A DNA stretch of 55,589 nucleotides from a bacterium. GTDB taxonomy: Bacteria > Zixibacteria > MSB-5A5 > WJJR01. The notes below the pieces were generated by a model. The model worked only from the letters and a program-made list of their open reading frames with translations. It searched no databases and was not told the DNA's origin. The stretch's first letter is position 1. Every line of letters begins with the position of its first letter. Both the position numbers and the translations under genes were made by a program. Positions 1-55,589 of this stretch are shown piece after piece. The DNA is taken from the NCBI GenBank assembly GCA_035559435.1, contig DATMBC010000054.1, positions 1-55,589 on the forward strand. The letters are read 5' to 3'.

Positions 1-1409
1 GCGGCCAGGACCGGCGCCTGATTGACGTTGTTGACCGTGATCGCGACCACTTCCGAATCGGCCAATGCGCCGTCGGAGGCGATGAAGGTCACGTTGTAGA
101 CACCCGCCTGCGTGTAGTCCGGGTTGAACACGAGCGCGCCGATGCCGTTGGCATTGTCGGTAAACGACGCGTTCAGCGGCAGATTCTCGGCGGTGAGGAT
201 CGGTGTGGTCGCTTCGGGGTCAGTGGCCGAAACCGGCAAATTGAGTGTGGCGCCTTCATTGACGCTCTGCGGCCCGATCGCGCTGAGAGTCGGCGCGGCG
301 TTGGGGGCGGCGAATTCGACGACGAACGAGGTCACATCGGCCGTCGCCGCGCTGCCGCTACGCTGCATTCGCAACGTCGAGTTGTCGACGAAGCCGAAGG
401 TGAACGATGCGATGCCGGGATTGTCATCGGCGGCATAGGCGGTGCGTCCCCAGCTCAGTCCGCCGATCGCCTGGCTGCCGGAGAAGGAGACGGCACGGGT
501 GGCATCGATGGTGTTGATCGCCGCATCCTGCTGGCCGGCGCCGCTGGCGAACGAGTGCAATTGCTCCTGGACATGATCGCCGGCGGGCAATTGGACCACT
601 TCCCAGGCGATGCTCAAGGCAACGCCGGTGTTGTTGCGCTGGAAGGTGACCTGCGTCGGCGAGGACAGCCACGCCTGCACCATCTTTTGCCCGATGTTCG
701 ACTGCGTGCCATTGGGCGCATTGTAACTGTATAGCACAAACGAGCGGGTGGTGTCCACCGCGCTGATGGCCTGCGTGGTCGACGTGGAGCCGGATGCCAG
801 CGTCAGGGTCCCGCGCTGCACCACCGCGCCCGGCATCGAGACCACCTGCCAGTCGTTGGTGCCGCCGCTGCCGGAATTGAGCGCCATCTCGAGGTTGCTG
901 GCGGAGGTCAATTGCGTCCGCAGGAATTCGTCGTTGCTGTAGTTGTTGCTGGACTGCTGGCGCGAAATCAGCACAAACGTTCCAGAGAGCGTCACCGGGC
1001 TGATGGCGGCGTTGGTGACCGTCGCGGCCTGGGCGGTGGTCCCGCGTTGGACGCTCACACCCGCCGAGAACTCAACTGCGTACCAGCGGACGGTGACCGA
1101 TGTCCCGGCACTGGTCTTGGCAAACCGCAGCGTGGACGCGTCGATCATCGAGCCGCGCACCAGGCCCTGCTGGGGCGAGTTGCTGTTGTGCCGGACGTTG
1201 AAAAACAGGATCGACTTGGTCAGATCGGCCAGGGCCGGCGAGAGCGTGACATCCTGCGTGGTGCCGGTGAACGTCACTTCGCCGGTGCGCACCGTGTCGA
1301 TGACAGCCGCATGCACGTCGACCGCGACGCCCCCAACAAGCGCCAGCAACGCCCACAGCGTCACGATCGCAAGACGCGGTGAGGGCCGATGTCGCATCGT
1401 CTGAGTCAT
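1..1409 (-). CDS. Secreted surface protein with Ig/cadherin-like domains (3' end outside window)
   Basis: This open frame runs off the left edge, so the C-terminus is missing. A basic start followed by a hydrophobic stretch and 'VHA' looks like a signal peptide. The first ~300 residues are beta-rich repeats around 'SFVLYSYNAPNG' and 'TFGFVDNSTLRMQRSG'. The last part before the edge is a putative Ig/cadherin-like domain ('APTLSAIGPQSVNEGATLNL' ... 'VAITVNNVNQAPVLAA'), and another appears to begin. ATG at 1409 is chosen; an in-frame ATG at 1424 is also possible, and neither has a clear Shine-Dalgarno. It lies 46 bp downstream of the next surface-protein gene on the same strand and is probably co-transcribed. 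By analogy it may end in a dockerin and sorting domain, but that part is not visible. Function is likely extracellular or surface display; no substrate can be named. Confidence 0.8.
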   Translation of the reverse strand, partial: MTQTMRHRPSPRLAIVTLWALLALVGGVAVDVHAAVIDTVRTGEVTFTGTTQDVTLSPALADLTKSILFFNVRHNSNSPQQGLVRGSMIDASTLRFAKTSAGTSVTVRWYAVEFSAGVSVQRGTTAQAATVTNAAISPVTLSGTFVLISRQQSSNNYSNDEFLRTQLTSASNLEMALNSGSGGTNDWQVVSMPGAVVQRGTLTLASGSTSTTQAISAVDTTRSFVLYSYNAPNGTQSNIGQKMVQAWLSSPTQVTFQRNNTGVALSIAWEVVQLPAGDHVQEQLHSFASGAGQQDAAINTIDATRAVSFSGSQAIGGLSWGRTAYAADDNPGIASFTFGFVDNSTLRMQRSGSAATADVTSFVVEFAAPNAAPTLSAIGPQSVNEGATLNLPVSATDPEATTPILTAENLPLNASFTDNANGIGALVFNPDYTQAGVYNVTFIASDGALADSEVVAITVNNVNQAPVLA

Positions 1410-1455
1410 TGTGTCGTGTCTCATGTCGTGCCCGAGGCGCCAAGGCGTCAAACCG

Positions 1456-3711
1456 TTACTTCAACAACACCATCTTCCGGGTTTCGTCTTTGTCGCCCAG
1501 CGAGAGGCGGTAGAAATAGACCCCGCTGGCCACCGAGAGACCGTCCTCATCGGTGCCGTCCCACGTGAAGGAGTAACTTCCCTGTCCCGGCAACTCGCCG
1601 CGGTGCAGGGTCTTGACCTTCTGGCCGAGCACGTTGAAGATCTCCAGGCGGCTGTCCACTGCGCCGGCGGCGTCGATCGAGAAGGTGATGACGGTCGCGG
1701 CGTTGAACGGGTTCGGGTAGTTCTGCTCCAGCGCAAACGAGCGAGGCAGCGGACCGATGCCGGCCACTTCGATCTTGTTGGCTTCAGGATCGGCCAGTTT
1801 GGCCTCGTCGATGCGCGCGTTCGGCACGGCGCCATTCGACATGGCCACCACCGGGATGCGCAGCAGGTCGCCGTTCCCAGACCGGATCAGCGAGCCTTCC
1901 TGGAACGGGTTGCGCAGGAGCACCGCGCGCACGCTGCCGTTGCCGGCGCTGCGGTAGTAGAGATTGACCCCCGCGGCCGAGCCGATCCGTTCGGGCGACC
2001 CCAGCGACATGGTCTTGCGGTCATACTTGATGTCGAACTGCGCCCCGGCGACATCGCTGGGCAGATCGGCCGAGAGGCGGTACGATCCGTTGGGACCGTC
2101 GTGAGGGTCATACGTCAGACTGACAATCGCCGGGAGACCGGAGGCCAGATTGTTGTAGGTCGCGGTGCCGTAGATGATGTTGATGATCTCGACCAGATCG
2201 AAGACGTCGACCAAGGCATCCTGGATCACGTCGGCGGCGACAAACTGCCGCATCGTGAGGGTGAAATCGCCGAGGATGTAGCCGACCACGCTGACGGCGT
2301 CGGCGACATCGACACGGCCATCGACGTTGACGTCACCGTAGAAGTCGACGAACACCTTGCCGTTTTCGGTCGCCAGTTCAATCGATGAGACATTCGGGTC
2401 GGGATTGACCGACTCGAAGGCGTTTTCGAACGTGATGTCGTAGGCGCCGGGGACGGCGTCACCGGGAATATTGCCAATGACGTTGAACAGGACGCTGCTG
2501 TTACCCGACGGAACAGGGTCCGTTACCAGAGAAAAGGCCACCACCCGCAGTCGCCCCGGCACCTGGCCGAGGTTGTCATAGATCGAAAAGCCATTCAGAC
2601 GGTCGGTCGCCTGCAGTTGGGTCGGCGTAAACGATGCCGGGTCGTAGACGAAGTCAAACTGCACGCCGTAGACCGATTGAATGGTCACGAAGTTGATGGG
2701 GATCACCACGCCGACGGTTCCCGGCACACCGCCCTGTGGATCCAGAGACGGGGTCGAAGTGGTGAACAACTGGTCGCGCGGCACTTCGGAGACATTGATC
2801 GTCACATTGCGCGGCGTGCTTTGCAGTCCGGCGCTGTCGGTCGCCTGGAAACTGACGACGAAGGAGCCGGACTGGCTGAAGCTCGGCGTCCAACGGAACG
2901 TCCCGGTGACCAGCGCTTTGCCCCGCACCGGGTTGTTTGGGGTAAAGGTGGCGCCGCTGGGCAGGTTGAAGGCCAGCAGACTGAGAGAATCGCCGTCCGG
3001 GTCGGTCGCCGTAACCGTGAAGGTGAGAAGATCCCCCTGTCCGACGCTGACCGGCGAGGCCGGCTGCTGAACCACCGGCGCCCCCTGGGGTGGCGGCGTA
3101 TCGGTGGTGATCGTCACACTCCCGTTCACCAGCGTGGGCGCCTTAAAGATGCGCGCCCGGTAGTCGGTCATCGTGTTGAACGAGGACGGAAACGACGGAT
3201 CGTTCTCGAACTGGATGATGGTCGTGCCGGCCGTGGCGGACGGTTTCACATGCCATTTCGACCGCACCATCGATCCCGCCTGCGGGAGATAGAGCGTCGA
3301 CACGGGGAAAAGATCGAAGTCCACCGCGATAAACGTCATCACGTCGCTCTCGGGACGGCCGGCCGAGAATGTTTCGAACGAATGGGTGCGAAGTGATGAG
3401 ACTTCGATGTTGATCGTCGTGTCCAAACCCGAGATCGAAGTGTCGGTCAGGGGCTCGATAAGCGACGTGTTGAACGTGACACGGAAGTTAAACGCGCCGA
3501 GCGTGTCGACGTTGCGCAGATAGAAGTCGACGTTGAAGGTGTCGCCGGGCCGAACGCCGGTGACGCTGATGGCGCGAATGGTGTCCAGCGTGGACGGGGT
3601 CTGCGCCTGGGCGGCCGGGGCCGCAAACGCCAGCAGGACGAGCGCCACCGCGACAACGGTTGCTCCGCGCCCGCCAACGATCGAATGAACCGTTGCAATT
3701 GTCCGTGTCAT
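1456..3711 (-). CDS. Secreted cohesin/Ig/dockerin protein with C-terminal sorting domain
   Basis: 751 residues. An N-terminal signal peptide ends near 'AAPAAQAQ'. A cohesin-like beta domain follows (about 40-200), then a putative Ig domain (about 208-305, 'TATDPDGDSLSL'), a second cohesin-like domain (about 315-450), a dockerin-type double calcium-binding repeat ('GDVNVDGRVDVADAVSVVGY', about 460-520) and a further cohesin-like region. Residues 658-751 match the FlgD-like/type IX-style sorting domain ('FALEQNYPNPFN', 'ASGVYFYRLS', 'RKMVLLK'). The frame extends upstream to 3852, but ATG 3711 is preferred because it places the signal peptide at the N-terminus and has a G-run about 7 nt upstream. 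Probably exported and anchored or released at the outer surface. Whether its own cohesin and dockerin modules interact cannot be told from sequence. Confidence 0.85.
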   Translation of the reverse strand: MTRTIATVHSIVGGRGATVVAVALVLLAFAAPAAQAQTPSTLDTIRAISVTGVRPGDTFNVDFYLRNVDTLGAFNFRVTFNTSLIEPLTDTSISGLDTTINIEVSSLRTHSFETFSAGRPESDVMTFIAVDFDLFPVSTLYLPQAGSMVRSKWHVKPSATAGTTIIQFENDPSFPSSFNTMTDYRARIFKAPTLVNGSVTITTDTPPPQGAPVVQQPASPVSVGQGDLLTFTVTATDPDGDSLSLLAFNLPSGATFTPNNPVRGKALVTGTFRWTPSFSQSGSFVVSFQATDSAGLQSTPRNVTINVSEVPRDQLFTTSTPSLDPQGGVPGTVGVVIPINFVTIQSVYGVQFDFVYDPASFTPTQLQATDRLNGFSIYDNLGQVPGRLRVVAFSLVTDPVPSGNSSVLFNVIGNIPGDAVPGAYDITFENAFESVNPDPNVSSIELATENGKVFVDFYGDVNVDGRVDVADAVSVVGYILGDFTLTMRQFVAADVIQDALVDVFDLVEIINIIYGTATYNNLASGLPAIVSLTYDPHDGPNGSYRLSADLPSDVAGAQFDIKYDRKTMSLGSPERIGSAAGVNLYYRSAGNGSVRAVLLRNPFQEGSLIRSGNGDLLRIPVVAMSNGAVPNARIDEAKLADPEANKIEVAGIGPLPRSFALEQNYPNPFNAATVITFSIDAAGAVDSRLEIFNVLGQKVKTLHRGELPGQGSYSFTWDGTDEDGLSVASGVYFYRLSLGDKDETRKMVLLK

Positions 3712-4568
3712 AGCTGCGACCCCCATTCGGGATGCTACTTGAGTATCGACCCCCGCGGCTTCCGCCTGCGTCCGAGCGCAACGCGCCATCCAGGCCAGCC
3801 CGTCACCGATTCTGTGTGCAAGCGTCTGCATAGTTTCCGTTTCCGGCGCCACCGCCGATGCTTCCGGGTTTGCGCGCGCCGTCTGAGGCGACCGCCGGGC
3901 GTGCTGATCCCGGGCGGGAACGCGTCATGGCGGACAACGCCTTTTGAATCAACTGTGGGAGCCATCCCTCACTGGCGGTGAGAGCGGATCCCGAACTCGT
4001 GTGGTTCAAATCGCAAACCCAGTGCCCGATGGGCGTGTGGGCGGCGGTGCGAACCGGTCGCGGTAGGAGCGATACGTTTGGCGGCAGGTACTAGAGCAGG
4101 CCAAGATCCATTTGAACCGACGTGCGCCGCTGTCTTAATCCACCTTTCCGGAAGTGGCCACTGATGCCCGCGCCGGGACCTACATGTCTCCGACGCATGC
4201 GAGTCGTTCACAAGAATTCCAAGCCATGCGATGCCGTAATTTTGGACTTGTCAGGGCCTGTTTCGGCGACTTCTGAGGACCGTATGGCGCGGGTAAACAG
4301 ACGGCCCTGACAGTGTGGACAATATAGCAATTCTTCGCGTTTTTTCCCCGATAATCTGCTGTCGCACTGTGCTTTTGACCAATTGATGACAACAAAAAAT
4401 CCCGGCCTGTACGCGCCGTCGGGCTGACGGATTGAGGGCCGGGTGCACACACGATCGAATCTCCTTTGTGACTGGTCGCAAACAACATCCAAGATCATTC
4501 GCGAGAGTGGTGTTTTACCTCCTGTTTAACCGGTTAACCCATTTGCGGTCATTGTCTTCGAAATCCAT
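3712..4568. other. Long intergenic leader, no gene recognised
   Basis: About 850 bp between two surface-protein genes. Short frames on both strands lack ribosome sites and coding-like composition. The 4200-4560 part is more AT-rich than its surroundings and would carry the promoter for the downstream minus-strand gene. I looked for c-di-GMP and cobalamin riboswitch cores and saw none that hold up. Confidence 0.5.
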
Positions 4569-4594
4569 CGGGGGAGGGCTTGCACCCTCCCCCG
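4569..4594 (-). terminator. Perfect 10-bp hairpin after surface-protein gene
   Basis: CGGGGGAGGG and its exact complement flank a six-base loop, 17 bp after the stop codon at 4611. There is no strong T-run, so it is either a weak intrinsic terminator or an mRNA 3'-end stabiliser. Confidence 0.55.
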
Positions 4595-4610
4595 ACGGGG
4601 ACTGCGCCGA

Positions 4611-7553
4611 TTACTTGATCAGCACCATCTTCTTGGTGGCGGTGAATTCCGGCGTGGTCACACGGTAGAAGTACATACCGGTGGCGGCGGAAGTACCGTC
4701 GGCCGTCAGGCCGTTCCACTCAACGTTGTTGGTGCCAACATGGCCCATACCCGAGAAGGTACGGACGACCTGGCCCGCGACGTTGTAGATGGTCAGCGAG
4801 AACTCCGACTCCTTGGTTAGCGTGAACGGAATCACCGTGCCCGCGTTGAAGGGGTTCGGATAGTTCTGCTCGAGCGCATAGGAGGTCGGGACCACCGCGG
4901 AGGCGGCGTTGACCGACAACAGAGCGCCGTTGTAATCGGAGAACTGCGTCTCGACCAGCTCGATCGAACCGTCGACCGGGATGGTGACGAGGCTGTTGGC
5001 GCCGGCGGTCAGGCGCGTGGCAGCGGCTTCAACGGTCTGGGAGACCAGCACGCGGAGCTCGCCATTGGCGGCGTTCGAGCGCACGGTCAGACCGGAGTTG
5101 TTGGCGAGCACGGGCGCGCCAACCGAGCCGTTGTAGCGGAAGACCAACAGGGCCGCGCCGATGTCAACCGACGAGTTGGTGCGGACCGTGACGGCGCCGT
5201 TGGCGACATCGGTGGTCACATCAACCGAGTTGGCATACGGGGACAGCTTCGGCGAACCAGTGTTCGTTCCGGGCGGGAACGGCGCTTCGTCGCCGGTGAT
5301 GATGCGGATGAGGTAAATCAGGTCGGCCACGGTCAGCACGATACCGTCATCGTTGATGTCCGAAGCGAGAATCTGGCTCTGAGCCCACACCGGATTCCAC
5401 ACGCCGGAACCATAGATGAAGTAGTTCGTGTACAGAACCGCGTCGCCGATCTCGTTGGCAATACCGTTCAGGTTCAGATCGCCGCGGTCGTCCGGCGGCT
5501 CGCAGACGCAAATCGCGCCGCCGCAGTAGGACACTTCGGGTTCGATCACATAACCCGGCTTCGCATTGCCATCGCAATCGTAGTACGGCCCCAGGACGAC
5601 GCCATCACGCGGCACCCAGAGGGTGTTACCGGACTTGTCGGAGAAGCTGTTGTCGCCGCAATCAAACGAGCAGAAGCCAACGTGCAGGCAGCTGTTGATG
5701 AAGTTGCGGTCGGACGTGACGTTGAACGTCAGGCAGGCGAGGGTCTCGCCGTCCAGGTTGAAGTAGGACGGATCGATCTCGACGCCATTGTTCATCTCGG
5801 CGATGGAGACCAGACGGACATAGCCATCCGGGCAACCGCCCGAGCAGTTTCCGCCGAATTGGCCGGTACGATAGGTGAAGTACTCCCAACCTTGCGGACC
5901 ACCGGTGGCGCCCAGGAAGGACAGACCGCTCTGATCGTAGCAGATCAGGAGGTCATAACCGCCCGCGTCGCCGGGGAGCGCGCCGGGCTCGGCCACGACG
6001 CACACCGTCGCATGCTCGCCGTTGAGCCAGCACGCGTAGCCCGAATCCGTACCCTGCTTCACGATCGCCACGCACGGATTCTCGAAGATCAGGTCAAACG
6101 AGCAGTCGACGGTCACGCAGCCATCGGAGACCGTGTAGTCCACCGTATAGGAGGCGCCATCGCCGGCCGGACGGGTCGCGGAGAACTGGTCGCCGGCAAT
6201 CACCGGGTTCCAAGCGCCGGGCAGCCCGCCGACGTAGGTGTACACCAAACCATCGCCATCAGCCTGAGACAGATCGCCCAGATCGATCACGGTCGGCACG
6301 CCCTGCGGGGCGAGCGTCGGATCGATGGCCGTGCAGGTCGGAACCTGGTTGGTCACGCTGGCGTTGAAGGTGCATTCGATCGTGCTCTGATTGGCATCGG
6401 TCGCGCGAATGGTCACCGGCTGCGTGCCCACATCGCTGCAGGCAGTCTGCCATTCCCACGCGCCCGCGTTCAGCGCGCCCGGACCGCTGATCAGAGCCAG
6501 CGAGTACGGCGGGCAGCCACCGGAGACGGTCGGGGTCATGGAGGCCAGGGCGCCCCAGTGCACGGAGACATTGTTGCAGGCAATCTGCAACGGGGCCGGG
6601 CTGACATTCACTGTGAAGCTGACGACCGAACCACCCGACTGGCAACCGGACGGTCCACGATCCGAGGCGTAGATACTGACCTGGAACGAGGGGATGTCGT
6701 TGCACGTGGGGGTGTACGACCAGGCGCCGGTGCTGGGATCGACCGAGCCAGGGCCGGAGAGCAGATAGAATTGGATCGGATCGCCGGGATTCGGCGAGCC
6801 GTCGGCATCCGTCGCATCGGCATCGTTCGAAGCCGGCGAGCCGACTGACGCGTTCACGACCGGATTGTCGATGGTCGCGTTCGGGCAGAAGTTCGGCGGA
6901 ACCTCAACGGTGACGATACCGGCGACGAAATTCATTGCCACCAGGTTGGTGTTCCGGTCCACATACGACAGGTGGTTGGCCGGACGCACGCAGCAGGTGT
7001 CAACGATGAACGTGCCCAGATTCGGCAGCACGTTGAAGGTGAACGAATAGGACGGATTGCCGGACGGGTCAGAACCCGGATCGAGGTCGATGTCGTCACC
7101 GACGTTCTCGTCACCGGTCGAAACGGTGGCGTGCAGAATCGCGTCGGGGCTGACGAAGTCGATGTTCGCAGCCGGGGTCTGATAGGTGTTGGAGGTCGGA
7201 CCCGAGCAGGCGGTGCCACCCGGAACGGCATAGCGGTTCTGGGTGATATTCGCCGGCGGTCCCTGCGGGTTGGCCGAGCCCAGCGGGCTGTTGTTCAGAC
7301 GGCCACCAGCGGTCGCGCCACGGGTGAACGATCCCACGATGTAAGCACCACCGGTCTGCGTACGGAATTCCAACGGCATCACGAAGCCGACGGCCGCCTG
7401 ATCGTTGGAGATGTACACACCCAGTGTAACGCCAGTAGCGCCCGGAGCGACGGACTTCGATTCGACGGTGACCAAGTCAGCCGCCATCGCCGCCGCGCCG
7501 CACAGGAAGACCAAACACGCTGCCAGGCTAATGGTCTTTGCAAAACGCTTCAT
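4611..7553 (-). CDS. Large secreted cohesin/Ig/dockerin protein with C-terminal sorting domain
   Basis: 980 residues. The signal peptide is 'MKRFAKTISLAACLVFLCGA', ending near 'AMA'. An N-terminal cohesin-like domain is followed by several putative Ig/HYR-type domains rich in cysteine ('SFTVNVSPAPLQIACNNVSV', 'DGCVTVDCSFDL'). A cysteine-rich cohesin-like domain (about 540-680) precedes a dockerin-type repeat (690-754: 'RGDLNLNGIANEIGD', 'SDINDDGIVLTVADL'). Residues 891-980 are the FlgD-like sorting domain ('YALEQNYPNPFN', 'ATGMYFYRVT', 'KKMVLIK'). ATG 7553 is chosen over an upstream in-frame codon because AAGGAG lies 9 nt before it and the signal peptide then starts correctly. The many cysteines suggest disulphide-stabilised extracellular modules. 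It resembles the 1456-3711 protein in architecture, so the two are probably products of one surface system. Confidence 0.87.
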   Translation of the reverse strand: MKRFAKTISLAACLVFLCGAAAMAADLVTVESKSVAPGATGVTLGVYISNDQAAVGFVMPLEFRTQTGGAYIVGSFTRGATAGGRLNNSPLGSANPQGPPANITQNRYAVPGGTACSGPTSNTYQTPAANIDFVSPDAILHATVSTGDENVGDDIDLDPGSDPSGNPSYSFTFNVLPNLGTFIVDTCCVRPANHLSYVDRNTNLVAMNFVAGIVTVEVPPNFCPNATIDNPVVNASVGSPASNDADATDADGSPNPGDPIQFYLLSGPGSVDPSTGAWSYTPTCNDIPSFQVSIYASDRGPSGCQSGGSVVSFTVNVSPAPLQIACNNVSVHWGALASMTPTVSGGCPPYSLALISGPGALNAGAWEWQTACSDVGTQPVTIRATDANQSTIECTFNASVTNQVPTCTAIDPTLAPQGVPTVIDLGDLSQADGDGLVYTYVGGLPGAWNPVIAGDQFSATRPAGDGASYTVDYTVSDGCVTVDCSFDLIFENPCVAIVKQGTDSGYACWLNGEHATVCVVAEPGALPGDAGGYDLLICYDQSGLSFLGATGGPQGWEYFTYRTGQFGGNCSGGCPDGYVRLVSIAEMNNGVEIDPSYFNLDGETLACLTFNVTSDRNFINSCLHVGFCSFDCGDNSFSDKSGNTLWVPRDGVVLGPYYDCDGNAKPGYVIEPEVSYCGGAICVCEPPDDRGDLNLNGIANEIGDAVLYTNYFIYGSGVWNPVWAQSQILASDINDDGIVLTVADLIYLIRIITGDEAPFPPGTNTGSPKLSPYANSVDVTTDVANGAVTVRTNSSVDIGAALLVFRYNGSVGAPVLANNSGLTVRSNAANGELRVLVSQTVEAAATRLTAGANSLVTIPVDGSIELVETQFSDYNGALLSVNAASAVVPTSYALEQNYPNPFNAGTVIPFTLTKESEFSLTIYNVAGQVVRTFSGMGHVGTNNVEWNGLTADGTSAATGMYFYRVTTPEFTATKKMVLIK

Positions 7554-8543
7554 TGTGTTTTGCTCCTTAGTTCTCACTGTTGCTGATTCGAATTCCTCAA
7601 CGAGAGACACGTTCGTTCGAGGAACCCACACGATAGAAAGTCCCCCTAATTACCGTGCCAAGCGATTGCTGCTGTGCCTCAATCATTCGACAATTCCTTT
7701 AAACCTCACCTCCGTACTGCATGGACCTGTAAAGCATTCACGGTTACTGTTGACTGGAGTGAGCGTTTAAAGAACGACTCTTCGTCCGCAACACCTCCTT
7801 TCACCGTGATAACTGGTTGGTTGGGCTGTTGGTTGACGTTTGGGTTGCCATTGATAGCAGACGTTTCGCCCGCGCCGCGACGCGGCCGGACGGTGAGACC
7901 TCCGGGAACGGACACACCCCGGGCGCTCCCTTCCGATTTCGTGGCGGAAGCGGCCGGTGCGGTGCGAATGTGAAGATCCGTGTAATGCGAACTGCCGGAA
8001 CAGCGAGACATCGGGAAGACCCTTGTTTTGACCATGAGCTGACGAGTTGACGTTCGTGACCTCTCAGAACCTGGTACGACTTGCGGATCTCCTCCCCGTA
8101 GACGATTCGATGCACCCCGCGGGAGCGGTGTGCACGGCTGATTGTTGAGTTTTGTCGCCTTCTACCGGCTGCGGTACTGTGTCGCGGCGGGGTTGCTGTG
8201 CAAAGGTTTCCGCCCTTGCCCCGACGCGATGCCTGTCACTTGGTTCGCGCTACTACCCCAAGACTGTGGTAAACTGTTTCAACAAGTGTGCCGTTTATCA
8301 TGCGGTAACATCAATCGGCGAAGCCAATATAGAAGTACCCCCAAAATCTGTCAACCCACTTTCTGGTTTTTTTCGTGGGTATGGGACTGATCCAATCCCA
8401 TGTCCGGACACGAAATAGCCCGTGCCAAGGCAGTGGCTTCGCCGATCGGCCTCGCTTCAGCCCAAACCAAGTCCCTCTGCATCAACCCCCTGCAATGCAA
8501 TAGCTTGTATATAGGGGTCAAAAGAGGCCTTTCAAGCGCCGCT
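7554..8543. other. Long intergenic region, no gene recognised
   Basis: About 990 bp between the kbl operon end and a surface-protein gene. Part of it would be the 5' leader of the minus-strand gene at 7553. A G/A-rich stretch with two Shine-Dalgarno-like sequences (complement of about 7720-7805) precedes short frames that I do not accept as genes. No tRNA, riboswitch or mobile element was recognised. The 8150-8540 part is relatively AT-rich, and no T-tailed hairpin was found after kbl. Confidence 0.5.
7633..7661 (-). promoter_or_regulatory. Weak sigma70-like promoter candidate
   Basis: TTGGCA (7656-7661) and TTCTAT (7633-7638) are 17 bp apart, upstream of the start at 7553. The -35 is good and the -10 poor (3 of 6). 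Confidence 0.25.
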
Positions 8544-9791
8544 TTATGCCCCGTAGGCCTCGACGATCTCCTGCTTGGTTTTGCCAAGGATGCCGTACTT
8601 CTTGCCCACTTTTCGGAAGGCATCCAGGGCCTTATCAAGATGATGGGTCTCATGACCCGCCGAGATCTGGGTGCGGATCCGGGCCTGGCCCTGCGCCACC
8701 ACCGGGAAGAAGAACCCGACGGCGTAAATCCCCTCGGCGAACAGATCGCGCGAGACATCCTGTGACAACTTGGCGTTGAAGAGCATGACCGGCACGATCG
8801 GCGTGTCCCCGTCTTTCAGAACAAATCCGGCCTCCGTTAGACCCTGCCGCCAGTAGGCGGTGTTGCGCTCCAGCTTGTCACGCCGCTCGGTGCTCCGGGA
8901 GAGGATGTCCAGCACCTTCAGGACTCCGGAGACGACCACCGGGGCAATGGTGTTGGAAAAGAGGTAGGGGCGGGCGCGCTGGCGGCACATCTCGACCAGC
9001 TCGCGGCGTCCGGAAACACAGCCGCCGGAGGCGCCGCCGAGCGCCTTGCCGAAGGTCGTGGTGATAATGTCGATCTCGCCCACCACGCCATACTTCTCGT
9101 GAGTGCCTCTCCCCGTCTTGCCGATGAAGCCGGTGGCGTGGGAGTCATCGACCAGCAGCATGGCGTCGTACTGCTTGCACAGCGCCGACATCCGGTCCAG
9201 CGGGGCAGTGTCGCCGTCCATGGAGAAGACGCCGTCGGTGATGACGATCCGCATCCGTTTGTCCTGATGCATCGCCAATTTTTCCTCGAGGTGCTCCATG
9301 TTGGCGTGCTTGAAGGTGTCCTGCATGGCGCTGCACAGACGGATCCCGTCGATGAGCGAGGCATGCACGAGGCGGTCGGAAATCATCACATCGTCTTTGG
9401 TCAGGATCGCCTCGAAGACGCCGGCGTTGGCGTCCATGCACGACGGGAAGAGAATGGTCGCCTCGGTGCCGAGAAAGGCGGTGACCTTCTCCTCCAGTTC
9501 GCGGTGGATGTCCTGTGTGCCGCAGATGAAGCGCACCGACGACATGCCATAGCCGCGCCGGTCAAGCCCCTCATGGGCGGCCCTGATAACCTCGGGGTGA
9601 CTGGAGAGACCGAGGTAGTTATTGGCGCACATATTGATGACTCTCTTCGGCGCCGCGCCGGCGGGGAATTCGACTTCGATCTCCGCCGCCTGCGCGGAAT
9701 GAATGAACCGTTCCTGCTTGAACAGCCCGGCATCGGAGATGCCTTTGAGCGTCTCCTGGTAGATGCCGCGGGCGCGATCGCTGAAACTCAT
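8544..9791 (-). CDS. kbl: Glycine C-acetyltransferase (2-amino-3-ketobutyrate CoA ligase)
   Basis: 415 residues, PLP-dependent alpha-oxoamine synthase. It cleaves 2-amino-3-oxobutyrate with CoA to glycine and acetyl-CoA in the cytosol, the second step of threonine degradation. Visible signatures are 'ANNYLGLSSHPEV', 'GMSSVRFICGTQDIH', the cofactor-site 'VDDSHATGF' (about 214-222), the Schiff-base lysine K249 in 'TFGKALGGASGG', and 'FFFPVVAQGQARIRTQISA'. These follow the Kbl pattern closely rather than that of serine palmitoyltransferase or BioF. ATG 9791 has AAGGAG upstream; the longer upstream frame is arginine-rich and non-coding. It is last in the tdh-acpS-acsA-acp-kbl run, 118 bp after acp. 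The neighbouring ACP leaves open an acyl-ACP substrate, as in ACP-linked alpha-oxoamine synthases, but that is inference. Confidence 0.9.
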   Translation of the reverse strand: MSFSDRARGIYQETLKGISDAGLFKQERFIHSAQAAEIEVEFPAGAAPKRVINMCANNYLGLSSHPEVIRAAHEGLDRRGYGMSSVRFICGTQDIHRELEEKVTAFLGTEATILFPSCMDANAGVFEAILTKDDVMISDRLVHASLIDGIRLCSAMQDTFKHANMEHLEEKLAMHQDKRMRIVITDGVFSMDGDTAPLDRMSALCKQYDAMLLVDDSHATGFIGKTGRGTHEKYGVVGEIDIITTTFGKALGGASGGCVSGRRELVEMCRQRARPYLFSNTIAPVVVSGVLKVLDILSRSTERRDKLERNTAYWRQGLTEAGFVLKDGDTPIVPVMLFNAKLSQDVSRDLFAEGIYAVGFFFPVVAQGQARIRTQISAGHETHHLDKALDAFRKVGKKYGILGKTKQEIVEAYGA

Positions 9792-9909
9792 GGGGAGACT
9801 CCTTGATGGCAACGACGGGGCAACGTCGTGGCAAACGGCGGGACCGTCGCGGAACCCCGACGCCGTCGGCCCAACGGGCCGAACGGCCAGAGGGCATCGC
9901 CGGCGCCGC

Positions 9910-10152
9910 CTATTGCGTGAAGCGCTTGACCAGTGCGACGATCTTGTTGACCGAATCGAAGGCCTCGGGTGTGGCCTGATCATCGGGAATCGAAATCTTG
10001 TACTTGTTCTCCAAAAACCGCTTCAGGGACACCATCGAGAATGAGTCCACGATGCCGCTGGAAATGAGCGGCGCATCGGGGGTGAGGTCGTCATCTTCCT
10101 CGAGGTATTCCTTCTTGACGTACTCGAGCACGACTTTGGTCATCTCATCCAT
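9910..10152 (-). CDS. Acyl carrier protein
   Basis: 80 residues, acidic four-helix ACP. The phosphopantetheine-accepting serine is S37 in 'GIVDSFSMVSL'. 'ISIPDDQATPEAFDSVNKIV' matches the helix III-IV region. ATG 10152 has GGAGG about 10 nt upstream. It lies 18 bp after acsA and before kbl, with an AcpS-type transferase two genes upstream, so a dedicated carrier activated by its own transferase is likely. It is not in a fatty-acid cluster, so it is probably a specialised carrier. Acyl group and client enzyme are unknown. Confidence 0.88.
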   Translation of the reverse strand: MDEMTKVVLEYVKKEYLEEDDDLTPDAPLISSGIVDSFSMVSLKRFLENKYKISIPDDQATPEAFDSVNKIVALVKRFTQ

Positions 10153-10170
10153 GCGTGACTGCCTCCGTAA

Positions 10171-11877
<1,707 letters not shown>

Positions 11878-11890
11878 GTTCCCCTCTCCT

Positions 11891-12265
11891 CTATCCTTCC
11901 AGAATGACGATGGCGACGGCGTGCGAGGCCTCGTGCGACAGCGACAAATGGATGCGGCTCACTTGCCGCTCCGCGGCGGCGCTGGCGGCCTTTCCCTTAA
12001 GGCTCAATGTCGGGCCGGCCGACTCGGCGGCGGCCACCTCGATGTCGCCGAAGGCGAGGCCATCGCGCCAACCGGTGCCAAGGGCTTTGAGGAAGGCTTC
12101 CTTGGCGGCGAACCGGGCGGCGTAATGCGATGCGGGGTCGGCCTTCGGTTCACAGTAGGCGATCTCAACGGGCGTGAACAGATCCTCCCGCAGTCCCGGC
12201 AGACCGGGCAGTTGCCGCGCAAAGCGCGCGACCTCCGCGATATCGATGCCCAAACCGATGATCAC
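11891..12265 (-). CDS. acpS: Holo-[acyl-carrier-protein] synthase
   Basis: 124 residues. It transfers 4'-phosphopantetheine from CoA to an ACP serine. Family motifs are 'IIGLGIDIAEVARF' at the N-terminus, 'RFAAKEAFLKALGTG' in the middle and 'IHLSLSHEASHAVAIV' at the end, all in AcpS order and spacing. The length is normal. It lies 13 bp after tdh and 13 bp before acsA. Its natural partner in this operon is the ACP at 9910-10152. It may also serve the fatty-acid ACP of the cell if no other copy exists. Confidence 0.9.
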   Translation of the reverse strand: MIIGLGIDIAEVARFARQLPGLPGLREDLFTPVEIAYCEPKADPASHYAARFAAKEAFLKALGTGWRDGLAFGDIEVAAAESAGPTLSLKGKAASAAAERQVSRIHLSLSHEASHAVAIVILEG

Positions 12266-12277
12266 CGTCCCGTCCGC

Positions 12278-13258
12278 CTACCGTGGCAGGGCCGGGATTT
12301 CGGCCCGGGCCCGGAGTTTCTCCCCGACGCGCAACAGCATTTCATCGGCCATGCGGGGCAGGTCAAACTGCGGACGCCATCCCCATTCCTCGCGGGCGGC
12401 GGTGTCATCGATCATGTCGGGCCAGGAGTCGGCGATGTCCTGGCGGACCGGGTCGATGGAGTAGTCGATCTCGAATTCGGGGATGTGGCGGCGGATGGCT
12501 TCGGCCAACTGCTCCGGGGTGAACGCCATCGCGGTCACGTTGAAGGCGTTGCGGTGCACGAGCCGCGCGGCGTCGGCTTCCATCAGCTCCATCACCGCGC
12601 GCAGGGCATCGGGCATGTACATCATGTCCAGCGACGTGTCGCTGCGCAGGTAGCAGGTGTAGCGACGGTGCTTGAGGGCGGCATAGAAAATCTTGACCGC
12701 GTAGTCAGTGGTGCCGCCGCCGGGCTCGGTGAGGTAGGAGATAAGGCCGGGGAATCGCAGGCCGCGGGTGTCGACCCCGAAGCGCTTGAAATAGTAGTCG
12801 CAGAGCAATTCGCCGGTGACTTTCGTCACGCCGTACATCGTCTCCGGCCGCTGGATGGTGTCCTGCGGCGTCTTGTACTTGGGGCTGGAACGTCCGAAGG
12901 CGCCGATCGAACTGGGGAAGAACAACGCGCATTTGTACTGACGCGCTGCCTCAAGCATGTTGTAGAGGCCGTTGACATTGATCTGCCAGGCCTGATTGGG
13001 ACGGGTCTCGGCGACGGCGGACAAAAGCGACGCCAGATGGATGATGGTGTCGATCTTGTAGATCTGCATCACCCGGGTGATGTGGTTAGGGTCGACGCAA
13101 TCGAGGAATTCGAACGGCCCGGAGTCGCGCAAGGTGACGTCGGCGGGCATGCGGATGTCGGTGGCGATCACATGGGCATCGCCGTACTGCTGCCTTAAGG
13201 CCACGATCAGTTCCGAACCGATCTGGCCGAGAGCGCCGGTGACCAGAATGTCTTTCAT
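12278..13258 (-). CDS. tdh: L-threonine 3-dehydrogenase, short-chain (epimerase-like) type
   Basis: 326 residues. It oxidises L-threonine with NAD+ to 2-amino-3-oxobutyrate. The Rossmann start 'ILVTGALGQIGSEL' and acidic 'ATDIR' indicate NAD binding. Catalytic Ser and Tyr-x3-Lys are seen in 'FPSSIGAFG' and 'YGVTKVTGELL'. 'RFPGLISYLTEPGGGTTDYA' is diagnostic of the SDR-type threonine dehydrogenases of Bacteroidetes and Thermoplasma rather than UDP-sugar epimerases. ATG 13258 has GGGAG about 12 nt upstream. Same transcript direction as kbl, four genes away, so the two enzymes form the standard pair. A 148-bp gap with nothing recognised separates it from the aldehyde dehydrogenase upstream. Confidence 0.9.
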   Translation of the reverse strand: MKDILVTGALGQIGSELIVALRQQYGDAHVIATDIRMPADVTLRDSGPFEFLDCVDPNHITRVMQIYKIDTIIHLASLLSAVAETRPNQAWQINVNGLYNMLEAARQYKCALFFPSSIGAFGRSSPKYKTPQDTIQRPETMYGVTKVTGELLCDYYFKRFGVDTRGLRFPGLISYLTEPGGGTTDYAVKIFYAALKHRRYTCYLRSDTSLDMMYMPDALRAVMELMEADAARLVHRNAFNVTAMAFTPEQLAEAIRRHIPEFEIDYSIDPVRQDIADSWPDMIDDTAAREEWGWRPQFDLPRMADEMLLRVGEKLRARAEIPALPR

Positions 13259-13406
13259 CGCGCAGACTCCCTCACCCTCAGGGACGGCATTCACCTGGGT
13301 CCGCCCCCGGGCGAATCAATGACCGGCGCGGCGGGCCGGACAAGCGGATTTGCTCCGCCGTCCATCTTTCTGCCACCGGAGACATGCCACAAATCGCGAC
13401 AAAATT

Positions 13407-14825
13407 CTAGAAGTTTCGGTTGAACTCCGCTTCGATCTGGGCCGCCGGGAGCGCGGGATCGAGAAACCGGGCGCTGTCAAAATTGGCCCAGCGCGGATTG
13501 GGACGGCGGCGGGTGACGCGGTGGATGTTCAGCAGGTGGCGGACGGTGATGTTGTCGGTGGTGAAGTTGTTGGCGCCGGCGCCGCAACTGAGCGTGAACG
13601 ACGGGGGCAGGGTGTTGTAGATCCCCCCCAGCGCCCCATGGGCGGCCGGCATGTTGACCAGAATCCGGGCGGCGTGGATGGCGCGGGAAAAGTACTCGAT
13701 CCGCTCGTCGGTGTTGGAGTAGATCACCGCGGTGTGCCCGGTGCCGCCGAAACGCGTGATTTCGGAACAGCGGTAGATGCCCGCCTCGAAATCGTCTTCA
13801 ATGTAGAACGCGAGGATGGGGGCGAGGATTTCGGCCGACAGCGGATACTCCGGACCGACGCCATCCAATTTGGCGATCAACAGAACGGCATCGTCGGGAA
13901 CGGTGATCCCGGCGCTGCGGGCAATCGCCTGCACGCTCTGGCCGACCACGGTCGGGCGCATCATCCCGCGCTCGGGATCATAGGCAATTGTCCCGACCTT
14001 TTCGATTTCCTCCGGCGAGAGGAAATGGGCCTTCTGCCGCTTGAATTCGGCGATCACTTCGTCGGAGACCTGCCGCTTGACCACGATGGCCTGCTCGCTG
14101 GCGCAGATGGTGCCGTAATCAAAAGTCTTGGACTCGACAATGCAGCGAACCGCGAATGGGATATCGGCGGTGCGTCCGATGTAGACGGGCACATTGCCCG
14201 GCCCGACCCCGAGAGTGGGGGTGCCTGATTTGGCGGCCTTCTGGACCACGGAGTTGGTCCCGGTGGCGAGGATCAGGGCCAGACGGCGATTGACCATCAG
14301 TTCCTGGAGCGTGTCTTCGGAGGCCTTGCCCAGCCATTGAATGCAGTGCTCCGGGGCGCCGGCGGACAGGGCGGCCTGGTAACAAATCTCGGCCGCGGCG
14401 GTGGTGCAACGCCGCCCCCCGCCCGGCGGGCTGAAGATGATCGGATTGCGGGTCTTCAGCGCGATCAGGCACTTGAAGATGGTTGTGGAGGTCGGATTGG
14501 TGACGGGGATGAATGCAAGGATCGGACCAAGCGGCTGCGCGACATCGACGATGCCGCGGCGCGGGTCATCGCCCACCACGCCGACCGTCTTGCGCTTCTT
14601 GATGTCATCGTAAACCAACTGGGTGGCGATGACATTCTTGATCACCTTGTCTTCCCACTTGCCGATGCCGGTCTCCTCGTGCGCCAGTTTCGCCAGATCG
14701 ACGCGGTGGTCGAGGGCGGCGAGGTAGACGGCGCGGACGATCGCATCGGTCTTCGCCTGGTCGAAACCGCGAAACGCCATCGCGGCGGCGGTGGCATGCT
14801 GGATGAGTTCGGGCGCGCGGTTCAT
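13407..14825 (-). CDS. CoA-acylating aldehyde dehydrogenase (EutE/PduP/AdhE-N type)
   Basis: 472 residues. It converts an aldehyde, NAD+ and CoA to acyl-CoA. The catalytic cysteine is C241 in 'ESKTFDYGTICASEQA', the pattern shared by AdhE N-domains and BMC aldehyde dehydrogenases. 'GVGPGNVPVYIG' and 'PVTNPTSTTIFKCLIALKTR' are further family blocks, and there is no fused alcohol dehydrogenase. The C-terminal ~30 residues ('DPALPAAQIEAEFNRNF') extend beyond the catalytic fold and could form an amphipathic helix like an encapsulation peptide (inference). ATG 14825 lies 16 bp after the BMC shell gene; the Shine-Dalgarno is weak, suggesting coupling. Substrate is not readable from sequence; acetaldehyde or a threonine-derived aldehyde is plausible. 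Confidence 0.87.
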   Translation of the reverse strand: MNRAPELIQHATAAAMAFRGFDQAKTDAIVRAVYLAALDHRVDLAKLAHEETGIGKWEDKVIKNVIATQLVYDDIKKRKTVGVVGDDPRRGIVDVAQPLGPILAFIPVTNPTSTTIFKCLIALKTRNPIIFSPPGGGRRCTTAAAEICYQAALSAGAPEHCIQWLGKASEDTLQELMVNRRLALILATGTNSVVQKAAKSGTPTLGVGPGNVPVYIGRTADIPFAVRCIVESKTFDYGTICASEQAIVVKRQVSDEVIAEFKRQKAHFLSPEEIEKVGTIAYDPERGMMRPTVVGQSVQAIARSAGITVPDDAVLLIAKLDGVGPEYPLSAEILAPILAFYIEDDFEAGIYRCSEITRFGGTGHTAVIYSNTDERIEYFSRAIHAARILVNMPAAHGALGGIYNTLPPSFTLSCGAGANNFTTDNITVRHLLNIHRVTRRRPNPRWANFDSARFLDPALPAAQIEAEFNRNF

Positions 14826-14841
14826 GGCACTCGGCGTGTCT

Positions 14842-15345
14842 TTAGGCGCGGCGGGCATCGGCCTGCCGCAACAGGCGCAGGAGCGTGTCCTTGTCGGCCA
14901 GGGCGATTTCACGCCCGGCGATGGGCAGATCGCCGCGGCGGCGCGCCAGGCTGCGCAGCGCCACCACGGTCATCGAGTCATAGTCCGGCGTGCCGCGCCC
15001 GAGGCGGGATGGTTCGGGGGCAGTGCTCGGCGCATCGCCGCGCGACGCGGTGCGTCCCCGCCACTTCTGATTGGGACGATCGATCAGCCCGCCGAGATCG
15101 TCGTGGGGACGGGGGATGACCGTGTGGGCATGGACCCGGCCAAGCCGCAGACAGGCATTGACACCGGCCTCAACCGCGGCCTGCACCGCCGCCAGATCGC
15201 CTTCTATATAGATGGTGACCAGCGCCGGATCGGTCTGTTCGGTGCGGATGACGACAATCGACGAAGCTTTGGCGGCGGCGTCGGCGGCTTCCATCGCGCC
15301 GACCAGCCCGACTGTCTCGATCAACCCCAACGCCTGCCTTTCCAT
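14842..15345 (-). CDS. Bacterial microcompartment (BMC-domain) shell protein with C-terminal extension
   Basis: 167 residues. Residues 4-84 are one BMC domain of the PduA/EutM/CcmK class: 'ALGLIETVGLVGAMEAADAA', 'VTIYIEGDLAAVQAAVEAG' and 'VHAHTVIPRPHDDL'. Such domains form hexamers that tile polyhedral protein shells. A proline/arginine-rich linker (about 88-118) leads to a helical C-terminal segment (121-167, 'MTVVALRSLARRRG', 'KDTLLRLLRQA') resembling Rho-N/SAP-type helix-extension-helix modules, a non-standard addition. ATG 15345 has AAGGAG upstream. The next gene is an acylating aldehyde dehydrogenase, the classic BMC enzyme. No pentameric vertex (BMC-P) gene is visible in this window, so whether a closed shell forms cannot be judged here. 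Confidence 0.88.
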   Translation of the reverse strand: MERQALGLIETVGLVGAMEAADAAAKASSIVVIRTEQTDPALVTIYIEGDLAAVQAAVEAGVNACLRLGRVHAHTVIPRPHDDLGGLIDRPNQKWRGRTASRGDAPSTAPEPSRLGRGTPDYDSMTVVALRSLARRRGDLPIAGREIALADKDTLLRLLRQADARRA

Positions 15346-15396
15346 GCGCGAACCGGACTCCTTCCGAGTGAGGCGCTCGAATATATTGGCGGACCT

Positions 15397-16272
15397 TCAG
15401 GAAAGTCCAGTTGTCAGGCGGCGCAGTTCCAGCACCCGGTCGAAGCCGGCGATGCTGCGGTGGAAAACAGGGGCCTCCCAATGGGGAACACGGGCGATCA
15501 GCGCGGCCAACGGCTGCTCCTGCATGAATCCGATCTCACAGGCCAGCGCGCCGCCCGGCTTGAGCAGCGCGTGAGCCTGGGTAATCAGTTCGGAGAGGAT
15601 CTCGGTGCCGTCGGAGCCGGCATAGAGGGCAATGTGCGGCTCGTAGTCGTGGACGGATGGCTGCACCGCGGGGTCATCGGCCGGGATGTACGGCGGGTTG
15701 CTGACAATCAGGTCGAAGCGCGGGACGGGGCCGAATCCGTCCAGGGTACGGGTCTGGATGAAAGTAATCCGGCGGTCCTCGCCATGCCGGCGTGCGTTTT
15801 CGCGCGCGACGGCCAACGCATCCCCGGACAGATCGGTGGCGATCAGACGCAGATCGGGGCGCTGATGCGCCAGCGCCACGGCGATGTTGCCGGCGCCGGT
15901 GCCGACTTCGAGGACGAGCGGCTGCGCGCCGGAAACAGGCGGGGGCAACGCGCGCAGGGCGACGTTGACCAACTCCTCGGTCTCCGGACGGGGGATTAGC
16001 ACCCGCTCATCGCAGAGAAAATCGAGACCATAGAATTCGATATGGCCGAGCACATACGCCAGCGGACTGCCGGAAAGCCGTTTGACCAGAAGCGCGGTCA
16101 GGTGCGCCTCCTCGACCGGTTCGACCGGCTCGCGGTAGCGCAATGTCAGCTCGGTGGGATGGGCGGAGAGCACTTCGCCGAGGATGGCGTCGGCATCGGT
16201 GGCGGCGAACTCGCCGGCAACGGGCTGCAACTCCTGGCGCAGACGCATCCGCCATTCGCCAATGGTTGCCAT
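15397..16272 (-). CDS. prmC: Release-factor glutamine N5-methyltransferase
   Basis: 291 residues. It methylates the GGQ glutamine of release factors with SAM. An N-terminal helical substrate domain is followed by 'PLAYVLGHIEFYGLDF' and 'VLIPRPETEELV'. The SAM-binding 'VLEVGTGAGNIAVALA' and catalytic 'FDLIVSNPPYIP' (NPPY) are intact. ATG 16272 is preferred over an in-frame codon 12 residues upstream. prfA, its substrate, is encoded in the same run, separated by tldD, tldE and a small gene, an expanded version of the common prfA-prmC pair. Confidence 0.93.
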   Translation of the reverse strand: MATIGEWRMRLRQELQPVAGEFAATDADAILGEVLSAHPTELTLRYREPVEPVEEAHLTALLVKRLSGSPLAYVLGHIEFYGLDFLCDERVLIPRPETEELVNVALRALPPPVSGAQPLVLEVGTGAGNIAVALAHQRPDLRLIATDLSGDALAVARENARRHGEDRRITFIQTRTLDGFGPVPRFDLIVSNPPYIPADDPAVQPSVHDYEPHIALYAGSDGTEILSELITQAHALLKPGGALACEIGFMQEQPLAALIARVPHWEAPVFHRSIAGFDRVLELRRLTTGLS

Positions 16273-16277
16273 GAGAC

Positions 16278-16466
16278 CTACTGTAGTGAGGGTTCGGCGC
16301 CGGGCCAATGAGCGCAGCCGGTGCGCGACGAACCGGCCAACCAGCGCCGACCAACCGGAGCGGAGCGATGCGCGCGGTCATGAGCGGCGGCCGGAGACGG
16401 ACCGCGCAGGATTGCGAAGCCGGCGGCCACCAGCGCCGTCAGACGCAGAAACTCGCGGCGGATCAT
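16278..16466 (-). CDS. Small protein with Tat-like signal peptide
   Basis: 62 residues, not recognised. Its N-terminus 'MIRREFLRLTALVAAGFAI' has twin arginines followed by a hydrophobic stretch, like a Tat signal, and 'PAAAHD' resembles a cleavage site. The remainder is short, basic and has one cysteine. The start ATG overlaps the tldE stop (ATGA) and the stop is 5 bp before prmC, so translation is coupled on both sides. The third codon positions are GC-rich in the signal part, as in neighbouring genes. It could be a genuine exported micro-protein or the remnant of a longer one. Confidence 0.45.
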   Translation of the reverse strand: MIRREFLRLTALVAAGFAILRGPSPAAAHDRAHRSAPVGRRWLAGSSRTGCAHWPGAEPSLQ

Positions 16467-17809
16467 GATTCGGTATCCTCCACGAAGGGAAATGCGGCGA
16501 TTTTGAGCGCCGGCACATACATGACTGCTGAGTACTGCGGATACACCACCCGGTCACGGCCAATCATCTCCGCTCGTGACAGGACCTCGAGCACCGCCGG
16601 CGTGGCACGCAGATTACGGATCGGCTTGGTAATCTTGCCGCTTTCGATCAGGAAGGTTCCATCGCGGGTGGAGCCGGTCAGTTGCGCCTTCATCGGATTG
16701 AGGTAGTTCAGGTACCAGAAATGGGTCACGAGAATGCCGCGCGCGGTGGAGGCGATCATCTCGTCGAGTGAGGCGGTGCCGGGACTCATGACCAGGTTTT
16801 TGGGATAGGGCCCACGGGCGTTGTCGGGAGGCAGGGCATGGCCGGTTGATGCGACGCCGGCCTGGCGGGCGCTGCGACGATCATGCACAACACCGCGCGC
16901 GATGCCGTTTTCGATCAACGCGACTTTTTGCTTGGGTGTGCCTTCGAAATCGAAGGGCACGCCGGGGTATTCGGGCAAAAAGGCGTCATCGTAGATGGTG
17001 ATGTTGTCGCCGGTGACCTTTTCCCCGATTTTACCCGACAGCACTCCCCTGCCCTGCGCGAACGACTTGCCGGAGAACGCCAGGAATCCGAGGAACAGCA
17101 GCATCTGCCCGACCGCGGCCGGTTCGAGGATCACGGTGTAATCGCCGGCGGGGATAGCCTCGGGATTGCGCGAACGCATCGCCTTGTCGATGGCGACATG
17201 CCCCAGTTGCGCAGCATCGAGGCGCGTCCGATCACGCGCCGCGCCGATCGACCAGCCCTGCGCAGTGGTCGCATCCTCCGAGGCCGATATCGACAACTCG
17301 GCGCGCGTCTCGGTATGCCAATGGCGCACGCCCTTCGAGTTGGCAACCGCGATGGCCTGGGTCTCGACCTGGTAGAGCCCGGCGGTCTGAATGCCCTGGG
17401 GCTTGGCCAAATCAACGATCTGCCTGATGGCATCGGCACGGGCCGCGGGGGAGTCATTGGCCGTGGATTCAAAGTACGCGCGGACCGCTGTCGCCGTCGC
17501 CGGATCGGCCAGGCCGGGAAACGACGCATCGGGTTCCAGAAGCGACGCGATCTGCGCGGCATTGTCCAACACTTGGGCCAGTCCGGCATCGGACAAATCG
17601 TTGGTGGAGGCGACGGCGACTTTGCCATCCTTGACCAGACGCACAATCACACGCGCATCGGTCGAATCCATGTTCTGATGGATGAGGTTCTCGGCGAAGC
17701 GGGTGGTGGCCTCGCGGTTTTCGTGGTAGACCAGTTCGGTGGCCTCGCCCGGCGAGCGCGCCAGCGCGGCCTCAAGCAGCGCAAAGACCTGGTCACGCGC
17801 GCGCAGCAT
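16463..17809 (-). CDS. tldE: TldE/PmbA family metalloprotease subunit
   Basis: 448 residues, full length for PmbA/TldE. With TldD it forms a heterodimeric peptidase that degrades unfolded peptides and matures some modified peptides; TldE lacks its own metal site. Family features: 'HWHTETRAELSISASEDA', 'IPAGDYTVILEPAAVGQMLL', 'GHALPPDNARGPYPKNLVMS', and the C-terminal 'GILVTHFWYLNYLNPMKAQL' and 'LTGSTRDGTFLIESGKI'. Its start overlaps the tldD stop by one base (TGATG), indicating coupled equimolar synthesis. Confidence 0.9.
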   Translation of the reverse strand: MLRARDQVFALLEAALARSPGEATELVYHENREATTRFAENLIHQNMDSTDARVIVRLVKDGKVAVASTNDLSDAGLAQVLDNAAQIASLLEPDASFPGLADPATATAVRAYFESTANDSPAARADAIRQIVDLAKPQGIQTAGLYQVETQAIAVANSKGVRHWHTETRAELSISASEDATTAQGWSIGAARDRTRLDAAQLGHVAIDKAMRSRNPEAIPAGDYTVILEPAAVGQMLLFLGFLAFSGKSFAQGRGVLSGKIGEKVTGDNITIYDDAFLPEYPGVPFDFEGTPKQKVALIENGIARGVVHDRRSARQAGVASTGHALPPDNARGPYPKNLVMSPGTASLDEMIASTARGILVTHFWYLNYLNPMKAQLTGSTRDGTFLIESGKITKPIRNLRATPAVLEVLSRAEMIGRDRVVYPQYSAVMYVPALKIAAFPFVEDTES

Positions 17810-19266
17810 CAGACGGTCTGCCCCACCTTGACGTTGCGGAACCGCGCCGGCGCGGCCCCCTGGCCGGTGCGCATGTTCTGCCCCGGCTGCCCCTTGCCGC
17901 AGTTGGGGGTGCCCCAGATGCGATAGTCCGCGGGGCCGGCGATCTTGTCGCAGGAATTCCAGAACTCGACGGTGCTGCCGGAGTAGACCGGGTTTTTGTA
18001 GATCGCGCCGAGTTTGCCGCCGGTGATTTCGTAGGCGATCTCGCCGCCCAACTGGAAATTCTCGCGCCGGTCATCGATCGACCAACTTGCGGGGGTGGCG
18101 ATGAGAACGCCACGGTCGGTCTCGGCGATCATCTCCGCCAGTGTGCCGCTGCCCGGCGCGAGATTCATATTGGTCATGCGCACCAGCGGGAGGTTCATCC
18201 ACGATTCGGCGCGCATCGCCCCGGTGGAGGCGGTTCCCAGACGCGCCGCGGTCTCGCGCGAGGAGAGATAGTCGACGAGGAGGCCGTTTTGGATGAGCGG
18301 CTTCGCCGCCGCCGGGACACCGTCATCGTCGAAACCGAATGTTCCCAGCCCGCCGGGGGCCGAAGGATCGGAGAGCACTGTGACGATCTCGGCGGCGTAG
18401 CGCAATGAACCGCGTTTTTCCGGCGTGGCGAAACTGGTGCCGGAGAAGTTGCGCTCGGAACCGTAGACGCGATCCAATTCCAGCGGATGGCCGATCGATT
18501 CATGAATCTGCAAAGAGACCAGATCGCCGGAGAGGATGAGGGTGGCGGTCTGCTCACCGAGCACCGGCGCATCGAGCAACGCGACCGCCTCCTGCGCGGT
18601 CTGAGCGCAGGCGGCCTCGAGGTTCATGCCCGTGATCACCTCATACCCGCCGGATTCGTGCTGACCGCCCGAGGTCGGATACGACCGCTCGCCGACCTCG
18701 CGGCGCGAGCGCATCGCCGCGGCGCTCATGCCACCGCCGGAATGGAGAATGGTCTGGGTGATGAGCGCGCCCTCGGTCGAATAGAACCATTTCTCCTCGC
18801 GCCGGAAGCTCATGAATGTCTCGGTGCCGGTGATGCCCGGGGTCTGGCGCAAGGCGGCATCCAGCCGTCGCATCAAATCGACCTTATCCGGCAGTGGGAC
18901 GGCGAAGGGGTCCTGGGCAAACGGTGTCTGATACTCCCCCCGGACCGGTGTGATCGGCGCCAGTTGAACGGGCGCGGCGGCCAGACGCGCCGAGGCGCGG
19001 GCGATGGCGATGGCCGTGTCGAGCGCCTGACGGGCGAGGTCCTCATCGCAACCGGGCAGCGCCGCAAAGCCCCACGCGCCATCGACCAGCACACGCACAC
19101 CGAAGCCGAAGGACGTCTTGCGGTCGATTTTGTCGGGCTTGCCGTCGATGAGTGAGAGATCTTCGGTGGTCAGACGCACCGCGCGGAAGTCGGCGTAGGT
19201 GAGCCCCGCCGCCTTGACGTTGGCGACGCGTTCGCCGGCTCTTTCGATGTCGCGCGGAGTGGCCAT
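17809..19266 (-). CDS. tldD: TldD family zinc metalloprotease subunit
   Basis: 485 residues. It is the catalytic partner of TldE; the zinc motif 'LQIHESIGHPLELDR' (HExxxH) is intact. Other family blocks are 'SGTSFATPEKRGSLRYAA', 'GTFGFDDDGVPAAAKPLIQ' and the C-terminal 'GTPNCGKGQPGQNMRTGQG'. ATG 19266 ('MATPRDIERAGERV') is chosen because upstream in-frame sequence runs into an inverted repeat with no coding character. The 235-bp gap to prfA holds that repeat. Cytosolic. Confidence 0.9.
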   Translation of the reverse strand: MATPRDIERAGERVANVKAAGLTYADFRAVRLTTEDLSLIDGKPDKIDRKTSFGFGVRVLVDGAWGFAALPGCDEDLARQALDTAIAIARASARLAAAPVQLAPITPVRGEYQTPFAQDPFAVPLPDKVDLMRRLDAALRQTPGITGTETFMSFRREEKWFYSTEGALITQTILHSGGGMSAAAMRSRREVGERSYPTSGGQHESGGYEVITGMNLEAACAQTAQEAVALLDAPVLGEQTATLILSGDLVSLQIHESIGHPLELDRVYGSERNFSGTSFATPEKRGSLRYAAEIVTVLSDPSAPGGLGTFGFDDDGVPAAAKPLIQNGLLVDYLSSRETAARLGTASTGAMRAESWMNLPLVRMTNMNLAPGSGTLAEMIAETDRGVLIATPASWSIDDRRENFQLGGEIAYEITGGKLGAIYKNPVYSGSTVEFWNSCDKIAGPADYRIWGTPNCGKGQPGQNMRTGQGAAPARFRNVKVGQTV

Positions 19267-19333
19267 CGGTTGGATGGCAATGTCGGGGCAATGCCAATGG
19301 AAGGCAAGGGGCGAAAATGTGCGGGTCGCTCTG

Positions 19334-19484
19334 TCCCGTGGAGGGCGAGGCTCCCGCCGAACCTGCCTTGATGACTCTAACGAGATAGGCTTTGGATTTC
19401 TCCCACAGAGGAGGAAACCGTGTGTGGGAGCGGGAAGACCGGCGAACAAGAGCAGGCTCGGCGGGAGCCTCGCCCACCACGGGA
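19334..19484. repeat. Long inverted repeat (REP/MITE-like)
   Basis: Two 33-base arms (19334-19366 and 19452-19484) are inverted copies matching at 31 of 33 positions, centred on GGGCGAGGCTCCCGCCG. Inside, CTCCCACA and TGTGGGAG form a second stem. The transcript could fold into one long cruciform. A diverged copy lies at 24452-24523. No gene is encoded inside. Confidence 0.75.
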
Positions 19485-19501
19485 AAAGCACAGAACGAAT
19501 A

Positions 19502-20602
19502 TTAGGCCGCGGTGGCGGAGCCGCTTTGGGACAGACGCTGCTTGCGGTCTTCGGCCTTGAGGGCCTCGATGATTTCCTCGAGGTCGCCGTTGATCACCCG
19601 GTCCAACGACTGTAAGGTCAGGCCGATCCGATGGTCGGTGACGCGGTTCTGCGGGAAATTGTAGGTGCGGATTTTGGCGGAGCGGTCGCCGGTGGAGACC
19701 ATCTGCTTGCGCTCGGCGGCCAGTTTGGCGTTCTGCGCCTCCTGCGCCACGGCCAGCAGGCGGGCGCGCAGGACCTTCATCGCCTTGTTCTTGTTTTTCA
19801 ACTGCGACTTTTCATCCTGGCATTGGACCACGGTGCCGGTCGGAATGTGGGTGATGCGCACCGCCGAGTCGGTGGTGTTGACCGATTGGCCGCCGGGTCC
19901 GGAAGAGCGGAAGACATCGATGCGCAGATCCTCGGGCCGGATGTCGATGTCGACCTCTTCGGCTTCGGGGAGGACCGCCACGGTGGCGGCCGAAGTGTGA
20001 ATGCGACCCGAGGCCTCGGTTACCGGGACACGCTGTACCCGATGCACGCCCGACTCGAATTTGAGAGTGCCATAGGCCTCCTCGCCTTCGACCGAGAAGG
20101 CGACTTCCTTGAAGCCGCCGACCCCGGTTTCGTTGGAGCCGAGCATTTCGACTTTCCATCCCTTGCGCTCGACATAGCGCAGATACATGCGCATCAGGTC
20201 GGCGGCAAAGAGCGCCGCCTCATCGCCCCCGGTGCCGGCACGGATTTCGACAATCGCCGCCTTGCTGTCGTTGGGATCGGGCGGGGTCAGCAAGTCCCGT
20301 AACCGTTCTTCCAATTGCGCGCGCTCGGACTCCAGACGCTTGAGGTCCTCGCGCGCCATCTCGACCAATTCCGGGTCGCCGCCATCGGCGACCAGCTCGG
20401 CGTTGCCTTCGATCTCGCGGAGAACACGGCGGTAGGTCTCACCCACCGTGACGGTTTCCGAGAGACGACGATGTTCGCGTCCCAGGTCGCGCAACTTGGC
20501 GGGATTGGCGGCGGTGGCCGGATCGGCCAACTGCGACTCCAGGTCGGCGAAGCGCTTCTGCAGCGAATCGAGAATCTCAAGCATCGATGATGACGGCGCC
20601 AT
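19502..20602 (-). CDS. prfA: Peptide chain release factor 1
   Basis: 366 residues. It recognises UAG/UAA stop codons and triggers peptide release. The peptidyl-tRNA hydrolysis motif '[18 protein letters not shown]' carries GGQ, and the stop-codon tripeptide region '[18 protein letters not shown]' has the RF1-type PxT (PVT). ATG 20602 is used; an in-frame ATG at 20584 is an alternative. It is followed on the strand by tldD/tldE and then prmC, which methylates its GGQ. It is preceded by rpmE, separated by a terminator, so it may have its own promoter in the 100-bp gap. Confidence 0.95.
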
Positions 20603-20701
20603 AACGGATTCCGGTGTAATTCCGGTTTATGGGTGCGTCTGTCCCCAGTTGATGGTCGCCGTCGTGGCGGGCCTGTTTTTGCGCCGCCACGCGGCACACC
20701 A

Positions 20702-20738
20702 CAAAACGAACGCGACGGGATCCATTCATCCCGTCGCG
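20702..20738 (-). terminator. Intrinsic terminator after rpmE
   Basis: CGCGACGGGA and its complement (20711-20720/20729-20738) flank an 8-base loop. On the minus strand the stem is followed by TTCGTTTTGT. It would end or attenuate rpmE transcription before prfA. Confidence 0.75.
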
Positions 20739-20767
20739 CAATGCCCCGGTGGGGCGTGGTGAAATCG

Positions 20768-21013
20768 CTACGATTCGGCCGGGGCGGGCTTGTCGGCGCC
20801 CTTGGCGGCCGGCGCGGTCATGCCATACTTGCGCAGGAACTTCTCCACGCGTCCGGCGGTGTCGACCAGCTTCTGCTTGCCGGTGAAAAACGGGTGGCAG
20901 TTCGAGCAGATTTCCACATGCAAGTCCTTGACGGTCGAGCGGGTCTTGATCTCGTTGCCGCAGGCGCAGCGGATCACGGTGTTAAAGTACTTGGGGTGGA
21001 TTCCCTCTTTCAT
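20768..21013 (-). CDS. rpmE: Ribosomal protein bL31, zinc-binding (C+) form
   Basis: 81 residues. 'MKEGIHPKY' is the canonical bL31 start. The zinc ligands are present as 'RCACGNE' and '[13 protein letters not shown]', so this is the C+ paralogue that also stores zinc. '[10 protein letters not shown]' is the usual C-terminal helix, followed by an Ala/Lys/Pro tail. ATG 21013 has GGAG at -8. It is transcribed divergently from the citrate-cleavage operon and has its own promoter at 21049-21077. Confidence 0.95.
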
Positions 21014-21048
21014 CACATTCTCCAATTCCCGGCCCAGCCGAGTCACAC

Positions 21049-21077
21049 ATAATACGAAACCGCGTTGGCCCTGACAA
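21049..21077 (-). promoter_or_regulatory. Sigma70-like promoter of rpmE
   Basis: On the minus strand TTGTCA (21072-21077) and TATTAT (21049-21054) are separated by exactly 17 bp; both are 5 of 6 to consensus. It predicts a leader of about 30 nt before the rpmE ATG. Confidence 0.65.
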
Positions 21078-21105
21078 ATCTTTTCCGCAAAGCCGCTGGC
21101 CCACG

Positions 21106-21134
21106 TTGACTTAACCTCGGCTCCCGGGCATATT
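21106..21134 (+). promoter_or_regulatory. Sigma70-like promoter of the citrate-cleavage operon
   Basis: TTGACT (21106-21111) and CATATT (21129-21134) are 17 bp apart, about 30 bp before the ATG at 21165. It is back-to-back with the rpmE promoter. CCTCGG/CCGAGG half-sites flank the -10 and could be an operator (weak). Confidence 0.6.
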
Positions 21135-21164
21135 CAGCGGTCTTGAACCGAGGACCCTACCGAC

Positions 21165-22730
21165 ATGGCGCGATTACACGAATACCAGGGTAAGGCGTTG
21201 TTTCAAAAGGCCGGGTTCGCCATCCCCAAAGGGACGGTCGTCCGTGATCCGTCTGAAATCGATTCTGCCCTGGCACAGTCGGGTTTGCCGGCGGTGATCA
21301 AGGCGCAGGCCTGGACCACCTCGCGGGCCGCCCAGGGGGCGATCGCCTTCGCCAACAGCGCCGAAGAAGCGAAAGCCGCGGTGACCCGGATGTTGGCGCT
21401 TAAGATCGCCGGCTTCGATGTCAACGAGGTTCTGGTCGAAGAGAAGGTTGACATTGCCCGCGAATTCTACGCGGGGATAGTGGTCGACGACGCCAACAAG
21501 ACCCCGGTGGTGATCTTCTCATCGGTCGGCGGCTCGGGCATTGAAGAGCTGGCCCGCAAGTATCCCAGGAACGTTTCGCGCACGCCGATCGATGTGCGAT
21601 TCGGGCTGCGCGAGTTCGAAGCGCGTGACGCGGTGCGTCGAACCGGCGTTTCCGGTACGCTGCAGTCGGAGTTGGCCAGGGCGCTGGTGATGCTCTGGAA
21701 GGTGGCGCGCCAATGGGAGGCGCGTTCGGCCGAGATCAATCCGCTGGTGCTGAAGACCGACGGCAAGCTGGTGGCCTGCGACAGCCGCATCACGGTTGAT
21801 GACAACGCGGTCTTTCGTCATCCCGAACTGGGCATCGAGATCGCCCGTGAATTCGGCCGTCCGCCGACCGAACTGGACAAGATCGCCTGGACGGTGGAGC
21901 GCGACGACTACCGCGGCACGTTTTACTTCATCGAGATGGCGCGCGGGTACAAACGCGGCGAGGGATATATCGGCTTTCATGGCGCCGGCGGCGGCGGATC
22001 GATGATGTCGATGGATGCCCTGGTTAAGCGCGGTTACAAGATCGCCAATTTTACCGACACCTCCGGCAACCCCCCGGCCTCAAAGGTGTATCGCGCCGCC
22101 AAGATCATCCTCAGTCAGCCCAACATCGACGCCTATTTCGGCTCCGGATCGGGAGTGGCCTCGCAGGAGCAGTTCCACTCGGCCCGTGGCCTGGTCAAGG
22201 CCTTCTGGGAGGAGAAACTGTCCATCCCCGCGGTTATCCGCCTGGGCGGGAACGGCGAGGATGAGGCGGTGCGCATCCTGACGGAGTACACGAAGGGACT
22301 GCCGGCGCCGGTGGAGGGCTACAAGAAGGACGACACCGCCGACTTTTGCGCCGAGCGGCTGACAGCGCTGTTGGCCCAGGTCAGGGACAAGACCGCCAGG
22401 CGGGTTCTGGCGGTGCCATCGGCGCCGACGATGCCGGCGAAAGAACCATACAAGTTCGAGACGCCGACCGGATCGATCACCTTCGATCATGCGGTCTGCC
22501 GCACCTGCGACTCGAAGACCTGCATCCACACCTGTGTGCCGCAGATTCTGAAGGAAGAAAACGGGGTGGCGGTGCTCAACATCAGCCGCGAGGACGCCAA
22601 GGCGGGCAAGTGCATCGAATGCCTCGCCTGCGAGGTGGAGTGCCGAATCGGCGGCGCCGGCGGCGGACAGGTCCACCTGCCGATCGCGGGCCTGGACGAA
22701 TACCGCCAGAAAGCGATGGCGCAGGCATGA
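21165..22730 (+). CDS. SucC-like (citryl-CoA or succinyl-CoA synthetase) subunit fused to a ferredoxin domain
   Basis: 521 residues. Residues 1 to ~420 are an ATP-grasp/CoA-ligase beta subunit: 'RLHEYQGKALFQKAGFAIPK', 'RSAEINPLVLKTDGKLVACD' and 'SVGGSGIEELARKYPRNVSR'. Residues 445-493 add a two-cluster ferredoxin: C445-x2-C448-x4-C453-x3-C457 and C483-x2-C486-x2-C489-x3-C493, a FixX-like spacing. Family knowledge: SucC, CcsA and ATP-citrate lyase share this fold; the fused iron-sulphur domain is not part of the standard enzymes. Because the third gene is a citryl-CoA-lyase-like protein, citryl-CoA synthetase large subunit is the favoured reading; succinyl-CoA synthetase is the alternative. 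ATG 21165 is preceded by GAGGA, and its stop overlaps the next start (ATGA). Confidence 0.82.
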   Translation: MARLHEYQGKALFQKAGFAIPKGTVVRDPSEIDSALAQSGLPAVIKAQAWTTSRAAQGAIAFANSAEEAKAAVTRMLALKIAGFDVNEVLVEEKVDIAREFYAGIVVDDANKTPVVIFSSVGGSGIEELARKYPRNVSRTPIDVRFGLREFEARDAVRRTGVSGTLQSELARALVMLWKVARQWEARSAEINPLVLKTDGKLVACDSRITVDDNAVFRHPELGIEIAREFGRPPTELDKIAWTVERDDYRGTFYFIEMARGYKRGEGYIGFHGAGGGGSMMSMDALVKRGYKIANFTDTSGNPPASKVYRAAKIILSQPNIDAYFGSGSGVASQEQFHSARGLVKAFWEEKLSIPAVIRLGGNGEDEAVRILTEYTKGLPAPVEGYKKDDTADFCAERLTALLAQVRDKTARRVLAVPSAPTMPAKEPYKFETPTGSITFDHAVCRTCDSKTCIHTCVPQILKEENGVAVLNISREDAKAGKCIECLACEVECRIGGAGGGQVHLPIAGLDEYRQKAMAQA

Positions 22731-23650
22731 GCATCCTGGTCGACGAAACCAAGAAGGTCATTGTGCAAGGTATCACCGGGCGCGAGGGCATGGCGCGCAC
22801 CAAGTTGATGCAGCGTTATGGCACCCGAGTGGTCGCCGGTTGCACTCCCGGCAAGGGGGGCGAGGATGTCCTCGGCGTGCCGGTCTACGACACGGTGATG
22901 GAAGGGGTCGAAAAGTGCGGCGGGCTGGATGTCTCAGTGATCTTCGTGCCGGCGCCGCTGGTCAAGAACGCCGCCTTGGAGGCGATTGCCGCCGGGATCA
23001 AACTGCTGGTGATCGTGCCCGACCGTGTGCCGATCTACGACGTCCTCGAAATCGCCGCCGCGGCGCGTGAGACGGGGGCGCGGTTTGTCGGACCAAACAC
23101 GCTGGGACTGCTGTCCCCCGGCAAGGCGGTCTTCGGCATGATGGGCGGCTCGGCGGCGGCGGCCAAGGATTGGTTTCTGCCGGGACGGGTCGGGGTGGCA
23201 TCGCGTTCGGGCGGGATCACCTCATCGATTGCCTACTACCTCTCCCGCGCCGGCATCGGACTTTCGACCATTGTGCATGTGGGCGGGGATGCCATCGTGG
23301 GCACCGATCTGCCGGCGGTCATGGAACTTTTCCAGGACGATCCCGACACCGATGCGATGGCGATGTTCGGCGAGATTGGCTCGTCGCAGGAGGAGCGGGT
23401 CGCCGACCTGATCGCGTCCGGACGGGTCACCAAGCCGTTGGTGGCCTACATCGGCGGACGCGGGGCGCAGTCGGGGACACGCTTCTCGCACGCCGGCGCG
23501 ATCATCGAAGGGGACCGGGGAACGTACGAAGGCAAAGTGAAACGGCTGCGCGCAGTCGGCGCGGTGGTGGTCGACAACTTCGGCGACATTCCCGACGCGG
23601 TCAAGTCGGTCATCCGTCCGATGGAGACCGGCAAGATCACGGTCGGGTAG
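22727..23650 (+). CDS. SucD-like (citryl-CoA or succinyl-CoA synthetase) alpha subunit
   Basis: 307 residues, a complete alpha subunit. An N-terminal CoA-binding Rossmann domain ('VIVQGITGREGMARTKLMQR', 'VVAGCTPGKGG') is followed by a ligase domain with 'GVASRSGGITSSIAYYLSRA'. The phospho-acceptor histidine is H255 in 'TRFSHAGAIIEG'. It starts inside the stop of the preceding gene (ATGA), so the two subunits are translationally coupled into an alpha-beta enzyme. In context it should form citryl phosphate and citryl-CoA from citrate, ATP and CoA, with succinate as the alternative substrate. An upstream in-frame extension overlaps the previous gene and is not used. Confidence 0.85.
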   Translation: MSILVDETKKVIVQGITGREGMARTKLMQRYGTRVVAGCTPGKGGEDVLGVPVYDTVMEGVEKCGGLDVSVIFVPAPLVKNAALEAIAAGIKLLVIVPDRVPIYDVLEIAAAARETGARFVGPNTLGLLSPGKAVFGMMGGSAAAAKDWFLPGRVGVASRSGGITSSIAYYLSRAGIGLSTIVHVGGDAIVGTDLPAVMELFQDDPDTDAMAMFGEIGSSQEERVADLIASGRVTKPLVAYIGGRGAQSGTRFSHAGAIIEGDRGTYEGKVKRLRAVGAVVVDNFGDIPDAVKSVIRPMETGKITVG

Positions 23651-23661
23651 AGGAACAGATC

Positions 23662-24438
23662 ATGGGCGACAATCACTGGACATCGGCGATCACCGAGATC
23701 GGGCCGAATATCATCCGTCTGCGCGGCTACCCGGTCGAAGAGTTGATGGGGAACGTGGGTTTCGCCGAGGCGATCCACCTGGCGTTGCAGGGCGAACTGC
23801 CCGATCCGGCCACCGGCAAGCTGCTCAACGCGATCTTTGTCTCCTCGATCGATCACGGGACATCGCCGCCCTCGGTTCTGGCCACGCTCACGGTCGCCTC
23901 GACCGGGGCGCCCCTCGGCTCGGCGGTGGCCGCCGGGATTCTGGCGATCTCGCGCTACCATGGCGGGGCGATCGAGGACTGCATGAAGGCGCTCAACGAG
24001 GCGATCGGGTTTACCCGCAAGGATGGCCTCTCCCCCGCCGAGGCCGCGGCGCGCGTGCTGGATATGTTCAAGGCGAAAAACCAGCGTGTCTCGGGCTTTG
24101 GGCACCGACTGCACACCAAGGACCCGCGCACGACGCGTCTGCTGTCGATGTGCGACGAACTGGGCAAGACCGGCGACGGGGTGCGGATGGCGCGCGCCTT
24201 TGAGGAGAACTTCGCCCGCGCGGGCAAGCCATTGCCGCTGAATGTGGATGGCGCCATCGCCGCGGTCTTAATCGACCTGGGCATTGCGCCGGGAATGGCC
24301 AACGCCTTTTTCATGATCGCGCGCCTGCCGGGGCTGGTCGCGCACGCCCACGAGGAGCGGACGCGCTACAAGCCGATGCGGGTGGTCGATCCGAAGGACA
24401 CCGGTTACGACGGGCCGCCGTTGCGGCATTTGCCTTAA
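23662..24438 (+). CDS. Citryl-CoA lyase / ATP-citrate-lyase C-domain-like protein
   Basis: 258 residues, a compact citrate-synthase fold much shorter than true citrate synthase (about 370-430). Catalytic candidates follow the ATP-citrate lyase pattern: 'SSIDHGTSPPS' (H65), 'SGFGHRLHTKDPR' (H148) and 'PLNVDGAIAAVLIDLG' (D196). Expected reaction: citryl-CoA to acetyl-CoA plus oxaloacetate. ATG 23662 has AGAGGA upstream, 11 bp after the SucD-like gene. With the two preceding genes this reconstructs the separated citryl-CoA synthetase/lyase system known from Hydrogenobacter (CcsAB and Ccl). The reverse, citrate-forming direction cannot be excluded. Confidence 0.8.
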   Translation: MGDNHWTSAITEIGPNIIRLRGYPVEELMGNVGFAEAIHLALQGELPDPATGKLLNAIFVSSIDHGTSPPSVLATLTVASTGAPLGSAVAAGILAISRYHGGAIEDCMKALNEAIGFTRKDGLSPAEAAARVLDMFKAKNQRVSGFGHRLHTKDPRTTRLLSMCDELGKTGDGVRMARAFEENFARAGKPLPLNVDGAIAAVLIDLGIAPGMANAFFMIARLPGLVAHAHEERTRYKPMRVVDPKDTGYDGPPLRHLP

Positions 24439-24451
24439 GAATTGTTTCGGG

Positions 24452-24523
24452 AGGGCGAGGCCCCCGCCGCGCCTGCTCTTCCGCCGATCAGACAAAAAAC
24501 AGGCTTGGCGAACGCCTCGCCCT
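24452..24523. repeat. Diverged copy of the REP/MITE-like inverted repeat
   Basis: Arms 24452-24475 and 24500-24523 begin with the same AGGGCGAGGC core as the 19334-19484 element and match each other at about 19 of 24 positions. The A-run in the spacer and the stem could also act as a weak transcription brake between the lyase gene and the HD gene. Confidence 0.6.
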
Positions 24524-24541
24524 TCCAGGAGCGGAGACGGA

Positions 24542-25075
24542 ATGCGGGACGAAATTCTGAAGATCTTCCCGGAGATCAACGAGATCAAGGACGCCGGGCT
24601 GCGGGAGAAGACGGTGAACTCGTGGGTGGCGGCGATGAAGAAGAGCACGTTGTCGCTGGATGATCTGCGGACGATGCCATTTACCCTGCTGGTGTCGGGG
24701 GTCAATGTGACCTTTGTCGAGCATGTGCGCACGGTGACGAAGATGTGCATCGCCTGCTGGGATGTGCTCAAGGCCGCCTACGGCGACCGGTGCAACGTTG
24801 ACCGCGACGTCATGATCGCCGGGGCGATGCTGGCCGACGTCGGCAAAGTGCTCGAGTTCACCAAAAAGGATGGGCAGTTTGTCAAAAGCGAGCATGGCAA
24901 ACTCCTGCGTCATCCGTTCTCCGGGGTCGGCATCGCCTGGGAGCAGGGGCTGCCGGAATCGGTCATCCATGTGATCGCGATGCACTCGAAGGAAGCGGCC
25001 GGCGGCAAGCGCACGCCCGAAGGGATTGTGCTGCACCATGCCGACTTCATCGATTTTGAGTTGGTGGGCGGATAG
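24542..25075 (+). CDS. HD-domain protein with degenerate metal motif
   Basis: 177 residues. The helical HD-phosphohydrolase fold is suggested by H61 in 'VEHVRTVTKMC', 'MIAGAMLADVGKVLEF' (where HD would be; here A98-D99), H124 in 'LLRHPFSGVGIAWEQGLP', 'IAMHSKEA' and 'LHHADFIDFEL'. The first residue of the HD doublet is alanine, so canonical dinuclear metal binding is probably altered. ATG 24542 has GGAG at -8. It sits in the citrate-cleavage operon, 103 bp after the lyase gene. A regulatory or nucleotide-sensing role is possible; the substrate is unknown. Confidence 0.72.
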   Translation: MRDEILKIFPEINEIKDAGLREKTVNSWVAAMKKSTLSLDDLRTMPFTLLVSGVNVTFVEHVRTVTKMCIACWDVLKAAYGDRCNVDRDVMIAGAMLADVGKVLEFTKKDGQFVKSEHGKLLRHPFSGVGIAWEQGLPESVIHVIAMHSKEAAGGKRTPEGIVLHHADFIDFELVGG

Positions 25076-25096
25076 CGCTCATCGTACCGTACCACC

Positions 25097-26548
25097 GTGG
25101 ACCATTCGGAACGGAATCGGCGGCTGGCCCTGTGGATCGCGGGGTCAGCCGTGTTGTTGTCGTTTGCGGCGGCGCTGCCGTTTGTGTTGGGGGCGCAGTT
25201 CCACGCCGATGACTTTCTGCTCTTGCCGCGTGAGCGTGTCGATTGGGTGACCGCGGTCGCCGGGTATCTGAGCCACCCTGATCCCGAAGCGGCGCACTAC
25301 TACCGTCCCGGCTGCCGCATTGTGCAGCAGTCATTGCAAGCGCTGTTCGGCAGCGATCCGGTGGTGTTCCATGCCTGGAATCTGCTGCTGCATTTGGCGT
25401 CAGTGTATCTGCTCTACCGGCTGGCGCGTTCACTGACGGGCGACCGTCTGATTGCCGGAATCGCCGCCGCCATCTTCCTGGTACACCCCGCGCATGATGA
25501 ACCGGTGATCTGGATCACGGGCATCAGCGGGTTGACCGAATCGCTCTGCCACCTGGCGGCGCTGGCGGCATTTGACGCTTATCTGCGCAAGGGGCAAAGG
25601 CGGCATGGCTGGCTTGTGCCGGTCCTCTTCCTCATCGCGCTTTTGCACAAGGAATCGGCCACCGCCATGCTGTTGACACTGCCACTTCTGTGGTGGTACC
25701 GCGGACACCCCGGGAAGCGTTCGTGGCCGATCGTCGCAGTGGCCGCGCTGGCGGCAGGCATGGCCGTGTGGCGGGGATTAATCGGGGTCGAATCGGCCGC
25801 CACGTGGGAGAGTCTGACCTTTCACCCGCTCGCCTGGGCGCGCAACATCATGTTCTACCTGGCGCAGCTCCTGCTGCCGGTGCGGTCGATCTTCCACGCA
25901 ATCGGTTTTGACCGTTACTATCAGTGGCGCGATGCGCTGCCGGTGGTGCCGGGCGCGTGGGTTTACACGGCGGGGATTGTCCTGTTGGCGGCGGTGGCGG
26001 TGTGGGCGGGAGCGCGCCTGTGGCCGCATCTGCCACGCGCGGCGAGACTCGGACTCGGCCTGGCGCTGCTGGCAATTGCGCCCCTGCTGATATCGCGCTA
26101 CACCGGATTGCGACTTTTGTACCTCTCCTCGGCCTTCCTGTCGCTTTCGCTGGCGGCGGTGATGGTGTGGCGGCGGGAGTGTCCGATCATGACCTGGCTC
26201 GCGGCCCTGTGGGTGGTGGCGATGTCAGTCTCGTGGGTGGAACGCGCGGTGGTCTGGCACGACGCTGGGCTCATGGCGCGTCAGGTGATGCTGGAAGCGG
26301 CCAAGGCGCGCAAGCACACGCCCGACCATACGGCCGCGGTGTATCTGGATGTGCCGCGCCGCCACCTGGGCGCGTTCGTGTTTCCAATTGGCTTTGAGGC
26401 CGCGGTGACCCACGACGCCCACACGGCGCCGGGGTCGGTGTTCGATTACGACAATCCACGGAGCGACACCACGCGGATCCCGGCCAGCCGGATGTGGTAC
26501 GGCTGGAATGGGGCGCGGTTTGAGGAGGTGTCGGCGCCGGGCCGCTGA
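25097..26548 (+). CDS. Polytopic membrane protein, GT-C glycosyltransferase-like
   Basis: 483 residues with about ten hydrophobic segments. After TM1 comes an acidic loop 'GAQFHADDFLLL', reminiscent of the catalytic Asp loop of GT-C (PMT/GT39/GT83-type) enzymes that use polyprenyl-linked sugars. 'YYRPGCRIVQQSLQALFGSD' and 'HPAHDEPVIWITGISGLTE' fit the same class. A soluble C-terminal part of about 90 residues follows. The start is read as GTG 25097 with a weak ribosome site. Located between the HD and aconitase genes but functionally unrelated to them; it probably modifies lipid or surface polymers. Family assignment is moderate. Confidence 0.65.
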   Translation: MDHSERNRRLALWIAGSAVLLSFAAALPFVLGAQFHADDFLLLPRERVDWVTAVAGYLSHPDPEAAHYYRPGCRIVQQSLQALFGSDPVVFHAWNLLLHLASVYLLYRLARSLTGDRLIAGIAAAIFLVHPAHDEPVIWITGISGLTESLCHLAALAAFDAYLRKGQRRHGWLVPVLFLIALLHKESATAMLLTLPLLWWYRGHPGKRSWPIVAVAALAAGMAVWRGLIGVESAATWESLTFHPLAWARNIMFYLAQLLLPVRSIFHAIGFDRYYQWRDALPVVPGAWVYTAGIVLLAAVAVWAGARLWPHLPRAARLGLGLALLAIAPLLISRYTGLRLLYLSSAFLSLSLAAVMVWRRECPIMTWLAALWVVAMSVSWVERAVVWHDAGLMARQVMLEAAKARKHTPDHTAAVYLDVPRRHLGAFVFPIGFEAAVTHDAHTAPGSVFDYDNPRSDTTRIPASRMWYGWNGARFEEVSAPGR

Positions 26549-26615
26549 CACGCTGCCCGGGGGCCGTTGCACCGGCGCCGCCGCGGTGATTATCATGCGG
26601 CGCACAGGAGGATGC

Positions 26616-28550
26616 ATGGGACAGACATTGGTTGAAAAGATCGCGACCGCGCACGCGGTGGGACTGAAGCCGGGGCAGTTGGCGTATTCGGGGGACTTTA
26701 TCACCATCCGTCCCAAGCATGTCATGACGCACGACAACACCAGCGCGGTGATGGGCAAGTTCAAGTCGATCGGCGCGACCCGTGTCGCCGACCCGCGCCA
26801 GCCGGTCTTCGCCATCGACCATGACATCCAGAACACAACGCCGGAGAACCTGGCCAAGTACGCCAAGATCGAGGAGTTCGCCAAAAAGCATGGCATCGAC
26901 TTCTACCCGGCCGGCACCGGGATTAGCCACCAGGTGATGGTTGAGGAAGGGTATGTGACGCCGGGCTCCATGGTGGTGGGATCGGACTCGCATTCCAATC
27001 TCTACGGCGCGGCCTCGGCGCTGGGCACGCCGGTGGTGCGCACCGATGCCGCCTCGCTGTGGGCCACCGGGGTGACTTGGTGGCAGGTGCCCCCCATCGC
27101 CAAGGTGAAGTTGGTCGGGAAACTCCGGCCGGGTGTGGTCGGCAAGGATGTCATCATTGCGCTCTGTGGGCTGTTCAATCACGATGAGGTGCTCAATTTC
27201 GCCTGCGAGTTTGTCGGCGATGGGATCGCCGCGTTGTCGATGGATCAGCGGATGAGCATCGCCAACATGACGACCGAATGGGGCGCGCTGGCAGGCGTCT
27301 TCCCGTTTGACGCCGTCCTCCGCGACTACCTCTACGGCCGCGCTGACTATCTGGCCCGAAAGGGCACGCCGCGGCTGACGCGCGCGCAGGTCGATCAATG
27401 GTACAGCCATCCGCTCGAGGCCGACCCTGACGCGCATTATGATGTCGAGCTGACGCTCGACCTCGGCACGGTCATTCCGCATGTCTCGGGGCCGAATCAT
27501 GTCAAGACGATGGCGGCGCTGCCGGAGATCGAGCCGAAGAAGGTGAAGATCGACAAGGCCTACCTACTCAGCTGCGTGAACGCGCGTCTGGAAGACCTCG
27601 GCGAAGCGGCGAAGGTCCTGCGCGGCCGCAAGGTTGCCGATGGCGTGAAGTTCTATGTCGCCGCGGCCTCGGCCAACATCCAGGCCGAAGCGGAGCGGCT
27701 GAGTTACTGGAAGACGCTGGTTGATGCCGGAGCGATAACGCTGCCGTCGGGGTGCGGGCCCTGCATCGGGCTGGGCACCGGCACGCTGGAGGCGGGCGAA
27801 GTGGGGATTTCCGCGACCAACCGCAATTTTCAGGGACGGATGGGACATCGCGATGCGCAGGTCTATCTCGCCAGCCCGGCGGTCGTAGCGGCTTCGGCGG
27901 CGGCGGGTTACATCGCCGCGCCGGAGGCCTTCGAGAATGTCAACGGCCGCTTCAGCATCGTGCAACGTGGCCGCGCCCGACGCGAGGCGCAGAAACTCGA
28001 AATCGTGCCCGGATTTCCGGCGCGTGTCTCCGGACGCCTTCTCTGGCTTCCGGTCGACAATCTCAACACCGACGGCATTTACTCCGGCAAGTTGACCTAC
28101 CGCGACGATGTGACGCCGGAGGAGATGGCGATGGCGTCCTTTGAGAACTACGATCCGAACTTCAAGTCCATCGGACAAAAAGGCGATGTGGTCGTGGCCG
28201 GGCAGAATTTCGGCACCGGCTCTTCGCGCGAACAGGCTGCGACCTGCCTCATCCATCGCGGCATTCCCTGTGTGATTGCCTACTCGTTCTCGGAAACTTA
28301 CAAGCGCAACGCCTTCAACAATGGCTTCGTCGTCTTTGAGTGCCCGGAATTGGTCGAGCATCTGCGCGCCAAGCACCGGGGCGCGACGGACAAGACGATC
28401 GTCTCCGGGACTATCGATATCGACTACCAGGCCTCGGTGATCACGTTTGATGGGCGTCGTTTCTCCTTCCCCGCGCTGTCGACGGTGGCGCAGGAACTGG
28501 TGGTGGCCGGCGGAGCGGAGGAGCTGGTCAAGCGGCGGCTGGCGGGGTGA
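26616..28550 (+). CDS. Aconitase family protein (fused large and small domains, homoaconitase-like)
   Basis: 644 residues. The [4Fe-4S] ligands are C320 ('LLSCVNARLEDLGEAA'), C380 and C383 ('LPSGCGPCIGLG'). 'VVGSDSHSNLYGA' and 'ISATNRNFQGRMGHRD' are superfamily signatures, and the swivel domain is fused at the C-terminus ('GQNFGTGSSREQAA'). The sequence style is closer to homoaconitase/isopropylmalate isomerase than to AcnA or AcnB. Next to a citrate-cleaving system and an isocitrate-dehydrogenase-family gene, interconversion of citrate and isocitrate is the most economical role. Homoaconitate is the alternative, but no homocitrate synthase is present. ATG 26616 follows a strong AGGAGG. Confidence 0.85.
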   Translation: MGQTLVEKIATAHAVGLKPGQLAYSGDFITIRPKHVMTHDNTSAVMGKFKSIGATRVADPRQPVFAIDHDIQNTTPENLAKYAKIEEFAKKHGIDFYPAGTGISHQVMVEEGYVTPGSMVVGSDSHSNLYGAASALGTPVVRTDAASLWATGVTWWQVPPIAKVKLVGKLRPGVVGKDVIIALCGLFNHDEVLNFACEFVGDGIAALSMDQRMSIANMTTEWGALAGVFPFDAVLRDYLYGRADYLARKGTPRLTRAQVDQWYSHPLEADPDAHYDVELTLDLGTVIPHVSGPNHVKTMAALPEIEPKKVKIDKAYLLSCVNARLEDLGEAAKVLRGRKVADGVKFYVAAASANIQAEAERLSYWKTLVDAGAITLPSGCGPCIGLGTGTLEAGEVGISATNRNFQGRMGHRDAQVYLASPAVVAASAAAGYIAAPEAFENVNGRFSIVQRGRARREAQKLEIVPGFPARVSGRLLWLPVDNLNTDGIYSGKLTYRDDVTPEEMAMASFENYDPNFKSIGQKGDVVVAGQNFGTGSSREQAATCLIHRGIPCVIAYSFSETYKRNAFNNGFVVFECPELVEHLRAKHRGATDKTIVSGTIDIDYQASVITFDGRRFSFPALSTVAQELVVAGGAEELVKRRLAG

Positions 28551-28564
28551 CCCGCAGTCGCGGG

Positions 28565-28585
28565 CAAGGGGCGTTCAGCCCCTTG
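28565..28585 (+). terminator. Hairpin after aconitase gene
   Basis: CAAGGGGC and its complement flank a 5-base loop, 14 bp after the stop, followed by only a short T/C tail. It is a weak terminator or a small repeat; a related GCGGGCAAGGGG stretch occurs near 48301. Confidence 0.4.
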
Positions 28586-28615
28586 TTCACGCTGAGTCCC
28601 CGCGCGATCGAAAAA

Positions 28616-28672
28616 AGACTGCTTCGTCGGCCCGATCCGCCGTGGGCGGATCGGGCCTCCTCGCAGTGACGA
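28616..28672 (-). repeat. Palindromic repeat, 'GTCACTGCGAGGAG...GACGAAGCAGTC' type
   Basis: Read on the minus strand it begins GTCACTGCGAGGAGG and ends GACGAAGCAGTC, with a GGCCCGATCCGCC/GGCGGATCGGGCC palindrome between. This boundary pair is a widespread dispersed-repeat family in draft genomes. Confidence 0.65.
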
Positions 28673-28736
28673 TGGGAGATGGTTCTCGACCCATGCGCCC
28701 GGCACTGAGATTCGCAACTCGTAAATACCGATGCAC

Positions 28737-28786
28737 CGTCATTGCGCGGTGGAGTCCGCCGCAGGCGGACGACGACGAAGCAATCT
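28737..28786 (+). repeat. Second copy of the same repeat, opposite orientation
   Basis: It begins CGTCATTGCGCGGTGGAG, has the inner palindrome GTCCGCC/GGCGGAC, and ends GACGAAGCAATCT. The pair sits head-to-head with the 28616-28672 copy between the aconitase and isocitrate dehydrogenase genes. No gene is encoded in this 346-bp gap. Confidence 0.65.
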
Positions 28787-28896
28787 GTTTTGCCCGGCCG
28801 CCCAGATTCGGTTTCCTCCGGTCCGATTCCGCTTGAACCGGAACATGCCAATTCCGCATACTGGCCGCCGACCGGAAACACAAAGGAGAACGCGGA

Positions 28897-30015
28897 ATGG
28901 CGAAATACAGGATCGCGTGGATGCCCGGAGACGGGGTTGGCAACGATGTGATGGATGCCTGTAAGATCGTGCTCGATGCCCTCAAGCTGGACGCCGAGTA
29001 CATCCCCGCCGACATCGGCTGGGAGTTCTGGCGCAAGGAGGGCAACGCCCTCCCCGACCGGACATTGAAGGTCCTGGGCGAAACCCACTGCGCGCTCTTC
29101 GGTGCAATCACCTCCAAGCCCAAGGAAGAGGCCGAGGCCGAGCTGGTCCCGGAACTGAAAGGCAAGGGGTTGGTCTACCAGTCGCCGATTGTGAAACTGC
29201 GGCAGACCTTGAACTTGAAAACCAACCTGCGGCCCTGCAAGGCCTACCCCGGCAACCCGCTCAATTACCGCGACGACATCGATCTGGTGGTCTTCCGCGA
29301 GAACACCGAAGACCTGTACTCCGGTGTCGAGTTTCATCCGGTGCCCGACGAGGTGCGTCAGACGCTGGCCAAGCACAACAAGAACATGAAGAAGTTCGAC
29401 CACGTGAAGGCGGAGGACCTGGCGATCTCCTGCCGCATCAACTCACGCGAGGCGTGCCGGTCGATTGTCACCGCCGCCTTCGATTATGCCAAGCAGTTCG
29501 GCTACAAGTCGGTCACGGTGGTGGAAAAGCCGAATGTGATCCGTGAAACCTCGGGGCTGTTTGTGCGCACCGCCCGCGAAGTGGCCAAGAACTACCCGGG
29601 CATCGAGCTGATCGAAACCAACATCGACGCCATGTGCATGTGGCTGATCAAGAATCCGCAGTCCTACGGCGTGTTGGTCGCCTCGAACATGTTTGGCGAC
29701 ATTATCTCCGATCTGTGCGCGCAATTGGTCGGTGGACTGGGGTTCGCTTCCTCGGGCAACATCGGCGACAAGTACGCGGTGTTCGAGCCCACGCACGGCT
29801 CGGCGCCGAAGTATGCGGGCCAGTACAAGGTCAACCCCATGGCGATGTTTCTCACCGCCAAGCTGATGCTCGATTGGCTGGGCGAGAAGGCCATGGCTGA
29901 CAAGTTGGAAAAGGCCATCGCGGCGGTGATCAAGGAGGGCAAGGTCCGTACCTATGATATGGGCGGCAAGGACTCCACGCTTGACATGGCCAGGGCGGTG
30001 GCAGCGAAGCTGTAG
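28897..30015 (+). CDS. Isocitrate/isopropylmalate dehydrogenase family enzyme, probable NADP isocitrate dehydrogenase
   Basis: 372 residues, a beta-decarboxylating dehydrogenase. 'WMPGDGVGNDVMDA' starts the fold; 'VVFRENTEDLYSGVEF' and 'NMFGDIISDLCAQLVGGLG' carry Mg and substrate residues. The cofactor loop 'HGSAPKYAGQYKVNP' has K305-Y306, the pair that selects NADP in E. coli Icd (NAD enzymes have D-I). The substrate loop 'YQSPIVKLRQTLNL' differs from the 'SLNVALRQ' of Icd and looks like homoisocitrate or archaeal types. In context, reductive carboxylation of 2-oxoglutarate or its reverse is likely. AAGGAG precedes the ATG, and a strong terminator follows. Confidence 0.83.
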   Translation: MAKYRIAWMPGDGVGNDVMDACKIVLDALKLDAEYIPADIGWEFWRKEGNALPDRTLKVLGETHCALFGAITSKPKEEAEAELVPELKGKGLVYQSPIVKLRQTLNLKTNLRPCKAYPGNPLNYRDDIDLVVFRENTEDLYSGVEFHPVPDEVRQTLAKHNKNMKKFDHVKAEDLAISCRINSREACRSIVTAAFDYAKQFGYKSVTVVEKPNVIRETSGLFVRTAREVAKNYPGIELIETNIDAMCMWLIKNPQSYGVLVASNMFGDIISDLCAQLVGGLGFASSGNIGDKYAVFEPTHGSAPKYAGQYKVNPMAMFLTAKLMLDWLGEKAMADKLEKAIAAVIKEGKVRTYDMGGKDSTLDMARAVAAKL

Positions 30016-30037
30016 AATCCAAGAGGGATGAACAGTG

Positions 30038-30069
30038 AAACGGGGCGGGTGGCAACACCCGCCCCGTTT
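30038..30069 (+). terminator. Strong hairpin terminator after isocitrate dehydrogenase gene
   Basis: A perfect 14-bp stem (30038-30051 with 30056-30069) with a GCAA tetraloop, beginning AAAC and ending GTTT. It closes the plus-strand metabolic region. Confidence 0.75.
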
Positions 30070-30127
30070 GGCTTACCCGCGGATTACATTGCGGAGGTGA
30101 ACAGGCCGACGCGGGATGATCTCGGCA

Positions 30128-30331
30128 TCACCGGCTACTTTGCGCCGTAATGAAGCGGGCGTCTTCGCGCTGGATGTAACGGTCCAGGCAGGTCCGCAGA
30201 AAAGTGCGGAAACGGGTGCGGGCGGGATCGTGATTGACGAAGAGGTCCTCCGCCCGTCCGCTGCGCAGCGCGAGGATGGCAGAGATGCGCGTGGCGGGAA
30301 ACGGCCCGCCGGTGTCGTGAGCCGGGACCAT
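30128..30331 (-). CDS. Hypothetical small protein after lptC
   Basis: 67 residues, not recognised. It starts 13 bp after lptC on the same strand, has strongly GC-biased third positions like its neighbours, and reads as a compact helical protein ('ATRISAILALRSGRAEDLF', 'FRTFLRTCLDRYIQRED'). No Shine-Dalgarno is visible and no close family comes to mind. It may instead be the tail of a decayed gene. It is the last gene of the KDO/LPS run. Confidence 0.38.
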   Translation of the reverse strand: MVPAHDTGGPFPATRISAILALRSGRAEDLFVNHDPARTRFRTFLRTCLDRYIQREDARFITAQSSR

Positions 30332-30344
30332 ATCGGAATCTCAA

Positions 30345-30887
30345 CTAAAGCGAATCGTCGAGCGCATCCGGCTCGCTGATGCGTCCGCTCACCTGACGGC
30401 GCAGCCGGATGCGTGTCAGCTCGGGATCGGAGGAGAATCCATATCCCTTCATCACATCCTGTCCGCGTGTGATGGTAACGAAACTGTCGGTGGTGATCAG
30501 GCGGTTGGCGTCATCCCAGGAGAGGTGCTGCGATTCGAGGGTGCGTCCATCGTCGGTGACAATTGTCACCCGACCAAAGCCCTCAAGCAGTCGCTGTTTT
30601 TCCCGCACCAACGCCGAGTCGGCCGTCAGTTTCGAAGTGTGTTTCCCCGCGCGGTTGAAGAAGTCGACATTGAGGTCGTACGCCCAGGCCGAGTCCTGGT
30701 CGCCCCAGGAGACGATCCGGCCGCTGTGGATGCGCGTGGTGACCACCGATTCGGTGAGAAACACGGTGGTGGCGTTGGTCGCCTCCGATGTCGGATAGGA
30801 CCGCGCGCCGCCGGCGGGCGGCGGGACCTCCGGCTGGGTGCAGCCGGCCAGAAGCGCCGCCAGCAGACAGAGAAAGCGCATCCGCAT
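30345..30887 (-). CDS. lptC: LPS export ABC transporter periplasmic protein LptC, lipoprotein form
   Basis: 180 residues. The signal 'RFLCLLAALLAGC' ends in a lipobox cysteine, so it is likely lipid-anchored, unlike the TM-anchored E. coli LptC. The rest is the LptC/OstA beta-jellyroll: 'TTRIHSGRIVSWGDQDSAWA', 'ADSALVREKQRLLEGFGRV' and 'LESQHLSWDDANRLITTDS'. It passes LPS from LptBFG to LptA across the periplasm. It starts directly after the kdsD stop (TAGATG), so it is coupled to KDO synthesis. Confidence 0.87.
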   Translation of the reverse strand: MRMRFLCLLAALLAGCTQPEVPPPAGGARSYPTSEATNATTVFLTESVVTTRIHSGRIVSWGDQDSAWAYDLNVDFFNRAGKHTSKLTADSALVREKQRLLEGFGRVTIVTDDGRTLESQHLSWDDANRLITTDSFVTITRGQDVMKGYGFSSDPELTRIRLRRQVSGRISEPDALDDSL

Positions 30888-31871
30888 CTAAACCGCCCCC
30901 GAAGAGAGAATGTCGTGCATGTGCAGGACACCCACGACGCGTCGGTCGTCATCCACGACCAACAGCACGGTGATCTTGGCGTCCTCCATGCGGGCCAGGG
31001 CGCTGACGGCCATTTCATCGGGTCCGACGGTCTTCGGGCCGGGGGTCATGACATCGGCGGCGCGCAGCGTGAAGAGGTCGCCGCGCCGTTCGATCTGGCG
31101 ACGCAGGTCACCATCGGTGAAGATTCCCAGCAACCGTCCCTGACTGTTAAGGATGGCGGCGCAGCCAAGGCGTTTGCGGGTCATCTCGACCAGCAATTCC
31201 TTGAAGGGGGCGGTTTCGCCCACGGCGGGGATCGCCTCGCCGGAGTGCATCAGGTCGCCGACGGTCAAAAGCAAACGGCGCCCGAGGGCACCGCGCGGAT
31301 GGAAGCGGGCAAAGTCGGCGGGGGTGATCCCGCGTTCGACCATCAACACCACCGCCAGCGCATCGCCCAGGGCGAGCGCCGCGGTGGTCGAACAGGTTGG
31401 CACCAGATTGTGCGGTTCGGCTTCGCCGGGCACACTGGCGTCGAGCACGATATCGGCGCGACGCGCCAGTTCGCCGGTGGGATTGCCGGAGATGAGGATG
31501 ATCTTAATCCCCAGCCGCTTGAACGCCGGCAACAGGTCCCCGATCTCCTCCGATTCAGCCGACTTGGAGATGGCCAGCACGACATCGGACTCTGTCACCA
31601 CACCCAAGTCACCGTGGCCCGCTTCGACGGGATGCAGGAAGAATGACGGCGTGCCGGTCGAGGAGAGCGTGGCGGCAATCTTCTGACCGATCAGTCCCGA
31701 CTTCCCCATGCCGGTGACGATCACTCGCCCGGCGGCGGCGAAGATGAGGTCGATGGCCTGCTCGAAACGGTCATCGAGGCGCGCGGCAAGTCCGGAAACG
31801 CTGTCGGCTTCGCGTCGGAGCACATCGGCGGCCAGCGCCAGGCGCATGGAGGCGGCGGTCTTTGTCTTCAT
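30888..31871 (-). CDS. kdsD: Arabinose-5-phosphate isomerase
   Basis: 327 residues. An N-terminal SIS domain ('VTGMGKSGLIGQKIAATLSS', 'FFLHPVEAGHGDLGVV', 'STTAALALGDALAVVLM') is followed by two CBS domains (about 205-327, 'IFTDGDLRRQIERRG', 'MTPGPKTVGPDEMAV'). It converts ribulose-5-phosphate to arabinose-5-phosphate, the KDO precursor. Its start overlaps the kdsC stop (ATGA). The CBS pair may sense a nucleotide. Confidence 0.93.
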   Translation of the reverse strand: MKTKTAASMRLALAADVLRREADSVSGLAARLDDRFEQAIDLIFAAAGRVIVTGMGKSGLIGQKIAATLSSTGTPSFFLHPVEAGHGDLGVVTESDVVLAISKSAESEEIGDLLPAFKRLGIKIILISGNPTGELARRADIVLDASVPGEAEPHNLVPTCSTTAALALGDALAVVLMVERGITPADFARFHPRGALGRRLLLTVGDLMHSGEAIPAVGETAPFKELLVEMTRKRLGCAAILNSQGRLLGIFTDGDLRRQIERRGDLFTLRAADVMTPGPKTVGPDEMAVSALARMEDAKITVLLVVDDDRRVVGVLHMHDILSSGAV

Positions 31872-32434
31872 GGCTTCATCGGTTCTCCGGCGGCCAACAC
31901 CTGGCGCGATCCTTGCGGTGTCCAGTCGAAGCCGCGCGCTTCCAGCAGCGCGTCGAGAGCGGCGCGCACGAATCCCTGCCCGCCGGCGCGTGGGATCACC
32001 CAGTCGGCCAGCGCGAGGATTTCGGGGTGGCCATCACAGGGGGCCACGCGCAAGCAGCGACGACGAAAGATCGGCCGATCGGGCAGATCGTCGCCGAGAA
32101 ACATGATTTCGTCATCGGCGAGCTGATGCTGTCGTTTCAGCCGCTCATAGACCTCGGCCTTGTCGCGCACATCCTGATGGACTTCTTCAATGCGCAGATA
32201 CTCGGCGCGGTGGCGTGTGGAGGCGTCGTTGTTGCCGGTGATGATCGCAAATCTCAATCCCGCCTTGTGGGCCATGAAAATCCCGACGCCATCGGGCACC
32301 CAGAAACACTTCAGCCGTTCGCCGGATGCCGACACCCAGACCCGGTTGTCGGTGAGCACGCCATCGAAATCGAGCATCACCATCTTGATGCGGGCCAGAC
32401 GCGCGCGGCCGGGTTTGCGGCTGGGCTTAGGCAT
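31868..32434 (-). CDS. kdsC: KDO-8-phosphate phosphatase (HAD family)
   Basis: 188 residues. The HAD nucleophile motif is 'MVMLDFDGVLTDNRVW'. 'LRFAIITGNND', the catalytic-lysine region 'VRDKAEVYERLKRQH' and 'IMFLGDDLPDRPIF' follow in KdsC order. It removes phosphate from KDO-8-phosphate. ATG 32434 gives an 8-bp overlap with kdsA; an upstream in-frame extension inside kdsA is rejected. Confidence 0.92.
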   Translation of the reverse strand: MPKPSRKPGRARLARIKMVMLDFDGVLTDNRVWVSASGERLKCFWVPDGVGIFMAHKAGLRFAIITGNNDASTRHRAEYLRIEEVHQDVRDKAEVYERLKRQHQLADDEIMFLGDDLPDRPIFRRRCLRVAPCDGHPEILALADWVIPRAGGQGFVRAALDALLEARGFDWTPQGSRQVLAAGEPMKP

Positions 32435-33284
32435 GAGCGCTCGCGGCGGTGAGGGATTCGACCCCGGCGATCGCATCGACGGCGGCGAAGAGTTCGTCGA
32501 TGCGTTCCAGCGGCCATTGGGTTTCACGGTCGCTTTTGGCGCTGTCCGGATCGGGATGCACTTCGCAGAAGATGGCGTCAATGCCGACCGCGACCGCCGC
32601 GCGCAGAAGCGGCAGGAGGAACTCGCGCCGTCCGCCCGAAGCGCCCCCCGCCGAACCGGGCGTTTGCACCGAGTGCGAGGCGTCGTAGCAGACTGGGAAG
32701 CCCGCCGCGCGCATGGTCGGCAACGAGCGGAAATCGACGATCAGGTCGCCGTAGCCGTGTGTGCTGCCACGTTCGGTCAGCATCACCTTGGAGTTGCCGG
32801 CCTGCGCCGCCTTGTCGGCGATGTGGGCCATGTCCGCCGGAGCGAGAAACTGACCTTTTTTGATGTTGATCGGCTTGCCCGTCTTCGCGGCCGCGACGAC
32901 CAAATCGGTCTGGCGGCAGAGGAAGGCGGGAATCTGAATCAAGTCAATCACGGACGCGGCCAGGGCAGCCTCCGCCGGGGTGTGGACATCGGTGGTCACC
33001 GGCAATCCGGTGCGCGCGCGCACTTTTTCGAGGATGCGCAACCCCTCCTCGATCCCGGGCCCCTGATAGGAGTCGCCGCGCAGGCGATTGGCCTTTGTAT
33101 AGGAGCTCTTGAAGACGATCTGACGGCTGTCGCGTTCGGCGATGACCGCCAGTTTGTCGGCCACGGTCAGCGCCAGCGCTTCGGACTCCAGCACGCAGGG
33201 GCCGAGAATCCAGAGCATGGTCCCGCGGCCCACGGCCAAGGAGCCAATTTCAAAGGCGTGAACAATCTGCACCGGTGGTGACAT
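32427..33284 (-). CDS. kdsA: 2-dehydro-3-deoxyphosphooctonate aldolase (KDO-8-P synthase)
   Basis: 285 residues. It condenses PEP with arabinose-5-phosphate. Signatures: 'FKSSYTKANRLRGDSYQGPG', 'GLPVTTDVHTPAEA', 'IQIPAFLCRQTDLV', 'NIKKGQFLAPADM' and 'CYDASHSVQTPGS'. In the N of 'NIKKGQF' it has asparagine, as in metal-independent KdsA enzymes, where metal-dependent ones have cysteine. ATG 33284 has AAGGG upstream; a 70-nt in-frame extension crosses the pyrG terminator and is not used. Confidence 0.94.
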   Translation of the reverse strand: MSPPVQIVHAFEIGSLAVGRGTMLWILGPCVLESEALALTVADKLAVIAERDSRQIVFKSSYTKANRLRGDSYQGPGIEEGLRILEKVRARTGLPVTTDVHTPAEAALAASVIDLIQIPAFLCRQTDLVVAAAKTGKPINIKKGQFLAPADMAHIADKAAQAGNSKVMLTERGSTHGYGDLIVDFRSLPTMRAAGFPVCYDASHSVQTPGSAGGASGGRREFLLPLLRAAVAVGIDAIFCEVHPDPDSAKSDRETQWPLERIDELFAAVDAIAGVESLTAASAHA

Positions 33285-33326
33285 TTCGTGGCCCTTCGTC
33301 GACGGCATGGAGGGGCAATATAAACG

Positions 33327-33363
33327 AAAACGGGCGATGGAGGGTACCTCCATCGCCCGTTTT
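33327..33363 (-). terminator. Strong hairpin between pyrG and kdsA
   Basis: A perfect 17-bp stem (33327-33343 with 33347-33363) with a 3-base loop, starting AAAA and ending TTTT, 11 bp after the pyrG stop. On the minus strand it is followed by CGTTTAT. It should separate pyrG transcription from the kds-lpt genes, or attenuate it. Confidence 0.8.
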
Positions 33364-33374
33364 GCGCGACGCCG

Positions 33375-35051
<1,677 letters not shown>

Positions 35052-35062
35052 CTATTGTATTC

Positions 35063-35812
35063 TCATCGGCCGTGTCCGAGCCATTTCTCCAACGCGCTGG
35101 CGTCCTCCGGCGTGTCCACCCCGTGGGTGCGGGTCCGGCAGAGGCCAACCGCGATCGGGACATCGTGTTCGAGCAGTCGCAACTGCTCGAGCCGCTCGCG
35201 TTTTTCCAGCGGCGTCCGGGGCCAGCCGGCAAATCGCAACAGCATCGGCCGCTCAAAGGCGTAGGCGCCCAGATGCAGCCAGAAGGGCTCGGTCCCGTTA
35301 GTTGCGTGGGGGATCGGTGCCCGCGAAAAGTACAACGCCCGTCCCGAACGTGAAAGCACAACTTTGACGCGGTTGGGATTTTCTGCGTGCGCGGGGTCCA
35401 GCGTGCGCGCCAGTGTCGCCACCGGACAATCGGCGTGGCGTTCGAGGGCCTCGACCAGCAGATCGATCGGACGCCCGTCGGGGGTCCACTCGTCGCCCTG
35501 CCAATTGATGATCCAAAGTGCCCGCAGGCGGCGTGAAACATAGGCGGCGCGATCGGAGCCGGAGGCCAGTGACTTCGGGGTGATAACCGCTTCGATTCCC
35601 GCCGCTTCGGCGCAGCGGGCAATGCGTCGGTCATCGGTGGCCACCAGCCAGCGTTTCACGCGCCGGGAACGGCGGCAGCCGACAATCACCCGCTCCAGCA
35701 ATGGCACACCTGCGATGGGCGTCAAAATCTTGCCGGGAAAGCGGGTCGAGCCCCAGCGCGCCGGGATGATGCCGACGCAATCCCCTGGGGCGATGCGGCG
35801 CTTGTGGGTCAT
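35063..35812 (-). CDS. kdsB: CMP-KDO synthetase
   Basis: 249 residues. It activates KDO with CTP. The nucleotidyltransferase start 'GIIPARWGSTRFPGKILTPI', 'WLVATDDRRIARCAEAAGIE', 'LASGSDRAAYVSRRL', 'NWQGDEWTPDGRPID' and 'YFSRAPIPHATNG' follow KdsB order. In 'NWQGDEW' the usual 'NVQGDEP' is altered by two tryptophans, a mild oddity. It lies 26 bp upstream of pyrG on the same strand, so CTP supply and use are co-expressed. Confidence 0.92.
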   Translation of the reverse strand: MTHKRRIAPGDCVGIIPARWGSTRFPGKILTPIAGVPLLERVIVGCRRSRRVKRWLVATDDRRIARCAEAAGIEAVITPKSLASGSDRAAYVSRRLRALWIINWQGDEWTPDGRPIDLLVEALERHADCPVATLARTLDPAHAENPNRVKVVLSRSGRALYFSRAPIPHATNGTEPFWLHLGAYAFERPMLLRFAGWPRTPLEKRERLEQLRLLEHDVPIAVGLCRTRTHGVDTPEDASALEKWLGHGR

Positions 35813-35862
35813 GACGAATGACTCCGCCGGGGGATGGCTTGACTGAACGCAATCGAAGCGTT

Positions 35863-36156
35863 CTATCCGATGACTTTGGGGACCCGGAAGAAGCCGTCCT
35901 CAGGCTCGGGGGCGCCGGAAAGCGCGGACTCCCTTGGCAGACTGGGACGGATCACATCGTCACGGAGCGCCTCGGCGTCGGGCACAAGCGGCAGGACGGC
36001 GCGGGCCTCGGCGGCGGCATCGCGCACTTCGGCGAGCTGGTCCATGTAGGCGGAGATGCGGGCCAGATCGCGTCCGAATCGCTCCAATTCCGCGTCGGTC
36101 AACTCCAACCGCGCCAACTTCGCCGTATGGGCCACTTCCTCACGGGTGATTGCCAT
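35863..36156 (-). CDS. gatC: Aspartyl/glutamyl-tRNA amidotransferase subunit C
   Basis: 97 residues. 'AITREEVAHTAKLARLELTD' is the canonical GatC start and 'PLVPDAEALRDDVIRPSLPR' the conserved middle. The C-terminal 'APEPEDGFFRVPKVIG' is typical. It stabilises GatAB for transamidation of misacylated Glu-tRNA(Gln)/Asp-tRNA(Asn). gatA and gatB are not adjacent in the window. ATG 36156 is used; upstream in-frame sequence is non-coding. It is divergent from the acetyltransferase gene. Confidence 0.93.
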   Translation of the reverse strand: MAITREEVAHTAKLARLELTDAELERFGRDLARISAYMDQLAEVRDAAAEARAVLPLVPDAEALRDDVIRPSLPRESALSGAPEPEDGFFRVPKVIG

Positions 36157-36295
36157 GCCGTCGCTTCTGCCCTTCCGTCCTGATCCTCCGGGAATCCATA
36201 GAAGTGATGCGGGGCCGTGGTTGTCAATTCGGAAAAGGACGGCGGCCCGCAGATTGGGTGTTGTTTGCCCGCGCGCGCGGCATTTACTTTCACAA

Positions 36296-36802
36296 ATGGC
36301 AACCACGATGGCAAGACCGACGTTGCGCGACCGTCTGCGTCGCGTCTTATCCACATCCGAACACGGCGTGCGTTTGGCGGAAGCCCGAGACGCGGCCGCA
36401 ATCAGCCGCCTGTTGCAGACGCTGGCGGCGCAGGAATGGGATGTCACGCCCGAGGATCTGGCCGCATCGGTCGAGGGCGCGCTGGCGCGTCCGGACAATG
36501 TCATGTTCGTGTTGCGCGACGACACCGACGGCGCGGCGAAGGGCATGGCGGTGATCCATGTGCTGCCGGCGCTGGCCGAAGGAGGGCGGCAGATCTACAT
36601 CGATGATCTGGTCGTGACACCCGAAGCGTGGGAGCAGGGACTCGGCGGACGGCTGATGCGGGCGATTGTCGGCATCGGCGAGGCGATCGACGCGTCGTTG
36701 ATCTTCCTCCACGCGCGCCCCTCGAACGCGGAGGCGAAGCGGCTCTACGAGAGCGCCGGCTTCAAGGCCGTCGACGATGTCGTCTATCAACTCGAAGATT
36801 AG
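36296..36802 (+). CDS. GNAT family N-acetyltransferase
   Basis: 168 residues. The acetyl-CoA-binding motif A appears as 'IYIDDLVVTPEAWEQGLGGR', and 'LHARPSNAEAKRLYESAGFK' is motif B. 'GVRLAEARDAAAISRLLQTL' is the usual first strand-helix. The acceptor is unknown. The start is uncertain: ATG 36296 or 36308, neither with a clear Shine-Dalgarno. It ends 3 bp before the M24 peptidase start, and the following genes overlap, so 36296-39038 is probably one operon. Confidence 0.85.
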   Translation: MATTMARPTLRDRLRRVLSTSEHGVRLAEARDAAAISRLLQTLAAQEWDVTPEDLAASVEGALARPDNVMFVLRDDTDGAAKGMAVIHVLPALAEGGRQIYIDDLVVTPEAWEQGLGGRLMRAIVGIGEAIDASLIFLHARPSNAEAKRLYESAGFKAVDDVVYQLED

Positions 36803-36805
36803 CGC

Positions 36806-37996
36806 ATGCCCGCCATACTCACCGATCAACTGGCCGCGATCCAGCAGGCCTTGCGTGACGAGGGGCTGGACGGTTGGCTGCTTTACGACGCCCACGGTCT
36901 CAACCCGATTGCGCGGCAGATCGCCGGCCTGGTCGGGGTGGTGACCCGCCGCTGGTTTGCGCTGATCCCGGCGCAGGGGCCGGTGCGGGTGCTCTACCAT
37001 CGCATCGAGAGTCTCGCGTTCGAGGGAATGGCGGCGGACAAGCGCGTGTACCGCACCTGGCAGGAACTGGACGCGGGGATCGACTGGGCGACGCAGGGGT
37101 GCCATCGGGTGGCGATGGAGTATTCCCCCGACAACGCGATCCCGTACGTGGCGCGGGTCGACGCGGCGACGGTGGAAAAGATTCGCGCGCGCCGCATCGA
37201 GGTGGTCTCCTCCGCCGATTTGGTGGCGCGGTTTCTCGCCGCCTGGACGCCGTCGCAGTTTGAAAGCCATCGGCGGGCCGTGGCCGCGGTGCTGGAGATC
37301 AAGGATTTGGCCTTCGATCTGGTGCGGCGCAAAGTGCGCGAGCGCGCATCACTGACCGAGCATGAGGTCGCCGAGTTCATCCGCGGCGAATTCGCCCGGC
37401 GCGGGATGGTGAACGACGGCGAAGGGCCGATCTGCGCGGTGGATGCCAACGCCGGCAATCCGCACTATGAGCCGACCGCGGGCAAATCGGCGCGGGTCGG
37501 GCCGAATCAGCTCGTGCTGTTGGACATCTGGGCGAAGTTCGACACGCCCGATGCCGTCTATGCCGACATCACCTGGACCGGCTATACCGGCCCCCGGATT
37601 CCCGATGAGATCGCCAGGGTCTTCGGGATAGTGGCGCGGGGACGCGACCGTGCAATCGAGTTCGCCAATGAGAAACTGGCGCGCGGCGAGACGGTCCACG
37701 GTTACGAAGTCGACCGGGCGGTGCGCACGGTGATTGAACAGGCCGGTTACGGCGAGCAGTTCATCCATCGCACCGGCCACTCGCTGGGGCGCGCGGTCCA
37801 TGATGTCGGCCCCAACATCGACGATTTGGAGACGCAGGACCGGCGGCGGCTGCAGGAGAATGTCGCCTTCACCGTCGAGCCGGGTATTTATCTGCCGCAG
37901 TTTGGCATCCGCTCCGAGATCAACGTGGTCGTGCAGAACCGCCGCGCGGTGGTCACCACGCTGCCATTGCAGACCGAAGTCCTGCCGCTTGTATGA
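36806..37996 (+). CDS. M24 family metallopeptidase (Xaa-Pro aminopeptidase-like)
   Basis: 396 residues, with an N-terminal creatinase-type domain (1-150) and a C-terminal pita-bread domain. Metal-site candidates: 'VLLDIWAKFD' and 'YADITWTGYTG' (Asp pair), 'FIHRTGHSLGRAVHD' (His), 'FTVEPGIYLPQFG' (Glu) and 'IRSEINVVVQ' (Glu). It would cleave X-Pro bonds or related peptides in the cytosol. It overlaps the thioesterase gene by ATGA. The exact specificity (PepP, PepQ or other) is not resolved. Confidence 0.87.
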   Translation: MPAILTDQLAAIQQALRDEGLDGWLLYDAHGLNPIARQIAGLVGVVTRRWFALIPAQGPVRVLYHRIESLAFEGMAADKRVYRTWQELDAGIDWATQGCHRVAMEYSPDNAIPYVARVDAATVEKIRARRIEVVSSADLVARFLAAWTPSQFESHRRAVAAVLEIKDLAFDLVRRKVRERASLTEHEVAEFIRGEFARRGMVNDGEGPICAVDANAGNPHYEPTAGKSARVGPNQLVLLDIWAKFDTPDAVYADITWTGYTGPRIPDEIARVFGIVARGRDRAIEFANEKLARGETVHGYEVDRAVRTVIEQAGYGEQFIHRTGHSLGRAVHDVGPNIDDLETQDRRRLQENVAFTVEPGIYLPQFGIRSEINVVVQNRRAVVTTLPLQTEVLPLV

Positions 37997-38472
37997 GCCG
38001 AACGCCGCGTAAGAAACCCGCCGACCTGTCGCAGAACTGGACGGCCGCGCGCCGGCGGATGTTGACGTCGCGGTTTCGTACCGTCCCCTTCCCCAACTGG
38101 ATGGGCATGAAGATCGTTCGTCTGGCGGCGGGCGCGGCGACGCTGTCGTTGACGGCGGCGCGTCATCACCGGCAGTATCAGGGAATCGTGCACGGCGGGG
38201 CGCTGGCCTCGCTGGCCGACACCGCCGCGACCTTCGCGGCGCTCACGGTGATCCCCGAAGGAACCGATCTGGTGACGATCGAGTTCAAGATGAATTACCT
38301 GGCGGCGCTGCCCGGCGGGACGGCGTGGGCGGCGGGACGGACCGTGCGGGTGGGGTCGCGGGTGGCGGTCGCCGCGGTTGATGTGTACGGCCCGACGAAG
38401 GATCGCCTGATCGCGACGGGCACATTCACGATGCTGGTTTTTCCGCAATCCGGGAACAAAGGGGCGGCGTGA
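37993..38472 (+). CDS. Hotdog-fold thioesterase (PaaI/YdiI-like)
   Basis: 159 residues. 'GIVHGGALASLADTAATFAA' is the hotdog active-site helix of PaaI-type acyl-CoA thioesterases, and 'TIEFKMNYLAALPGG' is the following strand. It is expected to hydrolyse an acyl- or aryl-CoA. The N-terminal ~25 residues are basic and unique. Coupled to both neighbours by 4-bp overlaps (ATGA before, GTGA after). Confidence 0.87.
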   Translation: MSRTPRKKPADLSQNWTAARRRMLTSRFRTVPFPNWMGMKIVRLAAGAATLSLTAARHHRQYQGIVHGGALASLADTAATFAALTVIPEGTDLVTIEFKMNYLAALPGGTAWAAGRTVRVGSRVAVAAVDVYGPTKDRLIATGTFTMLVFPQSGNKGAA

Positions 38473-39038
38473 GTTATCTGGGCAGCGCAACCATCGCCGG
38501 CTGGGAGGCGCGCTACGGCCGACCGGTCGAGTGGCACCACCATCAGCCGGTCTCCAGCCACGATTTCGACGGTATCAAGGCCAGCCAGAAGGACGGCCGC
38601 GACCATGACATCACCTTCTACATCGAAAACCGCGGGCGTGTGGCCGTGATCGCCAAGCCGATTTATCCGCGCGGGCTTTTCCGCGCGCCATCAGGCGGTT
38701 TGCATGTGGGCGAGACACTGGAGGAAGGCGCGGCGCGCGAGGCCTATGAGGAAACCGGACTGGTGATGACGCTGGACCGGTATCTGTTGCGCGCCCGGGT
38801 GGTCTTTGAGGACTGCGGCCGCGAGATCCTCTGGTGGACGCACGTCTTCAGCGCCCACACCGACGATGAGGTGATCGCGCCGGTCGATACGCAGGAGATC
38901 CGCGAGGCGCGTTGGGCGTTGCCGGAGGAGTTTGCGGACTTTACCGCCCAGATGGCAACCGCCGACCGTGGCGGTTTGCGATACCGTGCCGCACTTCACC
39001 GGCAAATCGCCATGATCCACCCCCTTTTCAAATCCTGA
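38469..39038 (+). CDS. Nudix hydrolase
   Basis: 189 residues, GTG start inside the previous stop. The Nudix box 'GGLHVGETLEEGAAREAYEE' plus TGL is intact (Gx5Ex7REUxEExGU). It cleaves a nucleoside-diphosphate-linked compound; the substrate is not readable. The N-terminal ~45 residues with 'WHHHQP' precede the fold. Last of the overlapping four-gene operon. Confidence 0.9.
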   Translation: MSYLGSATIAGWEARYGRPVEWHHHQPVSSHDFDGIKASQKDGRDHDITFYIENRGRVAVIAKPIYPRGLFRAPSGGLHVGETLEEGAAREAYEETGLVMTLDRYLLRARVVFEDCGREILWWTHVFSAHTDDEVIAPVDTQEIREARWALPEEFADFTAQMATADRGGLRYRAALHRQIAMIHPLFKS

Positions 39039-39277
39039 GCAGGGAGCCTCGCACACGCGCCACAACCTGTGGGATGCCAACCACTACCGACCGCTGTAGG
39101 ATATCCGCACAGAGGCGGATAGCATAATACCGGACTTTCACTGGTCCGCATATTGCATTATCTCACAACCGCTTCCATATCATCACCCTACGCGGCTCCT
39201 CGCACCGCAAATCCGGCATCGGGATTGCGATTTCGCAGTCCGGAGACGCTGCGCCTACGAGGGCGACGGGAGCGACG
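39039..39277. other. Intergenic region with small inverted repeats
   Basis: 239 bp. TATCCGC/GCGGATA (around 39100-39120) and CGGAC/GTCCG form small stems that could end the upstream operon. An AT-rich segment at 39115-39185 may hold the promoter for the three small genes that follow. No gene is seen. Confidence 0.4.
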
Positions 39278-39505
39278 ATGATGAGGGTCCGTTACATCCT
39301 GACCATGGAAGACCTGGTGGTGCATGGCGAGCATATCGACAGTCTGACGCTGGATTGGCAGGACGACGCGACGCGCGAACAGGTCATGGGCTTCTCGCAG
39401 AAGTGGATCACGTCGCGGAATTTTCTCACTTCGCGGATGAACGGGCTTTCGGAAGTCGGCGAGTCGTCGTTGACGATCGAGCCGGTGGGAACCGAAGTCG
39501 TGTAA
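39278..39505 (+). CDS. Hypothetical protein
   Basis: 75 residues, not recognised. It reads as a small soluble alpha/beta protein ('VRYILTMEDLVVHGEHIDSL', 'SSLTIEPVGTEVV'). ATG 39278 (or 39281) follows GGGAG, and codon use is like that of neighbours. It ends 18 bp before a small membrane-protein gene and is probably co-transcribed with it and the zinc-ribbon gene. Confidence 0.6.
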   Translation: MMRVRYILTMEDLVVHGEHIDSLTLDWQDDATREQVMGFSQKWITSRNFLTSRMNGLSEVGESSLTIEPVGTEVV

Positions 39506-39523
39506 ATCGCACAGGGAGCAACG

Positions 39524-39859
39524 ATGAGCGGGGCGGGCGGACTGGTGATGACGATCTTCGCGTCGATGACGGAGTTCGTCGAGCGGCTCGCCGATCGCTG
39601 GGGCGATCTGAACGCGTTCATCGTAGCCCACCTGGGCGAGATCGGGCAGTACGCCTTCTGGGCGTTCAGCGCGCTGGTCGTCCTGATCATCGTGACCTAC
39701 GCCACCAAACTCGTCTACAACCTGGCCAAATGGGTGCTGGTCCCGTCGGCGCTGCTGTCGATTGCCGGCTTGACGCTGGCGCCGTCGATCTCCCCCATGC
39801 AGACCTTTCCGGTGTTCATCGGCGTGACCACGCTGGTGATGCTGGTGAAAGCGCGGTGA
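39524..39859 (+). CDS. Small membrane protein
   Basis: 111 residues with two predicted transmembrane stretches ('YAFWAFSALVVLIIVTYATK' and about 73-107) and an N-terminal amphipathic part. AGGGAG lies 7 nt before the ATG. Not recognised. Its neighbours are a 75-residue hypothetical protein and a zinc-ribbon protein. Confidence 0.62.
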   Translation: MSGAGGLVMTIFASMTEFVERLADRWGDLNAFIVAHLGEIGQYAFWAFSALVVLIIVTYATKLVYNLAKWVLVPSALLSIAGLTLAPSISPMQTFPVFIGVTTLVMLVKAR

Positions 39860-39863
39860 CACC

Positions 39864-40055
39864 ATGTGGTTTAGGCGACGCGCCTCCAATGGCAAACGTC
39901 TGCGGACGTGCCCCCGCTGTCAGGAGAAACTGCAGGCGCGCGAGCATGTGTGGGTCTGCACGCGTTGCATGCTCATCTGGCACGGCGACACATTCGAGCC
40001 GCTGACGAAGGACGATTCCGGATCGCAGTACGACGATTACTTCTTCCGGACGTAG
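39864..40055 (+). CDS. Small zinc-ribbon protein
   Basis: 63 residues. Cysteines C16-x2-C19 ('CPRC') and C32-x2-C35 ('CTRC') form a zinc ribbon, with a basic N-terminus and an acidic, tyrosine-rich tail ('QYDDYFFRT'). Possibly nucleic-acid or protein binding. It starts 4 bp after the membrane-protein stop. It is the last high-GC gene before the lower-GC retron-like island. Confidence 0.6.
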   Translation: MWFRRRASNGKRLRTCPRCQEKLQAREHVWVCTRCMLIWHGDTFEPLTKDDSGSQYDDYFFRT

Positions 40056-40114
40056 CGGGTGGGCTTGTCAACCCCTCAGAGAACTGTACATACAGGAAAC
40101 ACTCAACGCCGGAC

Positions 40115-41011
40115 TCACCGTGGCTCCTGTCGCAACTTCCTCAACCTTCTGCGTAGTCGTCGCGCTCGGAGGTTTGCCGCACCTCGGTTTAGTCCGGTCA
40201 CGTACCGAATCTTGCCTTCCAGTGAACGCACCTGTCTTGGCGAGTGGTTGTCCGTACGCACTTTATCGATTTCGATATCTATTTCGCGGAGCTTCTTCGA
40301 AGGACAGTCTATTTGCTTCTCAATCCTGACACCTGTTACTACGAATTCTCCAACTTGGACTCCATACGTCTTGCCCCTGTTTGGCCGGAAGCCGGATTGC
40401 TCAATCATGCGGCAAACAAGCGATTCAAGTTGCGTCACATGTTTGGGACCTGAGAGAGTGAGGTCATCCACATAGAGCGAAAACCTCGCGCGGTGCGTCT
40501 GTGCGAGTTTCCGCGCGCGTCTAAGAAGGTTCATGGAGGCGAGGCCAGCGAGAATTGAACTCGTGGGAGCCCCCTGAGGCAGCGCGCCATTCAAAGTGCA
40601 AAGGCGTGTCAAAATGCGGGAGACCGCGGGGCTGCAACCCAAGACATTACAGAACACTCGATAGACTTTCGCGTTCGAGACACTGGGATAAAAATTGGAA
40701 ATGTCGGACTTGAGGATTGCGGCCGGCCGCAAGTGGATATTTGCATTGGACACATTCGATCTGCCGCGGAACCCTCCCTGCAACTCTACTGGATACTGCA
40801 GACGCCGCAACTCGTCTTGCAGACGATCCTGTATTACCCGGAGCGGCCCGTATATCCTAGCGACGATTCGGATTTTTCCGTCTTTGCTGATTTCTCGAAA
40901 TCGATAAAATCGACTCGGATCACTCATGATTGAGGTCAGCTCGCGCTCTGAGGTACGAAGCCGCATACAAAGATGCTTGACGGACCGAATGTTCAGACCG
41001 GACTTAATCAT
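40115..41011 (-). CDS. Retron-type reverse transcriptase
   Basis: 298 residues, the usual retron RT size. The catalytic 'FSLYVDDLTLSG' has YVDD (180-183) where most retrons have YADD. The other Asp-bearing motif is 'LKSDISNFYPSVS' (101-113), and 'LPQGAPTSSIL' (144-154) is RT motif 4. Two retron hallmarks are present: NAxxH as 'NANIH' (89-93) and VTG as 'FVVTGVRI' (225-227). The thumb 'SLEGKIRYVTGLN' follows. There is no endonuclease, maturase or DGR-type motif. It would reverse-transcribe a cognate ncRNA into msDNA. Its ATG overlaps the XRE gene stop (ATGA). GC content is near half, clearly lower than flanking genes, suggesting horizontal acquisition. Confidence 0.88.
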   Translation of the reverse strand: MIKSGLNIRSVKHLCMRLRTSERELTSIMSDPSRFYRFREISKDGKIRIVARIYGPLRVIQDRLQDELRRLQYPVELQGGFRGRSNVSNANIHLRPAAILKSDISNFYPSVSNAKVYRVFCNVLGCSPAVSRILTRLCTLNGALPQGAPTSSILAGLASMNLLRRARKLAQTHRARFSLYVDDLTLSGPKHVTQLESLVCRMIEQSGFRPNRGKTYGVQVGEFVVTGVRIEKQIDCPSKKLREIDIEIDKVRTDNHSPRQVRSLEGKIRYVTGLNRGAANLRARRLRRRLRKLRQEPR

Positions 41012-41298
41012 CTCTTGTCGAGCTTTCGCGACACTCTTGCCGCTAGAAGTGTTCCTAGGATTGCCCGGAGCTCGGCGATGACCTCTTGATTCTCGCTTTC
41101 AGTGTCCTGCAACACGAGCAATGGGAGCGGAATGCGTAGCTCCTTGGAGAGTTTCTTCAACAACGCGAAGCCGGGATCACGCGCTCCTCGCTCGATCTGC
41201 GAGAGATACGTTCGTGAAACTCCGAGCCTCTTGGCCAATGTCTGCTGGGATAGACGCTCTGCCTCCCGCAGCATCCTGACTAGTAGCCCGACATCCAT
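41008..41298 (-). CDS. XRE-family helix-turn-helix protein
   Basis: 96 residues. Residues about 6-60 are a Cro/CI-type HTH: 'LSQQTLAKRLGVSRTYLSQI', 'ERGARDPGFALLKKLSKEL'. The C-terminal ~35 residues are helical ('VIAELRAILGTLLAARVSRK'). It overlaps the RT start and is 4 bp after the 93-residue gene, so the three are one operon. Likely roles are autoregulation of the cassette or an antitoxin-like partner; an operator-like dyad sits just upstream of the promoter. Confidence 0.85.
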   Translation of the reverse strand: MDVGLLVRMLREAERLSQQTLAKRLGVSRTYLSQIERGARDPGFALLKKLSKELRIPLPLLVLQDTESENQEVIAELRAILGTLLAARVSRKLDKR

Positions 41299-41302
41299 CT
41301 AT

Positions 41303-41584
41303 CTACACAACCGCGAATCGGTAGTTAAAGAAGGAGTAGATTCTCTTGGCCAATCTTCCAATGTAGACGATGGCTTCGACGACCATCGCGGGCGTCACGC
41401 CCGCGTCTATGACTCGTCGAATCGCCTTCGCCTTCTTGATCGAGCGTTTGAGATCTACCAGCATGGCAGAGTCCGACTGTTCTGCTTCGCGTGCGATTCG
41501 CATCAACTCGTCGATCAGAGAATTGAGATGACGAGTTGCAGTGACCCTCCCACGGCCTGGCTTCCGACGCTTATTGCGCATCAT
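41303..41584 (-). CDS. Unknown 93-residue protein of the retron-like cassette
   Basis: Not recognised. The N-terminus is highly basic ('RNKRRKPGRGR'), the middle is an acidic-basic amphipathic helix ('NSLIDELMRIAREAEQSDSA'), and the C-terminus is hydrophobic ('PAMVVEAIVYIGRLAKRIYS') with aromatic residues, so membrane or nucleic-acid interaction is possible. AGGAGG precedes two adjacent ATGs (41584 and 41581); the second has the better spacing. First gene of the operon, in the position where many retrons encode their effector. An effector or toxin role is inference only. Confidence 0.65.
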   Translation of the reverse strand: MMRNKRRKPGRGRVTATRHLNSLIDELMRIAREAEQSDSAMLVDLKRSIKKAKAIRRVIDAGVTPAMVVEAIVYIGRLAKRIYSFFNYRFAVV

Positions 41585-41874
41585 ACCTCCTGGTTACATG
41601 GTGACGTTTAACTGAGCCACACAACGAAATCGCTGTGCAGCCTCCTTTTAACTAGCTCGCCAACGCGCCACTTCCCACGCCGCGAACAATGACCGACGAG
41701 CGTAAAGGCATCGCGACATCCTGCCCGGGGTCATCGCGCCTCTCCCGCACGAAACGGAGAGGGAGGCAGAAGCCTCTTCATTAAGCGACACCTAAGTGTC
41801 GGGCACCATGCACCAGACCGAAAACCAAGACCGAAATCCTAGTTTCCTCCTTCCCATGCGCGGACAATGCGCAC
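41585..41874 (-). ncRNA. Candidate msr-msd (retron) ncRNA in operon leader
   Basis: About 290 nt of non-coding leader between a good promoter and the first cassette gene. It contains successive stems: CGACAC/GTGTCG (41786-41801), GAGGC/GCCTC (41763-41776), CCTCTCC/GGAGAGG (41739-41762), a longer imperfect hairpin bounded by GCTCG/CGAGC (41655-41701), and CACAACGA/TCGCTGTG (41620-41637). AACTAG (41650-41655) and CTAGTT (41839-41844) could pair as short a1/a2 ends 195 nt apart. Position and structure fit a retron template, but no branching guanosine or msd boundary can be fixed by eye. Confidence 0.38.
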
Positions 41875-41880
41875 AGGAGC

Positions 41881-41909
41881 ATGATTCGGAGATCCCCCCG
41901 GGCTGTCAA
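41881..41909 (-). promoter_or_regulatory. Sigma70-like promoter of the retron-like cassette
   Basis: On the minus strand TTGACA (41904-41909, perfect) and AATCAT (41881-41886, 4 of 6) are exactly 17 bp apart. It predicts a transcript starting near 41874 that includes the whole structured leader. Confidence 0.65.
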
Positions 41910-41918
41910 GATAAAAAT

Positions 41919-41934
41919 GTGCACAACTGTTCAC
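41919..41934. promoter_or_regulatory. Operator-like dyad upstream of cassette promoter
   Basis: GTGCACA-AC-TGTTCAC is an inverted repeat matching at 6 of 7 half-site positions, 9 bp upstream of the -35. A further similar half-site, TGTCCAC, lies at about 41939-41945. It is a candidate binding site for the XRE protein of the cassette. Confidence 0.4.
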
Positions 41935-41983
41935 TTTTTGTCCACAGGCCAACCTTTGCCCGGATCGAAGTAACGCTTGTGCT

Positions 41984-43408
41984 CTACAGCAGCCAGAAGA
42001 GCGAACTGCCGGCCAGGTCCAGGAAGGGTTGCGGATACAGGCCGGGGATCATCGTGACCAGTGTGGCCAGCCAGAGGGCGGGGCGCAGCGAGGCGGGCGG
42101 ATCGATGGCAGCCGACTCTTCGGTCGGAGGCCACATCCACATCGCCACCACCACGCGCAGGTAGTAGTAGACCGACAACGCCGAGAACAGGACTGCCCAG
42201 ATGACCAGGCCGACCAGATCGGCGCGCACAGCTTCGGAGAAGACGACGAACTTGCCGGCAAAGCCGACGGTCGGCGGTATGCCCGCCAGCGCGAACATGA
42301 AGATCGAAAGGACCGCCGCCAGCGCCGGGTGGCGTTTGCCGAGGCCGGCGACATTCTCCAGCGTGGCGCTCACACCACCATGGCTGATGGCGCAGAGCAC
42401 GGCGAAGCCGCCCACCGACATTCCGGCATACCCGAGCAGATAGAAACTCACGGCCCCGACCGCGCTGGACCCTCCAGCAGCGAGGCCGACCAGGGCATAG
42501 CCCATGTGGGCAATGCCGGAATAGGCGAGCAGGCGTTTCAGATCATGCTGGCGCAAGGCCAGGAGATTGCCGACCAGCATCGACAGCCAGGCGATCCCCC
42601 AGAGAAACGACTCCATCGGAATGTCGGCGAACACGGAGAGCGTGAGACGCAGAAGCAACCCGACCGCCGCCGCCTTGGGCGCGGCGGAATAGAAGGCAAC
42701 GGTGGGTGTGGGCGCGCCGGCGTAGACATCGGGCGCCCAGGCATGGAACGGCGCCGCGGCAATCTTGAAGAGGAAGCCGATCGCAATCAGGATTCCGCCG
42801 ATCCAGACCAGCAGACCGTGAGCGTCGCCCTGCGCGATCGCCCGGCCGATCTGCTCGAGATTGAAACTGCCGGTGGCGCCATAGACCAGCGCGATGCCAA
42901 AAAGCAGGATGCCGGAGGCAAAGGCGCCATTGAGGAAATACTTCGCGCCCGCCTCGACATGCTCATCATGTTTGCCATGCCCCGCGGCCATGGCATACAG
43001 CGGCAGCGAGAGGATTTCGAGGGCGATGAACAGGACCGCCATGTGGGCGCCGGTGACCAGCAAGTCCATGCCGATCACCGACAGCAGCAGCAGGGCGAAA
43101 TAATCGACGCCGAAGATCGTGTTGGCGCCTTTGGCCTTCCAGGAGCCGGCGGCGGTGAGCGTGGCCAGCAGCGCGCCGGTGCAGATCACCAGACGGATCA
43201 TGTGGGCAAAACGGTCGGCGAGGACCATGCCGGAGAAACCGACTTCGATGTTCTCAAACTGCAGCGCGACGCTGACGGCGGCGGCGAAAATCACGAAGGC
43301 CGCCAGCCAGCCGGCGTTGAACTTCCCCTTCGAGGTGACATCGAGCAGCATCACCACGAACACGCCCAGACAGAGGATGATTTCGGGGGCGATCGCGGCC
43401 CAATTCAT
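41984..43408 (-). CDS. nuoN: NADH-quinone oxidoreductase subunit N
   Basis: 474 residues, about 14 transmembrane segments, Mrp-antiporter-type proton channel of complex I. Signatures: 'FKIAAAPFHAWAPDVYAGAP' with the channel lysine/histidine, 'LKRLLAYSGIAHMGYALVGL' and 'LAGIPPTVGFAGKFVVFSEA'. It starts in the nuoM stop (ATGA). It is the last nuo gene; downstream lies the retron-like island on the same strand, with no clear T-tailed hairpin between them. Confidence 0.95.
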   Translation of the reverse strand: MNWAAIAPEIILCLGVFVVMLLDVTSKGKFNAGWLAAFVIFAAAVSVALQFENIEVGFSGMVLADRFAHMIRLVICTGALLATLTAAGSWKAKGANTIFGVDYFALLLLSVIGMDLLVTGAHMAVLFIALEILSLPLYAMAAGHGKHDEHVEAGAKYFLNGAFASGILLFGIALVYGATGSFNLEQIGRAIAQGDAHGLLVWIGGILIAIGFLFKIAAAPFHAWAPDVYAGAPTPTVAFYSAAPKAAAVGLLLRLTLSVFADIPMESFLWGIAWLSMLVGNLLALRQHDLKRLLAYSGIAHMGYALVGLAAGGSSAVGAVSFYLLGYAGMSVGGFAVLCAISHGGVSATLENVAGLGKRHPALAAVLSIFMFALAGIPPTVGFAGKFVVFSEAVRADLVGLVIWAVLFSALSVYYYLRVVVAMWMWPPTEESAAIDPPASLRPALWLATLVTMIPGLYPQPFLDLAGSSLFWLL

Positions 43409-44940
43409 CGCGTCACCTCCGCGGCCGGCAGGGTGAATGACTCGGACGGGTCGGCCGGAGCGCCATATTGCGGCGGCTTCACCTGTTCGACCCAGGTCTT
43501 CAAGTCCGGTTCAATGCGCGCCAGGAAGGGCTTCGGGTAGACGCCGATCCAGATGATCAGCGCCACAAGCGGGATGACCACCGCCAGCTCGCGGCGGTCG
43601 AGGTCGAGAATCTTCTCATTCTCCGGATGAGTGAGCGGACCAAAGAAGACCCGTCGCACCAGCCAGAGCATGTAGCCGGCGGCGAGAATCACGGCGGTGG
43701 TCGAGATGATCGCCGCGGCCGGGCTGGTCTGGAAGGCGCCCAGGAGAATCAGAAACTCGCCGACGAAACCGTTGGTGCCCGGCAGACCGATCGAGGACAA
43801 CGTCACGATCAGGAAGATGATGGTGAAGACCGGCACGGTGGCGAAGATGCCGCCATAGTCGGCGATCTGACGGGTATGACGGCGCTCATAGATCATCCCG
43901 ATGAGCAAAAAGAGCGCGCCGGTCGAGATGCCATGATTGATCTGCTGCAACAGCGCGCCGGAGGCGCCGATCAGATTGAGCGAGGCCAGCCCAAGCATCA
44001 CAAAGCCGAGGTGCGAGACCGAGGAATAGGCCACCAGACTCTTGACATCGGACTGGATCAGGGTCATCGCCGCGCCATAGACGATGCCGATCACCGCCAG
44101 CACGCGGATGGTGTCGGCCAATACCGCATACCCGTCGGGGAACAGCGGCATGGCGAAACGCATGAAGCCATAGGTGCCCAGTTTCAGCAGCACACCGGCC
44201 AGCATGACCGATCCGGCGGCGGGCGCCTGCACATGCGCATCGGGCAGCCAGGTGTGGAACGGAAACATCGGCACCTTGATGGCAAACGCGAGCGCAAAGG
44301 CAGCGAAGAGCCAGAGCTGTGCGCCGGCGGGAATGTTGAGTTGATACCAGGCGAACAGGTCGAAGGTGCCATTGCCGCCGGCGTTGCTGTACTGGTAAGT
44401 CCAGAGAATGGCCACCAGCATCAGCAGCGATCCGACCATGGTGTAGAGCACGAACTTGACGGTGGCGTAGATGCGACGTTCCCCGCCCCAGATGCCGATC
44501 AGGAAGTACATCGGGATCAGCATCGCCTCCCAGAAGATATAGAAGAGGAAGACATCGGTGGCGCAGAAGGCGCCGATCACGCCGGTCTCGAGGAACAGAA
44601 GCGAAGCATAGTAGCCGCGTCTGCCCTGCTTGATGCCGGTAAACGACGAGACCACCGCGATGATGGTCAGAAGCGTGGTGAGCAGGACCAAAAGCAGCGA
44701 GATGCCATCGAGCCCGAGGGCGTAATTGATGCCGAAGCGGGGGATCCAGGCCGCCTTTTCGACGAACTGGAATCCGCCGCCGGGGACAAAGCCGAACCAG
44801 AGCCAAAGCGACGCAACCAGTTCGACGGCCGAGGCAATCGCGGCGACAATCCCCAGTTCCTTCCCCTCATCGCGCGGCCAGAGAAGCAGGGCGATGCCAG
44901 CGACGGCGGGCCAGAAGATGAGGAACGAGAGCAGACCCAT
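43405..44940 (-). CDS. nuoM: NADH-quinone oxidoreductase subunit M
   Basis: 511 residues, polytopic proton-pumping subunit. 'NYALGLDGISLLLVLLTTLL', 'FLFYIFWEAMLIPMYFLIGI' (TM5 glutamate), 'AFAIKVPMFPFHTWLPDAHV' (channel lysine) and 'DVKSLVAYSSVSHLGFVMLG' identify it. ATG 44940 is chosen because it overlaps the nuoL stop (TAATG); a 20-residue in-frame extension inside nuoL is rejected. Confidence 0.95.
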   Translation of the reverse strand: MGLLSFLIFWPAVAGIALLLWPRDEGKELGIVAAIASAVELVASLWLWFGFVPGGGFQFVEKAAWIPRFGINYALGLDGISLLLVLLTTLLTIIAVVSSFTGIKQGRRGYYASLLFLETGVIGAFCATDVFLFYIFWEAMLIPMYFLIGIWGGERRIYATVKFVLYTMVGSLLMLVAILWTYQYSNAGGNGTFDLFAWYQLNIPAGAQLWLFAAFALAFAIKVPMFPFHTWLPDAHVQAPAAGSVMLAGVLLKLGTYGFMRFAMPLFPDGYAVLADTIRVLAVIGIVYGAAMTLIQSDVKSLVAYSSVSHLGFVMLGLASLNLIGASGALLQQINHGISTGALFLLIGMIYERRHTRQIADYGGIFATVPVFTIIFLIVTLSSIGLPGTNGFVGEFLILLGAFQTSPAAAIISTTAVILAAGYMLWLVRRVFFGPLTHPENEKILDLDRRELAVVIPLVALIIWIGVYPKPFLARIEPDLKTWVEQVKPPQYGAPADPSESFTLPAAEVTR

Positions 44941-46877
44941 TATGCGCCCACCATTCCCTGCAGGAAGGCCCACAGCGCCCAGCCAACCGCGACCACACAA
45001 CCCAGGATGAAGGTCAGAATCCCCCAGCGGAACCGTCCGGTGGACAACTTCACCCCGCCGGCGGCGGCATTCTGCGCGCCGGCCGCCAGACCATTGGCCG
45101 CGCCATCGACCACGCCGAGGTCGAAGTAGCGGTAAACCGCCGTGGAGATCTTCACCAGCGGATTGACCACCACGGCCTCATAGAGTTCATCGATCCAGTA
45201 CTTGTTCAGAAGCAGGTTGTAAAGTCCGGGGAATTTCTGGCGCAGCGCCTCGGCCTTGTCCGGCGCTTTCACATACCAGGCATACGCCCAGCCGATGCCG
45301 GCCAGGGCGATCAGGACGGAAAAGGCCATCAGTCCATACTCGACGGCGTGGGAGGCATGTGTCTCGAGGTGGAGTGTCTCCTCGGCGAATGTAAAGACCG
45401 GCGCGAGGAAATGCTCGAACCAGGCGCCGCCGCCGAGCGCCGCCGGCCAGCCGATCCAGCCGCCGATGATCGAGAGCACGCCGAGAATCGACAAGGGCAG
45501 CGTCATCGCGCGTGGCGATTCGTGGGGATGGACTTCATGGCCGAAACGCGACTGGCCATGGAAGGCCATGAAGACCAGACGGAACATGTAGAACGCGGTC
45601 AAGAGCGCGGTGAGCGAACCGACCGCCCACAGCAACCAGTGGCCGATGGGTGAGGCGAACGACTTCCAGAGGATCTCATCCTTCGAAACGAATCCGGCCA
45701 GCGGGGGCACCCCGGCGATCGCCAGCGCCGCCACGACAAAGGTCCAGTAGGTGGTCGGCATGTGCTTTTTCAGCCCGCCCATCTTGCGCAGGTCCTGCTC
45801 GTCGGACATGGCATGGATGACGCTGCCGGCGCCGAGGAACAGCAGCGCCTTGAAGAAGGCATGGGTCATCAGGTGAAAGATCCCGGCGGCGAAAGCGCCG
45901 ACGCCGAGAGCGAGGAACATGTAACCCAACTGCGAGATGGTTGAATAGGCCAGGACCTTCTTGATGTCGTTTTGCACCAACGCCATGGTCGCGGCAAAAA
46001 GCGCGGTGGCGGCGCCGATGACGGCGACCACGATCAGCGTGACCGGGGCCAGCGCGAACAACGTTGAACAACGCGCGACCATGTAGACACCGGCGGTGAC
46101 CATGGTGGCGGCATGGATGAGCGCCGAGACCGGCGTCGGGCCCTCCATCGCGTCCGGAAGCCAGACATAAAGCGGGATCTGGGCCGACTTGCCGGTGGCG
46201 CCGAGGAAGAGCAACAGCCCGATCGCGGTCAGCGTGCCGCCGAGCCCCGCGGCCATCGCCGGGGCCTTCTCAAAGACCTCGAGATAATTGACGGTGCCGA
46301 ACGAGCGGAAGATCAGAAAGATGGCGATGGCAAAACCGAAATCGCCGATGCGGTTGACGACAAACGCCTTCATCCCCGCCCTGGCCGCCGAGGGACGTTT
46401 GTACCAGAAACCGATCAGCAGATACGAGCAAAGCCCCACCCCTTCCCAGCCGACGTAGAGCAGCAGGAAGTTTCCGGCCAGGACCAGCACCAGCATGAAG
46501 AAGACAAAGAGGTTGAGGAAGGCGAAGTACCGCGGCTGGTCGGGGTCATGCGCCATGTACCCGACCGAATAGACATGGATGAGGAAGCCGACGCCGCTGA
46601 CCACCAACGCCATGACCGCCGAGAGCGGATCAAACAGGAATCCGAACGCCGCCGAGAAACCATCAACGCCGATCCATTCGAAGGGCATGACCTGGAACTG
46701 GCGCCCGGGATAGCCGAGGAGGGCGAAAAACGATCCCAGCGCGATGACAAAGGAGGCGAGCACGCCGGCGCAGGCCACCACGCCCGCGGGGCCTTTCCCC
46801 CACTTACGGCCGAAGAAGCCGTTAAGGAGGAACCCGGCCAGCGGCCAGAGCGGTATGGTCCAGACAAGCGATAGCAT
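44940..46877 (-). CDS. nuoL: NADH-quinone oxidoreductase subunit L
   Basis: 645 residues, largest antiporter-like subunit. 'GWEGVGLCSYLLIGFWYKRP', 'GKSAQIPLYVWLPDAMEGPT' and 'IKKVLAYSTISQLGYMFLAL' carry the conserved Glu/Lys of the channel. The C-terminal 'NKYWIDELYEAVVVNPLVKI' leads to the last helix that ties to the lateral arm. The ribosome site at 46877 is weak. A 502-bp repeat-filled gap separates it from nuoK, unusual for this operon. Confidence 0.95.
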   Translation of the reverse strand: MLSLVWTIPLWPLAGFLLNGFFGRKWGKGPAGVVACAGVLASFVIALGSFFALLGYPGRQFQVMPFEWIGVDGFSAAFGFLFDPLSAVMALVVSGVGFLIHVYSVGYMAHDPDQPRYFAFLNLFVFFMLVLVLAGNFLLLYVGWEGVGLCSYLLIGFWYKRPSAARAGMKAFVVNRIGDFGFAIAIFLIFRSFGTVNYLEVFEKAPAMAAGLGGTLTAIGLLLFLGATGKSAQIPLYVWLPDAMEGPTPVSALIHAATMVTAGVYMVARCSTLFALAPVTLIVVAVIGAATALFAATMALVQNDIKKVLAYSTISQLGYMFLALGVGAFAAGIFHLMTHAFFKALLFLGAGSVIHAMSDEQDLRKMGGLKKHMPTTYWTFVVAALAIAGVPPLAGFVSKDEILWKSFASPIGHWLLWAVGSLTALLTAFYMFRLVFMAFHGQSRFGHEVHPHESPRAMTLPLSILGVLSIIGGWIGWPAALGGGAWFEHFLAPVFTFAEETLHLETHASHAVEYGLMAFSVLIALAGIGWAYAWYVKAPDKAEALRQKFPGLYNLLLNKYWIDELYEAVVVNPLVKISTAVYRYFDLGVVDGAANGLAAGAQNAAAGGVKLSTGRFRWGILTFILGCVVAVGWALWAFLQGMVGA

Positions 46878-46910
46878 GAGTCTTAGGGGTGTCTCTCGCG
46901 GTTCCGGCGG

Positions 46911-46968
46911 GTCCCCTCACCCGTTTTGCCTGCGGCAAAACGACCTCCCCCTGAGGGGGAGGTGAACG
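46911..46968. repeat. Two-hairpin dispersed repeat, copy 1
   Basis: GTCCCCTCACCCG is followed by a GTTTTGCC/GGCAAAAC stem and a CCTCCCCC/GGGGGAGG stem, ending GGTGAAC. It is the mirror orientation of the two copies at 47176 and 47312. Confidence 0.75.
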
Positions 46969-47175
46969 GACTTGCGCCCCGGCCGTCGCGCAATTCAGCG
47001 AACTCAGCTCGTCGATTCTGCGTCATGACATCGTTCAAATCGTTCTGTCGTTCCGGTGATTTCCAGTCTCTAACTTGTCAGTAATCCTGCTTCCCATCTC
47101 TCCTGATCGCTGCTCTCTCGAACTTCTGAACTTCCGATCCCCTGATCACTAAAGTAGCCAAACACTTCGTTGCTT

Positions 47176-47231
47176 GTTCACCTCTCCCTTCGGGAGAGGT
47201 CGTTTTACCGCGGGCAGAACGGGTGAGGGGA
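47176..47231. repeat. Two-hairpin dispersed repeat, copy 2
   Basis: GTTCACCTCTCCC/GGGAGAGG stem, then GTTTTACCGCGGGCAGAAC, then GGGTGAGGGGA. It has the same modules as copy 1, inverted, and the second stem is partly decayed. Confidence 0.75.
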
Positions 47232-47311
47232 ACCACCACCATCACTCTGTTAGCATGTTCAGCCTATTTCCTATCCCCCGTTTCCGCGAACTACCAATCC
47301 CCACTCCGCTT

Positions 47312-47370
47312 GTTCACCTCTCCCTCCGGGAGAGGTCGCCTGGCCCAGCGGGCCAGGCGGGTGAGGGGAC
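47312..47370. repeat. Two-hairpin dispersed repeat, copy 3
   Basis: GTTCACCTCTCCC/GGGAGAGG stem, then CCTGGCCC/GGGCCAGG stem, then GGGTGAGGGGA. The inner palindrome differs in sequence from the other copies but keeps the pairing, which suggests selection on structure. Confidence 0.75.
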
Positions 47371-47379
47371 CCGCGCGCG

Positions 47380-47688
47380 TCACCCTTTCAGCATGTTCAA
47401 TCCATCCACATCGACCGACCGTTTGCGCCGGTAGACCGCAACCAGGATTGCCAGCCCGACCGCGGCTTCGGCGGCCGCCACGGTCAGCACAAAAAAGACC
47501 ATCGCCTGCCCGCCGATGTCATGGTGGACGCGGGCAAAGACGACCAGCAGCAGATTGGCGGCGTTGAGCATCAACTCGACACTCATCAGGGTGACGATGG
47601 CGTTGCGGCGGACCATCACGCCGACCACGCCGAGAGTGAAGAGAATCCCGGCGACGATGAGGTAATGTTCCAGCGGCACGGGCAGCAT
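47380..47688 (-). CDS. nuoK: NADH-quinone oxidoreductase subunit K
   Basis: 102 residues, three transmembrane segments. 'EHYLIVAGILFTLGVVGVMV', 'LMSVELMLNAANLLLVVFAR' (membrane glutamate) and 'LTVAAAEAAVGLAILVAVYR' (second glutamate) are diagnostic. It starts 3 bp after nuoJ. Unlike in typical operons, nuoL does not follow directly. Confidence 0.96.
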   Translation of the reverse strand: MLPVPLEHYLIVAGILFTLGVVGVMVRRNAIVTLMSVELMLNAANLLLVVFARVHHDIGGQAMVFFVLTVAAAEAAVGLAILVAVYRRKRSVDVDGLNMLKG

Positions 47689-47691
47689 CGG

Positions 47692-48204
47692 TTATCCCTC
47701 GACCTCGCCGTCGCGGCGCGGACGCGCCACCACCATCACCGCCAGCGCGGCGGCCAGTAGCAGAATCGACGTCAGTTCGAACGCAAACAGGTATCCGCCG
47801 AACAGCGCCTTGCCGATGGCAGTGACGCTGCCAAATCCCTCAGGCGCCGGGCCGACAACCGCATCGACGCCGCCGAAGAGGACGAAGAGCTCTGCAAGGA
47901 AGGTGGCGCCCAGTATCCCGCCGAAGACGCGGATGCCGCGCAGCGGATTGGGCCCGAACTCATCGCGTTTCAGGTTGAGCATCATCACGATGAACAGGAA
48001 CAACACCATGATGGCGCCGGCGTAGATGATAATCTGGAGAATGGCGATAAACTCCGCCGACAATTGCAGGAAGAGGACGGCCAGCGCGACGAGGGTGACA
48101 ATCAGGTGGAGGACGCAGGTGATCGGGTTGCGCACGGTGATGACGCGCACGGCGGCGGCGATGGCCACAAGAGCGGCAACCCAGAAGACGATCAGACTCA
48201 GCAT
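47692..48204 (-). CDS. nuoJ: NADH-quinone oxidoreductase subunit J
   Basis: 170 residues, five transmembrane segments. 'ILQIIIYAGAIMVLFLFIVM' is the conserved TM3 region and 'NPITCVLHLIVTLVALAVLF' precedes it. It is the first nuo gene here; nuoA-I are not upstream within the window, where instead there is a palindrome, a terminator and an unrelated membrane-protein gene. Confidence 0.94.
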   Translation of the reverse strand: MLSLIVFWVAALVAIAAAVRVITVRNPITCVLHLIVTLVALAVLFLQLSAEFIAILQIIIYAGAIMVLFLFIVMMLNLKRDEFGPNPLRGIRVFGGILGATFLAELFVLFGGVDAVVGPAPEGFGSVTAIGKALFGGYLFAFELTSILLLAAALAVMVVARPRRDGEVEG

Positions 48205-48221
48205 CGGTGGTCAGCCCGTCG

Positions 48222-48238
48222 GATTCCCTAAGGGAATC
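48222..48238. promoter_or_regulatory. Short perfect palindrome before nuoJ
   Basis: GATTCCC-TAA-GGGAATC lies 17 bp upstream of the nuoJ start, in the 5' leader position. It could be an operator, a leader stem, or on the plus strand (TTTT follows) a terminator with no visible gene to serve. Confidence 0.4.
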
Positions 48239-48253
48239 TTTTCACAAAACCCG

Positions 48254-48279
48254 CCAAACAAAAACGCCCGGCGGGCGTT
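48254..48279 (-). terminator. Intrinsic terminator upstream of nuoJ
   Basis: AACGCCC/GGGCGTT (48263-48279) with a 3-base loop is followed on the minus strand by TTTGTTT. It would stop transcripts entering from the 48624-49052 gene, so nuoJ must have its promoter within about 50 bp or be read through. Confidence 0.65.
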
Positions 48280-48623
48280 GCGGCAGGCCTCAAGTATCAA
48301 GCGGGCAAGGGGTTCAGTCAACCCCGTTTTGGTAGGATTTGACAGCGTAGGCGGATCGGAGCTGGACCCCGAAATCGACCTGTGTTTGCCGTTCAGTCCG
48401 TGACTGGACTATGACCGAAGGTGTGATCGGTAGTCCATTCGCGGTAGTCACGCTTGAGGATCCAATTGTAGTCCGGCATAGACTCCCATTCATCCGGACC
48501 CGCCTCGAGATTCCGAGCCATCACGGAAACGGTCAGTCGTAAATCACAAGGCCTCCGGTCGCCAACTAGCTGTGTGACTCTATCACGAGGAGTGCCATCT
48601 AGATCAAAAGCTAGGTCGACGAG
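48280..48623. other. Intergenic region, no gene recognised
   Basis: About 340 bp of mixed composition, less GC-rich than the surroundings. A GCGGGCAAGGGG stretch near 48301 resembles the hairpin at 28565. No coding frame is convincing. Confidence 0.45.
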
Positions 48624-49052
48624 TCAGAAGTGACCCGTTTTGACCTCTCCGAACTGAATGATCCAGGATTGTGTCCCTCCGTGAAGACCCTTGCCGTAGC
48701 TTTCCTCTCTCATGCCACCGTTGGACATAGTCAATTTCAGAACTACGCGCGCCTCAACGTGACGCGTCCCGCGATTCAAGACAGCAAAGAAGGACTCCCC
48801 ATTCCGCATCTCGGAAGTCAATTGAAACGAGATGCGCGGTCGATCACGGTCGTGACATTGCTCAATTAGCACCCTGCGAGTCTCGTAGGATTCGCGGAGT
48901 TGGACCAAGAACAGAATCGCCGTTACGAGCAAAACCACGTTTGCAGTTAAACCCGGAACGGCCCCTGAGAAGAGCCACGTCTCGAACGTGAAAGCGATCA
49001 TTCCGGCTAGTACAAGCGCAATCAAGGCGGGAGTGAATCGGAAGGGTTTCAT
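48624..49052 (-). CDS. Small membrane protein of unknown function
   Basis: 142 residues. Two transmembrane segments ('PALIALVLAGMIAFTFETWL', then about residues 32-52) are followed by a soluble beta-type domain ('RPRISFQLTSEMRNGESFFA', 'VEARVVLKLTMSNGG'). ATG 49052 gives a normal membrane start; an upstream in-frame GTG at 49097 is possible. Codon use is less GC-biased than in neighbours, so it may be acquired. Not recognised. Confidence 0.6.
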   Translation of the reverse strand: MKPFRFTPALIALVLAGMIAFTFETWLFSGAVPGLTANVVLLVTAILFLVQLRESYETRRVLIEQCHDRDRPRISFQLTSEMRNGESFFAVLNRGTRHVEARVVLKLTMSNGGMREESYGKGLHGGTQSWIIQFGEVKTGHF

Positions 49053-49128
49053 CGTTGGTGCCACACCTGTCCCCTGCGATACATTCGTGGTCCTCACTGC
49101 AATCAGTCAGCGAGTCAGAGTGAAACGA

Positions 49129-51456
49129 TTAATCAATCCCACCCTCTTCCCCATCAAGCTGCGCCACCGGTTCGTTGACGCGCGGGCGTGTCTCCAGCGT
49201 CGCCGATTTGGCCGCGAACTCCAGCAGGTCGGCGGCGCCTCTTTTGCCGATGCGGCCGATTTCCATTTCCGGACCGACACAGGCGGGGCAGCCGCTCTGG
49301 CAGGAGCATTCGCGGATCAGCCGGGCGGTCTCGGAGAAGAGGTCGGAGGCCATCTCGAAAATCTTTTGCGAAAAGCCGACGCCGCCGGGGACGTTGTCGT
49401 AGAGGTAAATCGTCGGCAGCCCGGAATGCGGTGCGCGCACCTGCGAGAGCGCGCCGAGGTCGCGCGGATCGGACATCACCCACAGGGGGGCCATTTGCCC
49501 CAGCGCATTGGCGGCGGCGCGCAGGATCTCCCCCAGGTTGCCGATCGGGTAGCCCAGTTTCGCGGCGATGTCGGCGGGGAAATCGGCCCAGAAGGCGGTG
49601 GTGTGCATCTCCAGTTCGGGCAGACTGATCTTGCCGGAGCCGACGTTTTCGTGGGTGTGGAAACGGATCTTCTTGAACAGCACGGCGACGGTGGTCAGCG
49701 ACACTTCGCCATGCCCCAGCCGCATGTCGGGGGCGATGCGGTCGTTTTCGACCGTGAGGATCTTCAGGTCAGTCTTGGTTTCGGCGTCGGTGAAGTAGTC
49801 GACGTTGACTTCCTCGACATAGGCGCGTCGTCCCTCCCAGTCGAGGTCCTTAACCTGGTACTGCCCGGCGCCGTGGAGGTAAATGGCGTCGGGATGCAGA
49901 AAGACCGGCGCCGAGAACAGGTCGGTCTCGCCGATGATGCGGTTTTTGTCGGAGCGGTTGTGGATGGTGAAGTTCTCCGGCGAGGCGGCGCGCAGGGAGA
50001 CCTCGCCGGCGGGATAGATGTCGGAGGCCCAGAAGTAGCGTCCGCCCGACTGGGTCAGCACCCGGTTTTCGCGCAGGTACTCCAGCATCGGCTGGGTCAT
50101 GTCGACACCGAATTTGGCATCGGCGCCGAACGGCAGCTCGAAGGCGGCGCATTTCAGGTGGGACATCAGCACGACCAGATTGTTCGGGTCGACAATTCCC
50201 GATTCGACCGGGCGGTCGAAGATATACTCAGGGTGGCGGATGAGGAACTGGTCGACGGGCGAGGAGTTGGCGACCATGATCGCCGCCGATATCCCCTGCC
50301 GCCGCCCGGCGCGTCCGATCTGCTGGCGCATCGAGGCCAGGGTGCCGGGGTAGCCGCAGAGGATCGCGACATCCAGCGAGCCGACATCGATGCCCAGCTC
50401 GAGGGCGTTGGTGGAGACCACGCCACGGATTGAGCCGCGGCGCAGCCCCTCCTCGATGCGGCGGCGCTCATTGGGCAGATATCCGCCGCGGTAGCCGACC
50501 ACCAGATGCGGGTTGCGTTTGATCATCGCCAAGTGCTCGCGCAGGTAGGTGAGGATGACCTCGACCGACCGGCGCATGCGCGCAAAGACGATGGTGGTAA
50601 TGTTGTGCGTCAGGAACTCGGCGGCCAGCTTATTGGCCACCGACAGCGAGGAGCGACGGATGCCGAGGGCCTCGTTGACCAGCGGCGGGTTGTAGAGGAT
50701 GACATGCTTTTCGGCGGTCGGGGCGCCGTTGCGGTCAACCACGACGAACTTCCTGCCCACGATCCGTTCGGCCAGTTCATCGGGATTGTGGATGGTGGCC
50801 GAGCAGGCGATGAACTGCGGATCGGCGTTGTAGAAGGCGGCAATGCGCAGCAAGCGGCGGATTACGTTGCCCAGGTGCGAGCCGAAGACGCCGCGGTAGT
50901 GGTGCAGTTCATCGATGACAACATAGCGGAGGTTTTCGAAGAGTTTGACCCACTTGGTGTGGTGGGGCAGAATGCCGGAGTGCAGCATGTCGGGGTTGGT
51001 GATGACGATCTGCCCGGCGATGCGCACGGCGCGACGGGCGGTCGAGGGCGTGTCGCCGTCGAACGTGTGGGTCTTGATGTCGATGCCGGCGCTCTCGGTC
51101 AATTCGACCAACTCGGCGCGTTGATCCTGCGAGAGCGCCTTGGTCGGAAACAGGTACAGAGCGCGGGCGGACGGGTCGCGGAGGATGGCGTCGAGCACCG
51201 GCAGGTTGTAGCAGAGGGTCTTGCCGGAGGCGGTCGGGGTCACGACCACCACATTGTCGCCGCGCTCGACCGCGTCGATCGCCTCGGCCTGATGGCGGTA
51301 GAGCTTGGCCACGCCCCGCCGACGGTACGCATCGGCCAGCCGCGGGTCGATCGATGCGGGATAGTCGCGGTAGTCGCCGCTGCGGGCGGAGATGGTGTGC
51401 CAGTGCTCGACGTGGCTGTCCTTGCGCAGTTTTTCGAGAACCTGTTCGAGGGTCAT
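49129..51456 (-). CDS. mrfA: DEAD/DEAH-box helicase with DUF1998-type zinc domain (MrfA/YprA-like)
   Basis: 775 residues. Helicase motifs: Walker A '[20 protein letters not shown]', Ia '[11 protein letters not shown]', II '[16 protein letters not shown]' (DExH), III 'ACSATIHN', V '[17 protein letters not shown]' and VI '[11 protein letters not shown]'. The C-terminal domain ends with the four-cysteine '[13 protein letters not shown]' seen in MrfA, which repairs mitomycin-type DNA damage in Bacillus together with the exonuclease MrfB. No mrfB is adjacent. ATG 51456 has GGAG at -8. The function in this organism is inferred from the architecture. Confidence 0.87.
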
Positions 51457-51657
51457 GGAAATGCTCCAGACACGATGTAGGAGCGCGACGCTCCGGCGGA
51501 GCCGCGAGCCCCGGCTTGCACAAACGAACGCGACGTGGTCCCTGGAGGCGCTCCGCGAGGACGAAACGGCGCGCGCACGGCCACCTCCGCGGCGCGGCGA
51601 TCCGCCGCGGCGGATCGCGTCCCACGGATGCTTAGACAGCGGCGGGCGCGCTGTCCA
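51457..51657. repeat. Intergenic GC-rich palindromic sequence
   Basis: About 200 bp with GGAGCG-CGA-CGCTCC and GCGATCCGC/GCGGATCGC-type small palindromes, likely degenerate dispersed repeats. No gene is recognised. Confidence 0.4.
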
Positions 51658-51879
51658 TCACTTTTTCGATGGCGAAACGGGAGAAAATCGCCGGGCCAGG
51701 AGCCAGCCGGCATAGAAGACGGCCACCGCCAGCAGGGTGGCATAGATCATCGGCCCCTCGCTGGGCTCGGCGCCGTAGACCAAAAGCCCCTCCAACCCCA
51801 GCACGAGGCCGAGAATCTGCAGGAGCCGTCCGATCCGGTATCCCCAAATCCGGCCGGTGGAGGGAGCGGGAGCCGTCAT
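51658..51879 (-). CDS. Small two-TM membrane protein
   Basis: 73 residues. 'IGRLLQILGLVLGLEGLLVY' and 'MIYATLLAVAVFYAGWLLAR' are membrane helices joined by a short acidic loop; the tail is basic. It starts 11 bp after the archaemetzincin-like gene and is probably co-transcribed with it. Unknown function. Confidence 0.6.
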   Translation of the reverse strand: MTAPAPSTGRIWGYRIGRLLQILGLVLGLEGLLVYGAEPSEGPMIYATLLAVAVFYAGWLLARRFSPVSPSKK

Positions 51880-51890
51880 ACGGTTGGGAC

Positions 51891-52433
51891 TCAGACGCCG
51901 TGGCGGACCAGGCGGCGCTGGCAGTTGTCACAGAATTTTTCGGCTTTGGCGTCGGTGTCACTCATCGAGGCCGAACGGTACATCACACAGCGGGGGTTGC
52001 TGCAGGCCGCAAGGTGGAACAATTGCCCGACCAGGTGGATGCCTTCTTTGACCGCGCGCGAGAAGATCTGCTTTTCATCCTCGGCCATGCCGTAAAACTC
52101 AAGCCGCATGCGGTAGAATGACATCACCGCGCAGCCGGAGACCGGATCGGCCTCGCCGTAGACAAACGGCACGGTCGGGATGTAGAGATCCTCCTCGGTC
52201 AGGCCGAGGATCCGCTCGTTGTCGTTTTGGCGCATCAGTTCCAGCTTGGTCAGGATCACGGTGGCGTAGAACTGACCACGTTCCTGATTCTCGGCCTCGT
52301 CGGGCACCTCGACTCCCTGCAGGATGTCGACGCCGGCGGAAAAAGCGATGGAGAGATTGGCGGCGAGCTTGTTGACCTGGTAGAAGTCGAGATCGCCGAG
52401 CGGGACGATGATGATCTTGCCGCGCGATTTCAT
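51891..52433 (-). CDS. Archaemetzincin-family protein lacking the catalytic zinc motif
   Basis: 180 residues. The C-terminal half matches archaemetzincins: 'CSNPRCVMYRSASMSDTDAK' and 'FCDNC' keep the four structural-zinc cysteines (C144, C149, C168, C171). The metzincin motif HExxHxxGxxH is, however, H133-L134-x2-Q137-x5-A143: the general-base Glu and two of three zinc-binding His are gone. It is probably a non-catalytic homologue used for binding or regulation. The N-terminal 'KIIIVPLGDLDFYQVNKLAA' is also family-like. A terminator and a -10-like box lie just upstream. Confidence 0.8.
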   Translation of the reverse strand: MKSRGKIIIVPLGDLDFYQVNKLAANLSIAFSAGVDILQGVEVPDEAENQERGQFYATVILTKLELMRQNDNERILGLTEEDLYIPTVPFVYGEADPVSGCAVMSFYRMRLEFYGMAEDEKQIFSRAVKEGIHLVGQLFHLAACSNPRCVMYRSASMSDTDAKAEKFCDNCQRRLVRHGV

Positions 52434-52440
52434 GGCCGGT

Positions 52441-52477
52441 CACAAAACAGGCGCCGTCTGGATCACATCCGGCGCCT
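52441..52477 (-). terminator. Intrinsic terminator after ROK kinase gene
   Basis: AGGCGCCG/CGGCGCCT (52449-52456 with 52470-52477) with a 13-base loop, followed on the minus strand by TGTTTTGTG. It lies 34 bp after the ROK stop and ends 8 bp before the next ATG. Confidence 0.72.
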
Positions 52478-52487
52478 CAGACCGGAC

Positions 52488-52514
52488 ATTATACGTCAAC
52501 GAGGTCCGAATCAA
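52488..52514 (-). promoter_or_regulatory. Possible promoter overlapping ROK stop
   Basis: A perfect TATAAT (52488-52493) with TTGATT (52509-52514), but the spacer is 15 bp. A transcript from here would run straight into the hairpin at 52449-52477, so it would act as an attenuated leader if real. Confidence 0.3.
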
Positions 52515-53491
52515 CCGCTTTTGCCGAGCGCGTAGGCCCCCAGGGCGGCCGCGCCGATGAAACCGGCGTCGTTGCCCAGCGCCGCTTTGCCGACGCGCAG
52601 GTTTTTTGCCTCGACGGAGAAGGCATGCGCGCGGATGCGTTCGCCGACCTGCCCCAGCCAGAACCCGTCGCGGTCGGCGTCGGCCATCCCCCCGCCGATG
52701 ATCACGGCCTCCGGATCAAAGAGATTAACCGCGCTCAAAATTCCCATCGCCAGTTGGTGCGCCGATTCGACCAGAATCTGCCGGGCGGTCGCATCTCCCC
52801 GCGCGAATGCGTCGAAGAGGATGGCCAGCGTCATGCCGTCGGCCGACGCGTCGCGCAGCGAGGCCAGAGCCGAATCGGACTGCGTGTCGGCGGCGGCCGC
52901 CGCCTTGCGGATGACCGCGTTGGCGGAGGCATACAATTCGAGGCAGCCATGATTGCCGCAGGGGCAGCGCGGGCCGCGATAGTCGAGGGTGATGTGCCCC
53001 ATCTCCCCGCCCGAGCCATTGGGGCCGGAGAAGATGTTCCCGTCGACGATGAATCCGCTGCCGATGCCGGAACCGACGGTGACGCAGATCAGGTTGTCGA
53101 TGCCGCGTCCGGCGCCGTAGCAGTATTCGGCCCACGCGGCGCAATTGGCATCGTTGTCGATGGCCGTCGGCAGACCGGTGTCGTGTTCGACCAACTCGGC
53201 CAGATTGACGCCGATGATCGTGGTCAGGTTCGGCGTGGGCGGTTGCACCTTGTGGGTGGATGGATTGATCGTGCCGGGAGAGCCGATGCCGGCGGAGACG
53301 GGGGTGTGGCCGGCGCGCCGGGCCCAGTCGCAGAGCGCGCGGGCGCAACCGACGATGCCATCGAGCGTCGCCTGCTGTCCTTCGGCGCCGCGGGTGCGGG
53401 CACGATCGGCGAAGAGGATATGCCCTTCGGCGTCGATGGCGCCATACTTGATCCAGGTGCCGCCGATGTCGATGCCAAGATGGATGTTCAT
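52511..53491 (-). CDS. ROK-family sugar kinase (glucokinase-like)
   Basis: 326 residues. Phosphate-binding 'LGIDIGGTWIKYGAI', 'AIDNDANCAAWAEYCYGAG' (catalytic Asp), 'VTVGSGIGSGFIVDG', and the ROK zinc motif 'CPCGNHGCLELYAS' with 'GEMGHITLD' upstream are all intact. It phosphorylates glucose or an N-acetylhexosamine; the exact sugar is not resolved. ATG 53491 lies 48 bp after the aminotransferase gene, same strand. Confidence 0.9.
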   Translation of the reverse strand: MNIHLGIDIGGTWIKYGAIDAEGHILFADRARTRGAEGQQATLDGIVGCARALCDWARRAGHTPVSAGIGSPGTINPSTHKVQPPTPNLTTIIGVNLAELVEHDTGLPTAIDNDANCAAWAEYCYGAGRGIDNLICVTVGSGIGSGFIVDGNIFSGPNGSGGEMGHITLDYRGPRCPCGNHGCLELYASANAVIRKAAAAADTQSDSALASLRDASADGMTLAILFDAFARGDATARQILVESAHQLAMGILSAVNLFDPEAVIIGGGMADADRDGFWLGQVGERIRAHAFSVEAKNLRVGKAALGNDAGFIGAAALGAYALGKSG

Positions 53492-53539
53492 GGCCCGATG
53501 GGGAAGAGTATTGCCCCGTAATGGCGGATGGCGCCCGCC

Positions 53540-54763
53540 TTACTTGGGATAGGCCCGCAGTCCGGCCGCCAGGGCCGCCATGGCCTGCTCGAGCGCCGGC
53601 TTTTCCAAAACATAGGCGATGCGCACTTCCTTGGTGCCGCGTCCGGGTGTGGCATAGAATCCCGGCCCGGGGGCGAGCATCACGGTCTCGCCATTGTGAT
53701 TGAAGTCGGTGAGCATCCACTGGCAGAACCGGTCGGCATCATCGATGGGCAGGGTGGCCATCAGGTAGAAGGCCCCGGCGGGTGTCTCGCAGCGCACACC
53801 CGGCATGGCGCCGAGCCGCTCGATCACCAGATCGCGGCGCGTCTGGTACTCGCGGGCGATGCCGGTATAGTAGGCGTCATCGAGGTCCATCAGATGCACC
53901 GCCGCCAGTTGCTCGACCGTGGCGGTGCACAGCCGCGCCTGACCCAGCCGCAGGGCCCCGTCCATGATCGCCTCGTTGCGCGAGACCAGCGCGCCGACAC
54001 GCGCGCCGCAGGCGGAGAAGCGTTTCGAGATCGAATCGAGCATGATCGCGCGGTGGGCCGCCTGCGGATACTGCCAGATCGACACATGGGTCTGACCGTA
54101 GCAGAACTCGCGATAGACCTCATCGGAAAGGATGAAGAGGTTGTGCTCCTCGGCGATCTGCACCACGGTGGCGATTTCATCGCGGGAGAGCACGGTGCCG
54201 GTCGGGTTGTTGGGCGAGCAGATGAGGATGGCGCGTGTGCGTTCGTTGATGGCCTGTTCGATCACGGCGCGCGCGGGCAGGCAGTAGCCGAGCGCCGGTT
54301 CGGAGGCAAACGGCCGCAACTCGACGCCGGCCGCGCGCGCCAGCGAGAAGTAGTTGGTGTAGAACGGCTCGGAAGTCACGACGTTGTCGCCCGGATCGCA
54401 GGTCAACGTCAACGCAAAGTGAATCGCCTCCGACCCGCCAGTGGTGATTTGAATCTGTTCGGGGTGAATATCCAGGCCGCGCCGCAGATAGTAGTTCGAC
54501 CAGGCCTTCAGCAGACTGGCATGTCCCTTGGAGTGGCCGTAGGCGAGCACCTTCTCGTTGAAATTGCGCAAGACTTCGAAAAACTGCGGCGGCGTGGGGA
54601 TGTCGGGCTGGCCGATGTTCAGGTTGTAGACTTTCACGCCGCGCGACTTCGCCTGCTCGGCAAATCCGACCAGTTTGCGGATCGGCGAGGGCGGCACGCC
54701 ATGCGCGCGCACCGAGATGGCCGGGCGGGAGGACACGGGCAGACTGGTGGTCGAGACGCTCAT
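53540..54763 (-). CDS. PLP-dependent class I/II aminotransferase (aspartate-aminotransferase-like)
   Basis: 407 residues. 'VYNLNIGQPDIPTPPQFFEV', 'QITTGGSEAIHFALTLTCDP', 'ICSPNNPTGTVLSRDE' and the PLP-lysine region 'LDSISKRFSACGARVGALVS' identify the fold-type I alpha family. It is expected to act on aspartate or a related amino acid. ATG 54763 has AGGAG at -8; in-frame upstream sequence to 55006 overlaps gmhB and is rejected. Same-strand run with gmhB. Confidence 0.9.
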   Translation of the reverse strand: MSVSTTSLPVSSRPAISVRAHGVPPSPIRKLVGFAEQAKSRGVKVYNLNIGQPDIPTPPQFFEVLRNFNEKVLAYGHSKGHASLLKAWSNYYLRRGLDIHPEQIQITTGGSEAIHFALTLTCDPGDNVVTSEPFYTNYFSLARAAGVELRPFASEPALGYCLPARAVIEQAINERTRAILICSPNNPTGTVLSRDEIATVVQIAEEHNLFILSDEVYREFCYGQTHVSIWQYPQAAHRAIMLDSISKRFSACGARVGALVSRNEAIMDGALRLGQARLCTATVEQLAAVHLMDLDDAYYTGIAREYQTRRDLVIERLGAMPGVRCETPAGAFYLMATLPIDDADRFCQWMLTDFNHNGETVMLAPGPGFYATPGRGTKEVRIAYVLEKPALEQAMAALAAGLRAYPK

Positions 54764-54827
54764 CGGTGACTCCTGATTGGGTTCCCCACGGGACGAGAGG
54801 CCAATGTAGCGCGTGCCGGAGGCAGAG

Positions 54828-55415
54828 TCAACGCGGCGGGGCGTGCAGACGCCCGGTCCGCATTCCCCACCAATGCACGGCGTCCAAGGGCGATGCGGCA
54901 ATGTGATCGGGAGGCGTGGCATCTCCCCAAGCGCGTTGCTCCTGTGCGCCGTACCCGGTGAGCACGAGAATGCCTGGGACGCCGATCCCCTGTCCCAATT
55001 GCACATCGCAGGCGCGATCGCCGATCACCACCGAGTGTGCCAGATCGATGTCAAAATCGGCGGCGGCCTGATCGATCATGCCACGCGCGGGCTTGCGGCA
55101 GGAACAGAGCGGCTGGCCGGGCAACGGGTAATGCGGACAGTAGTAGATCGCATCGATGGCGGCGCCGCCTTCGGCGAAGAGCTCGATCACACGGCGGTTG
55201 ACCGCGCGTACGGTGTCCTCGCCGAAGAAACCGCGCGCCACACCCGACTGATTGGTCACGCCAATCACCCGCACGCCCCAGTGGTTGAGACGGCGCACCG
55301 CTTCGATGGCGCCGGGCAGCGGCTCGACACCGGCGGGATCGCTGAGGAAGCCATGCTCCACGATCAGGGTGCCATCGCGATCCAGAAAGGCGGCGGGCGG
55401 CGGAGGGTGCGTCAT
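54828..55415 (-). CDS. gmhB: D-glycero-D-manno-heptose-1,7-bisphosphate 7-phosphatase (HAD)
   Basis: 195 residues. Nucleophile 'AAFLDRDGTLIVEHGFLSDP', 'RVIGVTNQSGVARGFFGEDT', the zinc loop 'YYCPHYPLPGQPLCSCRKPA' and 'VVIGDRACDVQLGQGIGVPG' are all GmhB hallmarks. It makes heptose-1-phosphate for ADP-heptose and the LPS core. Its ATG overlaps the stop of the upstream GT9-type gene (ATGA), matching a role in inner-core synthesis. Confidence 0.93.
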   Translation of the reverse strand: MTHPPPPAAFLDRDGTLIVEHGFLSDPAGVEPLPGAIEAVRRLNHWGVRVIGVTNQSGVARGFFGEDTVRAVNRRVIELFAEGGAAIDAIYYCPHYPLPGQPLCSCRKPARGMIDQAAADFDIDLAHSVVIGDRACDVQLGQGIGVPGILVLTGYGAQEQRAWGDATPPDHIAASPLDAVHWWGMRTGRLHAPPR

Positions 55416-55589
55416 TGGGCGCGGTCCACAGCCGCCATCTGGCGGCGCAATGCGGCAGAGAGGGCATCGGCGACCGCGTTCACATCGAGCTCCTCGAAGC
55501 AGTAACGGCGATCGCGGAAACAGGGCGCGCGTCCGTGGCGGTCGCATGGCGAACACCAGACACCCGAGTGAAAAGCGCGCGACCTCTCC
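55412..55589 (-). CDS. C-terminal fragment of a GT9 (LPS heptosyltransferase-type) glycosyltransferase
   Basis: Only the last 58 residues lie in the window; the 5' part is beyond the right edge. 'GVWCSPCDRHGRAPCFRD' and 'RRYCFEELDVNAVADALSAA' match the cysteine-bearing tail of GT9 family heptosyltransferases. It is coupled by ATGA overlap to gmhB, which supplies the heptose precursor. The identity is supported by tail pattern and context only. Confidence 0.65.
   Translation of the reverse strand, partial: ERSRAFHSGVWCSPCDRHGRAPCFRDRRYCFEELDVNAVADALSAALRRQMAAVDRAQ

Follow-up and report, generated by a model that had tools for sequence, protein, structure and literature searches.

The locus raises two questions: which acid is activated by a CoA ligase whose chain ends in a ferredoxin-type domain, and what iron–sulphur clusters might do in such an enzyme, acyl-CoA ligation being a reaction that needs no electrons. 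The window, by which we mean the whole stretch of 55,589 nucleotides that was analysed, encodes the ligase together with a set of genes for citrate-related enzymes (table 1). Our preferred reading, to which we assign a probability of roughly 55%, is that the protein is a ferredoxin-fused, citryl-CoA synthetase-like β subunit which, with a lyase, interconverts acetyl-CoA plus oxaloacetate and citrate, the ferredoxin part serving as a redox gate or as a docking or electron port.

Table 1. The ligase gene, its parts and the genes that follow it in the window.
Feature	Position	Strand	Description
Fusion ligase gene	21165-22730	+	single uninterrupted ORF by translation, ATG to stop, 521 aa
SucC-like ligase core, residues 1-401	21165..22367	+	ATP-grasp domain and CoA-ligase domain; motifs GGGGS, SGNPPASK; family-specific loop GSGSGVASQEQF
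Variable linker, residues 402-436	22368..22472	+	lowest conservation within the protein
2[4Fe-4S] ferredoxin-type domain, residues 437-500	22473..22664	+	C445/448/453/457 and C483/486/489/493
C-terminal tail, residues 501-521 and stop	22665..22730	+	invariant L505-P506, end helix
SucD-like partner subunit	22727..23650	+	ATGA overlap with ligase gene; His255 (phosphohistidine position), Glu216, SRSGG
Citryl-CoA lyase-like protein (citrate synthase family)	23662..24438	+	starts 11 bases past the SucD stop; H74, H109, H157, R158, R165, D205 (numbered in the 267-aa reading from 23635)
HD-domain protein (HDIG-like), 177 aa	24542..25075	+	fourth cluster gene, conserved at 42-87% identity
Putative polytopic membrane protein	25097..26548	+	no Pfam match; 39% homologue at the same place in a sister genus (L101)
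Aconitase/homoaconitase-type hydro-lyase	26616..28550	+	scores as homoaconitase, 761 bits against a cut-off of 530
Isocitrate/homoisocitrate dehydrogenase-type enzyme	28897..30015	+	SPIVxLR substrate helix

In profile searches, residues 3–376 match the full β chain of succinyl-CoA synthetase (SCS; TIGR01016, 237 bits; ATP-grasp_2, 2e-46), and the curated cut-offs for SCS β are missed (237 against 375.55 bits for TIGR01016 and 242 against 370 for NF001913). The top structural match of the ligase is Thermus SCS, and SCS is also the best match overall by sequence. AlphaFold2 modelled the full-length protein with a pLDDT of 90.7; in the linker the values are 70–85 and the mean column identity of the family alignment is 0.48. 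A ninth invariant cysteine, C395 (in DFCAER), lies in the ligase core, immediately ahead of the linker and outside both cluster motifs.

The original prediction placed eight cysteines in two sets (C445–C457 and C483–C493) after a complete SucC-like domain, and these positions proved exact. The first set (C445, C448, C453, C457) reads CxxCx4Cx3C and the second (C483, C486, C489, C493) CxxCx2Cx3C, together the spacing of a 2[4Fe-4S] ferredoxin. The domain probably carries two [4Fe-4S] clusters, with ligation presumably swapped in the usual way, three cysteines of one set acting with the last cysteine of the other. AlphaFold2 predicted it with a mean pLDDT of 96.1 alone and about 89–95 within the full protein. 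Its assignment to a ferredoxin family is not confident: the window's domain does not reach the Pfam Fer4 cut-offs (Fer4_9, 18.7 against 27 bits), Fer4_9 matches at E ≤ 0.01 in 30 of 36 family members, and OorD and HgcB give weak profile scores in 24 and 30 of the 36, respectively. With the domain as query, Foldseek returned no match below 0.001 and the PDB sequence search only a chance match. The small dicluster ferredoxins (OorD/KorD, HgcB and FixX of EtfABCX, 7koe_D) have the eight-cysteine 2[4Fe-4S] pattern in common with it and give weak profile and fold matches, but they usually occur as subunits of their own rather than as part of a CoA ligase chain.

A scan of a species-genome collection with six peptide probes yielded 347 relatives, the best 80 of which were kept and, with the window's own, make 81 full-length proteins. 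The domain pair sought in other genomes is present in every one of these 81 (the best 80 of 347 plus the window), with the eight-cysteine pattern intact and an inter-set spacer of 25–26 residues; a chance origin of the pattern is excluded. Because one of the probes lay within the ferredoxin part, a second search free of this bias was made in 132 genomes of the window's phylum. Eight of them, the window's included, encode a protein at 57–100% identity, and all eight proteins run through the ferredoxin domain. Homologues without the domain, which had been named at the outset as the sign of an isolated fusion or misassembly, did not turn up: no close relative lacking it was found above 40% identity among the 132 genomes, where the remaining SucC matches are at most 40% identical and of ordinary length as listed. 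Presence within the genus is patchy, two same-genus genomes (G156 and G157) being without the fusion.

In a maximum-likelihood tree of the ligase core, every fusion falls into a single clade (support 100/99), which a long branch separates from the SucC proteins that lack the domain; the Chloroflexota make up one subclade, and the window's protein sits among the Zixibacteria. The 81 proteins (the best 80 of 347 relatives plus the window's) are spread across about ten bacterial phyla, their record titles naming Zixibacteria, Chloroflexota, KSB1, Marinimicrobia, Aminicenantes, Calditrichota, Acidobacteriota, Gemmatimonadota, Cloacimonadota, Coatesbacteria, WOR-3/Hydrothermota and two ‘Deltaproteobacteria’ bins. 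Misassembly or an isolated fusion is ruled out by retention of the domain in 81 of 81 proteins, by the eight full-length fusions in the phylum scan and by the single clade. Judged from these sequences, the fusion is ancient and widespread. No description of a ferredoxin–CoA synthetase fusion was found in the literature searched, in which subscription journals are mostly absent; planctomycete genes for citryl-CoA synthetase (CCS) and citryl-CoA lyase (CCL) are reported from hot-spring mats, with Fe-S unmentioned in the section consulted (PMC5459899).

The fusion protein would form the large (β) subunit of a heteromer with the SucD-like protein encoded directly downstream, in which the phosphohistidine, its partner glutamate and SRSGG are near-invariant across the family. 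A link to citrate had been suggested from the outset, and the citryl-CoA lyase gene downstream of the ligase upholds it. The best PDB match of the lyase is the Hydrogenobacter citryl-CoA lyase (6hxp, 5.8e-50; next match 3.5e-17), and the active-site His, Asp and Arg of the citrate synthase (CS) family are near-invariant in 52 members. It exceeds the cut-off of NCBIfam PRK06224.1-6 (NF004869, 236 against 212 bits) and does not reach the equivalog model NF004864 (215 against 261). Ligase and lyase together would catalyse acetyl-CoA + oxaloacetate + ADP + Pi ↔ citrate + CoA + ATP by way of citryl-CoA, and the aconitase-type and isocitrate dehydrogenase (IDH)-type enzymes would carry the carbon onward to 2-oxoglutarate.

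One gene order turns up repeatedly in different phyla: ligase, SucD, lyase and HD protein, followed by the aconitase-type and IDH-type genes. Most family members lie in such a cluster. One genome (that of L012) has the ligase, with CCL not found, and joined SucD–CCL frames of approximately 565–615 aa occur in three loci (L031, L042 and L063). A 43% homologue of the HD protein was seen near SucC/SucD genes without a ferredoxin domain in L098; the HD protein may serve CoA-ligase pathways generally.

The ligase itself gives mixed signals as to its substrate. RDDxRG, GGGGS and GNPPAxKxY are common to the ligase and citryl-CoA synthetase (6hxq) and are not shared with SCS. The citrate-binding loop and arginine of CCS and ATP-citrate lyase (ACLY), on the other hand, are missing. 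In their place are the loop GSGSGVASQEQF (GVASQ), which is nearly invariant in the fusion family and resembles neither the GGTANNT of citryl-CoA synthetase nor the NIFGGI of SCS, and Leu360, which stands at the position of ACLY Arg379, as in SCS. For human ACLY we take the citrate loop to be GGSIANFT, the positions of N346 and R379 to be the citrate-binding loop and arginine, and SRSGG of the alpha part to be present as well. By identity, the ligase is roughly as far from SCS as from CCS (26–37% in the domain compared). Citrate is the substrate we infer from the shared motifs and the gene neighbourhood.

The CcsAB citryl-CoA synthetase and the citryl-CoA lyase of Hydrogenobacter thermophilus (6hxq, 6hxp) likewise pair a SucC/SucD-type heteromer with a CS-family lyase encoded alongside, and agree in the GGGGS and GNPP motifs and in the lyase catalytic residues. 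The solved CcsA subunit, however, has only 429 aa and no ferredoxin domain, in line with the early claim that known CoA synthetases do not carry one, and its citrate loop and arginine differ from those of the ligase. The known CcsAB systems work in the reverse TCA cycle of autotrophs; many fusion hosts, by contrast, come from groups known to be heterotrophic. ATP-citrate lyase (human ACLY; Chlorobium AclAB, 6hxj; Methanothrix, 6hxi) catalyses the net reaction proposed here, but unites its SucD part with its CS part in a single chain and has no Fe-S, while the fusion clusters mostly have three separate genes. Because the citrate-site residues compared are absent, we keep the ligase out of the classical CcsA family; it probably works like citryl-CoA synthetase plus lyase, yet stands apart from classical CcsA.

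Succinyl-CoA synthetase (Thermus, 3ufx; E. coli, 1jkj) is alike in fold, ATP-grasp domain and phosphohistidine, with approximately 34% identity to the Thermus β chain, but has no ferredoxin domain and a different loop. The fusion could be a divergent SCS, its ferredoxin domain tethering 2-oxoglutarate:ferredoxin oxidoreductase for direct handover of succinyl-CoA and the CCL gene being an incidental neighbour. Such an enzyme would explain why the best overall sequence and fold matches are to SCS, why Leu360 is SCS-like and why the ferredoxin domain resembles OorD; canonical SCS is absent from three of 30 genomes, which leaves room for succinate as substrate, and by eye some loci adjoin propionyl-CoA carboxylase-like genes or have methylmalonyl-CoA mutase-like genes upstream (L050, L058 and L082). 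We nonetheless regard it as unlikely, since the other 27 genomes encode a canonical SucC above the curated cut-off separately, the ligase scores 237 bits against the 375-bit SCS threshold, and citrate is indicated both by the GGGGS/GNPP motifs and by the repeated association with CCL, aconitase and IDH. A plain SCS annotation as the main reading is ruled out by the missed cut-offs and the separate SucC.

The window's genome also encodes a complete citrate synthase, another aconitase, additional IDH-type enzymes and SCS (its canonical SucC copy is divided between two contigs, C39 and C60), so the cluster is dispensable for citrate in this organism, where by gene content it is a complete parallel version of the route from acetyl-CoA and oxaloacetate to 2-oxoglutarate. 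The same redundancy would suit a cluster that handles a homologue or analogue of citrate (2-methylcitrate, homocitrate or similar), in a pathway parallel to a TCA segment and not a duplicate of it. The ligase has a substrate loop of its own, and MmgE/PrpD-like genes lie beside the cluster IDH gene in nine loci (L009, L015, L020, L056 and others; by eye). The homoaconitase score and the SPIVxLR helix, which is like that of homoisocitrate dehydrogenases rather than IDH, keep a citrate homologue in play. We think it distinctly unlikely all the same. CS-fold lyases and synthases are known only with oxaloacetate, so that a CS-fold lyase favours oxaloacetate, hence citrate or methylcitrate, and speaks against homocitrate; and in genome G022 the cluster is the only encoded route found from citrate to 2-oxoglutarate: neither citrate synthase nor a PF00682 protein nor canonical SucC turned up there, and the cluster IDH is the sole PF00180 dehydrogenase.

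Returning to citrate as the substrate, we analysed the distribution of citrate synthase among 59 ligase-bearing genomes. Citrate synthase was present in 32 (in G003 as a fragment), 21 carried the lyase without a full-length citrate synthase, and six had neither. The 21 genomes come mostly from one Chloroflexota clade that includes Thermoflexus: among the 23 members of the Chloroflexota subclade, 16 have the lyase without citrate synthase, two have both and five neither. Random gaps in draft genomes cannot easily produce this pattern. A relative of Re-citrate synthase was not found in 20 of the 21 genomes, whose partial matches are at most 36% identical, as expected of isopropylmalate synthases. 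The one exception, G029, encodes a Re-citrate synthase-like protein, recognised by sequence (L083:13666-15069, minus strand), and its gene adjoins the ligase–lyase cluster divergently on a Coatesbacteria chromosome. As most of the Chloroflexota clade has no other recognisable citrate synthase, the cluster is the only candidate found for the citrate step there. We suggest tentatively that in this large clade, Thermoflexus included, and at scattered points in other phyla, the place of classical citrate synthase has been taken by a reversible citryl-CoA synthetase/lyase that conserves ATP and is gated by ferredoxin. The redox state of the ferredoxin pool, acting by way of the ligase's own clusters, would then set the direction of carbon flow between acetyl-CoA and citrate.

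The ligase–lyase couple is chemically reversible, and the route is probably near equilibrium and able to run both ways. Cleavage is not a given, since many of the hosts are heterotrophs that lack citrate synthase. Desulfobacter reportedly runs ATP-citrate lyase oxidatively, with formation of ATP (Moller et al. 1987, as relayed in PMC9768450 and PMC12137691). In Thermoflexus hugenholtzii, 13C data revealed CO2 from C1 of pyruvate and none from C2,3, an uncoupling that the authors found surprising (PMC8129789). The fusion bears on this puzzle: the Thermoflexus genome in our set (L044/G161, a related MAG rather than the type strain) encodes the lyase but lacks a full-length citrate synthase. One caveat is that the same genome contains a second CS-family domain (G161:C65:17756-18370), C-terminal in a 610-aa frame that is possibly an ATP-citrate lyase alpha chain.

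As to the ferredoxin domain, the clusters would gate the ligase by redox, or would dock with and pass electrons to ferredoxin-dependent 2-oxoacid oxidoreductases, and citrate flux would thereby be tied to the reduction state of the ferredoxin pool; we infer, as originally suggested, that citrate cleavage could come under redox control. We favour a link to ferredoxin metabolism, as a redox gate or a docking port, because the eight cysteines are constant even though the preceding linker varies more than any other part of the protein in the family alignment, because PF01855 2-oxoacid:ferredoxin oxidoreductase-type proteins occur in 16 of 16 genomes tested, and because korABC and hdrA adjoin the ligase in one lineage. 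In this Anaerolineae lineage, korA, korB, korC and a 1140-aa HdrA-like gene are divergent from the ligase gene (L034:1061-6993 and L046:1158-7090, both minus strand), with no separate small ferredoxin (KorD) seen between them; korA is also found in L064. A fixed redox-partner gene beside the ligase was considered and rejected: nothing is universal, the korABC–hdrA arrangement being confined to the one lineage and NADH-dehydrogenase-like genes appearing, by eye, at two KSB1 loci.

The lack of one conserved partner gene would also fit a domain that is structural or a relic, stabilising the heteromer or a contact and having no redox role, as would a reaction without an electron-transfer step and attachment through a variable linker. 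A relic, however, would not hold eight cysteines invariant across a very deep clade while the linker diverges, and the domain is retained in genomes that have no haem-copper oxidase as well as in the window's organism, with several such oxidases; we consider this explanation improbable. The fusion may instead gate entry to the citric acid cycle in response to redox state. Citrate formation versus cleavage decides whether the cycle runs forward or backward, and a gate of this kind would, if real, give facultative and anaerobic bacteria a testable way to switch its direction. Within the literature searched it would be the first CoA synthetase of the superfamily with a covalently attached redox module, and we know of no earlier one.

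Elsewhere in the window, an aldehyde dehydrogenase gene adjoins one for a bacterial microcompartment shell protein (13407-15345, minus strand; BMC domain, 7e-23), with an AMP-ligase nearby (10171-11877); this is a possible microcompartment locus. The 1006-aa protein encoded at 4611-7631 (minus strand) has a C-terminal sorting domain of the type IX secretion type. Consecutive large ORFs occupy 41984-46877 (minus strand), the first of which (41984-43408) encodes a proton-antiporter-type subunit of respiratory complex I/Mrp.
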